A stretch of DNA of 64,000 nucleotides from contig NZ_CP021354.1 in NCBI RefSeq assembly GCF_003130705.1, forward strand, positions 2,976,001 through 3,040,000. The letters are read 5' to 3'. This document shows positions 1 to 64,000 of the stretch, one piece after another; within the stretch, counting starts at the first letter, position 1, and every line of letters starts with the position of its first letter. Below the pieces are notes generated by a model that saw only the letters and a program-made list of their open reading frames with translations, was not told the origin of the DNA and did not search any database. The DNA is from Rhodococcus oxybenzonivorans (GTDB lineage Bacteria; Actinomycetota; Actinomycetes; Mycobacteriales; Mycobacteriaceae). The translations under genes and the position numbers were made by a program.

Positions 1-413
1 CTCGGCAATGGGAATATCACCGGACGGTCTACTGGGACTGCGCTGGTCAGCGAGTTCGGTCAACGGTCAGCTCTCGGGACGTGCGGTTCGGGTTCCTCTA
101 TCGGAGCCGGACTACCGGGACTGAGAACCCAGAAAGGATCGCGGCGCCACCCAGAAACGTTCTGCCACACACACGTCCGGCTCATCGTGCGCGCCGACAC
201 TCATTGCAGCAGTTTCTCGTACGCGCGGCGGTCGATGAGAGCGCCTTCGAAGGCCGCGGCGACGAGCCACCAGGTCCGCCGGCGTACCAGCGTGCCACCC
301 ACTACCGACAGCTGGATTGGACCCACCTGATGGTGCCCGGGAAGGTGGGCAGTGGGGAGTCCGGGGTTGTGTACCGAAACTGCGGTACGCGATTCCGGTC
401 CACACCGGCGGTG
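1..413. other. no assignable gene
   Basis: I see no convincing gene here. A short open frame on the minus strand (about 207-413) ends in an actinobacterial-looking stretch but has no start, ribosome site or recognisable domain. It is best treated as intergenic or decayed DNA downstream of the lipase. Confidence 0.4.
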
Positions 414-1088
414 CTACCGGACGAAGTCGCGGACCTGACCGTAGATCGTGGAGTTCTCGAGTATTCCGTTGTGGGTGAGGCATCCTGTCTGCCTGTTGGT
501 CGCACCGGCAAGGGAAACGCTTGAGTCGGGGTTGATCACCGTGTCGCAGGGCGACCACCACGTTCCGTAGGCGGGCGCACCGGGCGTCTCGTCTCCGGAA
601 TTGAGACTCGTCAGATACGCCGAGCCGATCCGCATTTCGGTGCAGGAAGCGGTAAAGCAACCGTTCGAGGTGTCAGTGCCGTGGTTGGGGCCCGCGAGGG
701 AGATCCAATCGTCGATTTTGGTGGCGCCACTGAGGTTCTTGGCGTAATACCGGGTGGACAATCCGCCCATCGAGTGTGTGACGACGTCCACCTTGGCGGC
801 GCCGGTGATGCGGAGAATGTCGTCGACCTTCGCCTCCACCTGTGCGGCGGTCGTGACATTGGATTGATTGGAGTTGTACGACCAGTTGTAGAGCTCGGCG
901 TCGGTCCATCCGTCTGCCTTGAATGCCGCGATCATGGTGTTCCACTGCGAAGAGCTGCCCTGCCATCCATGCACGAAGAGGATGGGATCGTGCCCGGTCG
1001 CGTGAGCGGGTGCCAAGGGTGCGATCAGCAACGACACCGCGACCAGGCCGACGGCGGCGAACAGACGCGAGAGTAGAACACGAGGCAT
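414..1088 (-). CDS. secreted class 2 lipase/esterase (alpha/beta hydrolase)
   Basis: Predicted exported triacylglycerol lipase or esterase of the small LipA-like class. Residues 1-30 form a signal peptide (basic start, hydrophobic core, AHA before the mature end). The oxyanion-type HGW motif is near residue 40 and the nucleophile elbow THSMGG places the serine at about 106; a His in LTHNG near the C terminus fits the third triad member. At 224 residues it is close to the usual length. The ATG at 1088 is chosen because GTGGAG lies six bases upstream; an in-frame GTG at 1100 would overlap that ribosome site. Flanking DNA is decayed, so no operon partner is visible. Substrate cannot be read from sequence. 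Confidence 0.85.
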   Translation of the reverse strand: MPRVLLSRLFAAVGLVAVSLLIAPLAPAHATGHDPILFVHGWQGSSSQWNTMIAAFKADGWTDAELYNWSYNSNQSNVTTAAQVEAKVDDILRITGAAKVDVVTHSMGGLSTRYYAKNLSGATKIDDWISLAGPNHGTDTSNGCFTASCTEMRIGSAYLTSLNSGDETPGAPAYGTWWSPCDTVINPDSSVSLAGATNRQTGCLTHNGILENSTIYGQVRDFVR

Positions 1089-1653
1089 GTAGGGCTCCAC
1101 TTGTAGAAAACTGATAAGGACTGGCGATGTTAATCACCGGTAACTTAGCCGCTGGCGCAGCGGCGTGGAGCGTTTTGGCCACACTCGTTCATGGGGACCA
1201 GGCAGGGTGAATGTAACCCTGCGGCAACAGATACCACCTCCACGCCATGGTCTCGCCGACGCGGTTCTCACTCCCGGCATCGGAGGGACTTCACAGGCTC
1301 GATCCAGCTCACGTACCCGTCATTGTCGAAGTCGGCAATCTACGCTGTGAGAAGTGGAATTCCGGCCGGAACCGCGCGGGCCACTCCCTCACCTCGGAGG
1401 CAGCGCACTGCGCGATCGCCGAACCAAGGACGACTTCCTCGCTCGAGGGCGCGAACATCTTGACGGCGGCGGGTTCCATCTCGCATTGGACGGTCGAGAC
1501 ATCGCGGCTCTGCGACTAGTCCGGCCATCAGCTCAGCTAGACGGTATGAGGGCCTGCGTTGTGGGGCCGAGGGCCTCGTTCTGCAAAGCCTCGTGGGTTG
1601 CCAGGTGAAAGATCACTGCTGGTAGAGCCACATTTTCAGGTCAGGAGGCCCCG
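1089..1653. other. intergenic, nothing recognised
   Basis: This holds the lipase promoter region near 1090-1150 and then about 500 bases with only short overlapping frames in several phases. I recognise no domain, repeat or RNA. Confidence 0.4.
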
Positions 1654-2694
1654 GTGAGAGTTCAGCATACGAGTGTCGGCTCGGATGTGCACGCGTTGTC
1701 GGTCGTGGCGTGCGGGATCGACGAAGATACTGGCGAAGTGTTCAGAAGGCGGCTGAGTCCCGACTACGGCGAGGTCCTTGCCTGGCTACGAACGCTCCCG
1801 AGTCCGGTGAAGGGGGTGTACGAGGCCGGCCCGACAGGGTTCGGGCTGTGTCGGGCACTGACCGCGGCCGCTGTGGAGTGCGTGGTGGTGGCCCCGTCGA
1901 AGCTGCAACGCCCTGCCGGGGACCGGATCAAGACCGATGCCCGTGACGCCCTGCATCTGGCTCGACTCCTACGGTTGGGTGAGATCGTCGAAGTGAGCGT
2001 GCCCTCGGTGGAACAAGAAGCGGCCCGCGATCTCGTCCGTGCCCGTGAGGGCGCCCGGGGGATTTGATGCGGTGCCGGCATCGGTTGTCGAAACTACTGC
2101 TGCGGCAGGGCCTCGTCTATTCCGGTGGGGCGGCGTGGACCGCTGCTCACGACGTATGGCTGCGCGGACAAAATTTCGACCAACCGGCACTTCAGCTGCG
2201 TTCGACTCGGACTACGAGGCGATGATTTTGACACTCGCACGCCGTGACCGCCTCGATGCCGCGATCGCAGACATGGCCGCGGACAGCCCCTACACGCCGA
2301 TGGTGCGCAGGCTCGGATGTCTACGGCCGAACGCAGTCAGCGTGGACACCCCACGTCGGTCTCGTGCCCTCGCGGTCGAGATCGGGGACTGGCACCGGGA
2401 GAAGGCGTCTCCCGCGGCGAGCACGAGGCCACGCAGGCAACCACCGACTCCACCACAAATGGGAACAGTTCACCGCCCGCAAAAAGCGTCCGGTGGTTGC
2501 AAATGTCGCCGTCGCGTGCGAGCTCGCCGGGTGGTGCCTGGTCCCTCGCCACGATCGACGACTGACTCTCAGTTCCCCCATGATCTGGTCGACGAGGCAT
2601 CGGTGGCGAGACCGGCAGCGTGAGGAACGACCTGCGATACAGCTATGAGCAGCAACAGAATCCGAGAACCCACTGTTGCGACGCTCGACACTAG
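1654..2694 (+). pseudogene. IS110-family transposase, frameshifted and internally deleted
   Basis: The first 137 codons read as an IS110 transposase N terminus (DEDD domain): VGSDVHA-type start, YEAGPTG, and VVAPSKLQRPAGDRIKTDARDA in the expected order. The frame is then lost near 2055. Later pieces of the same protein reappear in other frames: an AFDSDYEAMILTLARRD-like stretch around 2200, a HKWEQFTARKKRPVVANVAVA-like C-terminal stretch around 2450, and a terminal RNDLRYSYEQ-like piece ending at 2694. A segment of the C-terminal domain is missing. The start GTG has an AGGAGG site just upstream. The element is dead. Confidence 0.85.
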
Positions 2695-2818
2695 AGCAGC
2701 AGCACCGTTCCTGCCGAACAATCGTCCTGCGGTATCCAACCCACGCATATCAGTCTGACCACGTGTCGCGAATATCGACATGCCGACCCCACTGCTGACA
2801 CCGATCGTCGACCGAAAC

Positions 2819-2858
2819 GGAGGCGGCCCCGGACACCGAGGTTCCCGGGGCCGCCTCC
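2819..2858. terminator. strong GC hairpin, terminator-like
   Basis: Perfect 14-bp inverted repeat (2819-2832 with 2845-2858) around a 12-base loop and no T tract, the I-shaped form common in actinobacteria. It sits just past the IS110 remnant. Confidence 0.5.
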
Positions 2859-2905
2859 ACCTGCCACTTGACAAGACACGACAACATATCAGTTGTCACG
2901 CGGGT

Positions 2906-3076
2906 ACACCGCAACGCGGTGTCCGGAACGAAGACCTGGCGACAGCCGATCCCGCCTAAGGACTGTCCGTCCGCGACATCGCATACAAGTGGGGTTTCAA
3001 CCACGTGCCCTGATTCGCCGCCGCCTACCGTGAGCGATACGGCGTCCTTCCTTCGGAAGCCTTTCGCGATGTGTGA
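2906..3076 (+). pseudogene. AraC-family regulator, C-terminal fragment
   Basis: One frame reads through the second helix-turn-helix of an AraC/XylS regulator: a DLA-DPA helix, then LSVRDIAYKWGFNHV, then AAAYRERYGVLPSEAFR. It is interrupted by two in-frame stops (near 2957 and 3014) and lacks the N-terminal domain. AraC activators often sit beside aromatic-degradation genes, so this may be a relic of a lost catabolic locus. No target can be inferred. Confidence 0.65.
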
Positions 3077-3519
3077 CCCATAGCGACGGAGATCGCCCAG
3101 AATCTCGTTCAGACTCCGACCAATGACCCTCTGAGGAAAACGGCAAACGACGGTGCCCCGCGCCCTTGTATCCACCTGACCTTACATTCCACGAGAACAG
3201 CACTGGCACTGTCGTTTTCATGCCTGCTGCCGCCCCGTTGATCCCGACGTCCTCTTCGCACCCGACAACGAGCACTACGGACCGCGGAAACCCTGTGAAC
3301 GCGCAGCAAACGGATCTGCAGCACCTGCTCTGCTGTTGCGAACAACCTACGCCGAACAGGCCAATGATCGCTAAGGAGTATGGGGCGGAACATCTGAGCA
3401 CGAAGGCACACCGAATCCCTGATTGAACGGACGTTCTTCTGGCACCGCTCTGCCGAGGCAATTCCGCCTCGTTCACTCTGCTCACTGGCCGGCCCGGTGT
3501 GAGATGCGGACTTGGTTAC
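3077..3519. other. intergenic, nothing recognised
   Basis: Only short overlapping frames are present, none with a recognisable domain or ribosome site. It separates the AraC remnant from the C terminus of the IclR gene. Confidence 0.35.
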
Positions 3520-4284
3520 TCATGCGAGCAGCCGATTTCGGCGAGCAAGGGTGATCCCTATTCCTTCAGCTGCCGCGCGAACAGACGCGGCGTGGGTGTC
3601 GGGCCGAAAGCGGTATGAAGGGCCGGTCACGCTGATCGCGGCGACCACGTTCTCGCTCTCGCGGACAGGGGCGGCCACGCACACGATTCCGGTGGCGGAT
3701 TCCTCGTATTCGTAACCGACGCCTTCGGCGGCGATGCGGTCGAGCTGGGTGCTCAGCGGTCCGGGCAGGATGATGGTCCGCGGGGTGTACCGGGGCAGTG
3801 GACCGGAAAGCACCTGCTCTCGGAGGGCACTGTCGGCGTGGGCGAGCAGTACCTTGCCGATCGCGGTGCAGTGCACCGGCATCCGGCCTCCGATTCTCGA
3901 TGGTGCGCTGGCTTGCCGATGCCCGCCGATCTTGGACAGGTACACGACGTCCGTCCCGTCGAGGACCCCCAGGTGCACCGTCTCGTGGGTGCGCACATAG
4001 AGGTCTTCCATGAAGGGGATCGCCACCTCGAGCAGGCTGCGCTCGACCGACGCCCGCATGCCCAGCTCGAACAGGGTGCCGCCGAGCCGGTAGCCGGTTC
4101 CGGTGCGGTCCAGCATTCGCACTGCCGCCATGTCGGAGAGGACTCGGTGCAGCGTGCCCTTCGGGATGGACGTCCGGCGTGCCAATTCGGCCAGCGACAG
4201 GGTCGAGTCGTCGATGGTGAATGCGTGCAGCACCATCATGATCTTGCCCAGCACCGTCGTAGGGTCGAACTCCTGATCGGACAC
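3520..4284 (-). CDS. IclR-family transcriptional regulator
   Basis: Residues about 10-75 form the IclR winged helix (LSLAELARRTSIPKGTLHRVLSDM), followed by the effector domain with characteristic GxxxPxHCTAIGKVLLA and the late ESATGIVCVAAPV motif. At 254 residues it has normal length. Start choice: a GGAGG site at 4296-4300 lies 11 bases before a GTG at 4284; the upstream ATG (4293) is too close to that site and the GTG at 4296 overlaps it. The gene diverges from the hydratase-dehydrogenase-aldolase operon. By family precedent it probably controls that operon in response to an aromatic intermediate; this is inference. Confidence 0.85.
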   Translation of the reverse strand: MSDQEFDPTTVLGKIMMVLHAFTIDDSTLSLAELARRTSIPKGTLHRVLSDMAAVRMLDRTGTGYRLGGTLFELGMRASVERSLLEVAIPFMEDLYVRTHETVHLGVLDGTDVVYLSKIGGHRQASAPSRIGGRMPVHCTAIGKVLLAHADSALREQVLSGPLPRYTPRTIILPGPLSTQLDRIAAEGVGYEYEESATGIVCVAAPVRESENVVAAISVTGPSYRFRPDTHAASVRAAAEGIGITLARRNRLLA

Positions 4285-4334
4285 TGCGAACATCACCTCC
4301 GTTGCCGCCGGCGCACCCCCACGATACCGGCAGT

Positions 4335-4392
4335 GTTCGGCTCAGTGGAACGCAATGCTTGGCAGACCATCTCCCGGCGGCGACAGTGGAAC
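4335..4392. promoter_or_regulatory. candidate IclR operator region
   Basis: Between the divergent genes there is a 17-bp imperfect palindrome with GTTC and GAAC ends (4335-4351). A second copy of CAGTGGAAC lies at 4384-4392, 41 bases after the first copy at 4343-4351, roughly four helical turns. IclR proteins commonly bind such dyads in divergent promoters. Footprinting is lacking. Confidence 0.4.
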
Positions 4393-4428
4393 CACAGTCC
4401 ATTCCCCACGATCGCATCGGGAAGTCAG

Positions 4429-5259
4429 ATGAGCACACCTCAGGGCACCAGCCTGCCCCCCACGGCGCGAGCCTCCGCCGAGGCGGTCGCCGCGGCCGCC
4501 GAGCGGCTGAGTATCGCCGCCGCAACTTCCGCGCCGTGCGCGCCGGTCCGCGACCTGATCGGTACCGACGACGCCGCAGCCGCGTACGCCGTCCAGGAAC
4601 GGATCGTCGCCGACCGGCTCGCCGCCGGTGCGAGTGTGGTGGGCCGCAAGATCGGCCTGACCTCGCCGGCGGTCCAGCAGCAGCTCGGTGTCGACCAACC
4701 GGACTTCGGGGTGCTGTTCGACGACATGCGCTGCGCGGAGGCCGTCCCTATCCCGCTGTCACGTCTGCTGCAGCCGAAGGTGGAGGCGGAGATCGCGTTC
4801 GTCCTCGACCACGATCTGGTGGACGGGCCACTGGACGACGCCCAGATCCGCGGCGCCGTCGACTACGCGGTGGCCGCCCTCGAGATCGTCGACAGCCGAA
4901 TCACCGGGTGGGACATCACCTTCGGAGACACCGTCGCCGACAACGGGTCGAGCGGGCTGTTCGTCCTCGGCGCCGATCGTCGCACCCTCGACTCCTTCGA
5001 CCCGGTCGCCGCGCAGATGCAGATGCTCATCGACGACACCGAGGTGTCGACCGGAACCGGCGCCGCCTGTCTCGGTGACCCGTTACGAGCGCTGGCCTGG
5101 CTCGCGCGCACGGCACGAGAGTTCGGCCAACCACTGCTGTCCGGCCAGGTGATCCTGTCCGGCGCCCTCGGGCCGATGGCCGTCATCGACACCGCCGGCA
5201 CCGTCCGCGCCGACATCACCGGTCTCGGATCGGTCACCGCAACCTTCACCCAGGAGTGA
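4429..5259 (+). CDS. 2-hydroxypenta-2,4-dienoate hydratase
   Basis: Member of the 2-keto-4-pentenoate hydratase / 2-oxohepta-3-ene-1,7-dioate hydratase family. It adds water to 2-hydroxypenta-2,4-dienoate, giving 4-hydroxy-2-oxovalerate. Visible motifs are [18 protein letters not shown], the metal-binding [11 protein letters not shown], and the C-terminal [15 protein letters not shown]. The chosen ATG at 4429 gives 276 residues, slightly longer than the usual 260 because of an Ala-rich N terminus; GGGAAG is just upstream. Its stop lies a few bases before the dehydrogenase start, so the two are coupled. It supplies the step after ring cleavage by the 33-45 kb cluster, although a different pathway could feed it. 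Confidence 0.9.
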
Positions 5260-5264
5260 GCACT

Positions 5265-6248
5265 ATGAGCGAGAACACCCGTAAGGTCACCGTCGCAGTG
5301 ATCGGATCCGGCAACATCGGCACCGACCTGATGATCAAGGTGATCCGCCACTCCGACGTGCTGCAGATGGGCGCGATGGTCGGCATCGACCCCGACTCCG
5401 ACGGGCTCGCCCGCGCCCGCCGACTCGGCGTCCCCACCACCTCGGACGGCGTCCAGGGCCTGCTGGAGTTGCCGAACTTCGGCGAGATCGACGTGATCTT
5501 CGACGCCACCTCCGCCAAGGCACACGCCGCCAACACCGCCCTGCTCGAACCGCTCGGCAAACGGCTGATCGACCTCACCCCGGCCGCCCTCGGGCCGTTC
5601 GTGGTGCCGGCGGTCAACCTCGACGAACATCGGGACGCCACCAACGTCAACATGGTCACCTGCGGCGGTCAGGCCACCATCCCGATCGTCGCCGCCGTCT
5701 CCCGCGTGACACCGGTCGCCTACGCCGAGATCGTCGCTTCCATCGCGTCGAAGTCCGCGGGACCGGGCACCCGCGCGAACATCGACGAGTTCACCGAAAC
5801 CACCTCCCACGCCATCGAAGCCGTCGGCGGCGCCGCCCGCGGCAAGGCCATCATCATCCTCAACCCGGCCGACCCGCCGCTGATCATGCGCGATACCGTC
5901 CTGTGCCTGATCTCCGCCCCCGACCCGGCCACCCACGACGCGGTGCGCGACTCGATCCAGACGATGGTCGACCACGTCGCGACCTACGTGCCCGGCTACC
6001 GACTCAAGCAACAGGTCCAGATCACCCCGGTCCCGGACGGCCAACCCGTGCACACCCTGCTCGCCTCCGGGGACACGGCGGCACCCACCCACCAGGTGAC
6101 GGTGTTCCTCGAAGTCGAAGGCGCCGCCCACTACCTGCCGGCCTACGCCGGAAACCTCGACATCATGACCTCGGCCGCAGTGCGCTACGCCGAGTCCGTC
6201 GCCGACACGATCGCCGCCCCGACCGCGGCACAGGGAGCCACCCGATGA
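5265..6248 (+). CDS. acetaldehyde dehydrogenase (acylating)
   Basis: Converts acetaldehyde, CoA and NAD to acetyl-CoA, the last step of the meta-cleavage pathway. The protein (327 residues) has the NAD-binding GSGNIGTDL at 14-22 and the catalytic cysteine at 133 in [10 protein letters not shown], both diagnostic of the BphJ/DmpF/HsaG family. ATG 5265 is preferred over GTG 5256 because AGGAG ends ten bases upstream. The last codons overlap the aldolase start (ATGA), as expected for two enzymes that form one channelling complex. No defects are seen. Confidence 0.93.
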
Positions 6249-7274
6249 CCACACAGCTGTTCATCCAAGACGTCACCCTCCGCGACGGCATGCACGCCGT
6301 CCGCCACCGCATCACCCCCGACGACGTCGGCAAGATCGTGGCCGCGCTCGACGCCGCCGGTGTCGACGGCATCGAGGTCGCCCACGGCGACGGACTCGCC
6401 GGCGGATCGCTGAACTACGGTCCCGGCAGCAACACCGACTGGGAATGGATCGAAGCCGCCGCCGCCAACCTCACCCACGCCCGGCTGACCACCCTGCTGC
6501 TGCCCGGTATCGGCACCATCGCCGAACTCGAACACGCCTACCAACTGGGCGTGCGGTCGGTGCGGGTGGCCACTCATTGCACCGAAGCCGACGTCGCCGC
6601 CCAGCACATCGGCAAAGCCCGTGAGCTCGGCATGGACGTGTCCGGCTTCCTCATGATGAGCCACATGACCACCGCACCCGAGCTCGCCGCCCCAGGCCAA
6701 GCTCATGGAGTCCTACGGCGCGCACTGTGTCTACGTCACCGACTCCGGCGGCCGGTTGACCATGGACGGGGTGCGCGACCGGGTCCGCGCCTACCGGGAG
6801 GTGCTCGACGAGGCCACCGAGATCGGCATCCACGCCCACGAGAACCTGTCGCTGTCGGTCGCCAATTCCGTTGTTGCCGTGGAGGAGGGTGTCACCCGGG
6901 TCGACGCCTCGCTGGCCGGGCATGGCGCCGGCGCCGGCAACTGCCCGATCGAACCGTTCATAGCGGTCGCGGACCTGCAGGGTTGGAAGCACAACAGTGA
7001 CCTGTTCGCCCTGCAGGATGCCGCTGACGACCTCGTCCGGCCGCTCCAGGACCGGCCCGTGCGCGTCGACCGGGAAACCCTCACCCTCGGCTACGCCGGC
7101 GTGTACTCGTCCTTCCTCCGGCACGCCGAGGTCGCCTCCCAGCGGTATGGCATCGACGTGCGCACCATCCTCCTCGAGGTCGGCCGCCGCGGCCTCGTCG
7201 GCGGACAGGAAGACCTCATCGTCGACATCGCCCTCGACCTGAGCTCCGCGAACACTGAAGCCGCAGTGAACTGA
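6245..7274 (+). pseudogene. 4-hydroxy-2-oxovalerate aldolase, single-base frameshift
   Basis: Cleaves 4-hydroxy-2-oxovalerate to pyruvate and acetaldehyde and normally complexes with the preceding dehydrogenase. The N-terminal half ([11 protein letters not shown] at 11-21, the HMGF-type metal site region, and [13 protein letters not shown]) and the C-terminal half ([41 protein letters not shown]) are both intact but lie in different frames. Removing one C from the CCCC run at 6690-6693 restores a full 342-residue protein with family-normal length and no other defect. Either the gene is newly broken or the run is misread. Start is ATG 6245, overlapping the dehydrogenase stop. Confidence 0.88.
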
Positions 7275-7282
7275 GCCCAGTT

Positions 7283-7302
7283 CGACGGGGCTTGCCCTGT
7301 CG
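7283..7302 (+). terminator. weak hairpin after the aldolase
   Basis: Nine-base arms with one mismatch around a two-base centre, nine bases past the aldolase stop. It could end the operon transcript; no T tract follows. Confidence 0.35.
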
Positions 7303-7464
7303 TCTCCGCATGGGTCAAGACGCCGATTGCGTGGCCCTCGATGTACTCGCTCATGTCTGCCTGCGGTTGTCCCCAAGGGAGTCGGCGAGGAGCGGCTTAA
7401 GCAGTGGAAGCGATGCCAAAGCACGCAAAGGACGTTGCAGCGAGCCGTAACGTAGCGGTGGAGA

Positions 7465-7641
7465 TCAGACCCCGGCGATGATCAGCTCGAACCGGGGGAA
7501 CGCACACATCGGCGTAGAGTCCCGGTCCCACCAAGGCCGCGGTTCACCGCTGCTCGACCAGTCATCCGGCGTGGTCGTCTTCTCCCATTGGAAGCGGAGC
7601 CAGCCTCGGGCCCGGTCGTTGAGGGTTGTCGTGGACGTCAT
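7465..7641 (-). CDS. short ORF, probable truncated gene start
   Basis: A 58-residue frame with a good ribosome site (GAGGAGA five bases before ATG 7641). The peptide is Trp-rich (WLRFQWEKTTTPDDW, then WWDRDSTP) and ends abruptly after FELIIAG. This looks like the N terminus of a longer enzyme cut off by rearrangement rather than a natural small protein. I do not recognise the family with confidence. Confidence 0.45.
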   Translation of the reverse strand: MTSTTTLNDRARGWLRFQWEKTTTPDDWSSSGEPRPWWDRDSTPMCAFPRFELIIAGV

Positions 7642-8197
7642 TGATCTCCTCGAGTCATCGTGTTCTCCCTCAGCCGGGGGGAGTGGCTCGCCGTTGCACG
7701 CCCGCACTTGCAGGAGCTTCGCCCGGGCCACCCAGGCCACTTGTCACGTCGGATCCAGCTGGTCGATTGCCGGCTCGCGAGTGATGCGGGCGGCCCAGGG
7801 GCGTGGCGTTCGGGTTCCCGCACTTTGATCGCTGGTAGCCGCGACAGGTTGGGGCGGCGGGTGCTGCCGATTGGCACCACGGTGCGGGTGAGTGCGTGAA
7901 ACCACAGCAGCAGTACGGGGGTTGCATCCCGGCCACCTCTACTCCGTGTCGGCGCTCCTCGAGCTGGGGAAGGATTATCTTCCCGCGCCTTGACCGAGGT
8001 GACCGACCGATGGTGCCGCTGCAGTACTCCACGGCCGGTAGGTCTCCGATTGCGGTACAGCCTGATCGTGTTGCAGCACCACGAGGCGATTTCACGGCTG
8101 TGATCTCGCGGTGGCACGACGGAGTGGGAGCTGCCGCCAGTAGGGCTGCACCACGGTATCGATGGAAGGTTCACGTCGCCGTCGACAGGACTTTGTG
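7642..8197. other. intergenic, nothing recognised
   Basis: About 550 bases with only mutually overlapping, Arg-rich frames typical of non-coding high-GC DNA. Upstream of the short ORF it may include that gene's former promoter. I see no repeat or RNA. Confidence 0.35.
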
Positions 8198-8908
8198 TCA
8201 CATCTGTTCTGCGGCAGTGGTTGAGGAGACGATACCTGCGATCGAATGGCGGCCGGCGCCGAGAAGTTCCTCGGAAAGCGCTGGATCCGCGGTCCGGACG
8301 GCCCGAGCCAGTACCATGGCCCCGACCATTGAGGCGAATGCTTCGAGGGCGGGTTGGCGGAAGTCGTCGATCGATGATGCACCGCTTGGCACGGTTGGGC
8401 TGCTCGGGTCTTCGGGGTCATTCGGATCTGCGTCAGGGTTTCCTCGCGCGTTTTCGACCGGTTGGGGGCTTAATAATGCGGCGATGATCTGAAGATACGA
8501 CTGGACGCCTTCTGCATAGGGTTGTTGGGCAGTTGCTGTGTGCCGGCTGATGTCCGCACCCATTGCTGGAGCGGGGCATGCTTCGCTCAGTACGTCGCGG
8601 TGGTACTCGGACAGGTAACGCTCTGCGACCCGTTCGAGTGGGCTCAGGGTCGTTGGGGTGTCGGGTGTCTGAGCTAGGAACTGTTTGATCTCGTCTAGTG
8701 TCGCCGTGAACGCAGAGCGGCAGGCTTCTCCGATCAGCGACTCCTTCGATTCGAAGTGGTTGTAGAAGCCGCCTCGCGTCAGTCCGACGTTATTCATGAT
8801 CTGGTCGATGCCGACCTGATCTGTGCCCTGCTCACGGAACATCACGCTCGCTGTGTCCAGGATTTTTCGTCGATTCAGTTGCTTTGCTTCCTTCGAGATT
8901 CGCGGCAC
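8198..8908 (-). CDS. TetR-family transcriptional regulator
   Basis: The N-terminal helix-turn-helix is typical (RRKILDTASVMFREQG, then GIDQIMNNVGLTRGGFYNHFESKESLIGEA). The remaining 180 residues are a helical ligand domain ending in ARAVRTADPALSEELL, with a Pro/Asp-rich loop (NPDADPNDPEDPSSP) inserted before the last helices. The GTG at 8908 is chosen because GGGAGAGGA lies just upstream; a longer ATG start at 8944 has no ribosome site. It is downstream of, and codirectional with, the alpha/beta hydrolase and may regulate it. The ligand is unknown. Confidence 0.85.
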   Translation of the reverse strand: MPRISKEAKQLNRRKILDTASVMFREQGTDQVGIDQIMNNVGLTRGGFYNHFESKESLIGEACRSAFTATLDEIKQFLAQTPDTPTTLSPLERVAERYLSEYHRDVLSEACPAPAMGADISRHTATAQQPYAEGVQSYLQIIAALLSPQPVENARGNPDADPNDPEDPSSPTVPSGASSIDDFRQPALEAFASMVGAMVLARAVRTADPALSEELLGAGRHSIAGIVSSTTAAEQM

Positions 8909-9025
8909 CCGCAATCCTCTCCCGTCTAATCCGAACAACAACATGCTGGCCGTGGGTTTAGTCTAGTGAGGTCCTGCCCACGCCAAGCGCAGCTGTGGGA
9001 TCGCCCGGACCGGGGTTTTCTGCGA

Positions 9026-9061
9026 CTCGGCGGCCACCGGGGCTCCCCGGCGGCCGCCGAG
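9026..9061 (-). terminator. hairpin terminator of the hydrolase gene
   Basis: Ten-base perfect outer arms (9026-9035 and 9052-9061) enclosing a second six-base GC dyad, giving one long stem. It is 46 bases past the hydrolase stop in the leftward direction. Confidence 0.6.
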
Positions 9062-9106
9062 CTCTCATCACGGAGTTAGGTTTCGATCCGCCGCAGCTCG
9101 TTCACG

Positions 9107-9952
9107 TCACTGTTCATCGAGGAACTGCGTGGCGTGCTTGACGAACCGCTCGGGGTACTGAAAGTGGGCGCCGTGACCGGCGTCGGGGTAGAGGATCAAC
9201 TGAGAGTCCGGGATGTGCTTGGCCATGTCGAGCGAGCTGGCAGTATCGATCATGATGTCGTCGATGCCGTTGACGATGAGAGTGGACTGCTTGATCGCTC
9301 CGAGGTAGTCGAAAGGCTTGTCCTTGTCGGCGCTGTCCCGGTAGGCGATCACCGCGGGCCACTGCTTCTGCGCGACCTCCATAGAGCTTGGCGGATCGAC
9401 GTCGACGGTGCGCTGGTGGCGCCGCTCCCAGAAGTCGAGTCCGGCCTTCTTGGCTTCCTCGGAGCGGCCGAAGAAGAGGTAGAGGAAGTCCGCCGCCTCC
9501 GGCACCGGATTCGCCGCCACCTTGGGCACCTTCGGGTCGCTTCCAAGGATCAGGCCTCGGGGCCCCGTTCCCAGAAGCAGAAGCTTCCGCACCAGCTCGG
9601 AGTGCCGGAGGGCGAGCTCCTGCACCTGCATCCCGCCGATCGAGAATCCGAGCGCGTCGACCTTGTCGACGCCGATCGTTCGGATGAATGCGGCGATGTC
9701 GTCGGCCATTTCCTCGATCGTTTCGCGGGGCTCACCTTCGGATCCCGCGATGCCCCGGCCGTCGAACAAGATCACCTCGCGATCCCGAGCAAAGCTATCG
9801 GTGATGATCGGGTCCCAGTGGTCCATGCCGGCACGGTAGTGCGGGATGAACAATACGGGGGTAGTTCCCTCCTTGCCCCAGCGGCGATAGGCGTACTTCA
9901 GGCCGTCGATCTCGACGAAGCGTGTGGGGGCGGTGGTATGGGTGTCAGACAC
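9107..9952 (-). CDS. alpha/beta hydrolase
   Basis: 281-residue alpha/beta hydrolase fold protein without signal peptide. The strand LFIPHYRAGMDHW replaces the usual HG(G) oxyanion motif. The nucleophile elbow is GFSIGGM (Ser near 101-103), the acid is probably the Asp in NGIDDIM, and the base His is in DAGHGAHFQYP. It resembles the haloperoxidase/esterase-like family whose members act on small esters or lactones. The start is GTG 9952, four bases after AGGAGGA, a strong ribosome site. A TetR gene follows on the same strand, and a strong terminator-like hairpin lies between them, so the two are probably separate transcripts. Substrate unknown. Confidence 0.85.
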   Translation of the reverse strand: MSDTHTTAPTRFVEIDGLKYAYRRWGKEGTTPVLFIPHYRAGMDHWDPIITDSFARDREVILFDGRGIAGSEGEPRETIEEMADDIAAFIRTIGVDKVDALGFSIGGMQVQELALRHSELVRKLLLLGTGPRGLILGSDPKVPKVAANPVPEAADFLYLFFGRSEEAKKAGLDFWERRHQRTVDVDPPSSMEVAQKQWPAVIAYRDSADKDKPFDYLGAIKQSTLIVNGIDDIMIDTASSLDMAKHIPDSQLILYPDAGHGAHFQYPERFVKHATQFLDEQ

Positions 9953-10004
9953 GTGTTCCTCCTGCGGTGTTGGTGTGCCGGAGACTTAATAATGATGGGC
10001 AACA

Positions 10005-10505
10005 TTAAAAATAGCAAGTGCGCCATTCGTGCGCCGTGTCGTGGAGAACGGCGACCGCGGCGGACGCCCGTGGCATTCGAGTCCCGCTGGGTGAGGGCCG
10101 TTCCCGGGCCGAAGGCCTCGAAGGTCTGGGATAGTCGACCAACACCGCCATCTCGTAACCGACTTGGCGGATGTCGCAGTCCGCCGAGGCCAGCACAGCC
10201 AGCTGCGATCCGTCACCGACGCTCGGCAACAGTAGGTATCCGCTGTGCATTTCGACGACCAACTGCAGCACCCCACCCGGTTCGAACAACTCGGACACGG
10301 CAGCCGACAGACTGGCCAGACCCGAACTGACTGCCGCCAGTTGAGTCGCCCGATCCTCGGTCAGATGTTCGCTGGCTGCCATGAGCAGCCCGTCTGCCGA
10401 GACGAGGACTGCATGGGACACGCGGGGCAGGTCGCGGGCCAAGTTCGATACCAGCCAGTCCAGCGGGGGTGTTTCATGGAACTCGTTAGTGGTGCTGCCT
10501 TTCAT
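10005..10505 (-). CDS. Roadblock/LC7-domain protein with altered C terminus
   Basis: Residues 14-125 match the Roadblock/LC7 fold of small actinobacterial regulators ([31 protein letters not shown], later GGYLL-type strand and [15 protein letters not shown]). Such proteins are usually encoded in four-gene conservons: membrane kinase, Roadblock, DUF742, Ras-like GTPase. Here the partners are absent. After residue 125 the sequence turns into a Pro/Arg/Ser-rich tail unlike the family, suggesting loss of the original C terminus by rearrangement or frameshift. No clear ribosome site is seen, so function is doubtful. Confidence 0.6.
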
Positions 10506-11182
10506 CGATAGGTGTCGCTGTCGATCCGGTCATCGTCACAAGGATCGACCCGATGCCTACCCGTCCCGCACGCCGCTTAGATGGGCCGTGAGATTGTCGC
10601 GGATCGATTCCAGATCACGCCGCGCAGTACTGGCGCCGGCCACGCCACCGGGGACCATTCGTTCTCCTGGAACACGTTGCGGCAGGGGTGATCCGGAAAC
10701 ATATCGACTTGCGCCTCGGCGGCATGGCGAGCGGCCGACCACCCGGGTCGGCGGGCGAGACCCACTTCTGGCGGGGGTGTGAACTGATTGTTGCCGGGTC
10801 GGTCAGCCAATCCGAGACCATGCTCGAATAGATGGGGGTGGTGATCGTGGTCTCGTTCTCCTGCTCTCCAGGTGCAGTGCTGGGCGCTGGTGAGGTGGAG
10901 CGAGCAAATCCTGTGGACCAAGTCTCGACGGGGTACTCCCGGTGCCGTTGTTGGACGGCGAGTTCTCTGCATGGGCGCCCAGATTCGTCTCTGAGGCTTT
11001 CCGCCCCTCCGGTGCGAAGCCCGGAGACAGGTACTTGTCAGAGGAGACGGCTGCGGCCGGTTCAGTGGCTGGATCTCCCCGCAGCGTCAGTGGCAGTGGT
11101 AGTGACGGGACTTCTGTGGGTTCGCGGCGGGTAATGGCGGCGGCCGGGCGAGGGTATTCGCGGCGGTCGCTGCAGGCCGTGA
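10506..11182. other. intergenic, nothing recognised
   Basis: Short overlapping frames on both strands and no motif that I recognise. Probably decayed sequence between fragments. Confidence 0.35.
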
Positions 11183-11467
11183 GGGGAGGTCGGTGTCGAC
11201 TCGGGACACGAGAAGCCGCGCCGGGATACCGATGGTAGCGGTGACTCCGAACTCGACGACATCGAGGCCGCAACCGTGCTGGCCGCCCTGGTGGAAACCA
11301 CCGGCGGGCGCTGGCCCACCCGCCCGTCACGCACCACCCGGCTCCTGGTCCGCCTGGACATCGCCGGCCACCATCCCCACATGGCCGAGGTCATCCACAC
11401 ACTGGCCACTGACCCGTGCTGGCCGCCACACGCCCGCGAGATCGCGGCGACCTCGGCCGACTGGTAG
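11183..11467 (+). pseudogene. C-terminal gene fragment, unknown family
   Basis: An open frame with natural amino-acid texture (IEAATVLAALVETTGGRWP, then TRLLVRLDIAGHHPHMAEV, ending in AREIAATSADW). It has no start codon with a ribosome site; an in-frame stop sits just before. It looks like the tail of a gene whose front is lost. I do not recognise it. Confidence 0.4.
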
Positions 11468-11520
11468 CGCCGAGGAGCTGTTGGTTCCTGCGAGCGGGTC
11501 GGGCTCGGTACGGTGCTGGG

Positions 11521-11884
11521 ATGTCGCAGAACGGTGCTGATCCGAAGGACGATCCCGACTATCTGACATTGCCGGAAGCGGGGAAGGAGTGTGGCGTCGG
11601 GGTTTCGGTGTTGCAAGAGCTCATCCGGGCACGCACGCTCGTCGACGGGGTTGTTCGCACGAAGCTTGGCCACGCGTACCTGCATCGTGATCACGTGCCG
11701 AGTTGGTCCGAGGTGGAGTCCACCCTCGCCCCAGGTGTATCAGCAGCAGCTCGGCCGCGTCGAGAAAGCGATGGGAGCTTTCGAGGCGGAGGTGGAGGCG
11801 GTGCGCTTCGACCTCAACGAAGCGCAAGCCGATCCGAATGCGGCGCTCGGAGAAGATCTGCGCTCGGTGGGCGTCCATGCATAG
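11521..11884 (+). pseudogene. small HTH/excisionase-like protein, single-base frameshift
   Basis: ATG 11521 opens MSQNGADPKDDPDYLTLPEA, followed by a helix-turn-helix-like segment (GVSVLQELIRARTLVDGVV, HRDHVPSW) typical of small actinobacterial DNA-binding proteins. The frame breaks at CCCC 11729-11732. Removing one C joins it to a second half (VYQQQLGRVEKAMGAFEAEV, EDLRSVGVHA) that ends at 11884, giving about 120 residues with a C-terminal coiled coil. The break is the same kind as in the aldolase gene. Confidence 0.55.
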
Positions 11885-12194
11885 AGCTCCAGCGGGAAGA
11901 CGTTGTGCGGGGCATTGAGCAAATTGATCTGGAAGTGTTGGCGCTTTCCGCTGTAAGGGGCCACCTCGACGACGTCCGTCGCCCGAAATGACCGCAGGAC
12001 TTGACCGAAGATGCGGATGATGTGCGTGTGTCAGGTCTCCGAGGGCGGTCAGGGTCGTGGGAGGCGCTCGGCGCATCCACACCGTGACTGACCTCTCGCG
12101 GAGCTGCGGTGGCAGTGACCGGCGACGAGAGCAACGCGATGACACAGGCACTACCCGCGCCGGCGCAGGCCAGCGAGCGCGTGAATATCGTCAT
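11885..12194 (-). pseudogene. small secreted protein, decayed
   Basis: Starting from ATG 12194 there is a clear signal peptide (FTRSLACAGAG, hydrophobic core, TATAAP). The mature part is spread over three frames: a TLTALGDLTHAH-like piece, then FRATDVVEVAPYSGKRQHF and INLLNAPHNVFPLEL. Two indels are needed to rejoin them. The product was probably a secreted protein of about 100 residues of unknown role. Confidence 0.45.
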
Positions 12195-12227
12195 GGTGAG
12201 ACGATCCTTTCCGTTCGGGTGTCTACA

Positions 12228-12521
12228 TCATGCGCGGCGACGTCCCTGGTTGTGCGCAGCCGGTCGTTGACCGAGGAATCGGTTGGCAGTGACCAAAGAG
12301 TTCACCGATACACAATTGTCGAGTGCTGCCTGGTCGGGGACTCGGGCGTCGTCGGCGATATCGAGCATGACCATGACCCCGGCCGGCCCGATGCCGGATC
12401 CGCGCATGTACGTGGTGAGGACGTCGGACACGAGACGGTCGGGCACGATCCGGCCGCTCGCGTTCAACAGCGGGATGGATCCAGACAGCAGGTCGTCGGC
12501 TTTCCTTCTGGTGATTCTCAT
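12228..12521 (-). CDS. hypothetical protein
   Basis: A 97-residue frame with codon use like its neighbours (GC-rich third positions). The sequence SGSIPLLNASGRIVPDRLV and GSGIGPAGVMVMLDIADDA reads like a soluble alpha/beta segment. There is no strong ribosome site before ATG 12521 and I recognise no domain, so it may be a fragment. Confidence 0.4.
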   Translation of the reverse strand: MRITRRKADDLLSGSIPLLNASGRIVPDRLVSDVLTTYMRGSGIGPAGVMVMLDIADDARVPDQAALDNCVSVNSLVTANRFLGQRPAAHNQGRRRA

Positions 12522-12652
12522 CCGAAATATGCTGCCGAATAGTGTTATTCATTCCTAGGCGAGCTGTGCAGAACAGGGGTCGCCGGATGTGTGGCGGTGG
12601 AAGATGTCACAACCCACTGCAAGGCTCAGGTCAAGGCGTCCGACTCGCCTTG

Positions 12653-12671
12653 GCGGAGGCGGGGCCTCCGC
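12653..12671. terminator. hairpin with following T-rich stretch
   Basis: Eight-base perfect GC stem around a three-base loop, followed after about ten bases by a T-rich stretch (TTCCTTTTCTTT). It may insulate the next gene. Confidence 0.4.
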
Positions 12672-12763
12672 GTCGGTGGGGGTTCCTTTTCTTTGCGCGA
12701 ACAGGGCCTGCTGCTCCCGCTAGTCGGTAAACATTTCGGACACGCTCCGGCGCAAATTACAAG

Positions 12764-13060
12764 ATGGAACTAGCGGTAATCGGCCGCGAAGACCTCACGG
12801 TGCACATCGAATGGAACCAGGGCGAGATCATCTCCTGGACCCCGGGCAAGTTCGACGAGGACGATCGGTGGATCGTCCTCAACAGTGAACTCGCTGCGTG
12901 GCAGCGGGCCGCCGACGGTGTCGAGGAAGGTGGAAAACGCGTGATGGCAGGCGAACTCACGTTCGTCAAGGGCCCGATGACCGCGGCAATCGAAAACGCC
13001 GGAGCCCTCAACAACTTCCTGCGGTCCGGGGGTCGTGTACCGACCGAATGGGCAGTCTGA
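12764..13060 (+). CDS. N-terminally truncated SCP2-like protein
   Basis: The 98-residue product is a paralogue of the SCP2-like protein encoded at 23165-23572. Shared landmarks in order are REDL, VEW/IEW, G-I-SWTP, W, ADGV-EG, MAG-L--VKGP, NA-ALN-FLRS. It lacks the first 35 or so residues of that protein, and no ribosome site precedes ATG 12764. The upstream in-frame codons still resemble the family until a stop near 12728, so the front was lost by mutation. The family (sterol-carrier-protein-2 fold) binds lipids or acyl-CoAs. It is probably not functional. Confidence 0.6.
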   Translation: MELAVIGREDLTVHIEWNQGEIISWTPGKFDEDDRWIVLNSELAAWQRAADGVEEGGKRVMAGELTFVKGPMTAAIENAGALNNFLRSGGRVPTEWAV

Positions 13061-13383
13061 CACTCGCAAATTCAACCGACCGGACGCGGTGTTCAGCACG
13101 GACACCAACGCCGCCGCGACCATTGTCTTTCGCCGCGATCACGCCACCGTCTGCAACGACATCGTGAACGACCCGCCGTCGTCGTGTGGGCGACCGTTGG
13201 ACAGATTCTCGACGTCTCCCAACTGGAAATGAAGGCAGGCGGGCTACTGCCTGTCGGCTTCTTCACCCGGCGTGGAGTAGGGGTAGTACGCGACATCGTG
13301 ACCACAAGCTGATCGTCAAGGGCCTGCTGACCCGTCCGATGACCGCACTGCGGATGATCGCCATGCTGTCCGTGGCGAGCTGA
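13047..13383 (+). pseudogene. decayed paralogue of the 150-residue protein at 22613-23065
   Basis: Three frames together reproduce the second half of the neighbour of the intact SCP2-like gene: STDTNAAATIVF, then ILDVSQLEMKAGGLLPVGFFT, then [18 protein letters not shown]. The intact copy has STDTEEACTIVL, LLEVSQLPMKAGGLIPVGFFT and LVIKGLLTHTVTALRTIA in the same order. At least two indels and a stop separate the pieces. Together with the previous entry this is a broken duplicate of the two-gene module. Confidence 0.7.
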
Positions 13384-13484
13384 TCGATCTCCCCTTCACC
13401 CGGAGGAACGATGCCCGTATCCGCCTTCGTGTACCGCTGGATCGCGATCGACCGCGGCGGTGCCCGTCCCCAGTCCGGAGTTCC

Positions 13485-14189
13485 ATGAGCCTCCTGTCGC
13501 GTCCGGACTTTGACGCGCTCAACTCTCAAATCCGCTACCTCATGTTCTCGGTGTTCCAGGTGGAACCCGGTGTCCTCGGAGACGACCGAGAAGCGGTGAT
13601 CAAAACAGGCACTGCTCTTCGTCGAAGGTCAGGCCGACAAGGGCGTCATGGTCCGCGGCCTGCACGACGTCGCCGGACTGCGCGCCGACGCCGACTTCAT
13701 GATCTGGACGCACTCGGCGAGCATCGAAGCCCTCCAGGCCATCTACGCCGACTTCCGCCGCATCACCGCCCTGGGCCGCGCAAGCAAGCCCGTGTGGAGC
13801 AACGTCGCGTGCCACCGGCCCGCCGAATTCAACTAGAGCCACATCCCGGCGTTCCTGGCCGGCGAGGACCCGGGCAACTACATCTGCGTCTACCTGTTCA
13901 TCCGCTCCTACGAGTGGTACCTGCTGCCCGTCGACGAGCGGCGCAAGATGCTCGCCGACCACGGATGGCGGCCCGCACCTACAAGGACGTCCGCGCCAAC
14001 ACCGTGCCCGCGTTCGCGCTCGGCGACTACGAGTGGATCCTGGTGTTCGAAGCGCCGGAGCTGTACCGCATCGTCGACCTCATACGTGATCTGCGCGCCA
14101 CCGAGGCACGCCTGCACGTCCGCGAAGAGGTGCCGTTCTTCACCGGCCCGCGGGTGGACGTGGAGACCTTGATCGCTTCGCTCCCGTGA
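13485..14189 (+). pseudogene. hemQ: coproheme decarboxylase (chlorite-dismutase fold), broken
   Basis: Actinobacterial HemQ makes heme b from coproheme. The reading frame is recognisable throughout: [103 protein letters not shown]. It is broken three ways: a one-base insertion near 13605, an in-frame TAG at 13834-13836, and loss of one G at about 13963. With three lesions it is a genuine pseudogene. An intact hemQ should exist elsewhere, because the enzyme is normally needed for heme. Confidence 0.85.
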
Positions 14190-14398
14190 CGACACCGCGG
14201 CACCGCGTTCACGCGGTTCGAACTTCGGTCCACCTGGTGTTCCCGGCGAGTAGGCTCATCGGCAAGGGAGTCGAGACACGACCGGCTCGGAGTCCGTCGC
14301 CGCACGGCGGCGCGTGACGAGCGGGCTGTGCACGGATCGTGGCGGCGCAGTATGGACCAGATACACGAAAAACCTCGCCCACCGAGGGCGTGCTACCC

Positions 14399-17300
14399 AT
14401 GACGGACAACGACGGTCCCGGGCCTGGCCACGGACTGATCCCCGCCCTGATCGCGGAACTCGAAGCTGACGGTTTCGAGGAGATCAGCGAGATCGGGCAC
14501 GGCGGATTCGGTATGGTCTTCCGGTGCCGAGAACCGTCCTTGGACCGAACAGTGGCAGTGAAGGTGCTGAACTCCACCTTCGACGAGGACGGTTACGCCC
14601 GGTTTCTGCGCGAGCAGCGTGCGATGGGGCAGCTCTCGGGTCATCCGAACATTGTCAACGTGCTCCGGATCGGGGCTACCGCCAGCGGCAGGCAATTCCT
14701 CGTCATGCAGTACCACGCGCGCGGATCCCTGGACGCGGTGCTGCGTCGCAGTGGCCAGCTCGAGTGGAGTGCCGCTGTCCGAATCGGGGTGAAGCTCGCC
14801 GGAGCCCTCGAAACCGCACATCGTGCGGGAATCCTTCACCGTGATATCAAACCCGGCAACGTACTGCTGACCAGCTATGGCGAGCCGCAGCTGTCGGATT
14901 TCGGGATCGCACGGATCGCAGGCGGATTCGAGACCGACACCGGCACCATCACCGGGTCGCCGGCCTTCACGGCACCGGAGGTCCTTGCCGGTGATCCCCC
15001 AACCATTGCCTCCGACGTCTACGGGCTCGGAGCTACGTTGTTCTGTCTGCTCACCGGGCACGCTGCGTTCGAACGCCGCTCCGGTGAGCAAATCGTCGCC
15101 CAATTCTTGCGGATCGCGGCAGAGGCGGTTCCGCGTTTGCCGTCAGACGGCATCCCCGCTGATGTCCGCGCCGCAGTCGAAGCCGCGATGGCACGCGATC
15201 CCGGCCGGCGCCCGGCAACGGCAGCCGAGTTCGGGCATCAGCTACGGGCGGTCGAACGCAGCCACGGCCTGCCCGCGGACGAGATGGCGTTACCGCAGGG
15301 TTTGCACTCGGACGCGCCGGATCCCCCTCGGCCGAGCGATACCGGAACGGTCACTTACGCCCTGACCGAACACGGTCAGCCCGCTGATGGGGGCGAACCA
15401 CCGCCGCAGCCTCCCAGTGCCTCCACCAAGTATCGGCCACCCACGCCGTCCCGCGCCCTCGTGGTGCGCGGCCGGCTCGCCGAGCGCTTACACGATGCCG
15501 GCCGCCGCCGGCTGATCTTGATTCACGCCCCAGCGGGTTTCGGCAAGAGCACCCTGGCAGCGCAGTGGCGCAGCATCCTCGCCGACGACGGTGTCGCGGT
15601 GGCCTGGCTGAGTATCGACGCCGACGACAACAACGTCGTGTGGTTCCTGTCCCACCTCATCGAGGCGATTCGTGTCGTCCGACCCGACCTGGCGGCCGAA
15701 CTCGGGCAGATCCTCGAAGACCACGGCGACGAGGCCGACCGGTTCGTCCTGACGGCGCTGATCAACGAGATCCACACCAGCCGCGATCCGCTGACCGTCG
15801 TCGTCGACGACTGGCACCTGGTCAAGGATTCCGCCACCATCGCCGCGATGAGCTTTCTCCTCGACCACGGTTGCCATCACCTCCAAGTGGTGGTCACCAC
15901 CCGCAGCCAGTCCGGCCTCCCGCTCGGCCGGCTGCGGGTCCGGGACGAACTGGTCGAGATCGACTCCACAGCCCTGCGGTTCGACGAGGAGGAATCGCGG
16001 CAGTTCCTGGTCGACGTCGGCGGACTGGCCCTCGATCGGCCAGCAATTGCTGCCCTGCGGGACTCCACCGAGGGCTGGGTCGCCGCCCTGCAACTGGCCA
16101 CCCTGTCCTTGCGCGGACGCGACGATCCGGCGGAGTTCATCGCGAACCTGTCCGGACGTCACCGAGGGATCGCGGGCTATCTCGCCGAGAACGTCCTGAG
16201 CGCGCTCGAGCCGGAGATCCTCGACTTCATGCTGGCCACGTCGGTTACCGAACGCCTGTGTGCCGACCTCGCCGAAACCCTGGCCGGCGTTGCCGACGGC
16301 CAGGGTCTGCTCGAGCAGATCGAGGAACGCGATTTGTTCCTGCGCGCCCTCGACGAGGACCGCGAGTGGTTCCGGTACCACCACCTCTTCGCGGACTTCC
16401 TCCGTCGCCGACTGCAACGCGATCAGCCGGCGAGAACCGCTGAACTGCATCGCATCGCGTCACGCTGGTTCGTAACGCACGAGTTCCTCAGCGAGGCCGT
16501 CGACCAGTCGCTCGCTGCGGGAGACCCGGACCAGGCGGCCGAACTCGTCGATTCTCGCGGATTCGCCTTGATTGAACGATCCCAGATGGCGACGGTTCTC
16601 GGGTTGATCGGCAAACTGCCCCCTGATCAGATCGAGCGCCGTCCGCATCTGCAGATCGCCGCGGCGTGGGCGCACATCCTGCTCCACCATCGTCCGACCA
16701 TCGTCGACAGCGCCCTCGACTCCGTTCGGATCGGGCTGGCTGCTCTGCCCGAGTCGGGCAATGCCACCGCGGCCCTGCGTGCCGAAGCATCGCTCGTCCA
16801 GGCCGCGGCGGACCTGTTCCGGGACCGCATTGATGATCTCACCGAGTTGATCTCGGACTGCCTGGCACGAGAGAAGACTATGCGGCCTTTCGCGTTGGCG
16901 GGCTCGGCGAACGTCGCCTCCTACGAGGCCATTTATCGCTTCGACTTCGAGGCCGCCAAGCGCTGGCAGGAGTGGGCCGCCCCCTTCCACGCGCGCACGT
17001 TGGGCCCCTTCAGTGCGATCTACGGATACTGCTTGTCCGGGCTGGCCGAGAGCGAACTGCTGAACGTCCAGGAGGCCGAAAGCTATTACCGCAAAGCCTA
17101 TGATCTCGCCAGGCGGTCGGGAGGACACCGTTCCTACACCACCCGGCTCGCCGGGACGATGCTCGGCGAATCGCTCTACGAGCAAGGTCACCTCGACGAC
17201 GCCGAACGTCTTCTCGACGAATGCTCCGAACTCGGATCCGAGGGCGGCGTCATCGATTTCATGCTTGCCACATACGGCACCGGCTCCCGGATCAAGGCCC

Positions 17301-17929
17301 TTCGCGGCGATATCGTCGCGGCCGCACGTCGCCTGGACGAGGGGACCCAGATCGCCACCGCGCTGTCACTGCCGCGTCTGGCCGCCCGGATCGAGAACGA
17401 ACGCACGCGATGGCAGATCGCCCCGGGACAGTATCCGCCGGCGATGACGGCGGTCCGTGACCGGTCCGACGCCACGACGCCAACCTCTCACCCCATCAAC
17501 GGTGTCACCGAGGTGACCGCGGAACTCAATGAAGACTCCGCCATTCGCCGGCTCCTGACAAGCGGAGATCCCGGCGACGCCGCGCTCGCGCACAGGCGGG
17601 CCGAGAAGCTGCTGGCCAGGGCCACCTCGTTGCACCGCCCACGGGCCACACTCCGCGCGAGCCTGCTGCACGTCGTCACCACCCGTCGAGTGCAGGGAGA
17701 ACACGCCGCGCTGGACGCCCTGGTCCCCCTCGTCACGCAGTGCTCCCACCTCGGGCTGCTCCGGCCGCTATGCGATGAGGGACCGACACTGACCCAGCTC
17801 GTAGCCACCCTGGCCGAACTACGAGAGGCCCGGCAATGGGAACCCGGATGGCCTGCAGTTCCGACAACATTCCTTCGTGCGGTGCTGGCCTCCAACGCCG
17901 AGACCTCCCCGCCGCCGACACCCGCTTGA
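14399..17929 (+). CDS. pknK: PknK-type Ser/Thr protein kinase with STAND ATPase module
   Basis: Large cytoplasmic regulator (1176 residues) with the same layout as mycobacterial PknK. An N-terminal kinase domain (about 25-285) has the glycine loop GHGGFGMV, catalytic HRDIKPGN and SDFGIARI. A Pro-rich linker follows, then a MalT-like P-loop ATPase (APAGFGKSTLAAQW at about 390; VVVDDWH Walker B) and TPR-like helices to the end. No transmembrane segment is present. The start is ATG 14399 (MTDNDGPGPG), which matches where PknK proteins begin; GAGGG lies eight bases upstream. In mycobacteria PknK controls transcription in response to stress. The neighbours here are broken genes, so its target is unknown. 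Confidence 0.92.
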   Translation: MTDNDGPGPGHGLIPALIAELEADGFEEISEIGHGGFGMVFRCREPSLDRTVAVKVLNSTFDEDGYARFLREQRAMGQLSGHPNIVNVLRIGATASGRQFLVMQYHARGSLDAVLRRSGQLEWSAAVRIGVKLAGALETAHRAGILHRDIKPGNVLLTSYGEPQLSDFGIARIAGGFETDTGTITGSPAFTAPEVLAGDPPTIASDVYGLGATLFCLLTGHAAFERRSGEQIVAQFLRIAAEAVPRLPSDGIPADVRAAVEAAMARDPGRRPATAAEFGHQLRAVERSHGLPADEMALPQGLHSDAPDPPRPSDTGTVTYALTEHGQPADGGEPPPQPPSASTKYRPPTPSRALVVRGRLAERLHDAGRRRLILIHAPAGFGKSTLAAQWRSILADDGVAVAWLSIDADDNNVVWFLSHLIEAIRVVRPDLAAELGQILEDHGDEADRFVLTALINEIHTSRDPLTVVVDDWHLVKDSATIAAMSFLLDHGCHHLQVVVTTRSQSGLPLGRLRVRDELVEIDSTALRFDEEESRQFLVDVGGLALDRPAIAALRDSTEGWVAALQLATLSLRGRDDPAEFIANLSGRHRGIAGYLAENVLSALEPEILDFMLATSVTERLCADLAETLAGVADGQGLLEQIEERDLFLRALDEDREWFRYHHLFADFLRRRLQRDQPARTAELHRIASRWFVTHEFLSEAVDQSLAAGDPDQAAELVDSRGFALIERSQMATVLGLIGKLPPDQIERRPHLQIAAAWAHILLHHRPTIVDSALDSVRIGLAALPESGNATAALRAEASLVQAAADLFRDRIDDLTELISDCLAREKTMRPFALAGSANVASYEAIYRFDFEAAKRWQEWAAPFHARTLGPFSAIYGYCLSGLAESELLNVQEAESYYRKAYDLARRSGGHRSYTTRLAGTMLGESLYEQGHLDDAERLLDECSELGSEGGVIDFMLATYGTGSRIKALRGDIVAAARRLDEGTQIATALSLPRLAARIENERTRWQIAPGQYPPAMTAVRDRSDATTPTSHPINGVTEVTAELNEDSAIRRLLTSGDPGDAALAHRRAEKLLARATSLHRPRATLRASLLHVVTTRRVQGEHAALDALVPLVTQCSHLGLLRPLCDEGPTLTQLVATLAELREARQWEPGWPAVPTTFLRAVLASNAETSPPPTPA

Positions 17930-18165
17930 CCACCGACCGCTCGGCCGGGCGTCCATCGGGCGCCGCGTGACGGCAGCCGGATCATCCGTCGGCGCATCAC
18001 CGGGCACTGAGTGATCTCACCGTATCGGACAGTCCAAACCCCCAGCGCTGACGCGACATACACCGCGGTCAAGTCGCCGCCGATGTTCGTTGCGCCGAGG
18101 GGATCACTCCTTGGGACTGCCCCCACCCTGGTTGACACACGGGGTGTGCAGTTTCAGGCCGCCGT
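17930..18165. other. intergenic before an IS21 remnant
   Basis: No gene is visible. It contains the join between the pknK region and the truncated IS21 element. Confidence 0.4.
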
Positions 18166-18612
18166 GTGCGGGGTGACCTCGCCGCCCGCTGTCATCGGGT
18201 CGCGATCGAGGGCCGGTGGGCGACGACGATGCGGTTCTTCGCCGGCCCCACCCTGCTGGTCGTCGATGAACTGGGCTATCTCCCGTTGCCGGGCGAGGCG
18301 GCGTCGGCGCTGTTTCAGGTTGTCATGCAACGGTATTTGAAGTCCTCGATCATCATGACGACAAACCGCAGTGTCGGTGAGCGGGGTCAGGTCCTCGGTG
18401 ACACCACCGTCGCCGCGGCCATGCTCGACCGGCTACTGCACCGGTCCGTGGTGCTCAATCTGGACGGGGACTCCTACCGCCTTCGTGATCATCACGCCCG
18501 CTCCGAAAACCTTCACAAAGCCACCACCACACCCCGCCAACCGCTACAGTCATCACCGCTCACAGGCGGGCACTTTCACCAAGCATGTCTGAGCACTTTC
18601 GCCGAGCGTCAT
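18166..18612 (+). mobile_element. IS21-family remnant: 3' half of istB plus right end
   Basis: The frame from 18166 reads the second half of an IstB ATPase helper (EGRWATTMRFFAGPTLLVVDE, GYLPLPGEAASALFQVV, IIMTTNRSVGERGQVLGD, LLHRSVVLNLDGDSYRLRDHH). The Walker A half and istA are missing. Beyond it lie two copies of a 13-bp motif (gggcactttcacc at 18568 and gagcactttcgcc at 18591), the repeated terminal motif expected at an IS21 end. The element end, near 18612, cuts into a sensor-kinase gene on the other strand. The element is immobile by itself. Confidence 0.8.
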
Positions 18613-18827
18613 CAGTCCAGGCTGACAAGGTGGGGGAGCAGCTGTACGCAGCCAGCCATCGCGGAGAATCCAGTCGCATCGCGCAGCGCCGAGTGCACTC
18701 GCAGCCCGCCCAACGTGACCGCGACGGCGAGCGCAACTGCCAGCACCACCGTGATCTTCCACAGCAAAGGCCAACCCGGGATCCGCGACCAGCTCCGCCT
18801 CTGCTGGGACGTGTGTTCACCGTGCAT
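18612..18827 (-). pseudogene. N-terminal fragment of a membrane sensor kinase
   Basis: A start with AAGGAG about 12 bases upstream opens a peptide with a basic stretch, then one transmembrane helix (WKITVVLAVALAVAVTLGGLRV) and the start of an extracytoplasmic domain (ALRDATGFSAM). This is the usual beginning of conservon-type nitrate-sensor-like histidine kinases. It stops exactly where the IS21 end begins, so insertion truncated the gene. The isolated Roadblock gene at 10 kb may derive from the same kind of locus, but that link is speculative. Confidence 0.55.
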
Positions 18828-18926
18828 CGCGAACGCGGACTCCTTGAGTACGGGGGGTGCCTGCGAATGTCGAACCCGATGATCGACCCTTTTGGTTTAC
18901 TGAGCGACCGTGACCCGGGTGCGCCC

Positions 18927-19358
18927 TCATACTCCGGATCCGCTGCTCGATCTCGGTGTAGATTCGGTTTTGGATCGGTGCGCCCAGGTCGGAGGCGGAT
19001 ATGCAGCAGCAAGCGAGCGCGAGAGTTCGGTGCTGATCTGACCGTCCTTTACCAGCTGCCGCAATCGTTCGAAGAAGCGGGCACGTGTCATCCCGAACAG
19101 CACGAAGGTGTCCTCGGCCGGCGCTCCACCAAATGGTGCCCACTTCAGCGCGAACTCGACGAAGTCCTCAGCCTCCGTCGTGAGTTGGGTTTGTCCCTGG
19201 CCGCGAAGCCACGCCGCGCGCAGGCGATCGCGGCCCCGTCGGTACCGACGGGGCCGTTGGTCGTGGTCGGCTGTCACGTCCCGTGTACCCGCGGGTTCGT
19301 GACGTCCCGCGGATGTCGGTTGTGGTCCTTCGGTGCTTCTGTACGAGACTGTGGTCAT
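18927..19358 (-). CDS. DUF3263-like small protein
   Basis: 143 residues, preceded by AAGGAG six bases before ATG 19358. The N-terminal 60 residues are basic and disordered. The core (EDFVEFALKWAPFGGAPAED, VLFGMTRARFFERLRQLV) matches the short helical pattern of DUF3263: an acidic helix with FA--WAP, then FGMT--R and a helix with RL. The same pattern recurs in the two genes at 47.7-48.5 kb. The fold resembles a sigma-factor-like or DNA-binding helix bundle, but no function is established. It lies downstream of the helical membrane-protein cluster on the same strand. Confidence 0.55.
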   Translation of the reverse strand: MTTVSYRSTEGPQPTSAGRHEPAGTRDVTADHDQRPRRYRRGRDRLRAAWLRGQGQTQLTTEAEDFVEFALKWAPFGGAPAEDTFVLFGMTRARFFERLRQLVKDGQISTELSRSLAAAYPPPTWAHRSKTESTPRSSSGSGV

Positions 19359-19424
19359 CGTAGGCTCCTTTTCGTCCCGGGACGGAGGGTCGTCGAGGAG
19401 GATGGGGTGCGCATCGGCTTGTAA

Positions 19425-19949
19425 TCAATTGCCGATGACCGGCAGGAGCAGGGAGATCCGCAACTTCGAGTCGATGGTCTGGCTCAACGCGAGGGTCTGG
19501 TCCAGCAATGGGCCGAGGGCGCGCGCTTTGGTGTCGGCGTCGACGAGGGTTTCCGCGACGGACGCTGCAGGGGTCGCTGCCGCATTCGCCTGTTCCGTGG
19601 CGGACTGGCCGGCGGCGACAATGCCTTGCAACGGAGCATCGGCCGATTGCAGTGCGGTGGACAGGGCCTGCAGTTGCTCGCCAAGTGATCCCAGGGTGAT
19701 ATCCGCGCGGGTAAGGGAATCGATCACCCCCACTACCTGCGGCATGCCCCGATGGATAGCGTCGTTCGCTGGTGGCAACTGCGCAGCACCGTCTAACGCC
19801 TTATCGGTGGTTTGATCGACGGTTCTCGCCTGCGCGACACCGTCTTTGAAGATGTCATTGGAGACACTCAAGTCTCGTGTGACGATCAAGATGCCCACTA
19901 ACATGCCAATGGTGAAGCCCAGGGCGATCGCCCAGGAAAGCCGAAACAT
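19425..19949 (-). CDS. single-TM helical envelope protein (cluster protein 7)
   Basis: 174 residues. One N-terminal transmembrane helix (WAIALGFTIGMLVGILIV, residues about 6-23) anchors a long extracytoplasmic part that is almost all predicted helix, rich in Ala, Leu, Gln and Thr with heptad-like spacing (LGSLGEQLQALSTALQSAD). It ends LLLPVIGN. A segment ALGPLLDQTLA resembles ALGPLLTKLDE in the protein encoded at 21414-21947, suggesting distant paralogy. AAGGA precedes ATG 19949. It is the last gene of a tight leftward cluster. I do not recognise the family; there is no MCE domain, although the helical tails recall those of Mce proteins. Confidence 0.7.
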   Translation of the reverse strand: MFRLSWAIALGFTIGMLVGILIVTRDLSVSNDIFKDGVAQARTVDQTTDKALDGAAQLPPANDAIHRGMPQVVGVIDSLTRADITLGSLGEQLQALSTALQSADAPLQGIVAAGQSATEQANAAATPAASVAETLVDADTKARALGPLLDQTLALSQTIDSKLRISLLLPVIGN

Positions 19950-19961
19950 AGCGGTGTCCTT

Positions 19962-19980
19962 TCGCTCGCTCAGCGAGCGA
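19962..19980 (-). other. intercistronic hairpin
   Basis: Eight-base perfect arms (TCGCTCGC and its complement) around a three-base loop, between two cluster genes. It could modulate the transcript level of the last gene. Confidence 0.4.
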
Positions 19981-20000
19981 TATTCCGAAGAAGGCGAGTT

Positions 20001-20651
20001 TCACGGGGTCGGGGTGGGTGCGGGAACTCCCAAGGGCGGAAGATTCAGTGAATTGACCGGCGGGCCGATAACAGCGAGCAGGGGGCCGAATTCCTGGACG
20101 TGCCTGGCCTCTTCCTCGATGTTCGCCAAGCTTTCTGCGATCGCCGAACCGCGGGGGCCGAGTTCGCTGAGGGTTCCCTGGATGGTGGTCAGATTCTGTT
20201 CGATGGACTCGAGTTGGGTGGTCACCGATCCGACTGCTGTGGCTAGTCCTGCGACGGTCGGGCTGGCTTCGTTCGCTCGGCCGGTGACTGTGGCGAGCAA
20301 ATCGGGCAACGGTGCCGCGATCGTGCTGACGTCCTTGGTGGAGGAATTCACGCTGGTGGTCTGGCCGGGTAGTTCCCCGGCCTTGTTGGTCAGGCCCTCC
20401 AGATCGTTCGCCAGAGGAGTCAGGGCCTGGATGTCGACGGCGAGTTGCGCGTGCTTGGGCACGAAGATGGAGGCCAGCTCCTCGAGTTGTCCGGCCGAGG
20501 TGATCAGTTCCTGGCTCAACGCCGACGGCCGCCCCAACGGGTCACTCACGTCGTCCGGGCCGGGTACGAATCCGTTGAGGAGGCAGAGGGCTAGTGCGGG
20601 ACCGATCCCGAGAACCATTACGACGGCGATCCATCGTTTCTTCGAAATCAT
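20001..20651 (-). CDS. single-TM helical envelope protein (cluster protein 6)
   Basis: 216 residues. A basic start (MISKKRW) and a hydrophobic helix (IAVVMVLGIGPALALCLL) form a membrane anchor or uncleaved signal. The rest is predicted helical and heptad-rich (LSQELITSAGQLEELASIF, GSVTTQLESIEQNLTTIQGTL) and closes with a Pro-rich tail (PLGVPAPTPTP). Its ATG overlaps the stop of the upstream gene (ATGA), so the proteins are translationally coupled and probably act together. No family is recognised and no catalytic motif is seen. A structural or scaffold role at the envelope is inferred. Confidence 0.7.
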   Translation of the reverse strand: MISKKRWIAVVMVLGIGPALALCLLNGFVPGPDDVSDPLGRPSALSQELITSAGQLEELASIFVPKHAQLAVDIQALTPLANDLEGLTNKAGELPGQTTSVNSSTKDVSTIAAPLPDLLATVTGRANEASPTVAGLATAVGSVTTQLESIEQNLTTIQGTLSELGPRGSAIAESLANIEEEARHVQEFGPLLAVIGPPVNSLNLPPLGVPAPTPTP

Positions 20652-21358
20652 CGCTGTCCTTCGGTGGGGGCGGGAATGATTGCCCCGGTCTCGGGAACCA
20701 ACGCGAGCTTGTTCGTGGTGCGCGTCAGTTCGTCGTTGAGTTGGTTGACCAGCTCGATCGCATGGGTCAGTTCGCTGTCGACCGTCGTCACCGTTGTATC
20801 GGCGTTGGACGAGACTTCGTGCAAGGACGCGGCCGAACCCTGCAGACTGGTGGCGACCGTCTGGAGCTGCTGCGCGATCTGAGTGTCACCCTGGCCGGCG
20901 GCCACCAGCGCCTGCGCGTCCGGAAGTAGCGCCGCCAGATGGTCGACATCCGCTGCGGCAGTGAGGTTGAGTTGAGCCAGAATGCCGGCTAGTTCATCGA
21001 GCTGCTTGCGGGCGGTCGCGGGCGCGGTCAGGTCGGTGCGCTGGGCGAAGAAGTCATTGGTGAGCCGGAAATTGTCCACTGTCGTGCGAGCGCTGTCCTG
21101 CACCTGCAGACCCTTGTGGATGGTGGCCATCACCATCGCAAACAGCGCTACGGCCAGCACGGCGGCGAGACGGCCGAGCCACTCGGTGGCCACCGCGAAT
21201 CCGGAGGAACCCGGAACCATCGCGGCGGGTACATCCACCCGCCGCCGCAGTTTCCTCTTCCGCATCGGCAGCGCCGACACGGGCCCATCGAATCGTTGAG
21301 CGCCGGGCGACCCGCGGTCCGGGAGTCCCTCTGGCGAAGCGTCAGAGCCCTGGTTCAT
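20648..21358 (-). CDS. single-TM helical envelope protein (cluster protein 5)
   Basis: 236 residues. The cytoplasmic N terminus is charged (MRKRKLRRRVDV at about 32), followed by one transmembrane helix (LGRLAAVLAVALFAMVMATI) and a long helical region (ARKQLDELAGILAQLNLTAA, IELVNQLNDELTRTTNKLAL). The stop overlaps the next start. No strong ribosome site precedes ATG 21358, so an internal start near the MRKRKL segment is possible. No catalytic motif. It shares the anchor-plus-helical-rod plan of its four siblings. Confidence 0.7.
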   Translation of the reverse strand: MNQGSDASPEGLPDRGSPGAQRFDGPVSALPMRKRKLRRRVDVPAAMVPGSSGFAVATEWLGRLAAVLAVALFAMVMATIHKGLQVQDSARTTVDNFRLTNDFFAQRTDLTAPATARKQLDELAGILAQLNLTAAADVDHLAALLPDAQALVAAGQGDTQIAQQLQTVATSLQGSAASLHEVSSNADTTVTTVDSELTHAIELVNQLNDELTRTTNKLALVPETGAIIPAPTEGQR

Positions 21359-21413
21359 GAATTATATCCAGTCGAGAGAAGGGACGGAGAGATCGAAGGC
21401 GTTGCGCGGCGAC

Positions 21414-21947
21414 CTAACCGGGTAGCGGGAGCATCTGGTTGATCGTCTGCACAGACGCCACCGAACTCCGAAGGTCCGCAACCAACGCTTGGATTACCGT
21501 GAGGAGCTGATTGCCTTGCTCGCCGAACGCCTGAGCGGAGGTCACCAGCGGCAGTACGGTGTTCTGAACCTCTCCGAGAATCCCTTGGATGTTGGTGAGT
21601 TGCTCGTTGGTCATCTGCGCACCGGAGGTGCTGCTCGAGAGCATCTGGGCAGCGGGGCTGATGGCCTCGTCCAGTTTCGTCAGCAGCGGACCCAGCGCCG
21701 ATGTGGCATCGAGGGCTCCACGCGCGGTGTTCGTCAGGTCTGTCATCTGGCGGAGTTCACTGGTGAGCTTGTCGTTGACACTGACGATGTCCTCGGACGC
21801 AGCAATGCTGGTCAGATTCGCTCGCTGCTGGTTGTCGAGGCGATTGTTGAGATTGAAGATTACAAAGGCGAGCAGGCCCAGCACGCCGACCGCCACGATC
21901 GACAGGACCATGCGGGCGGGACCGCCACGTCGTCCGAAGAAAACCAC
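21414..21947 (-). CDS. single-TM helical envelope protein (cluster protein 4)
   Basis: 177 residues from GTG 21947, with AGGGA just upstream. A transmembrane helix (MVLSIVAVGVLGLLAFVIF) follows a short basic start. The remaining 145 residues are helical with repeated Leu/Gln heptads (LTSELRQMTDLTNTARGALD, GNQLLTVIQALVADL) and end in MLPLPG. Nine bases separate it from the upstream gene. It shares the ALGPLL segment with cluster protein 7. Family unknown. Confidence 0.7.
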   Translation of the reverse strand: MVFFGRRGGPARMVLSIVAVGVLGLLAFVIFNLNNRLDNQQRANLTSIAASEDIVSVNDKLTSELRQMTDLTNTARGALDATSALGPLLTKLDEAISPAAQMLSSSTSGAQMTNEQLTNIQGILGEVQNTVLPLVTSAQAFGEQGNQLLTVIQALVADLRSSVASVQTINQMLPLPG

Positions 21948-21956
21948 GAATGTTCC

Positions 21957-22613
21957 CTACTTTCCGGACAAATCGTTTGCCGACTCTTCCGCGGAGAGGC
22001 GAGCGTTATGAACTTTGTCCGCGGTCGAGCGCGCGTCGGCAAGGATCGCGTCCATGGCGGCGGTGTTGCCGTCCAGCGCAGCGGTGGCGCCGTCGATCGG
22101 CAACTGCAACGAGTTGACGTGCGCGGTAAGCGTTTCCAGCGACGTCACGAGTTCGGTGACATTGGCGCCGGCGTGTTCAAGGGTGGCCTGAAGATCACCG
22201 GTGATGTGGCCGGTCAACGTCGTCAGTTCCGCACTGACGGCTGTGTCGGTGGCGTGCACGCTCGCCAGAGCGGCCTCCATCTTGTCCAGAGCGGTGAACG
22301 CCGACAGCGTGACCTGCTCGTGCTCGACCAGTTCAGTGAGCGCCGGGTTGTACTTGTTTGCCGAGACCACCGCCTGATCGAGGCGGTACGGCGTCGCGGT
22401 CAGGTTGTAGACACGGGGTGCGAGGTAGAACGCACCGAGCGGAATCAAGGCCGCCACCAACACCGCACGCCCTATGTTCGTCATACGCGAGGCCTGCGCC
22501 GACTGCTCGACTACCGCATCCTGTTCGTCCGGCACAGGCCAATCGTATTGATCGGTGAGTGAATCGCCGCCACCAGGCTCGGTCCTGTGGCGGTTGCGTC
22601 CAGGCAGGGTCAT
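21957..22613 (-). CDS. single-TM helical envelope protein (cluster protein 3)
   Basis: 218 residues from ATG 22613, which shares one base with the upstream stop (TAATG). An acidic, Pro-rich cytoplasmic segment (DQYDWPVPDEQDAV) precedes one transmembrane helix (AVLVAALIPLGAFYLAPRV), then a helical rod (LDKMEAALASVHATDTAVS, ELVTSLETLTAHVNSLQ). Its N terminus is the longest of the five siblings and could contact cytoplasmic partners. No known domain. Cotranslation with the 150-residue protein suggests a common complex. Confidence 0.7.
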   Translation of the reverse strand: MTLPGRNRHRTEPGGGDSLTDQYDWPVPDEQDAVVEQSAQASRMTNIGRAVLVAALIPLGAFYLAPRVYNLTATPYRLDQAVVSANKYNPALTELVEHEQVTLSAFTALDKMEAALASVHATDTAVSAELTTLTGHITGDLQATLEHAGANVTELVTSLETLTAHVNSLQLPIDGATAALDGNTAAMDAILADARSTADKVHNARLSAEESANDLSGK

Positions 22614-23065
22614 TAGTCGGCCGCCGAGACCAGCGCGATTGTGCGCAGTGCTGTTACCGTGTGGGTCAGGAGCCCTTTGATGACGAGCCTGCGAGTAGCG
22701 ATCTCCTTGAGCACCCTGATGCCGCGATTGGTGAAGAAGCCCACCGGAATCAAGCCGCCCGCCTTCATCGGCAGCTGCGAGACTTCGAGAAGCTGGTCGA
22801 CGGTTGCATACACGGTCACGCTCGGCCGGCCGACGACATCGTTGTACACCACTGCCTTGTCGGTACCCAACACGATGGTGCATGCTTCCTCGGTGTCGGT
22901 GCTGACGATGGTGATCGGCCGGGAAACCTTACGTGCGAATTTCGCTCGGTCGGGGAAGTTTTCGAAGTTCTGACCGAGTAGCGTTCCTACGATGGTGGCG
23001 ACGCCGTTCGCCTCCGGCCCGTCGAAAAAGGTGACGGGATACGCCGTGGGTTTGGCAGTTGTCAT
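22613..23065 (-). CDS. conserved 150-residue protein paired with the SCP2-like gene (cluster protein 2)
   Basis: 150 residues, no signal or transmembrane segment. Visible features are FFDGPEANGVATIVGTLLGQN, a central KVSRPITIVSTDTEEACTIV and a Val/Leu-rich C-terminal half (LLEVSQLPMKAGGLIPVGFF). The alternating hydrophobic pattern suggests a beta-rich or SCP2-like lipid-binding fold, but I cannot name the family. A decayed copy sits at 13047-13383, again next to an SCP2-like gene, so the pair travels as a unit. The stop overlaps the start of the first membrane protein. Confidence 0.65.
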   Translation of the reverse strand: MTTAKPTAYPVTFFDGPEANGVATIVGTLLGQNFENFPDRAKFARKVSRPITIVSTDTEEACTIVLGTDKAVVYNDVVGRPSVTVYATVDQLLEVSQLPMKAGGLIPVGFFTNRGIRVLKEIATRRLVIKGLLTHTVTALRTIALVSAAD

Positions 23066-23164
23066 GGGTGGGTGCCTTTCAGGGTAGAGGGACGGTGCTC
23101 TACTTGTGTGCTGGACTCCCCTTGTTGTGGCAGCGGTGCCCGCATTGAAGTGATGCCGGACGGA

Positions 23165-23572
23165 TCACACGTTCCAGTCTGTGTCGATCTGTCCCCAAGA
23201 CCGGAGGAAGCTGTTGAGGGCGTCGGCGTTCGAGATCGCGGCGGCGAGAGGTCCCTTCACCAGCTTCAACCGCCCAGCCATCAGGAGCTTCTTGCCCTCC
23301 GAGACGCCGTCGGCACACTCGCGCCAGGTGGGGAGAGCTGCACCTACGATCAACCACAGGTCCTCGTCGTAGGACTCGGCGGGGGTCCAGGAAACAATCT
23401 GTCCCGCTTTCCATTCCACATGGGTGATCAGGTCATCGCGGTCGAGTGTGCTGAGAGCCATCCGGTTAGTGAATGACGCGGGATCGTGGAAACCCCGCTG
23501 CATCTCTTCATTTGCGTTCACCACTGCCTTGGCAGCGTCGCACCATTCCTGTGAGAAGAACGAGAGACTCAT
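23165..23572 (-). CDS. SCP2-like lipid/sterol-binding protein (cluster protein 1)
   Basis: 135 residues from ATG 23572, with AAGGAG eight bases upstream; this is the first gene of the cluster. The layout fits the sterol-carrier-protein-2 fold: N-terminal helices (FFSQEWCDAAKAVVNANEEM), a strand pair (HVEWKAGQIVSWTP), then DLWLIVGAALPTWRECADGV and a C-terminal MAGRLKLVKGP with a final helix. SCP2 proteins shuttle sterols, acyl-CoAs or other hydrophobic ligands. Next to five anchored rod-like proteins, a role in moving a hydrophobic substrate at the membrane is a reasonable inference. Confidence 0.65.
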   Translation of the reverse strand: MSLSFFSQEWCDAAKAVVNANEEMQRGFHDPASFTNRMALSTLDRDDLITHVEWKAGQIVSWTPAESYDEDLWLIVGAALPTWRECADGVSEGKKLLMAGRLKLVKGPLAAAISNADALNSFLRSWGQIDTDWNV

Positions 23573-23860
23573 CTGATAACTCCTTGGTCGTTTCAGTGGA
23601 TGTGAGCGGAAGTAGGGAATGCGGACCTGTCGTCGACCTTGCTGGTACGGCGATCGATGTTTTTCGGACTGTTCGATCAGGTTGTTGCAGGGCAGCGGGG
23701 ACGGCAGCATCCGGCGTACGTGCGCAAAAAGTTTTGCCGCCGCAGTAGGCGACGTTTCAAGTGGTCCCTGTGGTTTCCATCTTGGTGAATGCGATCACAA
23801 CCAATCGCCTGTTGTGATGCAACGCACGCTACCGGTGCTGAATTTAGATTGTCAACACTA

Positions 23861-23942
23861 GCTTCAACCGTCCAGCCATCAGGAGCTTCTTGCCCTCCGA
23901 GACGCCGTCGGTACACTCGCGCCAGGTGGGGAGAGCTGCACC
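23861..23942. repeat. 82-bp partial copy of the SCP2-like gene
   Basis: This segment matches 23263-23344 over 82 bases with two mismatches and in the same orientation. It corresponds to the ADGV-EG-MAG part of the SCP2-like gene. The flanks do not match, so it is a scar of a lost paralogue or an aborted duplication. The rest of 23573-24107 holds only the promoter side of the cluster and no gene. Confidence 0.8.
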
Positions 23943-24107
23943 CTTTTGTGCGAATAATGGCGGGACATAGGGTGTTTCGTGTTTTCACCATCGCCACGTC
24001 TGCCACCGATGCGTGTCACCGACCCTCCGGCCCGGCGCTGGCCACCTGCGGTGTCCCCTGATCGGAGCTCCGCTGCGCTCCGCTCTGTGGAAGAACACCG
24101 TTCTTTT

Positions 24108-24266
24108 CACTCCCTTGAGGTGGCTGAACATGTCGTTGTCGTTCCACCGCGCCACAACCGGCCAGTGAGCCCGGAAAGTCGTTCGCCGTGGGGTTGTTCT
24201 CGCTGCCGCCACCCGTGGGTAGTCCCATTTCAGGGGAAAACCGCCGTACCGGCCTTTGTTAGGCAT
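24108..24266 (-). pseudogene. acyl-CoA thioesterase (hotdog fold), N-terminal fragment
   Basis: ATG 24266 overlaps the last codons of the tautomerase gene, so this was the next gene of the operon. The peptide reaches FRAHWPVVARWNDNDMFSHL, matching the start of 4-hydroxybenzoyl-CoA-type thioesterases (RWNDNDMFGHVNN). The family sequence is lost after that, close to the copied SCP2 fragment, so a rearrangement truncated it. Confidence 0.6.
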
Positions 24267-24669
24267 GAGTTGTGGGAGGTAACCCCAAGCTTGCCTGGTC
24301 GAACGGATGGCCGTTCGACACGGAGAAATCTGTCGGTTGGACGTTGTTGACGATCACGAAGACATCGTTGCGCGCGACGGCACCGTGTCGCTCGACATTG
24401 TCGGCGATGAGCGAGTACAGCTTTCGCTTCGTCAACGCCGACCGATCCCTGCCGCCGGTGACACGTACCAGCAAGAACTTCTCGCTCCTGAGTCCCATGA
24501 AGTGCGCGTCGAATACAAATTCGTGCGGCTCCAGTTGGTGCACAATCTGGAAGCGGTCGCCTCTCGGCACCTCGTACGCCTCAACCAACGCGTCATGCAG
24601 AGTGTCCGTGATCATTTGTATCTCCGCCGGCGTACGGCCTCGACGCATGAAGATCTCGACAACGGGCAT
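24259..24669 (-). CDS. tautomerase-superfamily protein
   Basis: 136 residues. Pro2 directly after the start Met (MPVVEIF) is the catalytic base of the 4-oxalocrotonate-tautomerase superfamily. The pattern MRRGRTPAEIQMITDTLHDALVEAY and FVIVNNV with NGHPF near the end fits the longer single-chain tautomerase subfamily. Likely role: keto-enol isomerisation of an unsaturated or beta-keto acid. Its ATG overlaps the CoA-transferase stop (TAATG). It is the fourth gene of the BKACE operon. Confidence 0.8.
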   Translation of the reverse strand: MPVVEIFMRRGRTPAEIQMITDTLHDALVEAYEVPRGDRFQIVHQLEPHEFVFDAHFMGLRSEKFLLVRVTGGRDRSALTKRKLYSLIADNVERHGAVARNDVFVIVNNVQPTDFSVSNGHPFDQASLGLPPTTHA

Positions 24670-25913
24670 TACGACTCCCCTGGGCCTTCGGCGGTAGCCG
24701 CGGCTTCCGATGCCACTATTGCCCCTGTCCGGGCCATCTCGGCAATATCCTCCCGGCTGAAGCCCAGTTCGGTCAAAATCTCGGTGTTGTTCTCACCTTG
24801 ACGTGGCACGAACTGATCTTCTATCAGTTCGGCCGAGTCCGCGAAATGCCACGGTCGACCGGGAATGCGGTACTTCGTCCCGGAACTCGCCGACACAGTG
24901 CGGACCGCGCCCCACGCGCTCGACCAGTCACTCTCGGCGAATTCGCGCACAGTACGCACTTGACCGGTGGCCACCTTCGCCTCGTCCATCTGCGCGTCCA
25001 GCGTCGCCATGTCACTGAAGGTGAGAATCCAGTCCTGAATGATCTGTTTCAGTGCATCCATGTTCTGCAACCGGAGTTCCGGCGTAAGGAAGCGAGGATC
25101 ATCGGCCAGGTCGCCGCGTCGCATCGCCGCCAGGTAGAACGGGAACGACATGCTTCCGACCAGGCTCATGGGGCTGACGAAACGCTCACCACCCGGGCCG
25201 ATCAGATCAGGTCCGTCGACTGCACCAAGGATTGGTCTCTCTTCCCCCAAATCGTCGTCGGCGAGCTCGACGTGCACTCGCTCGTTGATGGACATCATCA
25301 CTGCTGCCATGGCGACATCGACGTACTGGCCCCGGCCGGTTCGCTCCCGCTGAGTAAGGCACGCCAGGATGGCGATCGCGGCATGCAGGCCTGAATACAC
25401 GTCGGCATGGGACAACGAGTCGCTACGCAACCCGTCGTGGCCGAAGTGTGCTGCCGTAGTGGCGGTCAGTCCCGTTTCGGCTTGCACCGTCGGCGCGTAC
25501 GCCATCCTGGATCGCTCCGGACCGTGTTGGCCGTATCCACTGATCGAGGCGTAGACAACACGCGGGTTTCGGGCAGAGACCGACTCGTAGTCGAGACCGA
25601 AAGCCGCCAGCGCACCCGGACGAAAGTTCTCGACGATGACGTCGGCTTCGTCGCACAGGCGAAGCGCTATTTCCCTGGCACCAGGAACGGTCAGATCGAC
25701 GCTGAGATTGCGCTTTCCGGCGTTCTGCTGAGCGTAGTAACCCGACACGCTGCCGTCATTCGGAAAGGCGCGCCGCGAAAGGTCGCCGCCCGGGGGTTCC
25801 AGCTTGACCACATCGGCACCGAGGTCGAGCAACGTCTTGCCGCAGTGGGGCCCGGCGAGCACGCGTGAGAAGTCGACGACCTTGATACCCGCGAGCGGAA
25901 GATTCGACGTCAT
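24669..25913 (-). CDS. class III CoA-transferase (CaiB/BaiF family)
   Basis: 414 residues. The N-terminal GIKVVDFSRVLAGPHCGKTLLDLGADVVKLEPPGGD is the family signature, and the catalytic aspartate is at about 171 in SLSHADVYSGLHAA. It transfers CoA between carboxylic acids through an aspartyl-CoA anhydride. Start ATG 25913 lies five bases after the hydratase stop region with a TGAGGCG ribosome site. In this operon it would activate or exchange CoA on the acid handled by the BKACE and hydratase. Substrate cannot be assigned. Confidence 0.9.
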   Translation of the reverse strand: MTSNLPLAGIKVVDFSRVLAGPHCGKTLLDLGADVVKLEPPGGDLSRRAFPNDGSVSGYYAQQNAGKRNLSVDLTVPGAREIALRLCDEADVIVENFRPGALAAFGLDYESVSARNPRVVYASISGYGQHGPERSRMAYAPTVQAETGLTATTAAHFGHDGLRSDSLSHADVYSGLHAAIAILACLTQRERTGRGQYVDVAMAAVMMSINERVHVELADDDLGEERPILGAVDGPDLIGPGGERFVSPMSLVGSMSFPFYLAAMRRGDLADDPRFLTPELRLQNMDALKQIIQDWILTFSDMATLDAQMDEAKVATGQVRTVREFAESDWSSAWGAVRTVSASSGTKYRIPGRPWHFADSAELIEDQFVPRQGENNTEILTELGFSREDIAEMARTGAIVASEAAATAEGPGES

Positions 25914-25917
25914 CGCC

Positions 25918-26733
25918 TCAGGCCCCCTCGAACTGGGCCACGCCGATGCCGTTCTCACGGTAGGACTTGACGCCGGTGCGGAAATCAGCGGAACGCAACA
26001 CCGCCTGCTGGATTTCGATCATCGCCTCATCGGCTGCAGCGACGCCCTGGTCCACTGCGACGGACACCAGCCTCTTGGATGCCGCATGGGCCACGGTAGG
26101 TCCATGTGCCAGCTCCTGAGCGATCACCATCGTCGCAGCGTCCAGCTTCTCGTCTTCCACAGTCCAGTTGACGATATTCCACCGTTCCAAGGTGCTGGCG
26201 GGGTAGCGACGGCCCAACAAGACCATTTCTTTGGCGCGAGCGGCACCCGCTCGGTGCGTCAATCTCTGGATTGCGCCCATCAGTGGTTGCAGTCCGACAG
26301 TGACTTCCACCGAACCGATTTTCGCGGATTCTGCCGCAACGATCAGGTCGCATGCCAAGGCGAGTTCGAAGCCACCACCGACGCACACGCCGTTGACGCT
26401 TGCCACGATGGGCGCGGGGAATTCGGTGAAGGCCTTCAAAGTCTGCACGAATCCCCAGTCGAGGTAATCGGCCTGATCCATTTCCGCCAGCATGTCGTCG
26501 AGGTTCGCGCCGGCCGAGAAGTGCCGCAACGAGCTTCGTAGCACTACTGCGCGCGCGCGTTGCTCCCGTGCCCAGTCCAACGTTGCCATCAGCTCATCGT
26601 TCAGGGCCCGATCCATCAGGTTGTACGGGGCCAACCCCAAGGTCACAACGGCAACCGCCCCATCCATCGATGCGTGGATCGCTCGACTCGAGTGCTGTGT
26701 TTCCGTCTCGATGCTCTCTTGTGTTGCTGACAT
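25918..26733 (-). CDS. enoyl-CoA hydratase/isomerase family protein
   Basis: 271 residues, crotonase fold. Oxyanion-hole segments are RHFSAGANLDDM and NGVCVGGGFELALACDLIVA; the usual catalytic Glu region reads IGSVEVTVGLQPLMG, so one acidic residue is present. The start ATG 26733 has only a weak ribosome site; the frame is open further upstream but overlaps the BKACE gene. Acts on an acyl-CoA, by hydration, isomerisation or C-C cleavage. Operon position between BKACE and CoA-transferase argues for a beta-oxidation-like route. Confidence 0.85.
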   Translation of the reverse strand: MSATQESIETETQHSSRAIHASMDGAVAVVTLGLAPYNLMDRALNDELMATLDWAREQRARAVVLRSSLRHFSAGANLDDMLAEMDQADYLDWGFVQTLKAFTEFPAPIVASVNGVCVGGGFELALACDLIVAAESAKIGSVEVTVGLQPLMGAIQRLTHRAGAARAKEMVLLGRRYPASTLERWNIVNWTVEDEKLDAATMVIAQELAHGPTVAHAASKRLVSVAVDQGVAAADEAMIEIQQAVLRSADFRTGVKSYRENGIGVAQFEGA

Positions 26734-26803
26734 AGTTACAAAATCCGTCCGTGAGTGGTTGTCGTTGTCGGCTCTGGTTTCATCGGCCCGCCGTCGACTG
26801 CAG

Positions 26804-27607
26804 TCAAAGCCTGTCGGCTGTCTCCTCCACACTCGCGATCGGACGATCGAGCGCCTTGGCCAGTTCAGCGACGCGCTGGACCAGCGGCAGATTCCCCTGG
26901 CTCAGTTCACCTTTACGCAAGTAAAGCGTGTCCTCGAGACCCGCGCGCGCGTTGCCGCCCAACGCAAGTCCCATCGCAGTCAACTCCAAGTTGGCGCGGC
27001 CGATAGCAATCACCTGCCAGACGCAATCCTGTGGCAGACGATCAACCAGGGTGATGAGATTCGTTGCTGTCGCAGCCATACCGCCTCGTATACCGAGGAC
27101 TATCGAAAACTGCAGCGGCTCACCCGACAACACGCCTGCGTCCCGAAGCCGCAATGCCGCCTCGAGATGACCGGTGTCGTAAATCTCCAACTCCGGTTTG
27201 ACGCCGAGCTCTTCCATTCGGCGGGCCAACCGCTCTACGTCAGCCGGTGGGTTGCGGAATTCGCCGGCACCGAAACTCATACTGCACGGGTTCAGTGTCG
27301 CCATCTGCGGTCGCAACTCGACCAGCCGTTCGCGCTCCTCGAACGGGACCGACAGTCCCACTCCGGTGGACAGCTGGATGAGAATCGGGCAGCGTTCCGC
27401 GATTTTTTCCATGGTGATGCGGGCGATATCGATATCGGCGGTCGGCTGGTCCTGAGCATCTCTGATGTGTACGTGGGCTACCGACGCACCGACCTTATAC
27501 GCCTCGTGAACCTGCTCGGCGATCTCGTCCGGCTGTGTGGGTAGCCAGGCGTTGTCTGCCTTGGACGCGATCGGACCGGTTGTCGCAACCGTGATTGTGA
27601 CGCTCAT
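26804..27607 (-). CDS. beta-keto acid cleavage enzyme (BKACE, former DUF849)
   Basis: 267 residues, TIM-barrel family of 3-keto-5-aminohexanoate cleavage enzyme. The start VTITVATTGPIASKADN, zinc-binding VAHVHIRD and LSTGVG motifs, and the ELEIYDTGHLEAAL region are diagnostic. Characterised BKACEs react a beta-keto acid with acetyl-CoA to give acetoacetate and a shortened acyl-CoA. First gene of a leftward operon. A perfect inverted repeat 130 bases upstream matches sites before the dioxygenase and hydrolase genes, so it is likely under BphS/BphT-type control. Specific substrate unknown. Confidence 0.9.
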   Translation of the reverse strand: MSVTITVATTGPIASKADNAWLPTQPDEIAEQVHEAYKVGASVAHVHIRDAQDQPTADIDIARITMEKIAERCPILIQLSTGVGLSVPFEERERLVELRPQMATLNPCSMSFGAGEFRNPPADVERLARRMEELGVKPELEIYDTGHLEAALRLRDAGVLSGEPLQFSIVLGIRGGMAATATNLITLVDRLPQDCVWQVIAIGRANLELTAMGLALGGNARAGLEDTLYLRKGELSQGNLPLVQRVAELAKALDRPIASVEETADRL

Positions 27608-27737
27608 AATTTATTCGATTTCTCCTTTGCCACCGCGGTGTACTGGCCAACCCCGGCCCCGCAAGGGGAGCCTGCGTCGTGGCGGCTCGACCGCTGAGGC
27701 GGACCTTCCTCGTTAGTCAACGTTTTCAGGCACCCAT

Positions 27738-27766
27738 CCAACATCCGGTAAAACTACGGATGTTGG
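27738..27766. promoter_or_regulatory. BphT-type box, perfect inverted repeat
   Basis: Ten-base perfect arms (CCAACATCCG and complement) around a nine-base spacer. Read on the minus strand, spacer plus right arm matches the sequence upstream of the dioxygenase A1 gene and the hydrolase gene. It lies about 130 bases before the BKACE start. Candidate binding site for the response regulator at 43447. Confidence 0.7.
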
Positions 27767-27904
27767 CACCGCCGAGCGCCAGCTAGGTTGTGGTTTCGTC
27801 ATACATCCGCCCGCGGCCTGTCTCGCAACTTGATGCGTGATGGACCGCGGCTGTGGACGACGACGGCACGTCCCCCGCGTGGAGACGCGCCGCGATCAGA
27901 AGTG

Positions 27905-28436
27905 GACACCGTGTTCGAGTTTGCTTTTCGGTTTATCTCAGGCCGGCCGTGGGCCCATTCGTCGGCCAGGGTGCGGTGGAAGCGCTCGACTTTGCCGTTG
28001 GTATGGGGCCGGTAGGGTCGCGTTCTGCGGTGGCTGATGTTGCGTCGGCGAGCGCATCCCGGAAAGGATGCGACCGGTAGCAGGCTTCGTTGTCTGTCAA
28101 TATGTTTCGGACCGTGATGCCGAAGTTCATGAACCATGCATTGGCGCGGTCCAGAACGCGGCAGCGGTATCCTTTTGTTCATCGTCGAGCAACTCGCTGT
28201 GGGCCAGTCGGGGAGTGCGCATCGATAACGGTGTGCAGGAAGTGCTATCTGCGCGCCGGGCGGTGGAATTTGTCGAGTACACCGGTGCTGCGATCGGCGC
28301 GCGAGTTTCTCCTGCCCGCCGTACTGCCGAGCTTGCGCCATCCGCCGCCGGCGGGGAGCTTGCCAAGTTTCTTGACATCGGCGTGGACCAAGTCGCCGGG
28401 GCTGGCCGATGGGCCTTCCCCCCCTGATTGAGGACA
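27905..28436 (-). pseudogene. IS481-family transposase, frameshifted
   Basis: Pieces of an IS481 transposase appear in successive frames: GDLVHADVKKLGKLPAGGGW near 28400, HTVIDAHS near 28230, FGITVRNILTDNEACYRSHPFRDALAD near 28090, and HTNGKVERFHRTLADEWAHGRPE near 27960. These are the catalytic DDE domain in order. Several indels and a lost C terminus show it is dead. It borders the BKACE promoter region, so the insertion defines the edge of that operon. Confidence 0.8.
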
Positions 28437-28439
28437 TCC

Positions 28440-28790
28440 TGAACACTGGGTCGTTAAGGTCCCGGAGGAAGAGACCACCGGCACGTCCACGGCCGAGCTC
28501 CGGGCCAGCGGGGCGGCGCGGCCGGTGTCCCGGGCGTGCGAGGTGTCGTCCGAGTCCGCGTTGGAGGAAGAAAACAAGCAGCTCAAGGCCCAGATCCGGG
28601 AACTCGAAACCGAACGGGAGATCCTGCGCAGGGCCGCGAAATATTTCGCGGGCGAGACCAATCGGTGAGCCGATTCCAGTTCGTCGACGACCACTGCGAC
28701 ACCGCTGAAGGTGAAGCGGCTGTGCCAGATCCTCGAGATATCGCGACCATCTGGAGTCAAGATGCCACCCGCAGGGAGTGAACTCCAAGT
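28440..28790 (+). pseudogene. IS3-family transposase remnant (orfA end and orfB start)
   Basis: The orfA end is clear: a leucine-zipper segment LEEENKQLKAQIRELETEREILRRAAKYFAGE ending at TGA 28668. orfB starts with the usual overlap at GTG 28665 (VSRFQFVDDH) but loses frame after about 12 codons; the next family residues (VKRLCQILEIS) are in another phase and the rest is missing. Confidence 0.75.
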
Positions 28791-28883
28791 AGCTGAACTA
28801 CCTCGATGAGCTGTGACCGCCAGGGGCGCAGATCGCCATCGATCTATATCGTTTTTAGATTCAGAAGATCGAGGCCATGGTTC

Positions 28884-30083
28884 TCACGTGGGTTCCGCGT
28901 GGTGAGAATGTGCGACCCTTTCGCTGCGGCGCTGAGTCTGCCAGGTAAGCGCGACGACGGTACCAGTCATGACCGTCAATGCGGCCGCTGCGATGAAGAC
29001 GGCGATAGTCAAACCCCAGGAAGCTGCGACTGCGCCTACACCTAGCGCAGTACCGGCCTGCAGGACGTAGACGACGAGATAGAGCAACGACATGGTTGCG
29101 CCGCGGTGTTCGATTGGAGCGCGGTCGTTGATCAAACCCAGCCCCCCGGTGAACGCACACGAATAACCGGCGCCGCCAATGACGCACCACACGAGGAACA
29201 CCGCCAGTGAACCGCCGACGGACACGATAGCCATGACTGCCAGACTGATCAGTGTCAGGACTGCTCCTGTGTACACGGCGATGTGAGTCCGTAGCCGGGC
29301 CGACATCAACGCCGTAATTCCGATCGCGGCTGAGGACGAACCCAGAATCAGACCGGTTGTGAACACGTTGCTCTGCGGCGAGAATTGTCTGATCATCAGC
29401 GCCCCGATCGAGAGAAAAATCGCGCCAACACAGTAGGCCAGCGACACCGACAATGTGGCGGCTGCAAACGGCAATCGAAGTTCGGGGACTAGACGTACAT
29501 GAGCAGGACGCCACCGCGGCGGTGACACCGGACGATCGTCGCCCAGCATCGCCAGCGCAATTAAGGTCCCTAACGAGAGGACGAGCAACAATACGTAACT
29601 GACGACCAACGGAAATGGGGCGTACTGCACCAGAGCGCCGGCAGCGACCAACGCGGCGGTCAGACCCGTGGAAGTCGCCACGGCAGCGGACGCACTGGCG
29701 TATCGCGCGTGGGTCGATGGATTGTGTTCTACCAGGGCCGCACCGGCGGCCCCGATCGCCAGACCTGAACCTGCGCCTTGAAGGACACGGCAAGCGAACA
29801 ACAAGCCAACATTCGGCGCCAGCGCGAATAAAGTCGCGGAACCGGCGATGAGCGCGATGCCCCACATCATGACTACTCGTCGACCGATCGCATCCGACAA
29901 GTTGCCGAAGGCCAGTAATGCCGCGATAAGGGCGAGCGGATAGGTTGCGAACACCGCGGTGATGGTGGCGGGCGACAAGCCCCACGCATCGACGTATAGA
30001 GGGTAAAGAACACTCGGGGCGCCGCTCGACCACAATGCGACACCCAACGCTGTCGCCGCCACGAAGAAATTGGCTCTACGCAT
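28884..30083 (-). CDS. MFS transporter, drug/metabolite efflux type
   Basis: 399 residues with about 12 hydrophobic helices. The loop between helices 2 and 3 has FGNLSDAIGRRVVMMWG, a major-facilitator motif A, and RVLQGAGSGLAIGAAGAALVE is the helix-4/5 motif of 12-TM antiporters. Start ATG 30083 with AAGAG upstream is preferred to the longer frame, whose first 37 codons have no hydrophobic character. Probably exports a toxic aromatic or metabolite. It stands alone between IS remnants and an aldo/keto reductase, so the substrate is unknown. Confidence 0.85.
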   Translation of the reverse strand: MRRANFFVAATALGVALWSSGAPSVLYPLYVDAWGLSPATITAVFATYPLALIAALLAFGNLSDAIGRRVVMMWGIALIAGSATLFALAPNVGLLFACRVLQGAGSGLAIGAAGAALVEHNPSTHARYASASAAVATSTGLTAALVAAGALVQYAPFPLVVSYVLLLVLSLGTLIALAMLGDDRPVSPPRWRPAHVRLVPELRLPFAAATLSVSLAYCVGAIFLSIGALMIRQFSPQSNVFTTGLILGSSSAAIGITALMSARLRTHIAVYTGAVLTLISLAVMAIVSVGGSLAVFLVWCVIGGAGYSCAFTGGLGLINDRAPIEHRGATMSLLYLVVYVLQAGTALGVGAVAASWGLTIAVFIAAAALTVMTGTVVALTWQTQRRSERVAHSHHAEPT

Positions 30084-30553
30084 AGTCTCTTTCCAACTTC
30101 GAAGGGAGCACAGGTGAAGACGAGGCGGACCTGGGCGTTGAACACCGGGCGCCAGCGTCCCGTCCCCCGGCGGGTCGCTCTCAGCGACCCACACATTGGC
30201 GCCCTTGGAGGCGGCTTCGTCGATGTAGGCGGTGGTGGTGCTGACTTACCCCTCTACGCCATTGCGGTCGCGATCGGTGCCTTCCTTCCCGTTGCCTGGG
30301 CCTCCTCCGCGTCATAGACCCGCAACCAAGCTGATCCAGCGGCACGCCTCGCTTCCCGTCGTCGGACCGGACGAGGACGGACACGGCCAGTGTCACGTCG
30401 TCGCCGAGGCGGAAAGGTGCGGATTTCGCTTACGGCGGCCACGGTCAGCGAGATTTTCCCCTACGTCCCGGCCTCATACTCAGCTGAGAAGCGAAGAGAT
30501 GCATTGATCACTTGCTCCATTGACGCCGACGGCCGGCCATCCGAAAGCACCAA
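30084..30553. other. intergenic with possible nitrilase relic
   Basis: On the minus strand near 30185-30245 one frame reads TTTAYIDEAASKGANVWVAE, which resembles the N terminus of nitrilase-superfamily enzymes. There is no continuation, so at most this is a short relic. Otherwise nothing is seen. Confidence 0.3.
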
Positions 30554-31609
30554 TCAGGCAACCGGCGGCACTGGATCGGCAATTTGCCCGGACTGTCCGC
30601 CTTGAAGCCGGTTCTTGGACGAGGCGTTCGCCTCGTGGGGGATACCGAGAGCAACCGCACTGACCTCGGTCAGAAGGTCGTACTGCTCAGGTGTGAGCGC
30701 TAGGCTCAGTGCGTCGAGGTAATCATCCAGCTGAGCGACATTGCGTGGTCCGATGATGGGCGTGGATGGGGTTGCCGATCGCCGTGCGCGCTCGTTGACC
30801 CATGCCGTAGCTACCTGGGCGGGAGTACGCCCGATCTGATCGGCAATAGCGACCACCGTGTCGACCACCGCTCGCTTCTGATCGTTGGATTCCGTGTGCA
30901 CCAGAGTTTTCAGATCGGTAAGCCGTCCGTCGTCGCTGTGTCGGTACTTACCCGTCAGCAGGCCGCCACCGAGTGGTGACCACAGTGTGACACCCAAGCC
31001 GAGAGCCTGGGCCATAGGAAGCAACTCTCGATCGGCGGAACGTTCGACCAAGCTGTATTCGACCTGAATACCTGCAACCGGAGTCCACGCTGCTGCATCG
31101 GCTAACGCCACCGCGTGGGCAACGCGCCACGCAGGAAAGTTCGAGAACGCCGCATGTAAGATCTTTCCCTGAGTGACGAGGTCGTCCAGCCCTCGCATGA
31201 TCTCCTCGATAGGGGTCAGTGCATCGGGGTAGTGCACCCAGAGGACATCGATATAGTCGGTGTCGAGGCGCCGCAAGCTGTCCTCTACTGAGGTGCGGAG
31301 GTTCTTACGGCTGTTTCCAGTGCGCGAGAGGGTGCCGCCGGGCTTGGCGCCGACTGTGAATTTTGTTGCAAGAACCAGATCATCTCGATCAGCGTGAACG
31401 AACTCACCGAGTAGTTCTTCAGATTGACCGAACTGATAGGCATCGGCCGTGTCGATGAAGTTTCCACCCGCCTCAACGAAGCGGTCGAAGATCTGCTTCG
31501 CCTCATCACGTTCTGCGCCGGCACCCCATCCGGTCCCGAAGTTACCGGTGCCCAAGGCATACTGAGACACCCTCAGTCCGGTGCGGCGGCCGAAAGTGGT
31601 GTAGCGCAT
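30554..31609 (-). CDS. aldo/keto reductase
   Basis: 351 residues, NADPH-dependent (alpha/beta)8 barrel. The catalytic tetrad is visible: Asp and Tyr in GGNFIDTADAYQFGQSEE, Lys in DLVLATKFTVG, and His in DVLWVHYPDALTPIEE. The C-terminal cofactor segment STPIIGPRNVAQLDD is present. Start ATG 31609 has GGAG seven bases upstream. The gene diverges from the HxlR regulator, a common arrangement in which the regulator senses the reductase's aldehyde or quinone substrate. It might reduce aldehydes arising from side-chain oxidation, but this is inference. Confidence 0.9.
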   Translation of the reverse strand: MRYTTFGRRTGLRVSQYALGTGNFGTGWGAGAERDEAKQIFDRFVEAGGNFIDTADAYQFGQSEELLGEFVHADRDDLVLATKFTVGAKPGGTLSRTGNSRKNLRTSVEDSLRRLDTDYIDVLWVHYPDALTPIEEIMRGLDDLVTQGKILHAAFSNFPAWRVAHAVALADAAAWTPVAGIQVEYSLVERSADRELLPMAQALGLGVTLWSPLGGGLLTGKYRHSDDGRLTDLKTLVHTESNDQKRAVVDTVVAIADQIGRTPAQVATAWVNERARRSATPSTPIIGPRNVAQLDDYLDALSLALTPEQYDLLTEVSAVALGIPHEANASSKNRLQGGQSGQIADPVPPVA

Positions 31610-31700
31610 GTTCACACTCCAAGATATCAACACTGCTGACTTGTTATTTCAGAAGCTACATGGCGGACTTCGCTTGGGAAGTCAGAAATATAATCGCTGA

Positions 31701-32176
31701 ATGCCTTCTCGTTTCAAAGCTGTCGATGGCGCGTTCTCCAGTACGTGCGCGATCAACCGGAGTCTCGGAGTGCTCAGTGACACCTGGACCTTTCTGCTGC
31801 TGCGCGAAGCACTCCTGGGTAGGCGTACATACGCCGAGTTCGAGCAAAACCTCGGCATCGGCACGGCCGTGCTCGCTGATCGGATAGCTCACCTAGTCGA
31901 CTGCGGGGTGATGGAGAAGCTTCCCTATCGCATTCCGGTCAGAGAGTCCGTCACGCGTATTCGCTGACGCCGGCAGGAGACGAGCTCAGGATCGTCCTCG
32001 CGGCGCTTCATCAATGGGGCGCGGAACACCTGGCATCGTCGACGCCGCTCGCACGACTTCCCCTCGATCGCGCAATGCATCGCCGACTCCGAGTGGCCCT
32101 TATCGATGATCAAGGTCAAACGGTCGATAGTCAAGCGATGGAATTTTTCCCGGAGTCGTTTGCTACGCCAGATTGA
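31701..32176 (+). pseudogene. HxlR-family regulator, single-base frameshift
   Basis: The winged-helix core (INRSLGVLSDTWTFLLLREALLG, YAEFEQNLGIGTAVLADRI, LVDCGVMEKLPYR) is in one frame and the family C terminus (YSLTPAGDELRIVLAALHQW, MHRRLRVALIDDQG, ending SFATPD) is in another. Adding one G at the GG pair 31937-31938 restores a protein of about 158 residues. It is divergent from the aldo/keto reductase it would control. Either recently inactivated or misread. Confidence 0.75.
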
Positions 32177-32963
32177 TCTCGTGCGGATCGGGCCGGGTGC
32201 GCTCACCGAGACAGGATTTTCCATAGGTGCAATTCCATCCTGAGCGCGTCGCGGGGGATTCGATTGCATACTGCGAAGCGCCATGCGATCCGGTTCCCGA
32301 GGTGGTGATCAGGCCGCCGACCGAAAATACGAACACGGTTCGACCTTATCCTGCACGGATAGCGGGCAGCACGCCTATGTGACGGCGATCTGCGAGACCA
32401 CATTGACGTCGTGTTGTCGCGCGAGCTTGTTGATAGACAGACTCTCGCTGACGATAGGATCGGTAAGTCGTCGAGCATCGACCGTCCGCATCTCACCGGA
32501 CAAGGACGGTGTGTCCTCGATGCCGGCATCATCGAAGGACAACCTTCTGCGCGACGCCGTCGCCCGTGGTGACTACGGCAACCTCCGCGCTCTCGAACTG
32601 CCCGACAGGCACCAGGTTGATGGCGCGAACTCGCAACGCGTGTGCACAGCGGGGCGAAGAAGCTCCTCGGCAGGTTTATCAAGGTCTGCATGGCAGGTGG
32701 GGCAAACACGGTTCTGGAGTGCACGTTCAGTTGGCCAGAAGTTCACGATTCTCGACGTCGAAGCACCCGCAGAGATTCACCCATGCACGCGCCTCGACCC
32801 ACTCGTGGCGCGGCCGTCCCGTGGATGAACGAGAACGAAATCCGCCAGCCCCGGATTGTGGAACCGACTTGCGCACAGTCCCGTTCGGACTATCAGCGAA
32901 AGCCGAAGGCTTTGCGTCAAGCTCCCTGCACAGAACGGCTGATGAATCAGGACGCCGGTTCAG
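32177..32963. other. region upstream of the dioxygenase operon, no gene
   Basis: About 790 bases with overlapping short frames only. One plus-strand frame near 32500-32640 has protein-like texture (LLRDAVARGDYGNLRALELP), but I cannot assign it. It probably contains distal promoter elements. Confidence 0.35.
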
Positions 32964-34508
<1,545 letters not shown>

Positions 34509-34514
34509 CCGCCA

Positions 34515-34544
34515 CCGGAGGTCTCTCGCACGAGAGACCTCCGG
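34515..34544 (+). promoter_or_regulatory. perfect 14-bp hairpin between A1 and A2
   Basis: Fourteen-base perfect arms (34515-34528 and 34531-34544) with a two-base centre, seven bases after the A1 stop. No T tract follows. It could act as an attenuating terminator or an RNA-stabilising end that keeps large-subunit mRNA abundant. Confidence 0.65.
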
Positions 34545-34562
34545 CAGACACATAGGACCGCC

Positions 34563-35126
34563 ATGATCGATACAACGTCACCAACCATTCCGTTTCTTAC
34601 TAAACCAGCGCCCATCGACGTGGCGCTGCAGCAGGAAATAGAGCAATTCTATTACTGGGAAGCGAAGCTACTCAACGACCGCCGATACCCAGAATGGTTC
34701 GCACTCCTGGCGGACGACATCCATTACCTGATGCCGATTCGGACTACGCGCGTCATGCGTGAAGCTTCTCAGGAGTACAACGGTCCTAGGGACTACGCGC
34801 ATTTCGATGAAGATGCCCTGCAGATGCGTCAGCGTCTGCGCAAGATCACCTCGGATGTCAGCTGGTCCGAGAATCCCGCTTCGCGCACGCGGCACGTGAT
34901 CTCGAATGTCATGGTGGTCGATGGCGAGAGGTCCGGCGAATACGAGACGTCGAACGTCTTCGTCGTCTACCGAAACCGTCTGGAGCGGCAGGTCGACATC
35001 TTCGCAGGCGAACGCAAAGACCTGCTGCGGAGAACGGGCAGTGACAGCGGATTCGAAATCGTGCGACGGACAATATTGCTGGATCAGAGCACAATTCTGT
35101 CCAACAATCTCAGCTTCTTCTTTTAG
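34563..35126 (+). CDS. bphA2: ring-hydroxylating dioxygenase, small (beta) subunit
   Basis: 187 residues, NTF2-like fold. Typical motifs are [45 protein letters not shown] and the C-terminal [21 protein letters not shown]. It completes the alpha3beta3 hexamer with A1. Start ATG 34563 with AGGA just upstream. It is separated from A1 by 54 bases containing the strong hairpin and from the ferredoxin gene by nine bases. No defect. Confidence 0.95.
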
Positions 35127-35458
<332 letters not shown>

Positions 35459-35459
<1 letters not shown>

Positions 35460-36697
35460 TGGTCTCGACTATTGCGGTCGTCGGCAGTGGCGTCGCGGGC
35501 GTGGCTGCGGTGCAGGCGCTGCGGTCTGAGGGATATGACGGGCGTCTATTCCTGATCGGCAAAGAGAGGGAACATCCCTACGACCGCACCGCGCTCTCTA
35601 AAACGGTCCTGTGCGGAGAGAAGAGCCACCCTCCGCTGCTGTTACCGACGGACTCCATCGCCGACTTGCGGGTGGAGATGGTGCTGGACACGACGGCAGT
35701 GCGGTTGGACGTCGAACGTTGCGAACTCGAGTTCGACAATGGTTCCTCGCTGAAAGCCGATCGCGTGTTGCTGGCCACCGGAGCGCGTGCGCGCGCGGCA
35801 GCCATCCCCGGCGTGACGCTGGCCGGTGTTGCCACCTTACGGACCGCGACCGACGCCTATGAACTCCGCCAGCAGTGGCACCCGGGTCAACACCTCATCG
35901 TAGTCGGAGGAGGTCTGATCGGGTGCGAGGTCGCCACCACCGCCCGCAAGCTGGGCCTTGACGTCACCATCCTGGAAGCGTCGGACGAATTGCTCCAACG
36001 TGTTCTCGGTCGACGAATCGGTCGATGGTGCCGACAGCGTTTGGAAGAACTCGGCGTCACGGTCAGATTGAACGCAGGAGTGGCCGAGTTCACGGGCACC
36101 GATCGGCTCACCGGTGTTATCGACACCGCAGGAGAGGTTCTGTCCGCAGACTCCGCAATCCTGTGTGTCGGAGCCGAACCCGAGACAATGCTTGCCGAGG
36201 AGTCCGGACTGCGCTGCAGTCGCGGCATTGTCGTCAACGCCTCCGGCGGTACCGGTGCCGAGAGTGTCTTCGCCGCTGGCGACGCCGCTTCGTGGCCCCT
36301 TCGAACAGGCGGTCGACGATCGCTCGAAACCTACATCAACAGCCAGAAGGAGGCCGCCGCCGTCGCGTCGGCGATGCTCGGCAGCCCCGTTCCCGCTGCA
36401 CAGGTACCTCTGTCCTGGACCGAGATTGCTGGTCGTCACATTCAGATGGTCGGGGATATCGAGGGAGCCGGCACTTTCGTCGCGCGAGGAAATCTCGAGG
36501 ACGGCGCAGCTGTGCTGTTCAGGGTGGACAACGGCAGCGTGATGGCCGCGGTTTCGGTAGATGCGCCGCGCGACTTCGCCATGGCGGCTCGTCTCGTCGA
36601 CGCTGGCCTCCATGTGAATCAGGACGCTCTCTCGGATTCGGATATGGAGTTGCGAAAAATTTATCAAGCAGCTCGTCGCGAAGCGGCACTTACGTGA
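35459..36697 (+). CDS. bphA4: ferredoxin-NAD reductase component
   Basis: 412 residues, FAD- and NAD-binding reductase of the three-component dioxygenase. FAD site at the N terminus ([24 protein letters not shown]), NAD site [23 protein letters not shown], and FAADDAA-type [13 protein letters not shown] near 280. The C-terminal domain ([19 protein letters not shown]) is present. The start at 35459 overlaps the ferredoxin stop; longer upstream frame is unrelated. Normal length, no defect. Confidence 0.94.
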
Positions 36698-37567
<870 letters not shown>

Positions 37568-37686
37568 CTGCGCCCCGTCTACTGGCGCGCGAGGTCTCAC
37601 TCGCCCGCCGGTAGCGCGTTTCCACCGTCGCCACACGGCGATCGGTGACTATCGACGGCGAAAGCCGCGTTCGGAAAGGCTGGAAA

Positions 37687-38562
37687 ATGAGCGTTCAACG
37701 ACTCGGTTACATGGGCTTCGAAGTATCAGATGTGCAGGCCTGGCGGTCGTTCACAACTGAGAAGCTGGGTGCGATGGAGGCTGCTGGAGACGACAACTCG
37801 GCTCGGTTCAGGACCGACAGCCGCAGCTGGCGACTGTCGGTCGAGAAGGGTGCGTCGGATGACATCTCGTTCGCCGGCTTCGAAGTCGACAACGCGGAGG
37901 CACTGCACGCAATCGGCGAGCGTCTCGAATCGCAGGGCATCAAGGTGACCGCGGAGGGTAGCGAGTTGGCGGCAGATCGGGGTGTCCTCGGGCTGATCTC
38001 GTGTTCGGACCCGATGGGCACGCGAGTCGAGATCTACTATGGTGCGACAGAGCTGTTCGAGGAGCCGTTCGTCTCGCCGACCGGCGTCGGATCGTTCCTC
38101 ACCGGCGACCAGGGTCTCGGCCATTACGTGATGGCCGTGCCGGACATCGACGCTGCCATGGAGTTCTACGTCGAGGGTTTGGGCTTGCATCTGTCCGACA
38201 TCATCGACTGGACGCTTCCCGGAGATGTGAAGGCAAAACTTCACTTCCTGCACTGCAATGGCCGCCACCACAGCTTGGCGATCGTCGGTCTTCCGCAGAC
38301 CAAGAAGCTTCACCACTTCATGCTCGAGCTCGAACGCATGGACGACGTCGGTTTTGCCTATGACAAGTTCGACGCGGACCAGTCGGTGGTCATGACGCTC
38401 GGTCGCCACACCAACGACCACATGCTTTCGTTCTACGGCGCAACCCCGTCAGGTTTTGCTGTCGAGTACGGCTGGGGGGCTCGGCAAGTTGAACCGGGAT
38501 GGTCGGTAGTGCGCTACGACAAGATCAGCATGTGGGGCCACAAATTCGTGGGGAGTCACTAG
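37687..38562 (+). CDS. bphC: extradiol dioxygenase, 2,3-dihydroxybiphenyl/alkylcatechol 1,2-dioxygenase
   Basis: 291 residues, two-domain type I extradiol dioxygenase. Iron ligands are H146 (GLGHYV), H210 (KLHHFML) and E260 (FAVEYGWG), exactly at family positions; the [10 protein letters not shown] loop with H241 and Y250 is present. The sequence resembles Rhodococcus EtbC more than BphC1 from memory ([12 protein letters not shown] ending), pointing to alkylcatechols. Cleaves the ring next to the diol. ATG 37687 follows a GGAAA ribosome site. About 120 bases separate it from bphB. Confidence 0.93.
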
Positions 38563-38654
38563 GGCTGCGGCACACGTCCCAAGTCGTGGTGTGAACGCCC
38601 GTCGTAGGACACAATGATCTGGATGGCAACGATGCCACCGATGTGGAGTACAGC

Positions 38655-39320
38655 ATGCGATTCGACACCGTGAGGGTGCTCCGGGACAGTCCTGGCATCA
38701 CGACCACACTGGCCCTGTCGGACGAGGCGCACGACCGGTTCGTGGTGAGGCGCCTCGACCTGTCGATGGAGCGGCCGTGGAGTGCGCAATGGTTAGAGGG
38801 CGAGCTCGAGGCCACCTGCAGGGCTCGGCTACCGCACATCGTTCCCACCCGGATCGTCCGCAAGGGCCCTGATTACGTCGAGCTGGTCCGGCCCTTCGTC
38901 GCCGGTCTCGATATCCGGGAATGGCACGCCCAAGAGCCACGTGTGTCGAGCGAGGCCGAGCTCGAGCTGGTGTGTAACCTGTTCTATGCGCTGGCGCGCC
39001 TGCACCGCATGGGCATCGCCCACGGCGGAGTCCGGCCAGCCAACATCATGCTCACCGAGGGCAGCAACGAACTCGTGCTCCTCGACGCCACCGTGACGCG
39101 CAGTCAACTCGGTGGCCTGACCCATCCGGCCGATCTGACCGAAAGCCGATATCTTCTTCCAGAAGGACATGGACTGGCACACCCGACGGCGGGCTTTGCT
39201 GCCGACATCTATGCCGCGGGCTGGGTTGTGCTCGAGGCGCTCGCAGAAACCAATAGGACGGCCAGCGCCCTGCGCAGGGTGAAACCGCAGGACGATGCGT
39301 TCACCGAGCCCTCCCACTAG
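38655..39320 (+). CDS. bphS: BphS-type sensor kinase, N-terminal part (broken by frameshift)
   Basis: 221 residues up to TAG 39318-39320. This is a Ser/Thr-kinase-like domain with degenerate catalytic loop (MGIAHGGVRPANIML instead of HRDIKPxN), as in actinobacterial BphS sensors. The domain is incomplete: its last helix (PLRPIFLKLLDPRAGQRFETAEDVL) is encoded at the start of the next ORF in another frame. Adding one C to the CCC run 39313-39315 joins both into one protein of about 1600 residues, matching the known size class of BphS. ATG 38655 has GGAG six bases upstream. Confidence 0.8.
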   Translation: MRFDTVRVLRDSPGITTTLALSDEAHDRFVVRRLDLSMERPWSAQWLEGELEATCRARLPHIVPTRIVRKGPDYVELVRPFVAGLDIREWHAQEPRVSSEAELELVCNLFYALARLHRMGIAHGGVRPANIMLTEGSNELVLLDATVTRSQLGGLTHPADLTESRYLLPEGHGLAHPTAGFAADIYAAGWVVLEALAETNRTASALRRVKPQDDAFTEPSH

Positions 39321-42300
39321 TGGACATCGTTGGCGTCCCAGCCCCGCTGCGCCCGATATTTTTGAAGCTGCTCGATCCGCGGGCAGGCCAGCGGTTCGAA
39401 ACCGCAGAGGACGTGCTCGCGGCCGCCGAAGCGGTTGTCGCGACCGGCAGCAGGGAGACCAGGCCAACCTCTGCCGGCGCGCCGTCCGGCCACCACGGCT
39501 CGCTCGCGTACATGGAGCCGCCGCTGGTAGGCAGGAGTGACGAACTTGCCGCACTCACCGCAAGCATCGACGGCGCAGCCCGGTCGCAGGGAACGGTGAT
39601 GTGCTTGAGCGGTGAGTCGGGGGTTGGAAAGAGCCGCCTGCTGGATGCGGTAGTCGCTCACGCCGAGGAGGCCGGGGTGACTCTGATGCGAACGGGTGCG
39701 TTCGACCATGCGCCGGCACGTCCACTCGGACTCTTCGCCGGCCCCTTGCGCGACGTGGTTGCCTACTTGATGGCCAACCCTCTCGCAGCGCAGCGAGTGC
39801 GCGAAGACATGGCTGACCTGCTTCCCGCGGCACTCGAGCAAGTACCGGAATTAGCCGAAGCGTTGGAAGAAAATTGGCCCGCCGCGCATGGTGCGCAGCG
39901 GTCGTTCACCAAGAACACGGCGCCCGCCGGGCCGACGTCGATCGCCCGACTACTTCTGTCCGTCTTCGATGAAGAACGCCCTGGGTTGATCGTGCTCGAC
40001 GACTGCCAATGGGCAGACGATCTCAGCTGGCAAGTGCTCGCGAGGCTGGCCGCGACGATATCGAGCGATAGAACGCGCTCCGATTCGAACGTCTCGCTGA
40101 TCTGTTCTTGCCGAACGGAAGCTGTTGCACAGGTGTTTGCCTGGGGCGTCACCGACATCACATTCGTCGGGCTGGAAAGCCTGTCGGACAAAGACACAGA
40201 GACACTGATCCGGTCCATCAGTGACGGCATTCCCGACGAGGTCATCCCTTACGTCACGAAGTACTCCAAGGGCAATCCGCTCGAAACGCTGCTGGCCTTC
40301 CAGGCGCTGGTCGATTCGTCGGCGCTGAAGCACAAGTCTGACCGCTGGTTTCTGGACGAGAGCGCGATGGCAGCACTGGCGTTGCAACCCCACATCCACG
40401 ATTCGCACGCTGCGCTGGGGAACAGCGGCGCGCGAACCGATGTGCTCATTTCGCCGCGGTTGAGCCTGCTGTCGCCGGAAACAGAGCGGGCAATCCGTCA
40501 AGGCGCGGTGCTGGGGCGCCGGTTTTCCTCACGGCTCTTACAGGTGTGCCTACAGGCCAGCCCGACGGACGTCGAACAGCTCATGATGGAAGCAGCCCAG
40601 CTCAGAATTGTGCGCCGCGTCGCCGATGGCGATGGCAACGAATTCGAATTCGCACACGATCGGCTCCGCGAAGCCGTACTGGGAAACCTGACAGACGCCA
40701 CCCGCCGGGAGCTGCATTTGCGCGCGGCGCATGCACTCCAGGGCCACTTCGAAGTTCGAGCCGACTACGACATCGCCTATCACTTCGACCAAGCCGGTCG
40801 CGCCGCGTCTGCGGTGCCCTTTGCTCTGCGCGCGGGCGAGGCGGGGCTGAGGCGCAACGCACTCGATGTCGCCGAGCGCAACTTCAAGATCGCCGAGACG
40901 GGACTCGCCCTGTGCGAATCCGCGGACGACATCGCGAGGTTTCGCCTGTACGAAGGCCTTGGTACGGTCCACATGCTTCTCGGGAGCTACGACCTGGCTG
41001 CGCACGAACTGGCCCGCGCACACGAATTTACCGGTACGCATTCGGGACTTGACGCTGCACGAATCGCAGCTCTGCTCGGTGAACTTGCCTTCAAAACAGG
41101 CCGATTCGACGACGCCACAGATTGGATGCAGCGGGGTATGCACGGCCTCGACCTGAGGATGCCGCGAAGTTCGGCCCATGCCGGTCTTCTGGCCGTCGGC
41201 GAGGTCGGTCTCCTCGCATTGGGATGGTTGTCTCGCCGACTACGTTTGGGCCGGGCGCCCGTCGATACGGAGCGCTGCCGTCTGGCCGCTCTGATCCATG
41301 ACCGGCTGGTGTATCAACTGTGGTTCATCAAGTCACCGATCTGGGTGGCGTTGGCGATTCTGCGTTGCGCACGTTTCGCCAATACCGCCGGCGGCACTCG
41401 TGAGCGCGCACACGCATACTGCGGCGCTGCCGTGATCGCCGGGATTGCCCCCATCCTCGCGCCACTCGCGTTGCGGCTAGCCGACTTCTCATTGCGACTC
41501 AGCCAGACCGCCGGCGACGACTGGGGGATCGCCCACGCGCACCATTTTCGAGGATTCGCCCTCTACGCCGCGAACCGGTATGACGCCGCGATCGCAGCGT
41601 TCGACACCGCGAACACCGGCTTCGACGTACTTGGTGATCGTTGGGAACAGGTAGCCGCGATGTGGCAGAAATCGCTGTGTCTGGCACGGCAGGGAAAGCT
41701 GCACGAAGCCGGAACGCTGGCGCGGGACACGTATTGGGAGGGTAAACGCAGAGGCGATCGAATCGGTGCGGGAACCGCCCTTGCCATCTGGGTTCAGTGC
41801 CTTCCCGGTGACGTCAATGTCGAGACGATTGCCCGCGAAGTCCGGTTGACGAACCCTGGCGATCATCACACCCTGGCGATGTTGCACGCGGCGCGGGCGT
41901 GGCGACTGTTCCACACCAAGCAGTACGCACCAGCCCTCGACGCGTTTCGGCAGGCGGACGAGATCATACGTGCCTCTGGCTTGCGGAACCACTTCCTCGT
42001 CCCAATCCTCACCTCATATCTTCAGGTTCTCCGTCTCTCGCTCGCAGCAGGACCCGACCCGTGGACCGCGGAATACCGTGACCAGGCGAAAACGGCCCGG
42101 CGCCTGCTTCGCCGCGCACGTCGGTTGGCGGTCGTCTTCTGCAGTGAGCGGCCCGCGGTATTGCGGGAATGGGCACTGGCGTCGTTCTCTCAGCGACACA
42201 AATGGCGTGGGCGCATCCTGCTGGGCGCCGCCTGTCGCAGCGCACACCGCCAACAAGCGCAAGGCGAACTTGCCGCATGTGCCCTGGTTGCGGCATTGGT

Positions 42301-43450
42301 GGGACTCGAGCCCCGACGGGGGCCGCTGCGCGGCCTGCCGCCGCTGGCCGAACAATGCCTATCGCTCGGCATACGGGTGGATGGTGCGATTGTCGAATCG
42401 GCGCACCCACGCGAGCTATTCGTCGGCAGGGGTCCAGCCCGTCACCGTGCCCTTCTCGACGCCGTGAGCTCCATTGTTGCGTCCGATGATCTCGATGAGG
42501 TTCTTGACAAGCTGCGAGACGCCACCTTCGCTACGACGACCGCGCGGCGGGTGGAAATCGCTGACGGGCCAGCGCCGAGCGACCTGGTCGGGGTTCATGA
42601 GCCATTGCCGACGCCATTGTTCGGAGATTCGAGGACGGTCGGCGAAGGCCCGGAGATGAGGGTGACCGATCGCCTCTCTGTGCGGGTCCCCGTAGACGGG
42701 CACGCCGAAAAGTCAATCATCGCCGCCTTTCCGCTCGGGGAAGGGGAGTACCACCGGCCAACCATGGAGGTTCTGGCCGCGCTCGCCGGCGCCGTGATCG
42801 AGCGGGAAGGTCTTCGGCGGCAGTCCGTCGAACAGATGGTTGCCGTTCAGGAAGCCGAGCGGGGGAGAATCGCACGAGATCTGCACGACGAGTTCGGTCA
42901 CCTGTTCGCCACGGTGATCGACAGACTCAGCACGCTACAGAACTCCGAAAGCCCGACAGCGCGCCAGACCGCCGCCGACGTCCGGAAGATCGTCCGTCAG
43001 GGAATACAGGTTGCCCGATCCGTCGCGTGGTCATTGAGGCCTTCGGGGCTCGATGACCTCGGGCTCATCGGGTGCGTTGAACAATATGTCGAGGACTGCC
43101 GTCAGATCTACCCGATCCGCATCGAACTCATCTCTCCGACACGGCCGCCAGCCCTCTCGGCTGCAGTCGCTACCGCCATCTTCCGGATCGTGCAGGAGGC
43201 ACTCACCAATATCGGCCGACACAGCGGCGCCAGCGAGGCCAGCGTCACGATCGTGAACTCCGGTGATGCTCTGCGTGTCGTAGTCGAAGACAACGGCACC
43301 GGATTCGATCTCGAGGTCGCCGGTCAGCGTCGTTCCCTCGGGTTGATCGGAATGCGCGAACGGGCGCGCCTTGCTGGTGGACGGCTGAGTGTCGAATCCC
43401 CTCCAGGACAAGGCGTGACGATCATGGTGGAGGTGCCAATCGAACGATGA
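39320..43450 (+). CDS. bphS: BphS-type sensor histidine kinase, main part
   Basis: 1376 codons from GTG 39320. Order: end of the kinase-like domain (1-40), AAA/STAND ATPase with Walker A GESGVGKSRLLD near 100 and Walker B LIVLDDCQWADD near 218, a long TPR-like helical region, a GAF-like segment near 1040-1150, then HisKA_3 (RGRIARDLHDEFG, phospho-His near 1190) and HATPase (VQEALTNIGRHSG; EDNGTGFD; GLIGMRERA). Cytosolic sensor that would detect aromatic hydrocarbons and phosphorylate BphT. The GTG overlapping the TAG could be a coupled start, but an unbroken single ORF is more likely. The stop overlaps bphT (ATGA). Confidence 0.9.
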   Translation: MDIVGVPAPLRPIFLKLLDPRAGQRFETAEDVLAAAEAVVATGSRETRPTSAGAPSGHHGSLAYMEPPLVGRSDELAALTASIDGAARSQGTVMCLSGESGVGKSRLLDAVVAHAEEAGVTLMRTGAFDHAPARPLGLFAGPLRDVVAYLMANPLAAQRVREDMADLLPAALEQVPELAEALEENWPAAHGAQRSFTKNTAPAGPTSIARLLLSVFDEERPGLIVLDDCQWADDLSWQVLARLAATISSDRTRSDSNVSLICSCRTEAVAQVFAWGVTDITFVGLESLSDKDTETLIRSISDGIPDEVIPYVTKYSKGNPLETLLAFQALVDSSALKHKSDRWFLDESAMAALALQPHIHDSHAALGNSGARTDVLISPRLSLLSPETERAIRQGAVLGRRFSSRLLQVCLQASPTDVEQLMMEAAQLRIVRRVADGDGNEFEFAHDRLREAVLGNLTDATRRELHLRAAHALQGHFEVRADYDIAYHFDQAGRAASAVPFALRAGEAGLRRNALDVAERNFKIAETGLALCESADDIARFRLYEGLGTVHMLLGSYDLAAHELARAHEFTGTHSGLDAARIAALLGELAFKTGRFDDATDWMQRGMHGLDLRMPRSSAHAGLLAVGEVGLLALGWLSRRLRLGRAPVDTERCRLAALIHDRLVYQLWFIKSPIWVALAILRCARFANTAGGTRERAHAYCGAAVIAGIAPILAPLALRLADFSLRLSQTAGDDWGIAHAHHFRGFALYAANRYDAAIAAFDTANTGFDVLGDRWEQVAAMWQKSLCLARQGKLHEAGTLARDTYWEGKRRGDRIGAGTALAIWVQCLPGDVNVETIAREVRLTNPGDHHTLAMLHAARAWRLFHTKQYAPALDAFRQADEIIRASGLRNHFLVPILTSYLQVLRLSLAAGPDPWTAEYRDQAKTARRLLRRARRLAVVFCSERPAVLREWALASFSQRHKWRGRILLGAACRSAHRQQAQGELAACALVAALVGLEPRRGPLRGLPPLAEQCLSLGIRVDGAIVESAHPRELFVGRGPARHRALLDAVSSIVASDDLDEVLDKLRDATFATTTARRVEIADGPAPSDLVGVHEPLPTPLFGDSRTVGEGPEMRVTDRLSVRVPVDGHAEKSIIAAFPLGEGEYHRPTMEVLAALAGAVIEREGLRRQSVEQMVAVQEAERGRIARDLHDEFGHLFATVIDRLSTLQNSESPTARQTAADVRKIVRQGIQVARSVAWSLRPSGLDDLGLIGCVEQYVEDCRQIYPIRIELISPTRPPALSAAVATAIFRIVQEALTNIGRHSGASEASVTIVNSGDALRVVVEDNGTGFDLEVAGQRRSLGLIGMRERARLAGGRLSVESPPGQGVTIMVEVPIER

Positions 43451-44076
43451 CCAGCGTAATAGTCTGCGACGACCACGGCATCATCCGCTCCGGTATCGCG
43501 CGCATCCTCGAGACCACCCCGGACTTCCAGCTGATGGCGTCCCCATCAACCGGGACGCGTCTTATGGAAACGTTGCAGCACGTCAAGCCGGACCTACTCG
43601 TCCTCGACATTCGACTAACCGATTGCAGTGGTCTCGACCTTTTGGGGCAGATTTCCATCGTCGCACCAGAAACCCGTGTCGTGATGCTCAGTATGTACGG
43701 CGCCAAGGGGTACATCGACAAGGCCAAGGCGCGGGGTGCGCGAGGTTACATCACCAAGGAATGCCTCGACGAGGAGCTTGTATCGGTCCTGCATGCGGTG
43801 ATGCGGGATGAAGGATTTATTTCCTTCCCTTCAGCGACGCCCAACACAGGGAGTCGCGAAAAATTCTCCGAGGCCAACATTGACGCACTGTCTTCGCGGG
43901 AACTCGAGGTGATGAAACTTATCGCGTCCGGCCTCACCAACACGGAAATCGGCGAGGAACTTACTGTCTCACCACGAACTGTCGAGAGCCATCGGGCCAG
44001 CATCCAACGCAAGCTGATGATCCGTACGCGTGCCGAACTTGCCCGCGTAGCCCGAGACGCGGGCCTTCTGGACTAG
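43447..44076 (+). CDS. bphT: BphT-type response regulator (NarL/LuxR)
   Basis: 209 residues. Receiver domain with acidic pair D8-D9, phospho-acceptor D54 (LLVLDIRL) and K in GYITKE; C-terminal LuxR helix-turn-helix (LSSRELEVMKLIASGLTNTEIGEELTVSPRTVESH). Partner of the sensor kinase encoded immediately upstream with ATGA overlap. By precedent in Rhodococcus it activates the dioxygenase promoter and scattered degradation operons. The shared inverted repeats before A1, D and the BKACE gene are the obvious candidate sites. Confidence 0.93.
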   Translation: MTSVIVCDDHGIIRSGIARILETTPDFQLMASPSTGTRLMETLQHVKPDLLVLDIRLTDCSGLDLLGQISIVAPETRVVMLSMYGAKGYIDKAKARGARGYITKECLDEELVSVLHAVMRDEGFISFPSATPNTGSREKFSEANIDALSSRELEVMKLIASGLTNTEIGEELTVSPRTVESHRASIQRKLMIRTRAELARVARDAGLLD

Positions 44077-44232
44077 ATCGTCGCGCGAGAGGGCATTCCT
44101 GGTCGCGGGGGCCCAGGCGTGGCGCCCGTCGACTGATCCTGTCAATATCGCAGTGATGCAACGGCATTCCGAAGCGAGCTGCGAGCCCGAATCTTCGCAG
44201 CGCGTGCAATCTGCGGCGTCGACGTGATGTGG

Positions 44233-44255
44233 ACATCCGTAGTTTTCCCGGATGT
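44233..44255 (+). promoter_or_regulatory. BphT-type box upstream of the hydrolase
   Basis: Seven-base perfect arms (ACATCCG and complement) around a nine-base spacer, about 70 bases before the hydrolase start. The spacer and right arm match the A1 and BKACE sites. Confidence 0.7.
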
Positions 44256-44325
44256 TCGGCGAGTCCCCGAACACGTTAACTGGATCACAGACACAGATGA
44301 ATGTAAACGAAGGAAGGGCCCGCCG

Positions 44326-45159
44326 ATGACTGTATCGACAGAAACGACAGAACAGCCAGGATCCACGATCGAGGTAGCCGGAATCGCCACGAACTTCCAT
44401 GAGGCAGGATCGGGCGACCCCGTGTTGCTTCTGCACGGCTCAGGACCCGGCGTATCGGCGTGGGCGAACTGGCAGCACACCATCCCGGTGCTCGCTGAGC
44501 GTCACCGCGTGCTGGCGCCCGACCTCGTCGGGTTCGGCTACACGGAGCGCCCCACCGACATTCGATATTCTGCGCAAACGTGGATCGATCACGTATGGGG
44601 ATTCCTCGATGCGATGAAGATCGAACGCACTTCGATCGTCGGCAACTCGCTAGGGGGTTTTCTCGCTTTGGCCACGGCCATCAAGCGCCCCGAACTTCTG
44701 AATCGGATGGTGCTGCTGGGTACTCCAAGCCCTGGAATGACCCCCAGCGAGGGCCTAGCCGCACTGCGCACATACGAGCCTTCGTTGAAGGGCATGGAGG
44801 AACTGCTCATCAAGTATTTCGCCGTCGATCCGACCATCATCACCCCCGAACTCGTCCAACTCCGGCACGAGGCCAGCATCGCCCCCGGGGCATTCGAGAC
44901 GTACCGCAAGATGGAGATCAACCCCAAGACCGGGGCCAGCGAGCTAGGAATCGAGGCAGGTGATTACGCCCGCATCGCCACCCCGACCCTGGTCGTCCAC
45001 GGCCGTGAGGATCGCGTAATTCCGGTCGAGGCGGGGATCAACCTGATGAACACGCTGCCGAATGCTGATCTTCACGTCTTCAGTCGCTGCGGCCATTGGA
45101 CGCAGGTCGAGCGGGCAAGCGAATTCTCGGCGGTCGTGGATCGGTTTCTGTCGAACTAG
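44326..45159 (+). CDS. bphD: meta-cleavage product hydrolase (HOPDA-type)
   Basis: 277 residues, alpha/beta hydrolase of the C-C hydrolase group. It splits the ring-cleavage product into a carboxylic acid and 2-hydroxypenta-2,4-dienoate, which the hydratase at 4.4 kb could process. Motifs: LLLHGSGPG near 35-42, nucleophile S108 in VGNSLGG, Asp in HGREDRVIP, His in RCGHWTQ. ATG 44326 is eight bases after AAGGAAGGG, and is preferred to the longer frame. Own promoter box. The TAG stop coincides with the end of an IS5-type element, so the last residue or two may have been altered by insertion. Confidence 0.92.
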   Translation: MTVSTETTEQPGSTIEVAGIATNFHEAGSGDPVLLLHGSGPGVSAWANWQHTIPVLAERHRVLAPDLVGFGYTERPTDIRYSAQTWIDHVWGFLDAMKIERTSIVGNSLGGFLALATAIKRPELLNRMVLLGTPSPGMTPSEGLAALRTYEPSLKGMEELLIKYFAVDPTIITPELVQLRHEASIAPGAFETYRKMEINPKTGASELGIEAGDYARIATPTLVVHGREDRVIPVEAGINLMNTLPNADLHVFSRCGHWTQVERASEFSAVVDRFLSN

Positions 45160-46104
45160 GGCATCTCCGACAAATGTTGGGTCCAGGCGATGACGGCGTT
45201 GAGGACCACTGCGGCTCGGTAGACGATGGTGAGTTTGTCGTAGCGGGTGGCCAGTCCTCGCCATTGTTCTAGATGACAGAACCGGCGTTCGACGACGTTG
45301 CGACCCCGGTAGTCATCACGGTCGAATGCTGGTGGGCGGCCGCCGAGTGAACCCCGCCGGCGCCGATGTCCGGCCTGATCGTCCGGTTCCGCGATCACCG
45401 CCCCGATTCCGTGGCGGCGTAGTAGGTGGCGGTGGGCTCGCGAGGAGTACGCCTTTGTCGCCCCGGACTCGATCCGGGCGGGTGCGGGGACGCCCACCAC
45501 CGGCACGCGGTACCTGCAGGTGTGCGAGCAGGTAGGAAAAAGCTGGTGAATGGCCCGACTGCCCCGGCGCCACCAACACCACCAGCGGTAACCCGTGACC
45601 GTCGACGAGCTGATGGATCTTGGTCGACAAGCCGCCGCGGGAGCGGCCGATGGCGTGGTCATGCGGCTCGAGGTGTGGATTCGTGTAATTCGATCCAGTC
45701 CCCTGTGTGGCGGGTGACGTTCGTGGCGTGCTGATGGGCGCGAGCGATGGTCGAGTCCACCGACACCGCCCAGTCGATCATTCCGGAGGCGTCGGCCGCG
45801 GTCAGAAGCCGTTCGAGCACTCGATCCCAGGTGCCGTCACCGGCAAGCCGCCGATGCCAGGTCCAGATTGTCTGTCAGGGGCCGAACACCTGCGGAACGT
45901 CGCGCCAGGCGATCCCGCACCGATACCGGTAGATGATGTCCTCGGCGATCGACCGGGCATCGGCGAACGGACGACCACGCCGACCCGTACGGGCCGGCAA
46001 CAGCTCCGCGATCGCATCCCATTGTTCATCCGACAACACCTGAAACCGAGTCACCCGAACATCATCGTGCACCACGCTTCACATGTTTGTCAGACGCGCC
46101 CTAG
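45157..46104 (-). mobile_element. IS5-family element with frameshifted transposase
   Basis: The transposase reads leftward from ATG 46075 (VTRFQVLSDEQWDAIAELLPARTGRRGRPFADARSIAEDIIYRYRCGIAWRDVP), then hits a stop; later parts appear in other frames (WTWHRRLAGDGTWDRVLERL, WAVSVDSTIARAHQHATN, DDYRGRNVVERRFCHLEQWRGLATRYDK). Imperfect terminal repeats begin GGGC at both ends (left near 45159, right near 46102), flanked by CTAG on both sides, a plausible target duplication. About 945 bp, standard size. Non-autonomous because of the frameshifts. Confidence 0.82.
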
Positions 46105-46105
46105 G

Positions 46106-46278
46106 CCAGTTCACACCCCCCAGGACGGCTCGCCCCCATCGGCGCCATCGCCGAGAACTTCGAATTCCTCGGATACGCTGTCGTTGGCGCATTCGCTATC
46201 ACCTGGACAGCCACGCTGGTACTGACCCATCGCCAGGTCACCCCGCACCATGCACCGGTGAACCGGGCTGTCCCATAA
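46106..46278 (+). pseudogene. C-terminal fragment, possibly nickel/cobalt transporter
   Basis: Directly after the IS5 end one frame reads IGAIAENFEFLGYAVVGAFAITWTATLVL and stops at TAA 46276-46278. The pattern (acidic-N-F, G-Y, one hydrophobic helix) fits the last helix of NiCoT-type metal permeases. Everything upstream is gone, so insertion or deletion removed the gene body. Family call is tentative. Confidence 0.4.
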
Positions 46279-46367
46279 ATCTTCCCACCCGACCCGGCGC
46301 TGGATTGCTATGCCCTGGAAGAGATGAACCGTGCCAACCGCACCGTCCATACCGGAGATGGAAATGC

Positions 46368-46684
46368 AATGGTGACGGATATGTCCGAATTCGTCGCCCG
46401 GACTCGTCCGGGTCCGTTCTGGTCCCGCTCCGGAGCTGGGCGCCTACCGGGGGATCCGTCACCGCGGGCTGGACCGAGATCAGCGCTGTATGCACTGCAC
46501 CTGAGGCGCGCGGCCGTGGCCACGCCGCCCGTCCCGTTCGGACCCTTATGGACCGAATCTCCGCCCGCGGGGAACGTGCCTTCTTGCACGTGGTCCCAGC
46601 AATACCGGTGCAATTCGTCTCTACACGAATCAGGGGTTCCGGCCCCGTTATGAGGTGACTTTCCGTGGATTTCGGGTTCCCTGA
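46368..46684 (+). pseudogene. GNAT acetyltransferase, decayed
   Basis: The acetyl-CoA site is recognisable (TEISAVCTAPEARGRGHAARPVRTLMD, then RGERAFLHVVPA), followed in another frame by IRLYTNQGFRPRYEV and a terminal FRGFRVP ending at 46684. An internal deletion lies just before the motif. The enzyme is inactive. Confidence 0.65.
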
Positions 46685-46922
46685 CGATACGCCAGGCCAG
46701 TGCGGTCGGATTTGGGGTCCGTCTCTACAGGGCGTTCGCGGGACGCCCATCCTCGGGCGACCATCTTCAGGGCGTATCGACAGCACCGTAAGTCGATGCA
46801 TCCGATGAAATACGGAGCAGTCAAGTTGACATAATATGTGTTGTCGTCAATCGAAAACTATTGTGGTGCAATAACATAGAGACGGAATGTAACGGATGCG
46901 CCTCGAACGCCGACCTCCCGGG

Positions 46923-47222
46923 ATGAGACTCTCGCGAATTGCCCGGCGCGCCTTGTCGGTGGTGGCCCTATGTAGCGCCGCTTCGATGTGGTCCGCACGA
47001 CGGCCTTGGCCGACGTCACCGATGTCACAGTGCTCCCGGGATTGAGCAACGGCCCCGCTTCCTACGGATCCGGCTGCACGTATCTCGTGGTGGCGAGGAC
47101 CTCCACTCCGACAGAGCGAAGCGTGTCGATCGTGGACTACAACCGTGCCTCGACATTCTTCCCCCAGGAACTGATCTGGGACACCATCGATCCGTACTAC
47201 AACTCACCGGTCATCCTCGGCC
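46923..47222 (+). pseudogene. small secreted protein with signal peptide, frameshifted
   Basis: ATG 46923 opens a signal peptide (RIARRALSVVALCSAASMW). A frame change near 46990 is needed to continue into TALADVTDVTVLPGLSNGPAS, GSGCTYLVVARTSTPTERSV and WDTIDPYYNSPV, an Ig-like beta pattern common in actinobacterial exported proteins. The sequence then runs into an integrase relic. Function unknown. Confidence 0.5.
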
Positions 47223-47229
47223 ACGCGTT

Positions 47230-47530
47230 CTCGCTCTGGACCCCGGTCAGCTCGCGAACGAACACCGCGGCATCAGCCCGGTTAGCGGCGACCGGGTCGA
47301 ATGCCATGGTCCTCACAGACCTGCAGGAACTCCGCCAGCCCGCGCGCATACGCGTCGATCGTCCGCGGTGCTCGACCCAGATCGACCCACACTCGCAACC
47401 AGCCTGCCGCGTGCTCGTGCCTGCCGCGCACCGGCCACTTCTCCTCCAGCACCACCGTTCCCAAGCCTGCCTCCCAGTTCCGTGGTTTCCTTGGCCCAGA
47501 TCGTTCCAGCCTCGTTCTGATTCCACGTGA
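47230..47530 (-). pseudogene. tyrosine recombinase (integrase), N-terminal fragment
   Basis: The SAM-like core-binding domain is clear: DLGRAPRTIDAYARGLAEFLQVCEDHGI, then after a one-base shift DPVAANRADAAVFVRELTG. The catalytic domain is missing. Together with the IS fragments it marks a recombination hotspot. Confidence 0.6.
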
Positions 47531-47685
47531 TCAATAAGGCCGCGGCCCTGAAGTGTGTGTACCTGGCCATCATGAGCCTCGACCCCACAGGCACCGCCCG
47601 CCAGCGCTGGTCCAACCGATGGAAGGCAGCACTGAACGCCTTCGAGATCACCTTCGACGGACGTCTGTCCACCGGACGAAAGTAG
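47524..47685 (+). pseudogene. IS256 (Mutator) transposase, C-terminal fragment
   Basis: The last 53 codons of an IS256-type transposase, ending LKCVYLAIMSLDPTGTARQR, WSNRWKAALNAFEITFDGRL at TAG 47683-47685. Nothing remains upstream. Confidence 0.7.
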
Positions 47686-47700
47686 CTACATTCCAAACAG

Positions 47701-48132
47701 TTACATCGTTAACTGGACAGTCCCTAGCTCTCGGCGTCGCTTGGTCCCATCAGACCGTGATGTGCGATGTGAGAAGTAGATGGATCGGAGCGTGGTGGCG
47801 GTCTGGGGGTCGCAGTCCGGCATTGAGAGGGCATCGGCAAGAACCTCGAGGTATCGCGCCGCTGTCATACCGTATCGGACGAAAATCTCTTCCGTGGGCA
47901 CCTTTCCGTAGGGTGCCCATGCCTGTGCGAAACGTATGAGATCAACGCTTTCGTCTGGTAACTGGCGGTGTCGCGCTCGACGCAGTTTCTCGGACATTCG
48001 AGCGCGGCGCTGGCGGCGGTAGGCGCTCAGCTGGTCGGTGAGGGAATCTGAGGACATGGACGTGTGGTTTCCGGTGGTAGTGCTGCGTTCGGGATACTCC
48101 GAACGGCTATTCGATTTCGTTTGTTTGGACAT
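47701..48132 (-). CDS. DUF3263-like small protein (second of pair)
   Basis: 143 residues. A charged, disordered N terminus (first ~50 residues; RRQRRARMSEKLRRARHRQL) is followed by the DUF3263-like core DLIRFAQAWAPYGKVPTEEIFVRYGMTAARYLEVLADAL. It follows a similar but shorter gene on the same strand and belongs to the tail of the E1-E2 transcription unit. No ribosome site is obvious at ATG 48132; an internal Met start (SSDSLTDQLSAYRR) is possible. The role is unknown; a helical DNA- or RNA polymerase-binding function is only a guess. Confidence 0.55.
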   Translation of the reverse strand: MSKQTKSNSRSEYPERSTTTGNHTSMSSDSLTDQLSAYRRQRRARMSEKLRRARHRQLPDESVDLIRFAQAWAPYGKVPTEEIFVRYGMTAARYLEVLADALSMPDCDPQTATTLRSIYFSHRTSRSDGTKRRRELGTVQLTM

Positions 48133-48163
48133 GATCGTTTGGAGAACTCGGTGCTCGCTCCGC

Positions 48164-48460
48164 TCAACTGCAGATTGTCGGTGGTGTGGCGTCCAACTTG
48201 TGCTGGCAGAGTGCGATGATGTGTTGCCGGTCCGATGGATCCAGGCGTGGGCTCGGGGGCGTCAGAAGGAGTGTGAGGAGTCTCCGATAGTAAACCTTTG
48301 GATGCAGTCCGAACTCCGGCAAGATGTACTCGTCGAAGTCGGGGAAATTGTCGTTGAGGGCAACTATCGGTGCCCACCGTAGGGCGAATTCGACGAGTCT
48401 TTGATCGTCACTGGTGCGGTGTCCGGGCATAGAACCTGGGACGTGTGCTGGCGCATTCAC
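48164..48460 (-). CDS. DUF3263-like small protein (first of pair)
   Basis: 98 residues from GTG 48460, which overlaps the stop of the E2 gene (GTGA), so it is coupled to E2. The core RLVEFALRWAPIVALNDNF, EYILPEFGLHPKVYYRRLLTLL repeats the pattern FA-WAP, FG-----YY--L found in the other two copies. No transmembrane or signal segment. The tight coupling suggests it is made with the dehydrogenase complex. Confidence 0.55.
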   Translation of the reverse strand: MNAPAHVPGSMPGHRTSDDQRLVEFALRWAPIVALNDNFPDFDEYILPEFGLHPKVYYRRLLTLLLTPPSPRLDPSDRQHIIALCQHKLDATPPTICS

Positions 48461-49530
48461 TGCAGGTCCGAGGGGAGAAATCCGCCTTCGAGGACGCGAC
48501 GGACGGCGGCGAGGTAGCCGGCAGCGTCGGCGCCGTCGACGATGCGGTGGTCGTATGACAGTGAGAGGTACGCCATCGACCGGACGCTGATCTGGAGTGC
48601 GCCGCCCTCGCCGCGCGTGGGGACGACGCGTTCGACGACGGTTCCGATGCCGAGGATGGCCGATTGCGGCTGGTTGATGATCGGGGTGTCGAACAGGGCT
48701 CCGCGGCTGCCGGTGTTGGTGATGGTGAACGTGCCGCCGGAGAGGTCGTCGGGCCGGATCGTCCCGTCCCGCACGCTGTCCGCGACGACGGCGATTGCAT
48801 TCGCGAGCTCAGGAATTCGCAATGCTCCTGCGTCGCGGATGACGGGAACCATCAGTCCCTTGTCGCTGTCGACGGCCATGCCTAGGTGCACCGCCCCGTG
48901 GTACGTCACCTCGGTGCAGTCGGCGTTCAGGGACGAATTGATCACGGGATGCTCGGCGAGCGCTTTGACGGCGGCGGTGACGAAGAACGGCAGAAAAGAC
49001 AGCTTCACCCCGGTGCGGCGCAGGAACGCATCTTTCTCCCGGAGACGCAGACGTGCGATGCCGGTGACGTCGACTTCGACGATCGTGGTCAATTGCGCTG
49101 ATGTCTGCAGGGATTCGAGCATGCGCTTTGCGATGGTTCGCCGAATGCGGGGCAGCTTCTCCACCCGGTCACCTGCGGAAGGCGGTGAAGCTGGAGGGGG
49201 AGCCGGGTTCGATAGGGATGTGGGTGCAGGCCCCTCTGGAGCGGCAGCGGGCGCCGGCGTGTCCTGGGGATCGCTGCACTGTGGGCCGAGGATGGCCATT
49301 GCCGCCCCGACCTCGACGACAGTGTCTTCCGGGGCGACAATTTCGAGGAGGGTGCCTGCGGCAGGGGAGGGGACCTCGGTGTCGACTTTGTCGGTGGCCA
49401 CCTCGAGCAGCGGCTCTCCGGCCTCGACTCGGTCCCCGCGGGCCTTGAGCCAGCGGGTGATCGTGGCTTCGGTGACGTTCTCACCGAGCGACGGCAACAC
49501 CACGGTGGTGTCTGTCTGTGTCGTGGTCAT
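48457..49530 (-). CDS. 2-oxoacid dehydrogenase E2 (dihydrolipoamide acyltransferase)
   Basis: 357 residues. One lipoyl domain (residues 8-82, lipoyl lysine K48 in ATDKVDTE), a Pro/Ala linker (about 85-118), then the catalytic domain (RIRRTIAKRMLESLQTSAQ; LSYDHRIVDGADAAGYL with the catalytic His and Asp). The usual peripheral-subunit-binding domain between linker and catalytic core is not visible, which is unusual. It forms the core of a pyruvate- or branched 2-oxoacid-dehydrogenase complex with the E1 encoded upstream. No E3 gene is present, so E3 must come from elsewhere. Confidence 0.9.
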   Translation of the reverse strand: MTTTQTDTTVVLPSLGENVTEATITRWLKARGDRVEAGEPLLEVATDKVDTEVPSPAAGTLLEIVAPEDTVVEVGAAMAILGPQCSDPQDTPAPAAAPEGPAPTSLSNPAPPPASPPSAGDRVEKLPRIRRTIAKRMLESLQTSAQLTTIVEVDVTGIARLRLREKDAFLRRTGVKLSFLPFFVTAAVKALAEHPVINSSLNADCTEVTYHGAVHLGMAVDSDKGLMVPVIRDAGALRIPELANAIAVVADSVRDGTIRPDDLSGGTFTITNTGSRGALFDTPIINQPQSAILGIGTVVERVVPTRGEGGALQISVRSMAYLSLSYDHRIVDGADAAGYLAAVRRVLEGGFLPSDLQ

Positions 49531-49548
49531 TCGTGATGTCTCTCTGGG

Positions 49549-51886
49549 TCAGTCGGTGAGGTCGAGGGCGGCGCGGACGATGTTGTCGGTGTCGATGCCG
49601 TGGTAGCGGTAGACGTCGTCGAGGGAGCCGACCTGCCCGAACTTGCTGACGCCGAGCGCCGCGCCGGGGACGTTGTTGATCCCGGTCAGGAATGCGAGGG
49701 TGTGCGGGTGGCCGTCGAGGACGGTTACCATCGGTGCCGCCCGGTCGGCGGGGAACACCTGGTCGAGGATCCACGACGGGCCGTCGGCGAGTCCACGGCG
49801 GGCCTGCACCGCCTCGAACAACAACCCGGGACTGGTCACGCACACGGCGTCGGCGGCAATCCCCTGCTCGGCCAGCCGGTCGGCGGCGGTGAGGGTTTCG
49901 GTGATCATGGCGCCCATGCCGACCAGGGTGACCGCCGGGTTGTCGGTGTGGCGGAGGGTGTAGGCGCCGGCGACGACCTGACGGCGGCGACGTTCTCGCG
50001 CAGCGGGATCGGTGGGGACGGCGGCGAGGGTCTGATCGACGGGGCGGGTCGACAGGCGCAGGTACGACGAGGAGCCGTCGGGGCGGCCCAGGCGAGAGAT
50101 GCTGTCGAGCAAGGTCCACTCCAGGTCGATCGCGAACGCTGGTTCGTAACTCACACACCCGGGTTGTTCGAGGCCGATCGACGGGGTCTTGATCGACTGA
50201 TGCGCCCCACCCTCCGCGGCCAGGGTCACCCCGGACGGGGTGCCGACCAGGATCGACTGCCCGCCCGCGTAGATGCCGTACGACCAGGGTTCGAGGGCGC
50301 GTTCGACGAACGGGTCGTACATCACCCCGATCGGGAACAGCGGCTGCCCCCACCGGCTCCACGTCGCGCCGAGCTCGCCCATCAGCCCGACCAGGTTCGT
50401 CTCGGCGATGCCGAGTTCCATGTGCTGCCCGGTGGGCTTTTCCCGCCAGTGCATGATCGTCTCGGCGTCGTCGTCGAACCAGTTGCGCCGCTCGTTCGGC
50501 GACCACACCCCCACCTTGTTCAGCCAGCCGGCCAGGTTGGTGGTGGAGCTGACATCGGGGCTGACGGTGACGACCCTCTTCGCGGCGTCCGGGGCTTGGC
50601 GGCTCAGGTCGAGCAACGCCCGGCCGAGTGCGGCCTGCGTCGTCGATGTGCCGGACGGCGTGCGGCCGATGTCGGCCGGTACCGCGGGCGGGGTTGCCAG
50701 TTCGACGGGATCGCGGGCGAGCCATTCGGCGGAGGCGGCGCAGACGCGGCCTGCGGTGCTGTCGGTGTCGAACCGGGCCCATGGGTTCTTCGAGTCCATG
50801 CCCAGTTCGGTGGCGAGTTGTTCGTACTGTTCGACGGTCAGCAGCGAGGAGTGGTTCTGCGGATGCCCCTGCGTCGGCAGGCCGCGGCCCTTGATCGTGT
50901 AGGCGATGATCACCGTCGGACGGGTGTCGTCGATCTGCGCGTACGCGGCGCGCAGGGCGTCCAGGTCGTGACCACCGAGATTGCGAATGGCGCGCAGGAC
51001 AGTGTCGTCGTCAAGACCGGCGATCAGGGCGGCGATCTCCATCGCATCTGGACCGCGGCCGGGCAGCCGGTCCCGCACCTGCTCGGCCGTGCAGCGCAGC
51101 AGCCGCTGGTACTCGGGATTGGGCATGTCCAGGATTCGGGTGCGCAGCGCCGACCCACCCGGTCGGCTGAACAGTGATTCGAGCAGGGTCCCGAATTTCA
51201 CGGTGAGCACCTGCCAGCCGGCGGCAGCAAACATCGCCTCGAGTCGGCCGGCGGCGATGTTCGGGACCACCCGGTCCAGGGACTGCCGGTTCAGGTCGAC
51301 GATCCACACAATCTCCCCGAGTTCGGCGACGGAGTGATCGAGGATCGCCTCCCACACCGCGCCCTCATCTAACTCCGCGTCCCCGACTAGCGAATACTGC
51401 CGGCCCGTCCCGGCACCGCCGAGATGGGTGTCGACGAAGCGGCGGGCGATGGCACCCCAAATCGGCGCCGTCGCCCCGATCCCGACCGACCCGGTCGAGT
51501 AGTCCACCGGATCAGGATCTTTCGACCTGCTCGGGTACGACTGCAACCCACCGAACTCCCGCAACGTCGTCAGATACTTCTCGTCCAGCTCGCCTAGCAG
51601 GTAGTTGATGCCGTGTAGCACCGGAGAGGCATGCGGCTTGACCGACACCCGGTCACCGGGACGGAGCTGCTCGAACCAGAGCGAGGTCATAATGGTCACG
51701 ATCGACGCACACGACGCCTGGTGACCACCGACCTTCAGCCCCGTGGGGTTGGGGCGAATCCGGTTCGCGTGGTGGATCATCGCGGTCGACAGCCACAACA
51801 CGCGTCGCTCGATCTCCACGAGCGCCTCGGGGGGTCGGGGAGGGAGCGGTGTTGATGCCGGTGTCGACTGTGTTCGTGCCCTGCAT
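49549..51886 (-). CDS. 2-oxoacid/pyruvate dehydrogenase E1 (AceE-like), 5' frameshift
   Basis: A homodimeric-type, thiamine-diphosphate E1 of about 778 residues. Motifs: HASPVLHGINYLLG, GLQSYPSRSKDPDPVDYSTG, ThDP-binding VGDAELDEGAVWEAILDH and VWIVDLNRQSLD, and C-terminal transketolase parts (HMELGIAETNLVGLM). The open frame starts at GTG 51819, but family members begin earlier. An ATG at 51886 with AAGGA upstream opens MQGTNTVDTGINTAPSPTP, which joins in frame to EALVEIERRVLW if the run 51829-51834 had five instead of six bases. The E2 gene follows 18 bases later. Substrate is inferred as pyruvate or a short 2-oxoacid. Confidence 0.88.
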
Positions 51887-52363
51887 ATGATTGCGTCCTT
51901 GCCTATGAGTTCGTGGGACCGACTGAACTGCGGCCAGACACAGGTCGTGAGCGGTCGGTCGGTGATGTCAGCGGGCGGCTCTGGTGAGAGCCCGACGCCG
52001 CGGTCGGTGAATCCGCCTGCTGAAGAGGAAGTCCCGTGTGCAGAACTCGCCTATAGTTGAGCATCGGCATGTATTTTGTGCAACACCCATCGCAAGACTT
52101 CAGCATTTTGCGCACCAGTGCGCCTACAACCTCGCTGGGGGGTTAGCACAATGCCCAAGCACGACCACCATTTTTCGGCGATCTCCGCGCCGCGGCGACG
52201 TGATTACTGCGCTCTCCGATAGACGCCGGAAGTGCTCTGGTGCAGGCATTCTGCGAAGCAGTCACGGTGCAAACGGTGGTCGGCCCGAGGAATAGCCTTT
52301 CGGCACCGGACATGCCCCGGCGCGGCGGCGGGCGCCACCGCCAGTGCAACAGCTCGACAGTTC
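51887..52363. other. intergenic between two leftward units
   Basis: No gene is seen. It contains the E1 promoter side and two copies of ATTTTGYGCA (about 52074 and 52105), the second overlapping a perfect GCGCAC/GTGCGC dyad at 52110-52123. These may be an operator or the end of the ligase transcript. Confidence 0.4.
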
Positions 52364-53986
52364 TCAGCCGTTGATCATGTTGTGCCGTGAACTCCACTCC
52401 GCATCACGCAGTTCGTTCTTGCGGATCTTTCCTGTTGACGTTCTGGGAAGGTCGTCGACGAACTCGACCGATCTGGGTGCCTTGTATGACGCGATCCGCG
52501 ACTTCACGTGTGCGATGACCTCGGCCTCGTCGATGTGCGCTCCATTGCCAGTCATCACGAACGCTTTTGGCCGTTCGCCCCACTTGTCATCAGGTACCCC
52601 CACGACGGCGGCTTCGAGTATCGCCGGATGCGACAGAATTGCCTGCTCTACTTCGATCGTCGAAATATTTTCTCCCCCGGAGATCACCACGTCCTTCGCA
52701 CGGTCGAGAAGTTGCACGTATCCGTCGGGATGCATGACGCCCAGGTCACCTGAGTGGAACCAGCCACCCTCGGTTGCCTTCCGCGTCCCGTCCTCGTCGT
52801 CGTAATAGCCTTTCATCACGGTATTGCCGCGCATGACGATCTCGCCCATCTCTGTGCCGTCTGCGGCCACGTCGGTCAACTCGCCCGCCGGTGAAAGCCT
52901 GGGACGCACAACCCGCAGCCGCTGGGCAGTGATCATGCCGACACCCTGGCGCGCCATGAGTTTCGCGTGGTCCTCGACATCCACCTCGTCCCACTCGGGC
53001 TTGGGTTCACAGACCGAGTAGGGTCCGTAGGTTTCAGTGAGGCCGTAGATGTGCACTATCGATGCGCCAAGAGCGCGGATCCCGGCGATGATGGTGGGGC
53101 TGGGCGGTGCACCTCCACTGCTGATGGTTAACGGTGTCGTGAGGGGATGGGCCTGCTCAGCGTTAGCCAGGAGGGTCAGAACTGTCGGTGCTCCGTTGAG
53201 GTGGGTAATCTGGTGCTCGTCGATCAGCGACCACATGCTGTCGGCGCGCACCGCCCGGTAGCAGACGTGTGTACCGAGCGCGGCAGTGACCGCCCAGGTC
53301 GTGCACCATCCGTTGCAATGGAACATCGGCAGAGTCCACAGATACTTGGTGGTCTTGTCAAAGCCTGCATGTAAGATTTCGCCGAGCGAGTTGAGGTAGG
53401 CGCCGCGATGGGAGTACATGACTCCTTTAGGGCGGCCCGTGGTGCCGGATGTGTAGTTGATTGCCAGCGTACGGTTTTCGTCGTCAATCTCCCAGCGTAG
53501 ATCATCGCCCTGGCCGCGTGTCAGCAGCGAGTCATAGCTGTGAAGTTCGTTAGATGCGGTGAAAAGACCTTCCACCGTTGGTAGTTCGATCCACTCGTCG
53601 ACGGTGGAGAAATCGAGTCCGGCGTGGAGCAGCGGCTTCAGTAGCTCGATCTCGCCGAAGAGCAGGTGCACACCAGAATGCCCGCAGATGTATTCGATCT
53701 CGGCCGCTGACAAGCGTGTGTTGATCGCAACGAGTACCCCGCGCGCGAGCGGGACGGCGTAATGGGCGATGAGCAGCTCGGCGGAGTTGGTGGCCAGATA
53801 TGCGACGCGTTCGCCATCCGTAATACCGGAAGCGCGGAGCGCTTTCGCGAGGGACTGTACCGAGGCACCGAATTCACGGTAGGTCCATCGACGCTCGCCG
53901 TCGATGATTGCGATTTTGTCGGGCATGACCTCGACTGCACGTTCGAGGAAGCGAATGGGTGTCAAAGGAACGTCGAGACCGGTCAC
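52364..53986 (-). CDS. acyl-CoA synthetase (AMP-forming), medium-chain/fatty-acid type
   Basis: 540 residues, ANL superfamily. P-loop NYTSGTTGRPKGVMYSHRG, IYGLTETYGP, GWFHSGDLGVMHPDGYVQLLDRAKDVVISGGENIS and the C-terminal catalytic lysine in PRTSTGKIRKNELR are all present. It activates a carboxylic acid to acyl-CoA via acyl-AMP. Start GTG 53986 with TGGAGG five bases upstream. Last gene of the long leftward run, 157 bases after the RibB/RibA-like gene. The acid is unknown; methylmalonyl- or alkylated short-to-medium acids from alkylbenzene side chains are possible. Confidence 0.92.
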   Translation of the reverse strand: MTGLDVPLTPIRFLERAVEVMPDKIAIIDGERRWTYREFGASVQSLAKALRASGITDGERVAYLATNSAELLIAHYAVPLARGVLVAINTRLSAAEIEYICGHSGVHLLFGEIELLKPLLHAGLDFSTVDEWIELPTVEGLFTASNELHSYDSLLTRGQGDDLRWEIDDENRTLAINYTSGTTGRPKGVMYSHRGAYLNSLGEILHAGFDKTTKYLWTLPMFHCNGWCTTWAVTAALGTHVCYRAVRADSMWSLIDEHQITHLNGAPTVLTLLANAEQAHPLTTPLTISSGGAPPSPTIIAGIRALGASIVHIYGLTETYGPYSVCEPKPEWDEVDVEDHAKLMARQGVGMITAQRLRVVRPRLSPAGELTDVAADGTEMGEIVMRGNTVMKGYYDDEDGTRKATEGGWFHSGDLGVMHPDGYVQLLDRAKDVVISGGENISTIEVEQAILSHPAILEAAVVGVPDDKWGERPKAFVMTGNGAHIDEAEVIAHVKSRIASYKAPRSVEFVDDLPRTSTGKIRKNELRDAEWSSRHNMING

Positions 53987-54143
53987 GGATCCTCCAGTTG
54001 AGGCAGCGCTTCATCCGAAGCGCTGGGCGGGTCGGGTTGCGAGTTGGCGGTACCGACTACGTCGGTACCTCGAGGGGAAGTGGAGTTTCAGCGGCGTCAA
54101 GTTCGCGCCCACGGTTTTGGTCCCCTGCCCCGGTTGGAGGCAG

Positions 54144-55247
54144 TCAGAGCGAGGCGGCGATCTTGTAGGCCGGATTGCGGACAGTCGGCGTCAGGTCGAG
54201 CGCGCGGGCCGATGTCGGGTGCTGATCACCCGGCCATCCGGACACGATGACCGTGGTGAATCCGAGGTGGGTGAGGATGGAACTGATGGATCCCTGTGCG
54301 AGTTCGTGTCCCTGAACCGTGTACTGGTTGGCGGGCCGCGGGTTCGACCGCAAGTAGACGATGATCCCCCCTTCTGCGGCGATTCGGGTACGACGGGTCT
54401 CGAACTCCTGTCGGCACCCGCAGTCGGGTGCGAGTGGATCGCGGTGCGAACATTCGAAGACGATGTACACCGTCGGAGCTGCCGCAGGCGTCGTCGAACC
54501 GATGAAGGCTGTGTGGTGGGCACCGGTCAGTTCGTCGTCGAAGTCGACTACGCGCATGCACCTGTCAGGAAGGTCCACAATCCGTGTAGCCGTCTGGCGA
54601 ACCCGCCCAACGTGGCCGTCGCCGTGGTGTAGGCGGTAGTGCACCACATCCTGGACCTGCACCGCTGGAACGCTGTGAACCTGGGCGAAGGCCGCGAGTT
54701 CCGTGCCCTGCAGCAGGGTTCCATCATCACCCAGCAACGTGGCCGTCAGCGCTACCGGCGAAAGTCCGGCGATTTCGCACAGGTCGACCGCCGCTTCCGC
54801 GCTGTTTCGGCGCTCGAGCACTCCACGTGAAGCCGTTCTCAACGGCAGGACGTGTCCCGGCCGCGTCAGATCCACTGGGCGGGTCTGCGGGCTGGCGAGC
54901 ACGCGAGCGGTCCGCGACCGGTCTGTCGCACTGATACCGGTTCCGACGCCGGCAACGGCGTCGACCCCTACACCGAAGGCCGGAGTTGTCGTGCTGGAGC
55001 CGTTGCCCCTCACCATTGCGGGCAGTTCCAGCTCGTCTGCCCGGGTCGAACGCATCGCCGCACACAACAGCCCGGAGGTGTATCGAACTGCCCAGGCGGT
55101 CCACCGTGGGCCGGCTAGGGCGGCAGGAATCAGCACATCGGCGACCTCCTGATCGTCAGCTCCACTGACGATCAGTGCCGGCCTTCCGGTGGCCAACGCG
55201 TTTGTCGCGGATTCGATTCTCTTTTTCACATCGCAGACGTCGGTCAT
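54144..55247 (-). CDS. RibB/RibA-like protein with altered active sites
   Basis: 367 residues in the layout of bifunctional riboflavin enzymes: DHBP-synthase-like part (about 1-205; RADELELPAMV, VDAVAGVGTGISATDRSRTA, RPGHVLPLRTASRGVLE) and GTP-cyclohydrolase-II-like part (C-x9-C-x-C in FECSHRDPLAPDCGCR; EGGIIVYLR). Key canonical features are missing: the acidic DDEDRENEGDL loop is GADDQEVADVL, the GHTEA His is NSAEA, and QEGRxIGL is SNPRPANQY. The zinc cysteines remain. It may therefore catalyse a changed reaction or act structurally. Start ATG 55247, six bases after GAGGG; next to flavin reductase and creatininase genes. Confidence 0.8.
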   Translation of the reverse strand: MTDVCDVKKRIESATNALATGRPALIVSGADDQEVADVLIPAALAGPRWTAWAVRYTSGLLCAAMRSTRADELELPAMVRGNGSSTTTPAFGVGVDAVAGVGTGISATDRSRTARVLASPQTRPVDLTRPGHVLPLRTASRGVLERRNSAEAAVDLCEIAGLSPVALTATLLGDDGTLLQGTELAAFAQVHSVPAVQVQDVVHYRLHHGDGHVGRVRQTATRIVDLPDRCMRVVDFDDELTGAHHTAFIGSTTPAAAPTVYIVFECSHRDPLAPDCGCRQEFETRRTRIAAEGGIIVYLRSNPRPANQYTVQGHELAQGSISSILTHLGFTTVIVSGWPGDQHPTSARALDLTPTVRNPAYKIAASL

Positions 55248-55249
55248 CG

Positions 55250-55768
55250 CTATCCCTCACCGATCACGAGGGTGCGGAAACGGCTGTCATGAAAGACAAG
55301 GGGTTGCGCTGTCTCATTTACCGCGGTGCTGTTGACCTCCAGAATTACAACATCGTGGTCCCCTGCGGGGATCGACGTCGAAATCCTGCAATCGAGCCAT
55401 GCTGCGGCGTCGGCTAGGAATACTGCAGTGGATTCGCCTGCGAACCAGGAGATCCCGGCGAACCGGTCGACGTTCTTGGCCGCGATCTGGCGACTCGCCG
55501 CTTCGTGCGTCGATGCCAGGACCGAAATACCTAGACGGCCGTCCTTGGACAGAGTCGGCCACGTCGTCGAAGTGTGCTGCACGCAGATCGATACCAACGC
55601 CGGGTCCATGGACACTGGTGTGAACGAGGTAGCTACGATTCCCATCGGTCGTCCCTCCTGGAGCGCGCATACTGCCGCGACGCCAGTCGGATACTGCCCA
55701 TACAGTCGGCGGAGCCTGGTGGTATCCCGTTCCGAGTCACCCGTCTTTACTGGATCGAAAATCATCAT
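55250..55768 (-). CDS. flavin reductase (HpaC-like, NADH:FMN)
   Basis: 172 residues, flavin-reductase-like domain. Signature segments: RRLYGQYPTGVAAVCALQEGRPMGIVATSFTPVSMDPALVSICVQ, RFAGISWFAG and a HDVVILEVNS-type C-terminal strand. It supplies reduced FMN/FAD to a partner flavin monooxygenase, but no such oxygenase lies in the window. Its stop is two bases before the RibB/RibA-like ATG, so the two are translated together; 81 bases separate it from the creatininase. Start ATG 55768 with AAGGCGG. Confidence 0.88.
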   Translation of the reverse strand: MMIFDPVKTGDSERDTTRLRRLYGQYPTGVAAVCALQEGRPMGIVATSFTPVSMDPALVSICVQHTSTTWPTLSKDGRLGISVLASTHEAASRQIAAKNVDRFAGISWFAGESTAVFLADAAAWLDCRISTSIPAGDHDVVILEVNSTAVNETAQPLVFHDSRFRTLVIGEG

Positions 55769-55849
55769 GGCGTACCGCCTTGGCTGAGAGATGAATTGGA
55801 TTTATCGGCGTCGGATGATCGCGTTGGGGTTGCTCGTATTTCGTGCATG

Positions 55850-56605
55850 TCACGCACCCCTGGCACGCGCATGCTGGACAATGAGTGAGGTGACGGCGTC
55901 GAGGCATACCGTCCCGATGGATGCAGACGCGCCTGCAGGGTCTCCCAGGATTCCGTTGGGGGATATCGAATGGATGCCCTCCCGGAAGGCACGATCGAGG
56001 AGTCCCTTGTCAACCAAGCCCGAGTATCCGCGGGCAAAGCGTTCGACGCGAACCTTGTCGGGATGAAGTGCGAGCATCACGGAGGTTTCTGCGACGTCAG
56101 CATGCCCACCGACGTTGCCGCCCAGGGAGGCCACGTCCTCGGCGGCCCAGCGCCAGGCGTCCAGAATCGCTTCACTGTCGGTGAAGACGATGACCGACAG
56201 TGGTGCCAATTTGTCCGCCAGACGTAACTCGAAGTCGCGCATGACCGGGTAGTTGCCGATGTGGCCCGAGAACACGACAATCCGCTCGAAACCGGACGCA
56301 GCCAGGTGCGCGCTGTAATCTTCACAGATCGCCTCGAGAGTCGATGCGCGGAGGGACAGTGTGCCGGGGAATCCGAGGTGATGCGGCGAGTACCCGACAC
56401 GAACGGTCGGCAGGACGAGCGCACCTCCGAGGTCGCGCGCGACCCGCACTGCAAGCGCGTCGGCGTGGTCAGCGTCCATCGACAGCGGTAGATGCCGGCC
56501 GTGCTGTTCGACTGCACCGAGGGGCAGAATCGCGGTGCGGGCCCCACCTGCGATTGCGTCACCGATCTCGGCACTCGTCATGTACTCGATCCGAAGTTCG
56601 TTCAT
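55850..56605 (-). CDS. creatininase-family amidohydrolase
   Basis: 251 residues. Metal ligands are visible in LPLGAVEQHGRHLPLSMDADHADALA, FSGHIGN and GGHADVAETSVML. The family includes creatinine amidohydrolase, the formamide deformylase of archaeal flavin/F420 synthesis (ArfB) and mycofactocin peptidase MftE. Given the adjacent RibB/RibA-like and flavin reductase genes, an ArfB-like deformylase role is an attractive inference, but MftE-like peptidase cannot be excluded. ATG 56605 is five bases after AGGTG. Confidence 0.85.
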   Translation of the reverse strand: MNELRIEYMTSAEIGDAIAGGARTAILPLGAVEQHGRHLPLSMDADHADALAVRVARDLGGALVLPTVRVGYSPHHLGFPGTLSLRASTLEAICEDYSAHLAASGFERIVVFSGHIGNYPVMRDFELRLADKLAPLSVIVFTDSEAILDAWRWAAEDVASLGGNVGGHADVAETSVMLALHPDKVRVERFARGYSGLVDKGLLDRAFREGIHSISPNGILGDPAGASASIGTVCLDAVTSLIVQHARARGA

Positions 56606-56613
56606 GGTGGCAC

Positions 56614-58527
56614 CTACTTGCGATCCGGCCTGGCAAATCGGGCCTGGCGGGCAATCTCGTCCTGCTCGCCTGCGTCGTACATCTCGTCGACGAGATGGGT
56701 GAAGGAGGCGAGGATGTTAGAGCGTCGGATGGTGGCTTTGGCCGTCAGCTCTCCCGCTGCCGCTGACAACGCCCGCGGCAGAACCCGGAACTTCTTCAAT
56801 TGCAACGGGCGGGCGAGTTCGGAGTTGACCTCGTCGATCCATCGGGTCAGAGCAGCATCGCGGGCATCCCGAGTCATTGCCTGCACCTCGTCGCTGACGC
56901 TGAGCAGTACGGTGAGGTACTTGCGGCCTTCGCCCACAACGATCGCCTCGTCGATAAGCGGACTCGCTTTGAGCCGTACCTCTATCGGCTGCGGGCTGAC
57001 GCTCTTGCCGCCACTGGTTTTGAGGACATCCTTCATTCGCCCGATGATCTTCACCTCGCCATCGGAGCTCTGCTCGACAAGATCGCCTGTGCGGTACCAC
57101 CCCTCCTCCAGCGCCGAGGCCGTCGCCTCCGGATTGTTCCAGTAGCCGTCGAAGAGACATGGGCTGCGCACCTGCAACTCGCCTTCGTGGGATACACGGA
57201 CAACCCACCGGGGATCGGGCATGGCCTTTCCGATGGTTCCCGGCGCTGGAAAGGCGCGATCCCACTGGGCGATCACGGAGCCGCACGTTTCCGTTGTACC
57301 GAAAAGCTCGCGAAGATCGAGACCCCACATATGCCAGAGCGCGGTTACGTCGGGGGCCATGCTCCCGGAGGCTGTCCAGCTCACCTTGATGCGATCCATG
57401 CCGACTTTCGCCCGCAGTGGCAGGAACACGTATTTCAGGCACACGCCGTAGAGGACTTCGAGGTACCTTGGCACCTGTTGCCCACGCCAGCGTAAATCGC
57501 TGACCCTGCGCGCGACCTTCATCGCAATCGAGTATCCGAAGCGGAGAGCTCTGCCGGACTCGGCAAGCGCCTGCAGTACTTCGCTGGCGAGCTTCTCGTG
57601 CATCCTCGGCGGCCACAGGACAGCAGTTGGCCGCACCCCACAGAGCGCTTCGACCCGTTGATCCATGGTGCAGTAGGTGACGACGAGCCTGGTCATTATC
57701 GGCGCGAAGACTCCGATCAGAGCCGGCGCAACATGTGAAAGTCCGAGGAATCCCACGAGGTCGTGCCGGGACCTGCCGATCTCGGGGTAGGACATTGCGA
57801 AACCAAGTACCGAGTACTGGAGTGTGCGGTGCGTGTGCCTCACGCCCTTCGGCGCTCCAGTGGATCCTGAGGTGTAAAACAGGGCCGCCAGCTGGTCGAT
57901 GTCGCCCGCTTCGACAAGAAGCGAGAACAGTTCCGGCTCAGCCACAGCCCGGGCGCTCCCGACGGCGCGTAAAGACTCCCACCGTACTGCTTTGACGGTT
58001 TCCGGAAAGTCTGCCGGTTCGGCATCGAAACTGACAGTTGCACGTAAGTGCGGCAACTTGGGAGCGACCGCAGCTACTTTCGCGATATCGGACCTGCCCT
58101 CGGCGAAGATCGCGGTCGCGCCGCTGCTCTCGAGCGCGTGCTCTACCTCAGGGGTCGAGCTTGTGGGGTATACCCCGACGGGAACGCCACCCGCACTCAG
58201 GATCCCGAGTGCCGCCACAACCCACTCTCGGCGGGTGGAAGACATGATGGCCACCCGGTCGCCCGGCGCCACCCCGAGATCATGGAGGCCCAGTGCGGTC
58301 GCCCGCACTTCGTCTAGATACTCGCTCCAGCTGGTCGGGCGTGCAGCGCCGTCAACCCAGCTGCAGAATGCGACCGTGTCCGGTTCGCGCTCGGCGCGGT
58401 CGCACAACATCTGCGCGAAGGTGCGATCCACGGCCTCGAATCCCGAGACGCTGCGCAGTACCGGTATTCCATCCCTGCCGCCCTCACGCGAACTCATTGA
58501 AACAGTGTTCTCCATCTCCATGGTCAC
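56614..58527 (-). CDS. long-chain acyl-CoA synthetase (FadD15-like)
   Basis: 637 residues, ANL superfamily of the long type. YTSGSTGAPKGVRHTHRT P-loop, ELFGTTETCG, EGWYRTGDLVEQ, IIGRMKDVLKTSGGKSVSPQPIE and the C-terminal lysine in AAGELTAKATIRR. Overlap GTGA with the binding-protein stop means the ligase is made together with the transporter; internal ATG starts at 58521 and 58515 are possible. It would trap the imported acid as its CoA ester. Confidence 0.9.
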   Translation of the reverse strand: MTMEMENTVSMSSREGGRDGIPVLRSVSGFEAVDRTFAQMLCDRAEREPDTVAFCSWVDGAARPTSWSEYLDEVRATALGLHDLGVAPGDRVAIMSSTRREWVVAALGILSAGGVPVGVYPTSSTPEVEHALESSGATAIFAEGRSDIAKVAAVAPKLPHLRATVSFDAEPADFPETVKAVRWESLRAVGSARAVAEPELFSLLVEAGDIDQLAALFYTSGSTGAPKGVRHTHRTLQYSVLGFAMSYPEIGRSRHDLVGFLGLSHVAPALIGVFAPIMTRLVVTYCTMDQRVEALCGVRPTAVLWPPRMHEKLASEVLQALAESGRALRFGYSIAMKVARRVSDLRWRGQQVPRYLEVLYGVCLKYVFLPLRAKVGMDRIKVSWTASGSMAPDVTALWHMWGLDLRELFGTTETCGSVIAQWDRAFPAPGTIGKAMPDPRWVVRVSHEGELQVRSPCLFDGYWNNPEATASALEEGWYRTGDLVEQSSDGEVKIIGRMKDVLKTSGGKSVSPQPIEVRLKASPLIDEAIVVGEGRKYLTVLLSVSDEVQAMTRDARDAALTRWIDEVNSELARPLQLKKFRVLPRALSAAAGELTAKATIRRSNILASFTHLVDEMYDAGEQDEIARQARFARPDRK

Positions 58528-59795
58528 TGCAATTCCTCAGCTAAGTCGTTGATTTCGGTGCCCGTGTAACGCTTGACTACCTGCCACTTCCCGTCGACTA
58601 CCTGATAAATCCCGTAGTCGGGCACCGCAGTGTTCGTCGAGTTGAAATTGACGGGACCGCTGGCACCGTGATAGTCGATCGTTTCATCTCTCGCCAGGAG
58701 ATCCAGGCCTTCATCCAGGGAGAACACCGGAGTGCCGCCGGACTCAGTCACGTTGTGAAGGTTCTCGGCAATCGCCGTGCCGGTGGCCTCGCCGCCGGCC
58801 GCCATCGCCAAGAGTCCCGAAACGATCGCATCGTATGCCATGGCCGCCGTGGGCTGCTGAGCGATGGCCGCACCTTGCTCGACGCCATACTCCTCGACCA
58901 GCACATCGCGCATCCCCGCGACGGACGGCGAGTCTGCCGCGACCGCGGACTGACCGTACGCGCCTTCGAGGTATTGCGCCCCAACCTCGTCGAGCAGCAC
59001 GGGGAAGGTCAACTCTGCGATAAATGCCCATTTGCCAGGTAACCCCGACCGCGCCCACTCGCGCACGATCGGTACAGCAGGCTCCACGGAGCCGGCGAGG
59101 AACACCATATCGGGTTGAGGCTCAAAGGCGCTGCGCACCTCCGGCAGATAGGAACTCTGTCCGCCGTTGAAAGCGACCTTCGCCACCACCTTGCCACCGA
59201 GCTTCGTGTAATAATCCTCCAACCAGCTCGACGTGCTTCGCGCTGAGTCGGAGTTTTCGTAGAGTATGGACAGGGTCTTGATGCCGTTGTCCCAGATGTT
59301 TTTAGCGACCGCCAGGCCATCGAAAGTGTCCGGACCAATAGTGCGGAAGGTGTAGGGATTGGCCTGGTCGTCGTACTCGACGATGCCGGAGTACGGAGAC
59401 GCGATCGCAACCTCGCTGCGTTCTGCCTGGCTGAGCGTCGCCATGAACGTCGATGACGTCGGACCCACGATGAATTGCGCGTCGTCTTTATTGATGAGCT
59501 TGGTGACGGCGCGGACTCCATCCTCGGCGTTGAACTTCTCGTCCTCGCTCACAACCTCGAGGGTCGTCCCATTGATGCCGCCGCGCTTGTTGACATGGTT
59601 CACTACTGCTCGGGTGATCGAATCGACAGGCCCGCCGAAGACCGCCGCTTCGCCTGATAGCGGCGCGGCCACACCGATCACCGTGGTTCCGCCCGACGCC
59701 CCTCCACCGTTGCCGCAACCTGTGAGCACTGCCCCCGTCGCCATGACGACGCATGCGACCGATACCTTGCCTGCTGTTGTTCTGAGTACTTTCAT
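58524..59795 (-). CDS. ABC transporter substrate-binding lipoprotein, branched-chain amino acid type
   Basis: 423 residues. N-terminal signal with lipobox VLTGC (lipid Cys about 27). Periplasmic-binding fold of the LivK/Leu-Ile-Val group: TVIGVAAPLSGEAAVFG, GGINGTTLEVVSEDEKFNAEDGVRAV, FIVGPTSSTFMATLSQAE. The family often binds aromatic or aliphatic carboxylates in catabolic gene clusters rather than amino acids. ATG 59795 with AGGAGA eight bases upstream. It is encoded last among the five transporter genes after a 110-base gap, which may hold its own promoter. Confidence 0.92.
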   Translation of the reverse strand: MKVLRTTAGKVSVACVVMATGAVLTGCGNGGGASGGTTVIGVAAPLSGEAAVFGGPVDSITRAVVNHVNKRGGINGTTLEVVSEDEKFNAEDGVRAVTKLINKDDAQFIVGPTSSTFMATLSQAERSEVAIASPYSGIVEYDDQANPYTFRTIGPDTFDGLAVAKNIWDNGIKTLSILYENSDSARSTSSWLEDYYTKLGGKVVAKVAFNGGQSSYLPEVRSAFEPQPDMVFLAGSVEPAVPIVREWARSGLPGKWAFIAELTFPVLLDEVGAQYLEGAYGQSAVAADSPSVAGMRDVLVEEYGVEQGAAIAQQPTAAMAYDAIVSGLLAMAAGGEATGTAIAENLHNVTESGGTPVFSLDEGLDLLARDETIDYHGASGPVNFNSTNTAVPDYGIYQVVDGKWQVVKRYTGTEINDLAEELQ

Positions 59796-59905
59796 CGCTC
59801 AATCTCCTGTGAACTACTGCTTTGGGGGGGTCGGACTTTCTCTGGTAGAAGCGAGGAGAGTGAAGCCTGCTTCTCTTCTGCGATTGCGGTAGGCATGCGT
59901 GCTGC

Positions 59906-60625
59906 TCACGCCTGTGGGATTCGAGCACCCAGGAACATCTCGGCGAAGCCCGGATCAGCTAGCAGCTGCGGCCCGTTTGCCTCGTGATGAATTTGGCCCG
60001 ATTCCATGAGAAATACGCGTTCGCACAGTGGCAGGATCTGGCTGGGATGCTCCTCGATAATCCATAAGACGCCGGTCCCGCTGCGCTCGATGACGCAGAT
60101 CTGCTCGATGAGCGAATCGACAATCTGGGGCGCAAGACCGGTAGTGGGTTCGTCGAGAATCAACAGCCGTGGTCGCATGAGCAGCGAGGAGGCGATTGCG
60201 AGCTGCTGGCGTTGTCCGCCGGAGAGCGTTCCGGATCGCTGCTTTCGGCGCTCTGCGAGGATCGGAAACAGTTCGAACACCTCGTCCACGCGATCATGAG
60301 GCAATCGCATCGCGCGGGTGACAACTTCCAGATTGTCCTCGACGGATAGTGCACCGAAAACGTTGCGCAGCTGAGGTGTATATCCGAGGCCACGGCGTGC
60401 GCGCTCGCGGGCGGACATCCCATCGAGGGGCTCGCCACCAAGTCTGACGCTCCCGCCGCGTGCATCGACCACCCCGGCGATGGTCTGCACGAGGGTTGTC
60501 TTGCCGGCTCCATTAGGGCCAATGATGGCTGTAATCGATCCTTCTTCTGCGGCAAGAGAAATGCCCCGGATGATGTTGTTTCGACCGTAGCCGCTGGTGA
60601 GGTTTTCGACATTAAGCAGTGGCAC
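59906..60625 (-). CDS. livF: ABC transporter ATPase, LivF type
   Basis: 239 residues. Walker A GPNGAGKTT, Q-loop YTPQLRNVFGAL, signature LSGGQRQQLAIASSLLMRP, Walker B LLILDEPTTGL and the His-loop EEHPSQ. GTG 60625 with GGGAG six bases upstream is preferred to the longer ATG frame. It overlaps the end of livG by 14 bases. With LivG it powers uptake through LivHM. Confidence 0.93.
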   Translation of the reverse strand: MPLLNVENLTSGYGRNNIIRGISLAAEEGSITAIIGPNGAGKTTLVQTIAGVVDARGGSVRLGGEPLDGMSARERARRGLGYTPQLRNVFGALSVEDNLEVVTRAMRLPHDRVDEVFELFPILAERRKQRSGTLSGGQRQQLAIASSLLMRPRLLILDEPTTGLAPQIVDSLIEQICVIERSGTGVLWIIEEHPSQILPLCERVFLMESGQIHHEANGPQLLADPGFAEMFLGARIPQA

Positions 60626-61397
60626 GGCGTACTCCCAGATAGGTTTCGACAACTAGGGGGTCGCGGATGACGTCCGCCGGTGGGCCGCTTGCAATGACAT
60701 GGCCGTCGTGCATGACGTACAGCGCATCGGAGATTGCGTTCATGAAGGACATGTTGTGCTCGATGACGAGCACCGTGACACCCTCTACATCGCGCAGCTG
60801 ACGCACTGTCGCAGATAAGCGGTCTTGATCGTCGGGGTTGAGGCCCGAGGACGGCTCGTCGAGCATCAACAGCGACGGCGGTTCCATGAGCAGCCGGGCG
60901 ATCTGCAGTAGGCGGCCTTGGCCGATCGACAGATCTCCCGCCCGGACGTTCGCCAATTCGACCAAACCCAGGCGATCAAGCAGAATCCATGCACGGTCGA
61001 CCAAGCTGCGCTCACTCGCCGAGATCGCGCGCGGAGACGTGAAGAGGCGTGAGAGGCGCTCGCCTGGCACAGTGCGCACAGAGGTGAGCAAATTCTGCAC
61101 GACTGACATGTCAGTGAAGTCAGCAGTGTTCTGGAACGTGCGCTTCAGACCCATCCGCGCAAGTTGATGCGTCGGAGCCCCTGTCACGACACGCCCGTCG
61201 AACACGACCGTCCCTGCATCAGGCTTCAGGAAACCGGAGACTGCATTGAACAGCGTGGTTTTGCCGGAGCCGTTTGGCCCAATGAGTCCTGTAACCTTGC
61301 CCCTGCTAACGGTCATATCGACACCGTCGAGCGCCCGGAGCTGACCGAAGCTCTTCACAACGCCCTTCACTTCGAGCAAGGGATTCGGTGCAGTCAT
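60612..61397 (-). CDS. livG: ABC transporter ATPase, LivG type
   Basis: 261 residues. Walker A GPNGSGKTTLFNAVSGF, the LivG-type GLKRTFQNTADFTDMSV, signature LSIGQGRLLQIARLL, Walker B LLMLDEPSSGLNP and VIEHNM His-loop. The signature reads SIGQG rather than SGGQ, a tolerated variation. Its start overlaps the livM stop (TGATG). Confidence 0.93.
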   Translation of the reverse strand: MTAPNPLLEVKGVVKSFGQLRALDGVDMTVSRGKVTGLIGPNGSGKTTLFNAVSGFLKPDAGTVVFDGRVVTGAPTHQLARMGLKRTFQNTADFTDMSVVQNLLTSVRTVPGERLSRLFTSPRAISASERSLVDRAWILLDRLGLVELANVRAGDLSIGQGRLLQIARLLMEPPSLLMLDEPSSGLNPDDQDRLSATVRQLRDVEGVTVLVIEHNMSFMNAISDALYVMHDGHVIASGPPADVIRDPLVVETYLGVRRATA

Positions 61398-62386
61398 CAG
61401 CGACCACCTGCCACAGAAGTCGCCAACACAGCAGGTGTCACGGAGGGGGAGCGTGGTGGCGGGTAGACGGACAGTCGCGGCCGGAAGAGGCCACCCGGCC
61501 AGAACAGGAGAATCACAATGAGGACCAAACCTTGCAGTGCGTCCTGAAGGCTGGCCAGCAGCTCCGGTGTAATAAAGTCCACTTGAATGTATGTGAGGCC
61601 CTCCCGCAGGCCCAACAGAACAACCGCACCAAGAATCGCGCCGACATTGCTGCCTGTCCCGCCGATAATCAGAGCAATGAAGACCGTGAAGGTGATATTC
61701 ACGTTGAAGAAAGTCGGAGTAAGGATCGACAGATACCACACATACATCACCCCGGCCAGACCCATGAAGAACGCCGCAAAGACGAAAGCTTTGAGCTTTA
61801 CCGCGTATACGTTCACCCCGAGCGAACGTGCCACTGCTTCGTTCTGGTTGATCGCGAGCAGACTTCGGCCGAACGCCGACCGAGTCACCCGCCGGAAGAG
61901 CAAGAAGCTGATTCCTAGAACAACCACAACGATCGCAGCGACGAACAACACCTGCGCTCGACCCGGGACGATATCGAGGCTGGGCACCGGCGCATTCAGC
62001 AGCCCGCGCGCCCCATTGGCGATCGCCGGCTGGTTGATGAACAACTGGCGGATCACCTCGGCAAGCGCAAGCGAGACAACGGCGAGGTACTCCCCACCGA
62101 CCTTCAGCAGGCCGCTTCCGACAACGAACGCGAGCAGAGCTGACACAAGACCACCAATGATTGCGCCCGCCCACCACGGCAAACCGAGCCCGAGAAGGTA
62201 TGTGTATGACCCGGACGGTGCCGGCAGAACGGTGAGTGCGTAGGCATAGGCGCCGACACCGAAGAATGCCGCCACACCGAAATTCACCATCCCGCCAACG
62301 CCGAACTGAAGGTTCAGTGCCAGGGCTGCGACGGCGTAGATCCCCATTAGAGTGATCAGTCCGCCAAGAATCAGCAGAGTGCTCAT
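61397..62386 (-). CDS. livM: ABC transporter permease, LivM type
   Basis: 329 residues with about nine or ten hydrophobic helices. LivM motifs: GGMVNFGVAAFFGVGAYAYAL, VGGEYLAVVSLALAEVIRQL, GRSLLAINQNEAVARSLGVNV and IGGTGSNVGAILGA. The start overlaps livH. The C-terminal tail is Pro/Ser-rich. Confidence 0.93.
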   Translation of the reverse strand: MSTLLILGGLITLMGIYAVAALALNLQFGVGGMVNFGVAAFFGVGAYAYALTVLPAPSGSYTYLLGLGLPWWAGAIIGGLVSALLAFVVGSGLLKVGGEYLAVVSLALAEVIRQLFINQPAIANGARGLLNAPVPSLDIVPGRAQVLFVAAIVVVVLGISFLLFRRVTRSAFGRSLLAINQNEAVARSLGVNVYAVKLKAFVFAAFFMGLAGVMYVWYLSILTPTFFNVNITFTVFIALIIGGTGSNVGAILGAVVLLGLREGLTYIQVDFITPELLASLQDALQGLVLIVILLFWPGGLFRPRLSVYPPPRSPSVTPAVLATSVAGGR

Positions 62387-63249
62387 GCGACACGCTCCTT
62401 CGGCCCGCTGAAAAGGCCCTCAGGCCGGATGAACACGACCAAGGCGATTACCGCGAACACAACCATCTGGGTGTATTCGGACGGAATGACAAGGGTCGCG
62501 AGACTTGACGTAAGACCGACGAGGACTGCCGCGAGCATCACGCCATAGATACTGCCGAGCCCGCCGATGATTGCGGCGGCGGAGATGATCAACACCTGAT
62601 CCCAGCCAAGCTCAGGGTAAATGCGTGCGGTCAAGGCGATGAGCGTTCCCGCCAGCGCAGTCAGCGCACTCGCTACCGCCCAGGTGATGTATTGCAGATA
62701 AGTGGTGTTGACACCGCGAATCTGAGCCAGTGCCTGATTGTTGGCCATCGCGCGCAACGCCCGTCCGCTGTAGGACTTCGACAGCCAAAAGTGCAGTGCC
62801 ATGACCACCAGAGCGGCAATGACGATTACAGCGACCTGATCGATTCCAGCCACGGCAATCCCACCGATACGGAAGGTCTCTTGAAGAGGGACGTCGAGTG
62901 TCTTTACTCCGTATCCCGTGAAGACCTCGATCATCGCGTGAATGAAGAACGCGAGACCGACAGATGCGATCATGGGGATATAGTGCGGACGCCCGCGCAT
63001 CGGCCAGAAGATCAGCCGAGCTGATACGACGCCCGCCACCGTCGTGACCGCGATCGCCGCGAGACACGAGACTATCCAGTGAAACCCGAGCAGCACGTTG
63101 AACCCGTACGCGCTGAACCCACTGAGTACGATCAGCTGGGGCAGCGCGATATTCAGGAAGCCCTCCACCCGGCGCACCAATTCGAAGCCCACGGTCGCGA
63201 GCAGCAGAACCGCACCGCTGACCAGGCCCGCAACGAGGACGGCTAACAT
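62383..63249 (-). CDS. livH: ABC transporter permease, LivH type
   Basis: 288 residues, polytopic. LivH motifs: RRVEGFLNIALPQLIVLSGFSAYG, GRALRAMANNQALAQIRGVN and IGGLGSIYGVMLAAVLVGL. ATG 63249 with GAGGGTGGAG just upstream is preferred to the longer frame, which runs into the hydratase gene. The stop overlaps livM (ATGA). Confidence 0.93.
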   Translation of the reverse strand: MLAVLVAGLVSGAVLLLATVGFELVRRVEGFLNIALPQLIVLSGFSAYGFNVLLGFHWIVSCLAAIAVTTVAGVVSARLIFWPMRGRPHYIPMIASVGLAFFIHAMIEVFTGYGVKTLDVPLQETFRIGGIAVAGIDQVAVIVIAALVVMALHFWLSKSYSGRALRAMANNQALAQIRGVNTTYLQYITWAVASALTALAGTLIALTARIYPELGWDQVLIISAAAIIGGLGSIYGVMLAAVLVGLTSSLATLVIPSEYTQMVVFAVIALVVFIRPEGLFSGPKERVA

Positions 63250-63259
63250 GACTCCACCC

Positions 63260-64000
63260 TCATCCCTGACCTCCTCGAGTGCGACTGCCGTTCCAGCTAT
63301 CTCGTAGTCCACGGGCGACGGGGTCATCGAAGTACTCGGCGGCAGACCCAAGTGTGCGATGCAGGGAGACCTCGTCGCGAGAGTCGTCGGAATCGTTGAC
63401 ACTGCGTTTCAATGCGCTGTAGAGCACCGGTGCCTTGGCCCCGGCCTCGCGCGCCGATACGACAGCCGCAGCGACAAGCTCTGCGGGGTCCGCGAGGACA
63501 TCGACGAGACCGATTTCCAATGCGGTTTCAGCATCGAATAGTTCCCCCGACAACAGCAGTCGCTTCGCGGTACGTGCTCCGAGTAGTCGGGCGGCACGCT
63601 GAATACCCTTATCGGCCGGTAGGAGGCCGTTATTGATCTCTGGGAATCCAAAACGCGCACCGTGGACGGCCAGCACAGTATCGGCGAACAGAGCAATCTC
63701 CATGCCACCGCCCACACAGTGACCATTGATCGCGCTGATCACCGGTCGCGGGTATCTGTCCATTGCTACAAGTAGCGTGTGAAACTCCCGCATCCGGGCG
63801 TCCAACTCTTGTTGGGGTGCTTGTTCGAGTTCCTTTATATCGCCTCCGGCGCAGAAGAATCGTTCTCCCTGGCCTGTGAGGACGACCGGGGGTGCTTCAC
63901 GCATCTCGGTGAGGTCGGCAAACAGCGCCGCAAGATTGCGAATGGCTGATCGGTTCAGTGCGTTTGCCGGCGGCCGGTCCAAGGTGACGACAAGGACACC
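63260..64000 (-). CDS. enoyl-CoA hydratase/isomerase, partial at window edge
   Basis: The N terminus lies beyond the window. The visible part (246 codons in frame) has the crotonase core: ERFFCAGGDIKELEQ, INGHCVGGGMEIALFADTVLA and FGFPEINNGLLPADKG, with the catalytic Glu in PEIN. Ten bases before livH, so it is in the same transcript. It would act on the CoA ester made by the ligases. Confidence 0.88.
   Translation of the reverse strand, partial: GVLVVTLDRPPANALNRSAIRNLAALFADLTEMREAPPVVLTGQGERFFCAGGDIKELEQAPQQELDARMREFHTLLVAMDRYPRPVISAINGHCVGGGMEIALFADTVLAVHGARFGFPEINNGLLPADKGIQRAARLLGARTAKRLLLSGELFDAETALEIGLVDVLADPAELVAAAVVSAREAGAKAPVLYSALKRSVNDSDDSRDEVSLHRTLGSAAEYFDDPVARGLRDSWNGSRTRGGQG

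Follow-up and report, generated by a model that had tools for sequence, protein, structure and literature searches.

BphST-type regulons are known for genes of ring attack and meta-cleavage. Does one of them, in the soil bacterium Rhodococcus oxybenzonivorans, also take in an operon built around a beta-keto acid cleavage enzyme (BKACE)? The question arises from a window of 64,000 nucleotides (GCF_003130705.1, contig NZ_CP021354.1, positions 2,976,001-3,040,000, forward strand). The original prediction held that one motif is shared exactly by sites before a dioxygenase gene (A1) and a hydrolase gene (D), and that it recurs with one base different before the BKACE operon. The pattern TAGTTTTNCCGGATGTT has exactly three matches in the 8.0 Mb genome, all within 16.5 kb of the window, and each lies in a candidate box of 24 bp:

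27740 to 27763, minus strand: BphT-type box before the BKACE operon, ACATCCGTAGTTTTACCGGATGTT, inside a perfect 10+9+10 inverted repeat at 27738-27766
32957 to 32980, plus strand: BphT-type box before A1, GGTTCAGTAGTTTTCCCGGATGTT, from pattern and matrix
44233 to 44256, plus strand: BphT-type box before the hydrolase, ACATCCGTAGTTTTCCCGGATGTT, from pattern and matrix

In a pattern search of the window, the exact sharing by A1 and the hydrolase stands for a 17-mer at 32964-32980 and 44240-44256, both on the plus strand; the intervals originally given, 32964-32981 and 44239-44256, are off by one base in length or position. The BKACE site at 27740-27756 on the minus strand is the same 17-mer with one base changed (TAGTTTTACCGGATGTT), that is, one mismatch to the core TAGTTTTCCCGGATGTT, with A in place of the C found in the A1, D and RHA1 bphA1 boxes. 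A sequence check bore out the perfect inverted repeat with its altered core, and also the opposite direction of the BKACE operon, which lies on the minus strand and heads away from A1. The three sites are equally oriented relative to their own downstream genes, and the BKACE box is 132 bp upstream of the start codon. The hydrolase and BKACE sites have in common the palindromic 24-mer ACATCCGTAGTTTTNCCGGATGTT and are its sole two occurrences in the genome at up to three mismatches, unlike the A1 box, whose left half is GGTTCAG.

Isolated 17-mers do arise by chance, and the sites might be resemblances without regulatory meaning. A scan of the GTDB contigs (257 Gb) with the 17-mer gave unrelated organisms, with no Rhodococcus title among the 80 listed of at least 117 stretches; a rough estimate of the chance expectation for that scan is about 120 matches, and we set it aside as evidence. 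At up to three mismatches the whole genome of R. oxybenzonivorans holds 21 matches: three at zero, none at one or two, and 18 at three. The reversed-pattern control gave 20 matches at the same threshold, so the three-mismatch matches are at chance level. Seventeen of these 18 were scored with a matrix and rejected as boxes, the best reaching 17.2 bits. The matrix was built from six other boxes with the BKACE box excluded. The BKACE box scored 33.1 bits, compared with 25.3-35.5 bits for the six when each was left out and rescored, and 12.4 bits for the best non-box position of the window. Left out of the matrix and the promoter comparison were the RHA1 chromosomal site (two mismatches), G009:C5 and G016, which by eye lack a -10-like hexamer where one is expected, and, as redundant near-identical copies, RHA1 106774 and G010 423375. 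None of 100 dinucleotide shuffles of the window contained three matches at up to three mismatches (mean 0.07).

In Rhodococcus jostii RHA1 and R. opacus B4 the same 17-mer precedes bphA1, a place for which a BphS1T1 box of 24 bp is reported, and RHA1 has it at other plasmid sites too. This makes the A1 and hydrolase sites boxes of a known type rather than new ones, dispersed BphST promoters being known. In the available text of PMC10282184, BphS1T1 induces five gene clusters in RHA1. At up to two mismatches, five genomes of the 401 in the family have the 17-mer pattern, and four of the five hold 13 of the 14 sites. A single two-mismatch match in the family set (G058), where the reversed-pattern control gave three matches, was left aside as weak. 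Among 358 genomes of the order, four had matches at this threshold, namely the genome studied here and three from other families, each of these three with a single two-mismatch match that we take as chance. The BKACE promoter matches eight plasmid records via its box (E 0.6-2), and all eight are among the nine that carry BphT at E<=1e-50. Given that all three sites are confined to 16.5 kb of the 8 Mb genome, with none elsewhere at up to two mismatches, and that they are upstream of genes, equally oriented and tied to BphT across plasmids, a chance origin is practically negligible.

The A1 and hydrolase boxes precede the following genes:

33129 to 34508, plus strand: A1, ring-hydroxylating dioxygenase large subunit, 79% identity to RHA1 bphA1
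34563 to 37567, plus strand: A2, A3, A4 and B (small subunit, ferredoxin, reductase, dihydrodiol dehydrogenase), by homology
37645 to 38562, plus strand: C, 2,3-dihydroxybiphenyl 1,2-dioxygenase, above the TIGR03213 cut-off
38643 to 39320, plus strand: BphS N-terminal, kinase-like part, 225 aa, in another frame than the rest, unlike RHA1 and B4
39320 to 43450, plus strand: BphS main part (AAA, TPR, HisKA_3, HATPase), 1376 aa, 72% to RHA1 and B4
43447 to 44076, plus strand: BphT, NarL/LuxR-type response regulator, 78% to RHA1 BphT
44326 to 45159, plus strand: D, alpha/beta hydrolase, scoring under the HsaD and BphD cut-offs and read as the meta-cleavage product hydrolase

The bphT gene is thus located between the A1 and hydrolase boxes. 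Its product differs from RHA1 BphT at three positions in residues 147-209, and the predicted recognition helix, which we take to be VSPRTVESHRASIQRKL, is identical in the two proteins. The genome has only one close BphT, the next best regulator being 40% identical. BphS, split by a frame change relative to RHA1 and B4, may be impaired.

Each box is followed by a predicted promoter element:

27715 to 27720, minus strand: -10-like hexamer TTGACT of the BKACE promoter, 19 nt from the box end, 3/6 to TATAAT
32999 to 33004, plus strand: -10-like hexamer CACAAT of the A1 promoter, 18 nt from the box
44276 to 44281, plus strand: -10-like hexamer TTAACT of the hydrolase promoter, 19 nt from the box

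In all seven box promoters compared (BKACE and six others) the -10-like hexamer lies at 18-19 nt; the hexamers are weak, with 3 or 4 of 6 positions matching TATAAT. The match of only 3/6 in the BKACE hexamer counts against a place for the operon in the regulon, as does the A instead of C in its box. The palindrome could also be the operator of a different local regulator, such as a TetR- or GntR-type repressor, with the likeness to a BphT box being secondary. Sites of NarL-type regulators and of many repressors are both dyads, and the 10+10 arms are perfect, better than those of the other boxes compared. However, the asymmetric spacer, a part that a repressor binding a dyad would not have to preserve, equals the D-box spacer in 8 of 9 bases, and the ORFs scanned at 19.4-27.6 kb and 27.8-32.8 kb gave no Pfam match to a regulator. 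We consider a local operator quite improbable.

The BKACE box stands before four genes:

26804 to 27607, minus strand: BKACE (PF05853), 267 aa, by Pfam
25918 to 26733, minus strand: crotonase-family enoyl-CoA hydratase/isomerase, with an ATG start chosen within ORF 25918-26832
24669 to 25913, minus strand: class III CoA-transferase (CaiB/BaiF, PF02515), by profile match
24259 to 24669, minus strand: tautomerase-superfamily protein resembling malonate semialdehyde decarboxylases (MSAD), by alignment

All four are open and closely packed. The BKACE matches PF05853 with 288 bits (1.1e-85) and carries the motif HVHIR; the HxH of this family is a metal-binding motif. Its C-terminus is 8 residues shorter than in close relatives. 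Because it reaches the cut-off of none of the four NCBIfam models listed for it (best 270.5 vs cut-off 382), the BKACE is left without an assigned substrate. The best NCBIfam match of the CoA-transferase is a formyl-CoA transferase model, below cut-off (210.7 vs 442). The tautomerase has all four MSAD residues, Pro-1, Asp-37, Arg-73 and Arg-75, that are given in the available part of PMC10606566. MSAD Trp-114 and Phe-116 align with Phe and Val, and the alignment stops short of residues 123 and 128; since the positions of Trp-114 and Phe-116 differ, we call the protein MSAD-like, in the sense of a resemblance.

The operon is rare. BKACE relatives occur at E<=1e-60 in 2 of 28 genus genomes and at E<=1e-80 in 9 of 401 family genomes, the source genome included. 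At none of the eight other loci do a crotonase, CoA-transferase and tautomerase adjoin as in the window; one of them, L189, has a remote crotonase match (35%) some 6 kb away from the BKACE. The CoA-transferase was found at E<=1e-120 only in the source genome among the 401 family genomes, and no relative was found in the viral contigs searched. A protein collection contains 13 homologues of the tautomerase at E<=1e-15. BKACE relatives of 85-94% identity, one named R. aetherivorans, are among the 120 listed of 2082, and these are known as proteins alone. As no second genome with the operon was found in the genus and family sets, including the 401 family genomes, the link between BKACE and the regulon rests on one locus.

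Then, is the BKACE box a working promoter element or a displaced one? The BKACE and D promoters are 82% identical over 49 bp, the hexamer stretch included (blastn against the own genome, E 1.7e-5), and this similarity could have arisen by copying of a stretch of DNA. About 180 bp upstream of the box begins a sequence similar to IS481-type transposase genes. If the box came from the hydrolase promoter by copying or rearrangement, BphT might bind it and yet it would have no physiological role, with the operon driven otherwise or silent; the rarity of the operon and the missing last 8 residues of the BKACE would suit such an origin. Yet the box and the -10-like hexamer keep the spacing of the other box promoters, the orientation and the distance to the start codon fit, and the four genes are open and closely packed. 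We therefore regard a copy without function as unlikely. The palindrome as an insertion-sequence end was rejected: blastn of 27600-28900 against the own genome returned the sequence itself, the D promoter, two short matches and nothing else, and the IS481-like stretch is some distance off.

The original prediction that the BKACE operon is a branch of the BphST regulon is supported by computation, namely by box identity with RHA1, B4 and other Rhodococcus plasmids, the identical predicted recognition helix, promoter geometry, orientation, genome-wide specificity and the co-occurrence of box and BphT. We predict that the BKACE site is a new part of the regulon and the BKACE-hydratase-CoA-transferase-tautomerase operon a new BphST target. 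From these likenesses we infer BphT binding, induction, start sites and substrate as follows. BphS, encoded by two adjacent ORFs, would sense an aromatic hydrocarbon and phosphorylate BphT. Phosphorylated BphT would bind the 24-bp box, with the right half at the -35 place before the -10-like hexamer, and recruit RNA polymerase. A1A2A3A4BC(ST), hydrolase D and the oppositely directed operon would be switched on, so that the operon would be used when the hydrocarbon is present. BphD-type ring pathways release 2-hydroxypenta-2,4-dienoate and a side-chain acid. The likeliest role of the BKACE operon would be to process the acid released by the hydrolase, taking it, or a beta-keto acid from it, to CoA esters and acetoacetate. 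We put the probability that the three sites are BphT boxes, that BphST switches on these targets and that the operon handles the released acid at about 80%.

A more specific role is doubtful and highly speculative: the operon, switched on by BphT, could form a three-carbon arm in the ring cleavage of styrene and other vinyl-arenes, with the hydrolase releasing acrylate. The CoA-transferase and crotonase might turn acrylate into 3-hydroxypropionyl-CoA, and host oxidation might give malonate semialdehyde, which the MSAD-like tautomerase might decarboxylate. Formyl-CoA and acetoacetate might arise as the BKACE condenses malonate semialdehyde with acetyl-CoA, and the class III CoA-transferase might salvage CoA. 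The available text of PMC11961710 calls this BKACE reaction new-to-nature, and the operon would be a natural setting for it if such a route were true. Should the operon belong to the BphST regulon, that regulon would also cover how the released acid is processed, and regulation would offer a way to approach the substrate of an orphan BKACE. The locus offers a clean test, with a perfect palindromic box, one close BphT and only three boxes at up to two mismatches to the core.

A literature search, with most subscription journals outside its scope, found among the titles listed none on BKACE or further targets of the BphST regulon. The closest known system is the BphS1T1/BphST regulon of RHA1 (bph and etb promoters), which is alike in box, promoter spacing, BphS main part (72%) and BphT (78%), and has boxes upstream of A1 and of an ORF resembling a hydrolase. 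The window differs in the extra box before the BKACE operon and in a bphS divided between two ORFs. No BKACE relative reached E<=1e-60 in G005, the genome we take as RHA1, and the RHA1 sites used are plasmid-borne, unlike the window cluster, which belongs to the largest contig of its genome. In strain C1, a 24-bp BphST sequence sits 185 bp upstream of bphA1, according to the available text of PMC11881993. The likeness of our box to the published system was judged from RHA1 DNA and the descriptions in the accessible parts of PMC11881993 and PMC10282184. The BKACE family (Kce; PF05853) is alike in Pfam match and HVHIR, and unlike in that our protein falls below the four NCBIfam cut-offs. AkbST of Rhodococcus DK17 and R7 is a similar sensor/regulator pair, and a plasmid of DK17, like the window, encodes a BphT-like protein and has a box match. 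An akbS insertion in R7 slowed growth on o-xylene, and the available text of PMC6080516 differs from our case in mentioning no BKACE operon. For the ThnST tetralin regulon of Rhodococcus sp. TFB, the accessible part of PMC6563040 places the acid-processing genes inside the thn operon, assigned to pimelate beta-oxidation, and its protein table is without a BKACE. ThnST is nevertheless alike in its LuxR-type regulator and in an 18-bp sequence like that of biphenyl-inducible promoters, in which point mutations lowered induction, and, by the same source, CoA-ester (beta-oxidation) genes stand under the same control.

Control of the BKACE operon by BphT is probable (about 0.8). Box identity, matrix score, BphT match and promoter spacing give computational support to the original prediction that this operon, headed by the beta-keto acid cleavage enzyme gene, belongs to the same regulon as the ring-dioxygenase gene A1 and the hydrolase gene D after BphT. 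The three related sites noted before BKACE, A1 and the hydrolase were all recovered by the core of the 24-bp box, the 17-mer TAGTTTTNCCGGATGTT.

Matches to the core TAGTTTTNCCGGATGTT in the window pattern scan
27740-27756, minus strand, BKACE site
32964-32980, plus strand, A1 site
44240-44256, plus strand, hydrolase site

The window covers 2976001-3040000 of contig C1. Across the whole genome (8,014,224 bases, four contigs), the core matches exactly three times; no site has one or two mismatches, 18 have three, and the reversed-pattern control gave 20 at up to three. More degenerate boxes would escape these counts. The palindromic 24-mer occurs genome-wide only at the BKACE and hydrolase sites at up to three mismatches. 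The perfect 10+9+10 inverted repeat claimed at 27738-27766 is present, with both 10-base arms perfect and a spacer of 9 bases. The box-to-gene orientation is identical at all three sites, and the bases between box and start codon number 148 for A1 (start 33129), 69 for the hydrolase (44326) and 132 for BKACE (27607). The core pattern was scanned over the whole genome, and the matrix over the window and 17 loci.

The weight matrix was built from six boxes other than BKACE, namely A1, D and four sites of R. jostii RHA1. The BKACE site scored 33.1 bits. A1 and D, both members of the matrix, scored 36.6 and 35.9 bits, respectively, the six boxes scored with themselves left out ranged from 25.3 to 35.5 bits, and the top non-box position in the window reached 12.4 bits. 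A -10-like hexamer lies 18 nt past the box at A1 (CACAAT) and, in RHA1, at bphA1 (CACTAT), 38760 (CACACT) and 122563 (TTTACT), and 19 nt past it at D (TTAACT), RHA1 44070 (TTGAAT) and BKACE (TTGACT). In each of these seven box-aligned promoters the hexamer fits TATAAT at 3 or 4 of 6 positions, a fit that is weak singly. The D-promoter stretch GAACACGTTAACT has two matches besides itself at up to two mismatches in 128,007 window positions; the BKACE stretch at equal offset differs from it by two bases. The two promoters align over 49 bp at 82% identity (blastn, own genome, E 1.7e-5), a likeness that would be expected from shared function or from a copied promoter.

Domain search places BKACE (PF05853), a crotonase, a class III CoA-transferase and a tautomerase on the minus strand, running opposite to A1 as noted. 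From the chosen starts the genes are close together, with gaps of roughly 70 bp and 4 bp and then an overlap of one base, which makes an operon likely. The next same-strand ORF considered (23165-23710) starts about 550 bp past the tautomerase. Two Pfam-less ORFs at 22613-23710 have relatives of 58% and 52% on RHA1 pRHL1 (2633-3625 of the bphA1 locus L035), about 11 kb from bphA1. The interval from the BKACE promoter to A1 contains an IS481-transposase-like stretch and the genes for an MFS transporter and an aldo/keto reductase, and the window core scan found no box upstream of either of the latter two genes. The IS481-like stretch spans about 27941-28402 and separates the BKACE promoter from the MFS gene.

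BKACE scores under the cut-off of every NCBIfam model listed for it. Its C-terminus (26804-26806) is 8 residues short, at 267 aa versus 275 aa in the two close relatives fetched. BKACE occurs in 9 of 401 genomes, the eight others in different neighbourhoods, and the CoA-transferase in one; by this search and the comparison of BKACE loci, no second genome with the operon was found. The hydrolase would release an acid, and we infer a metabolic role for the BKACE operon. The tautomerase carries Pro-1, Asp-37, Arg-73 and Arg-75 of the P. pavonaceae malonate semialdehyde decarboxylase, which is part of the basis for reading the operon as a three-carbon arm for vinyl-arenes, with acrylate released by the hydrolase. 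In the alignment Trp-114 and Phe-116 of the hydrophobic wall of that enzyme are missing, and the acrylate reading is speculative and very improbable.

A1 is 79% identical to RHA1 bphA1 and is followed by A2, A3, A4, B and C, of which B and C pass the NCBIfam cut-offs for BphB and BphC, respectively. The hydrolase, which has its own box, reaches neither the HsaD nor the BphD cut-off. Among the five ORFs scanned beside it (45156-47939) there was no 2-hydroxypentadienoate hydratase, aldolase or acetaldehyde dehydrogenase; the lower pathway may be encoded in another place or be of a different kind. The genes for the sensor BphS and the response regulator BphT stand between C and the hydrolase gene. 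BphT has a receiver and a LuxR-type HTH; BphS has a kinase-like N-terminus (its own ORF), AAA, TPR, HisKA_3 and HATPase domains. A 1196-aa protein at 14339-17929 with kinase, AAA and MalT-like TPR domains recalls BphS minus the histidine kinase. Whereas bphS is a single frame in RHA1 and B4, here it forms two ORFs of 225 and 1376 aa (38643-43450). Behind the kinase-like domain, one base fewer than in RHA1 and B4 makes the stop codon share bases with a GTG start in TAGTG (39318-39322). The split could reflect natural gene fission, an error in sequencing or an impaired sensor, and both parts could be retained through translational coupling.

The right half of the box would occupy the -35 position, where bound BphT may contact RNA polymerase. 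A response regulator at -35 touching the polymerase is a usual picture for NarL/LuxR-type activators. In Rhodococcus TFB, induction fell when a similar 18-bp sequence carried point mutations and rose with additional copies of thnST (PMC6563040).

The window BphT differs from that of RHA1 at three of 63 residues (147 to 209), and none of the differences falls in the helix that we take to be the recognition helix. The next-ranked regulator in the window's genome is 40% identical. Against the plasmid collection, the BKACE promoter matched eight records through the box, all Rhodococcus (25-26 bases, E 0.6-2). The BphT query at E<=1e-50 matched nine, including all eight; the ninth, strain WAY2, was unmatched by the BKACE box query. 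Of the 401 genomes of the family, five contain the 20-base pattern at up to two mismatches: the window's own genome, three whose coordinates agree with records of RHA1, B4 and R. pseudokoreensis, and one with a weak match. The reversed control gave 3 matches. In B4 pROB02 (locus L034, 2093-9734), a CoA-transferase, an enoyl-CoA hydratase and a hydroxyacyl-CoA dehydrogenase run upstream of bphA1, with an IclR regulator next in line, as another acid-processing set adjoining a bph cluster; it has no box at up to six mismatches to the 24-mer.

The genome taken to be RHA1 holds six sites at up to two mismatches, five of them on plasmids. BphS1T1 is described as inducing five gene clusters in RHA1 (PMC10282184), and in R. 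opacus C1 a sequence of 24 bp is placed 185 bp before bphA1 (PMC11881993). Judged by sequence, the window box is a BphT box, and by the same measure the A1 and hydrolase sites are boxes of known type. If the BKACE site is a BphT target, the known regulon reaches a new kind of target. RHA1 pRHL1 and B4 pROB02 carry the identical 17-mer upstream of bphA1, as in the window, and in both loci (L035 and L034) the box lies at 14790-14813 and the bphA1 match begins at 15001.
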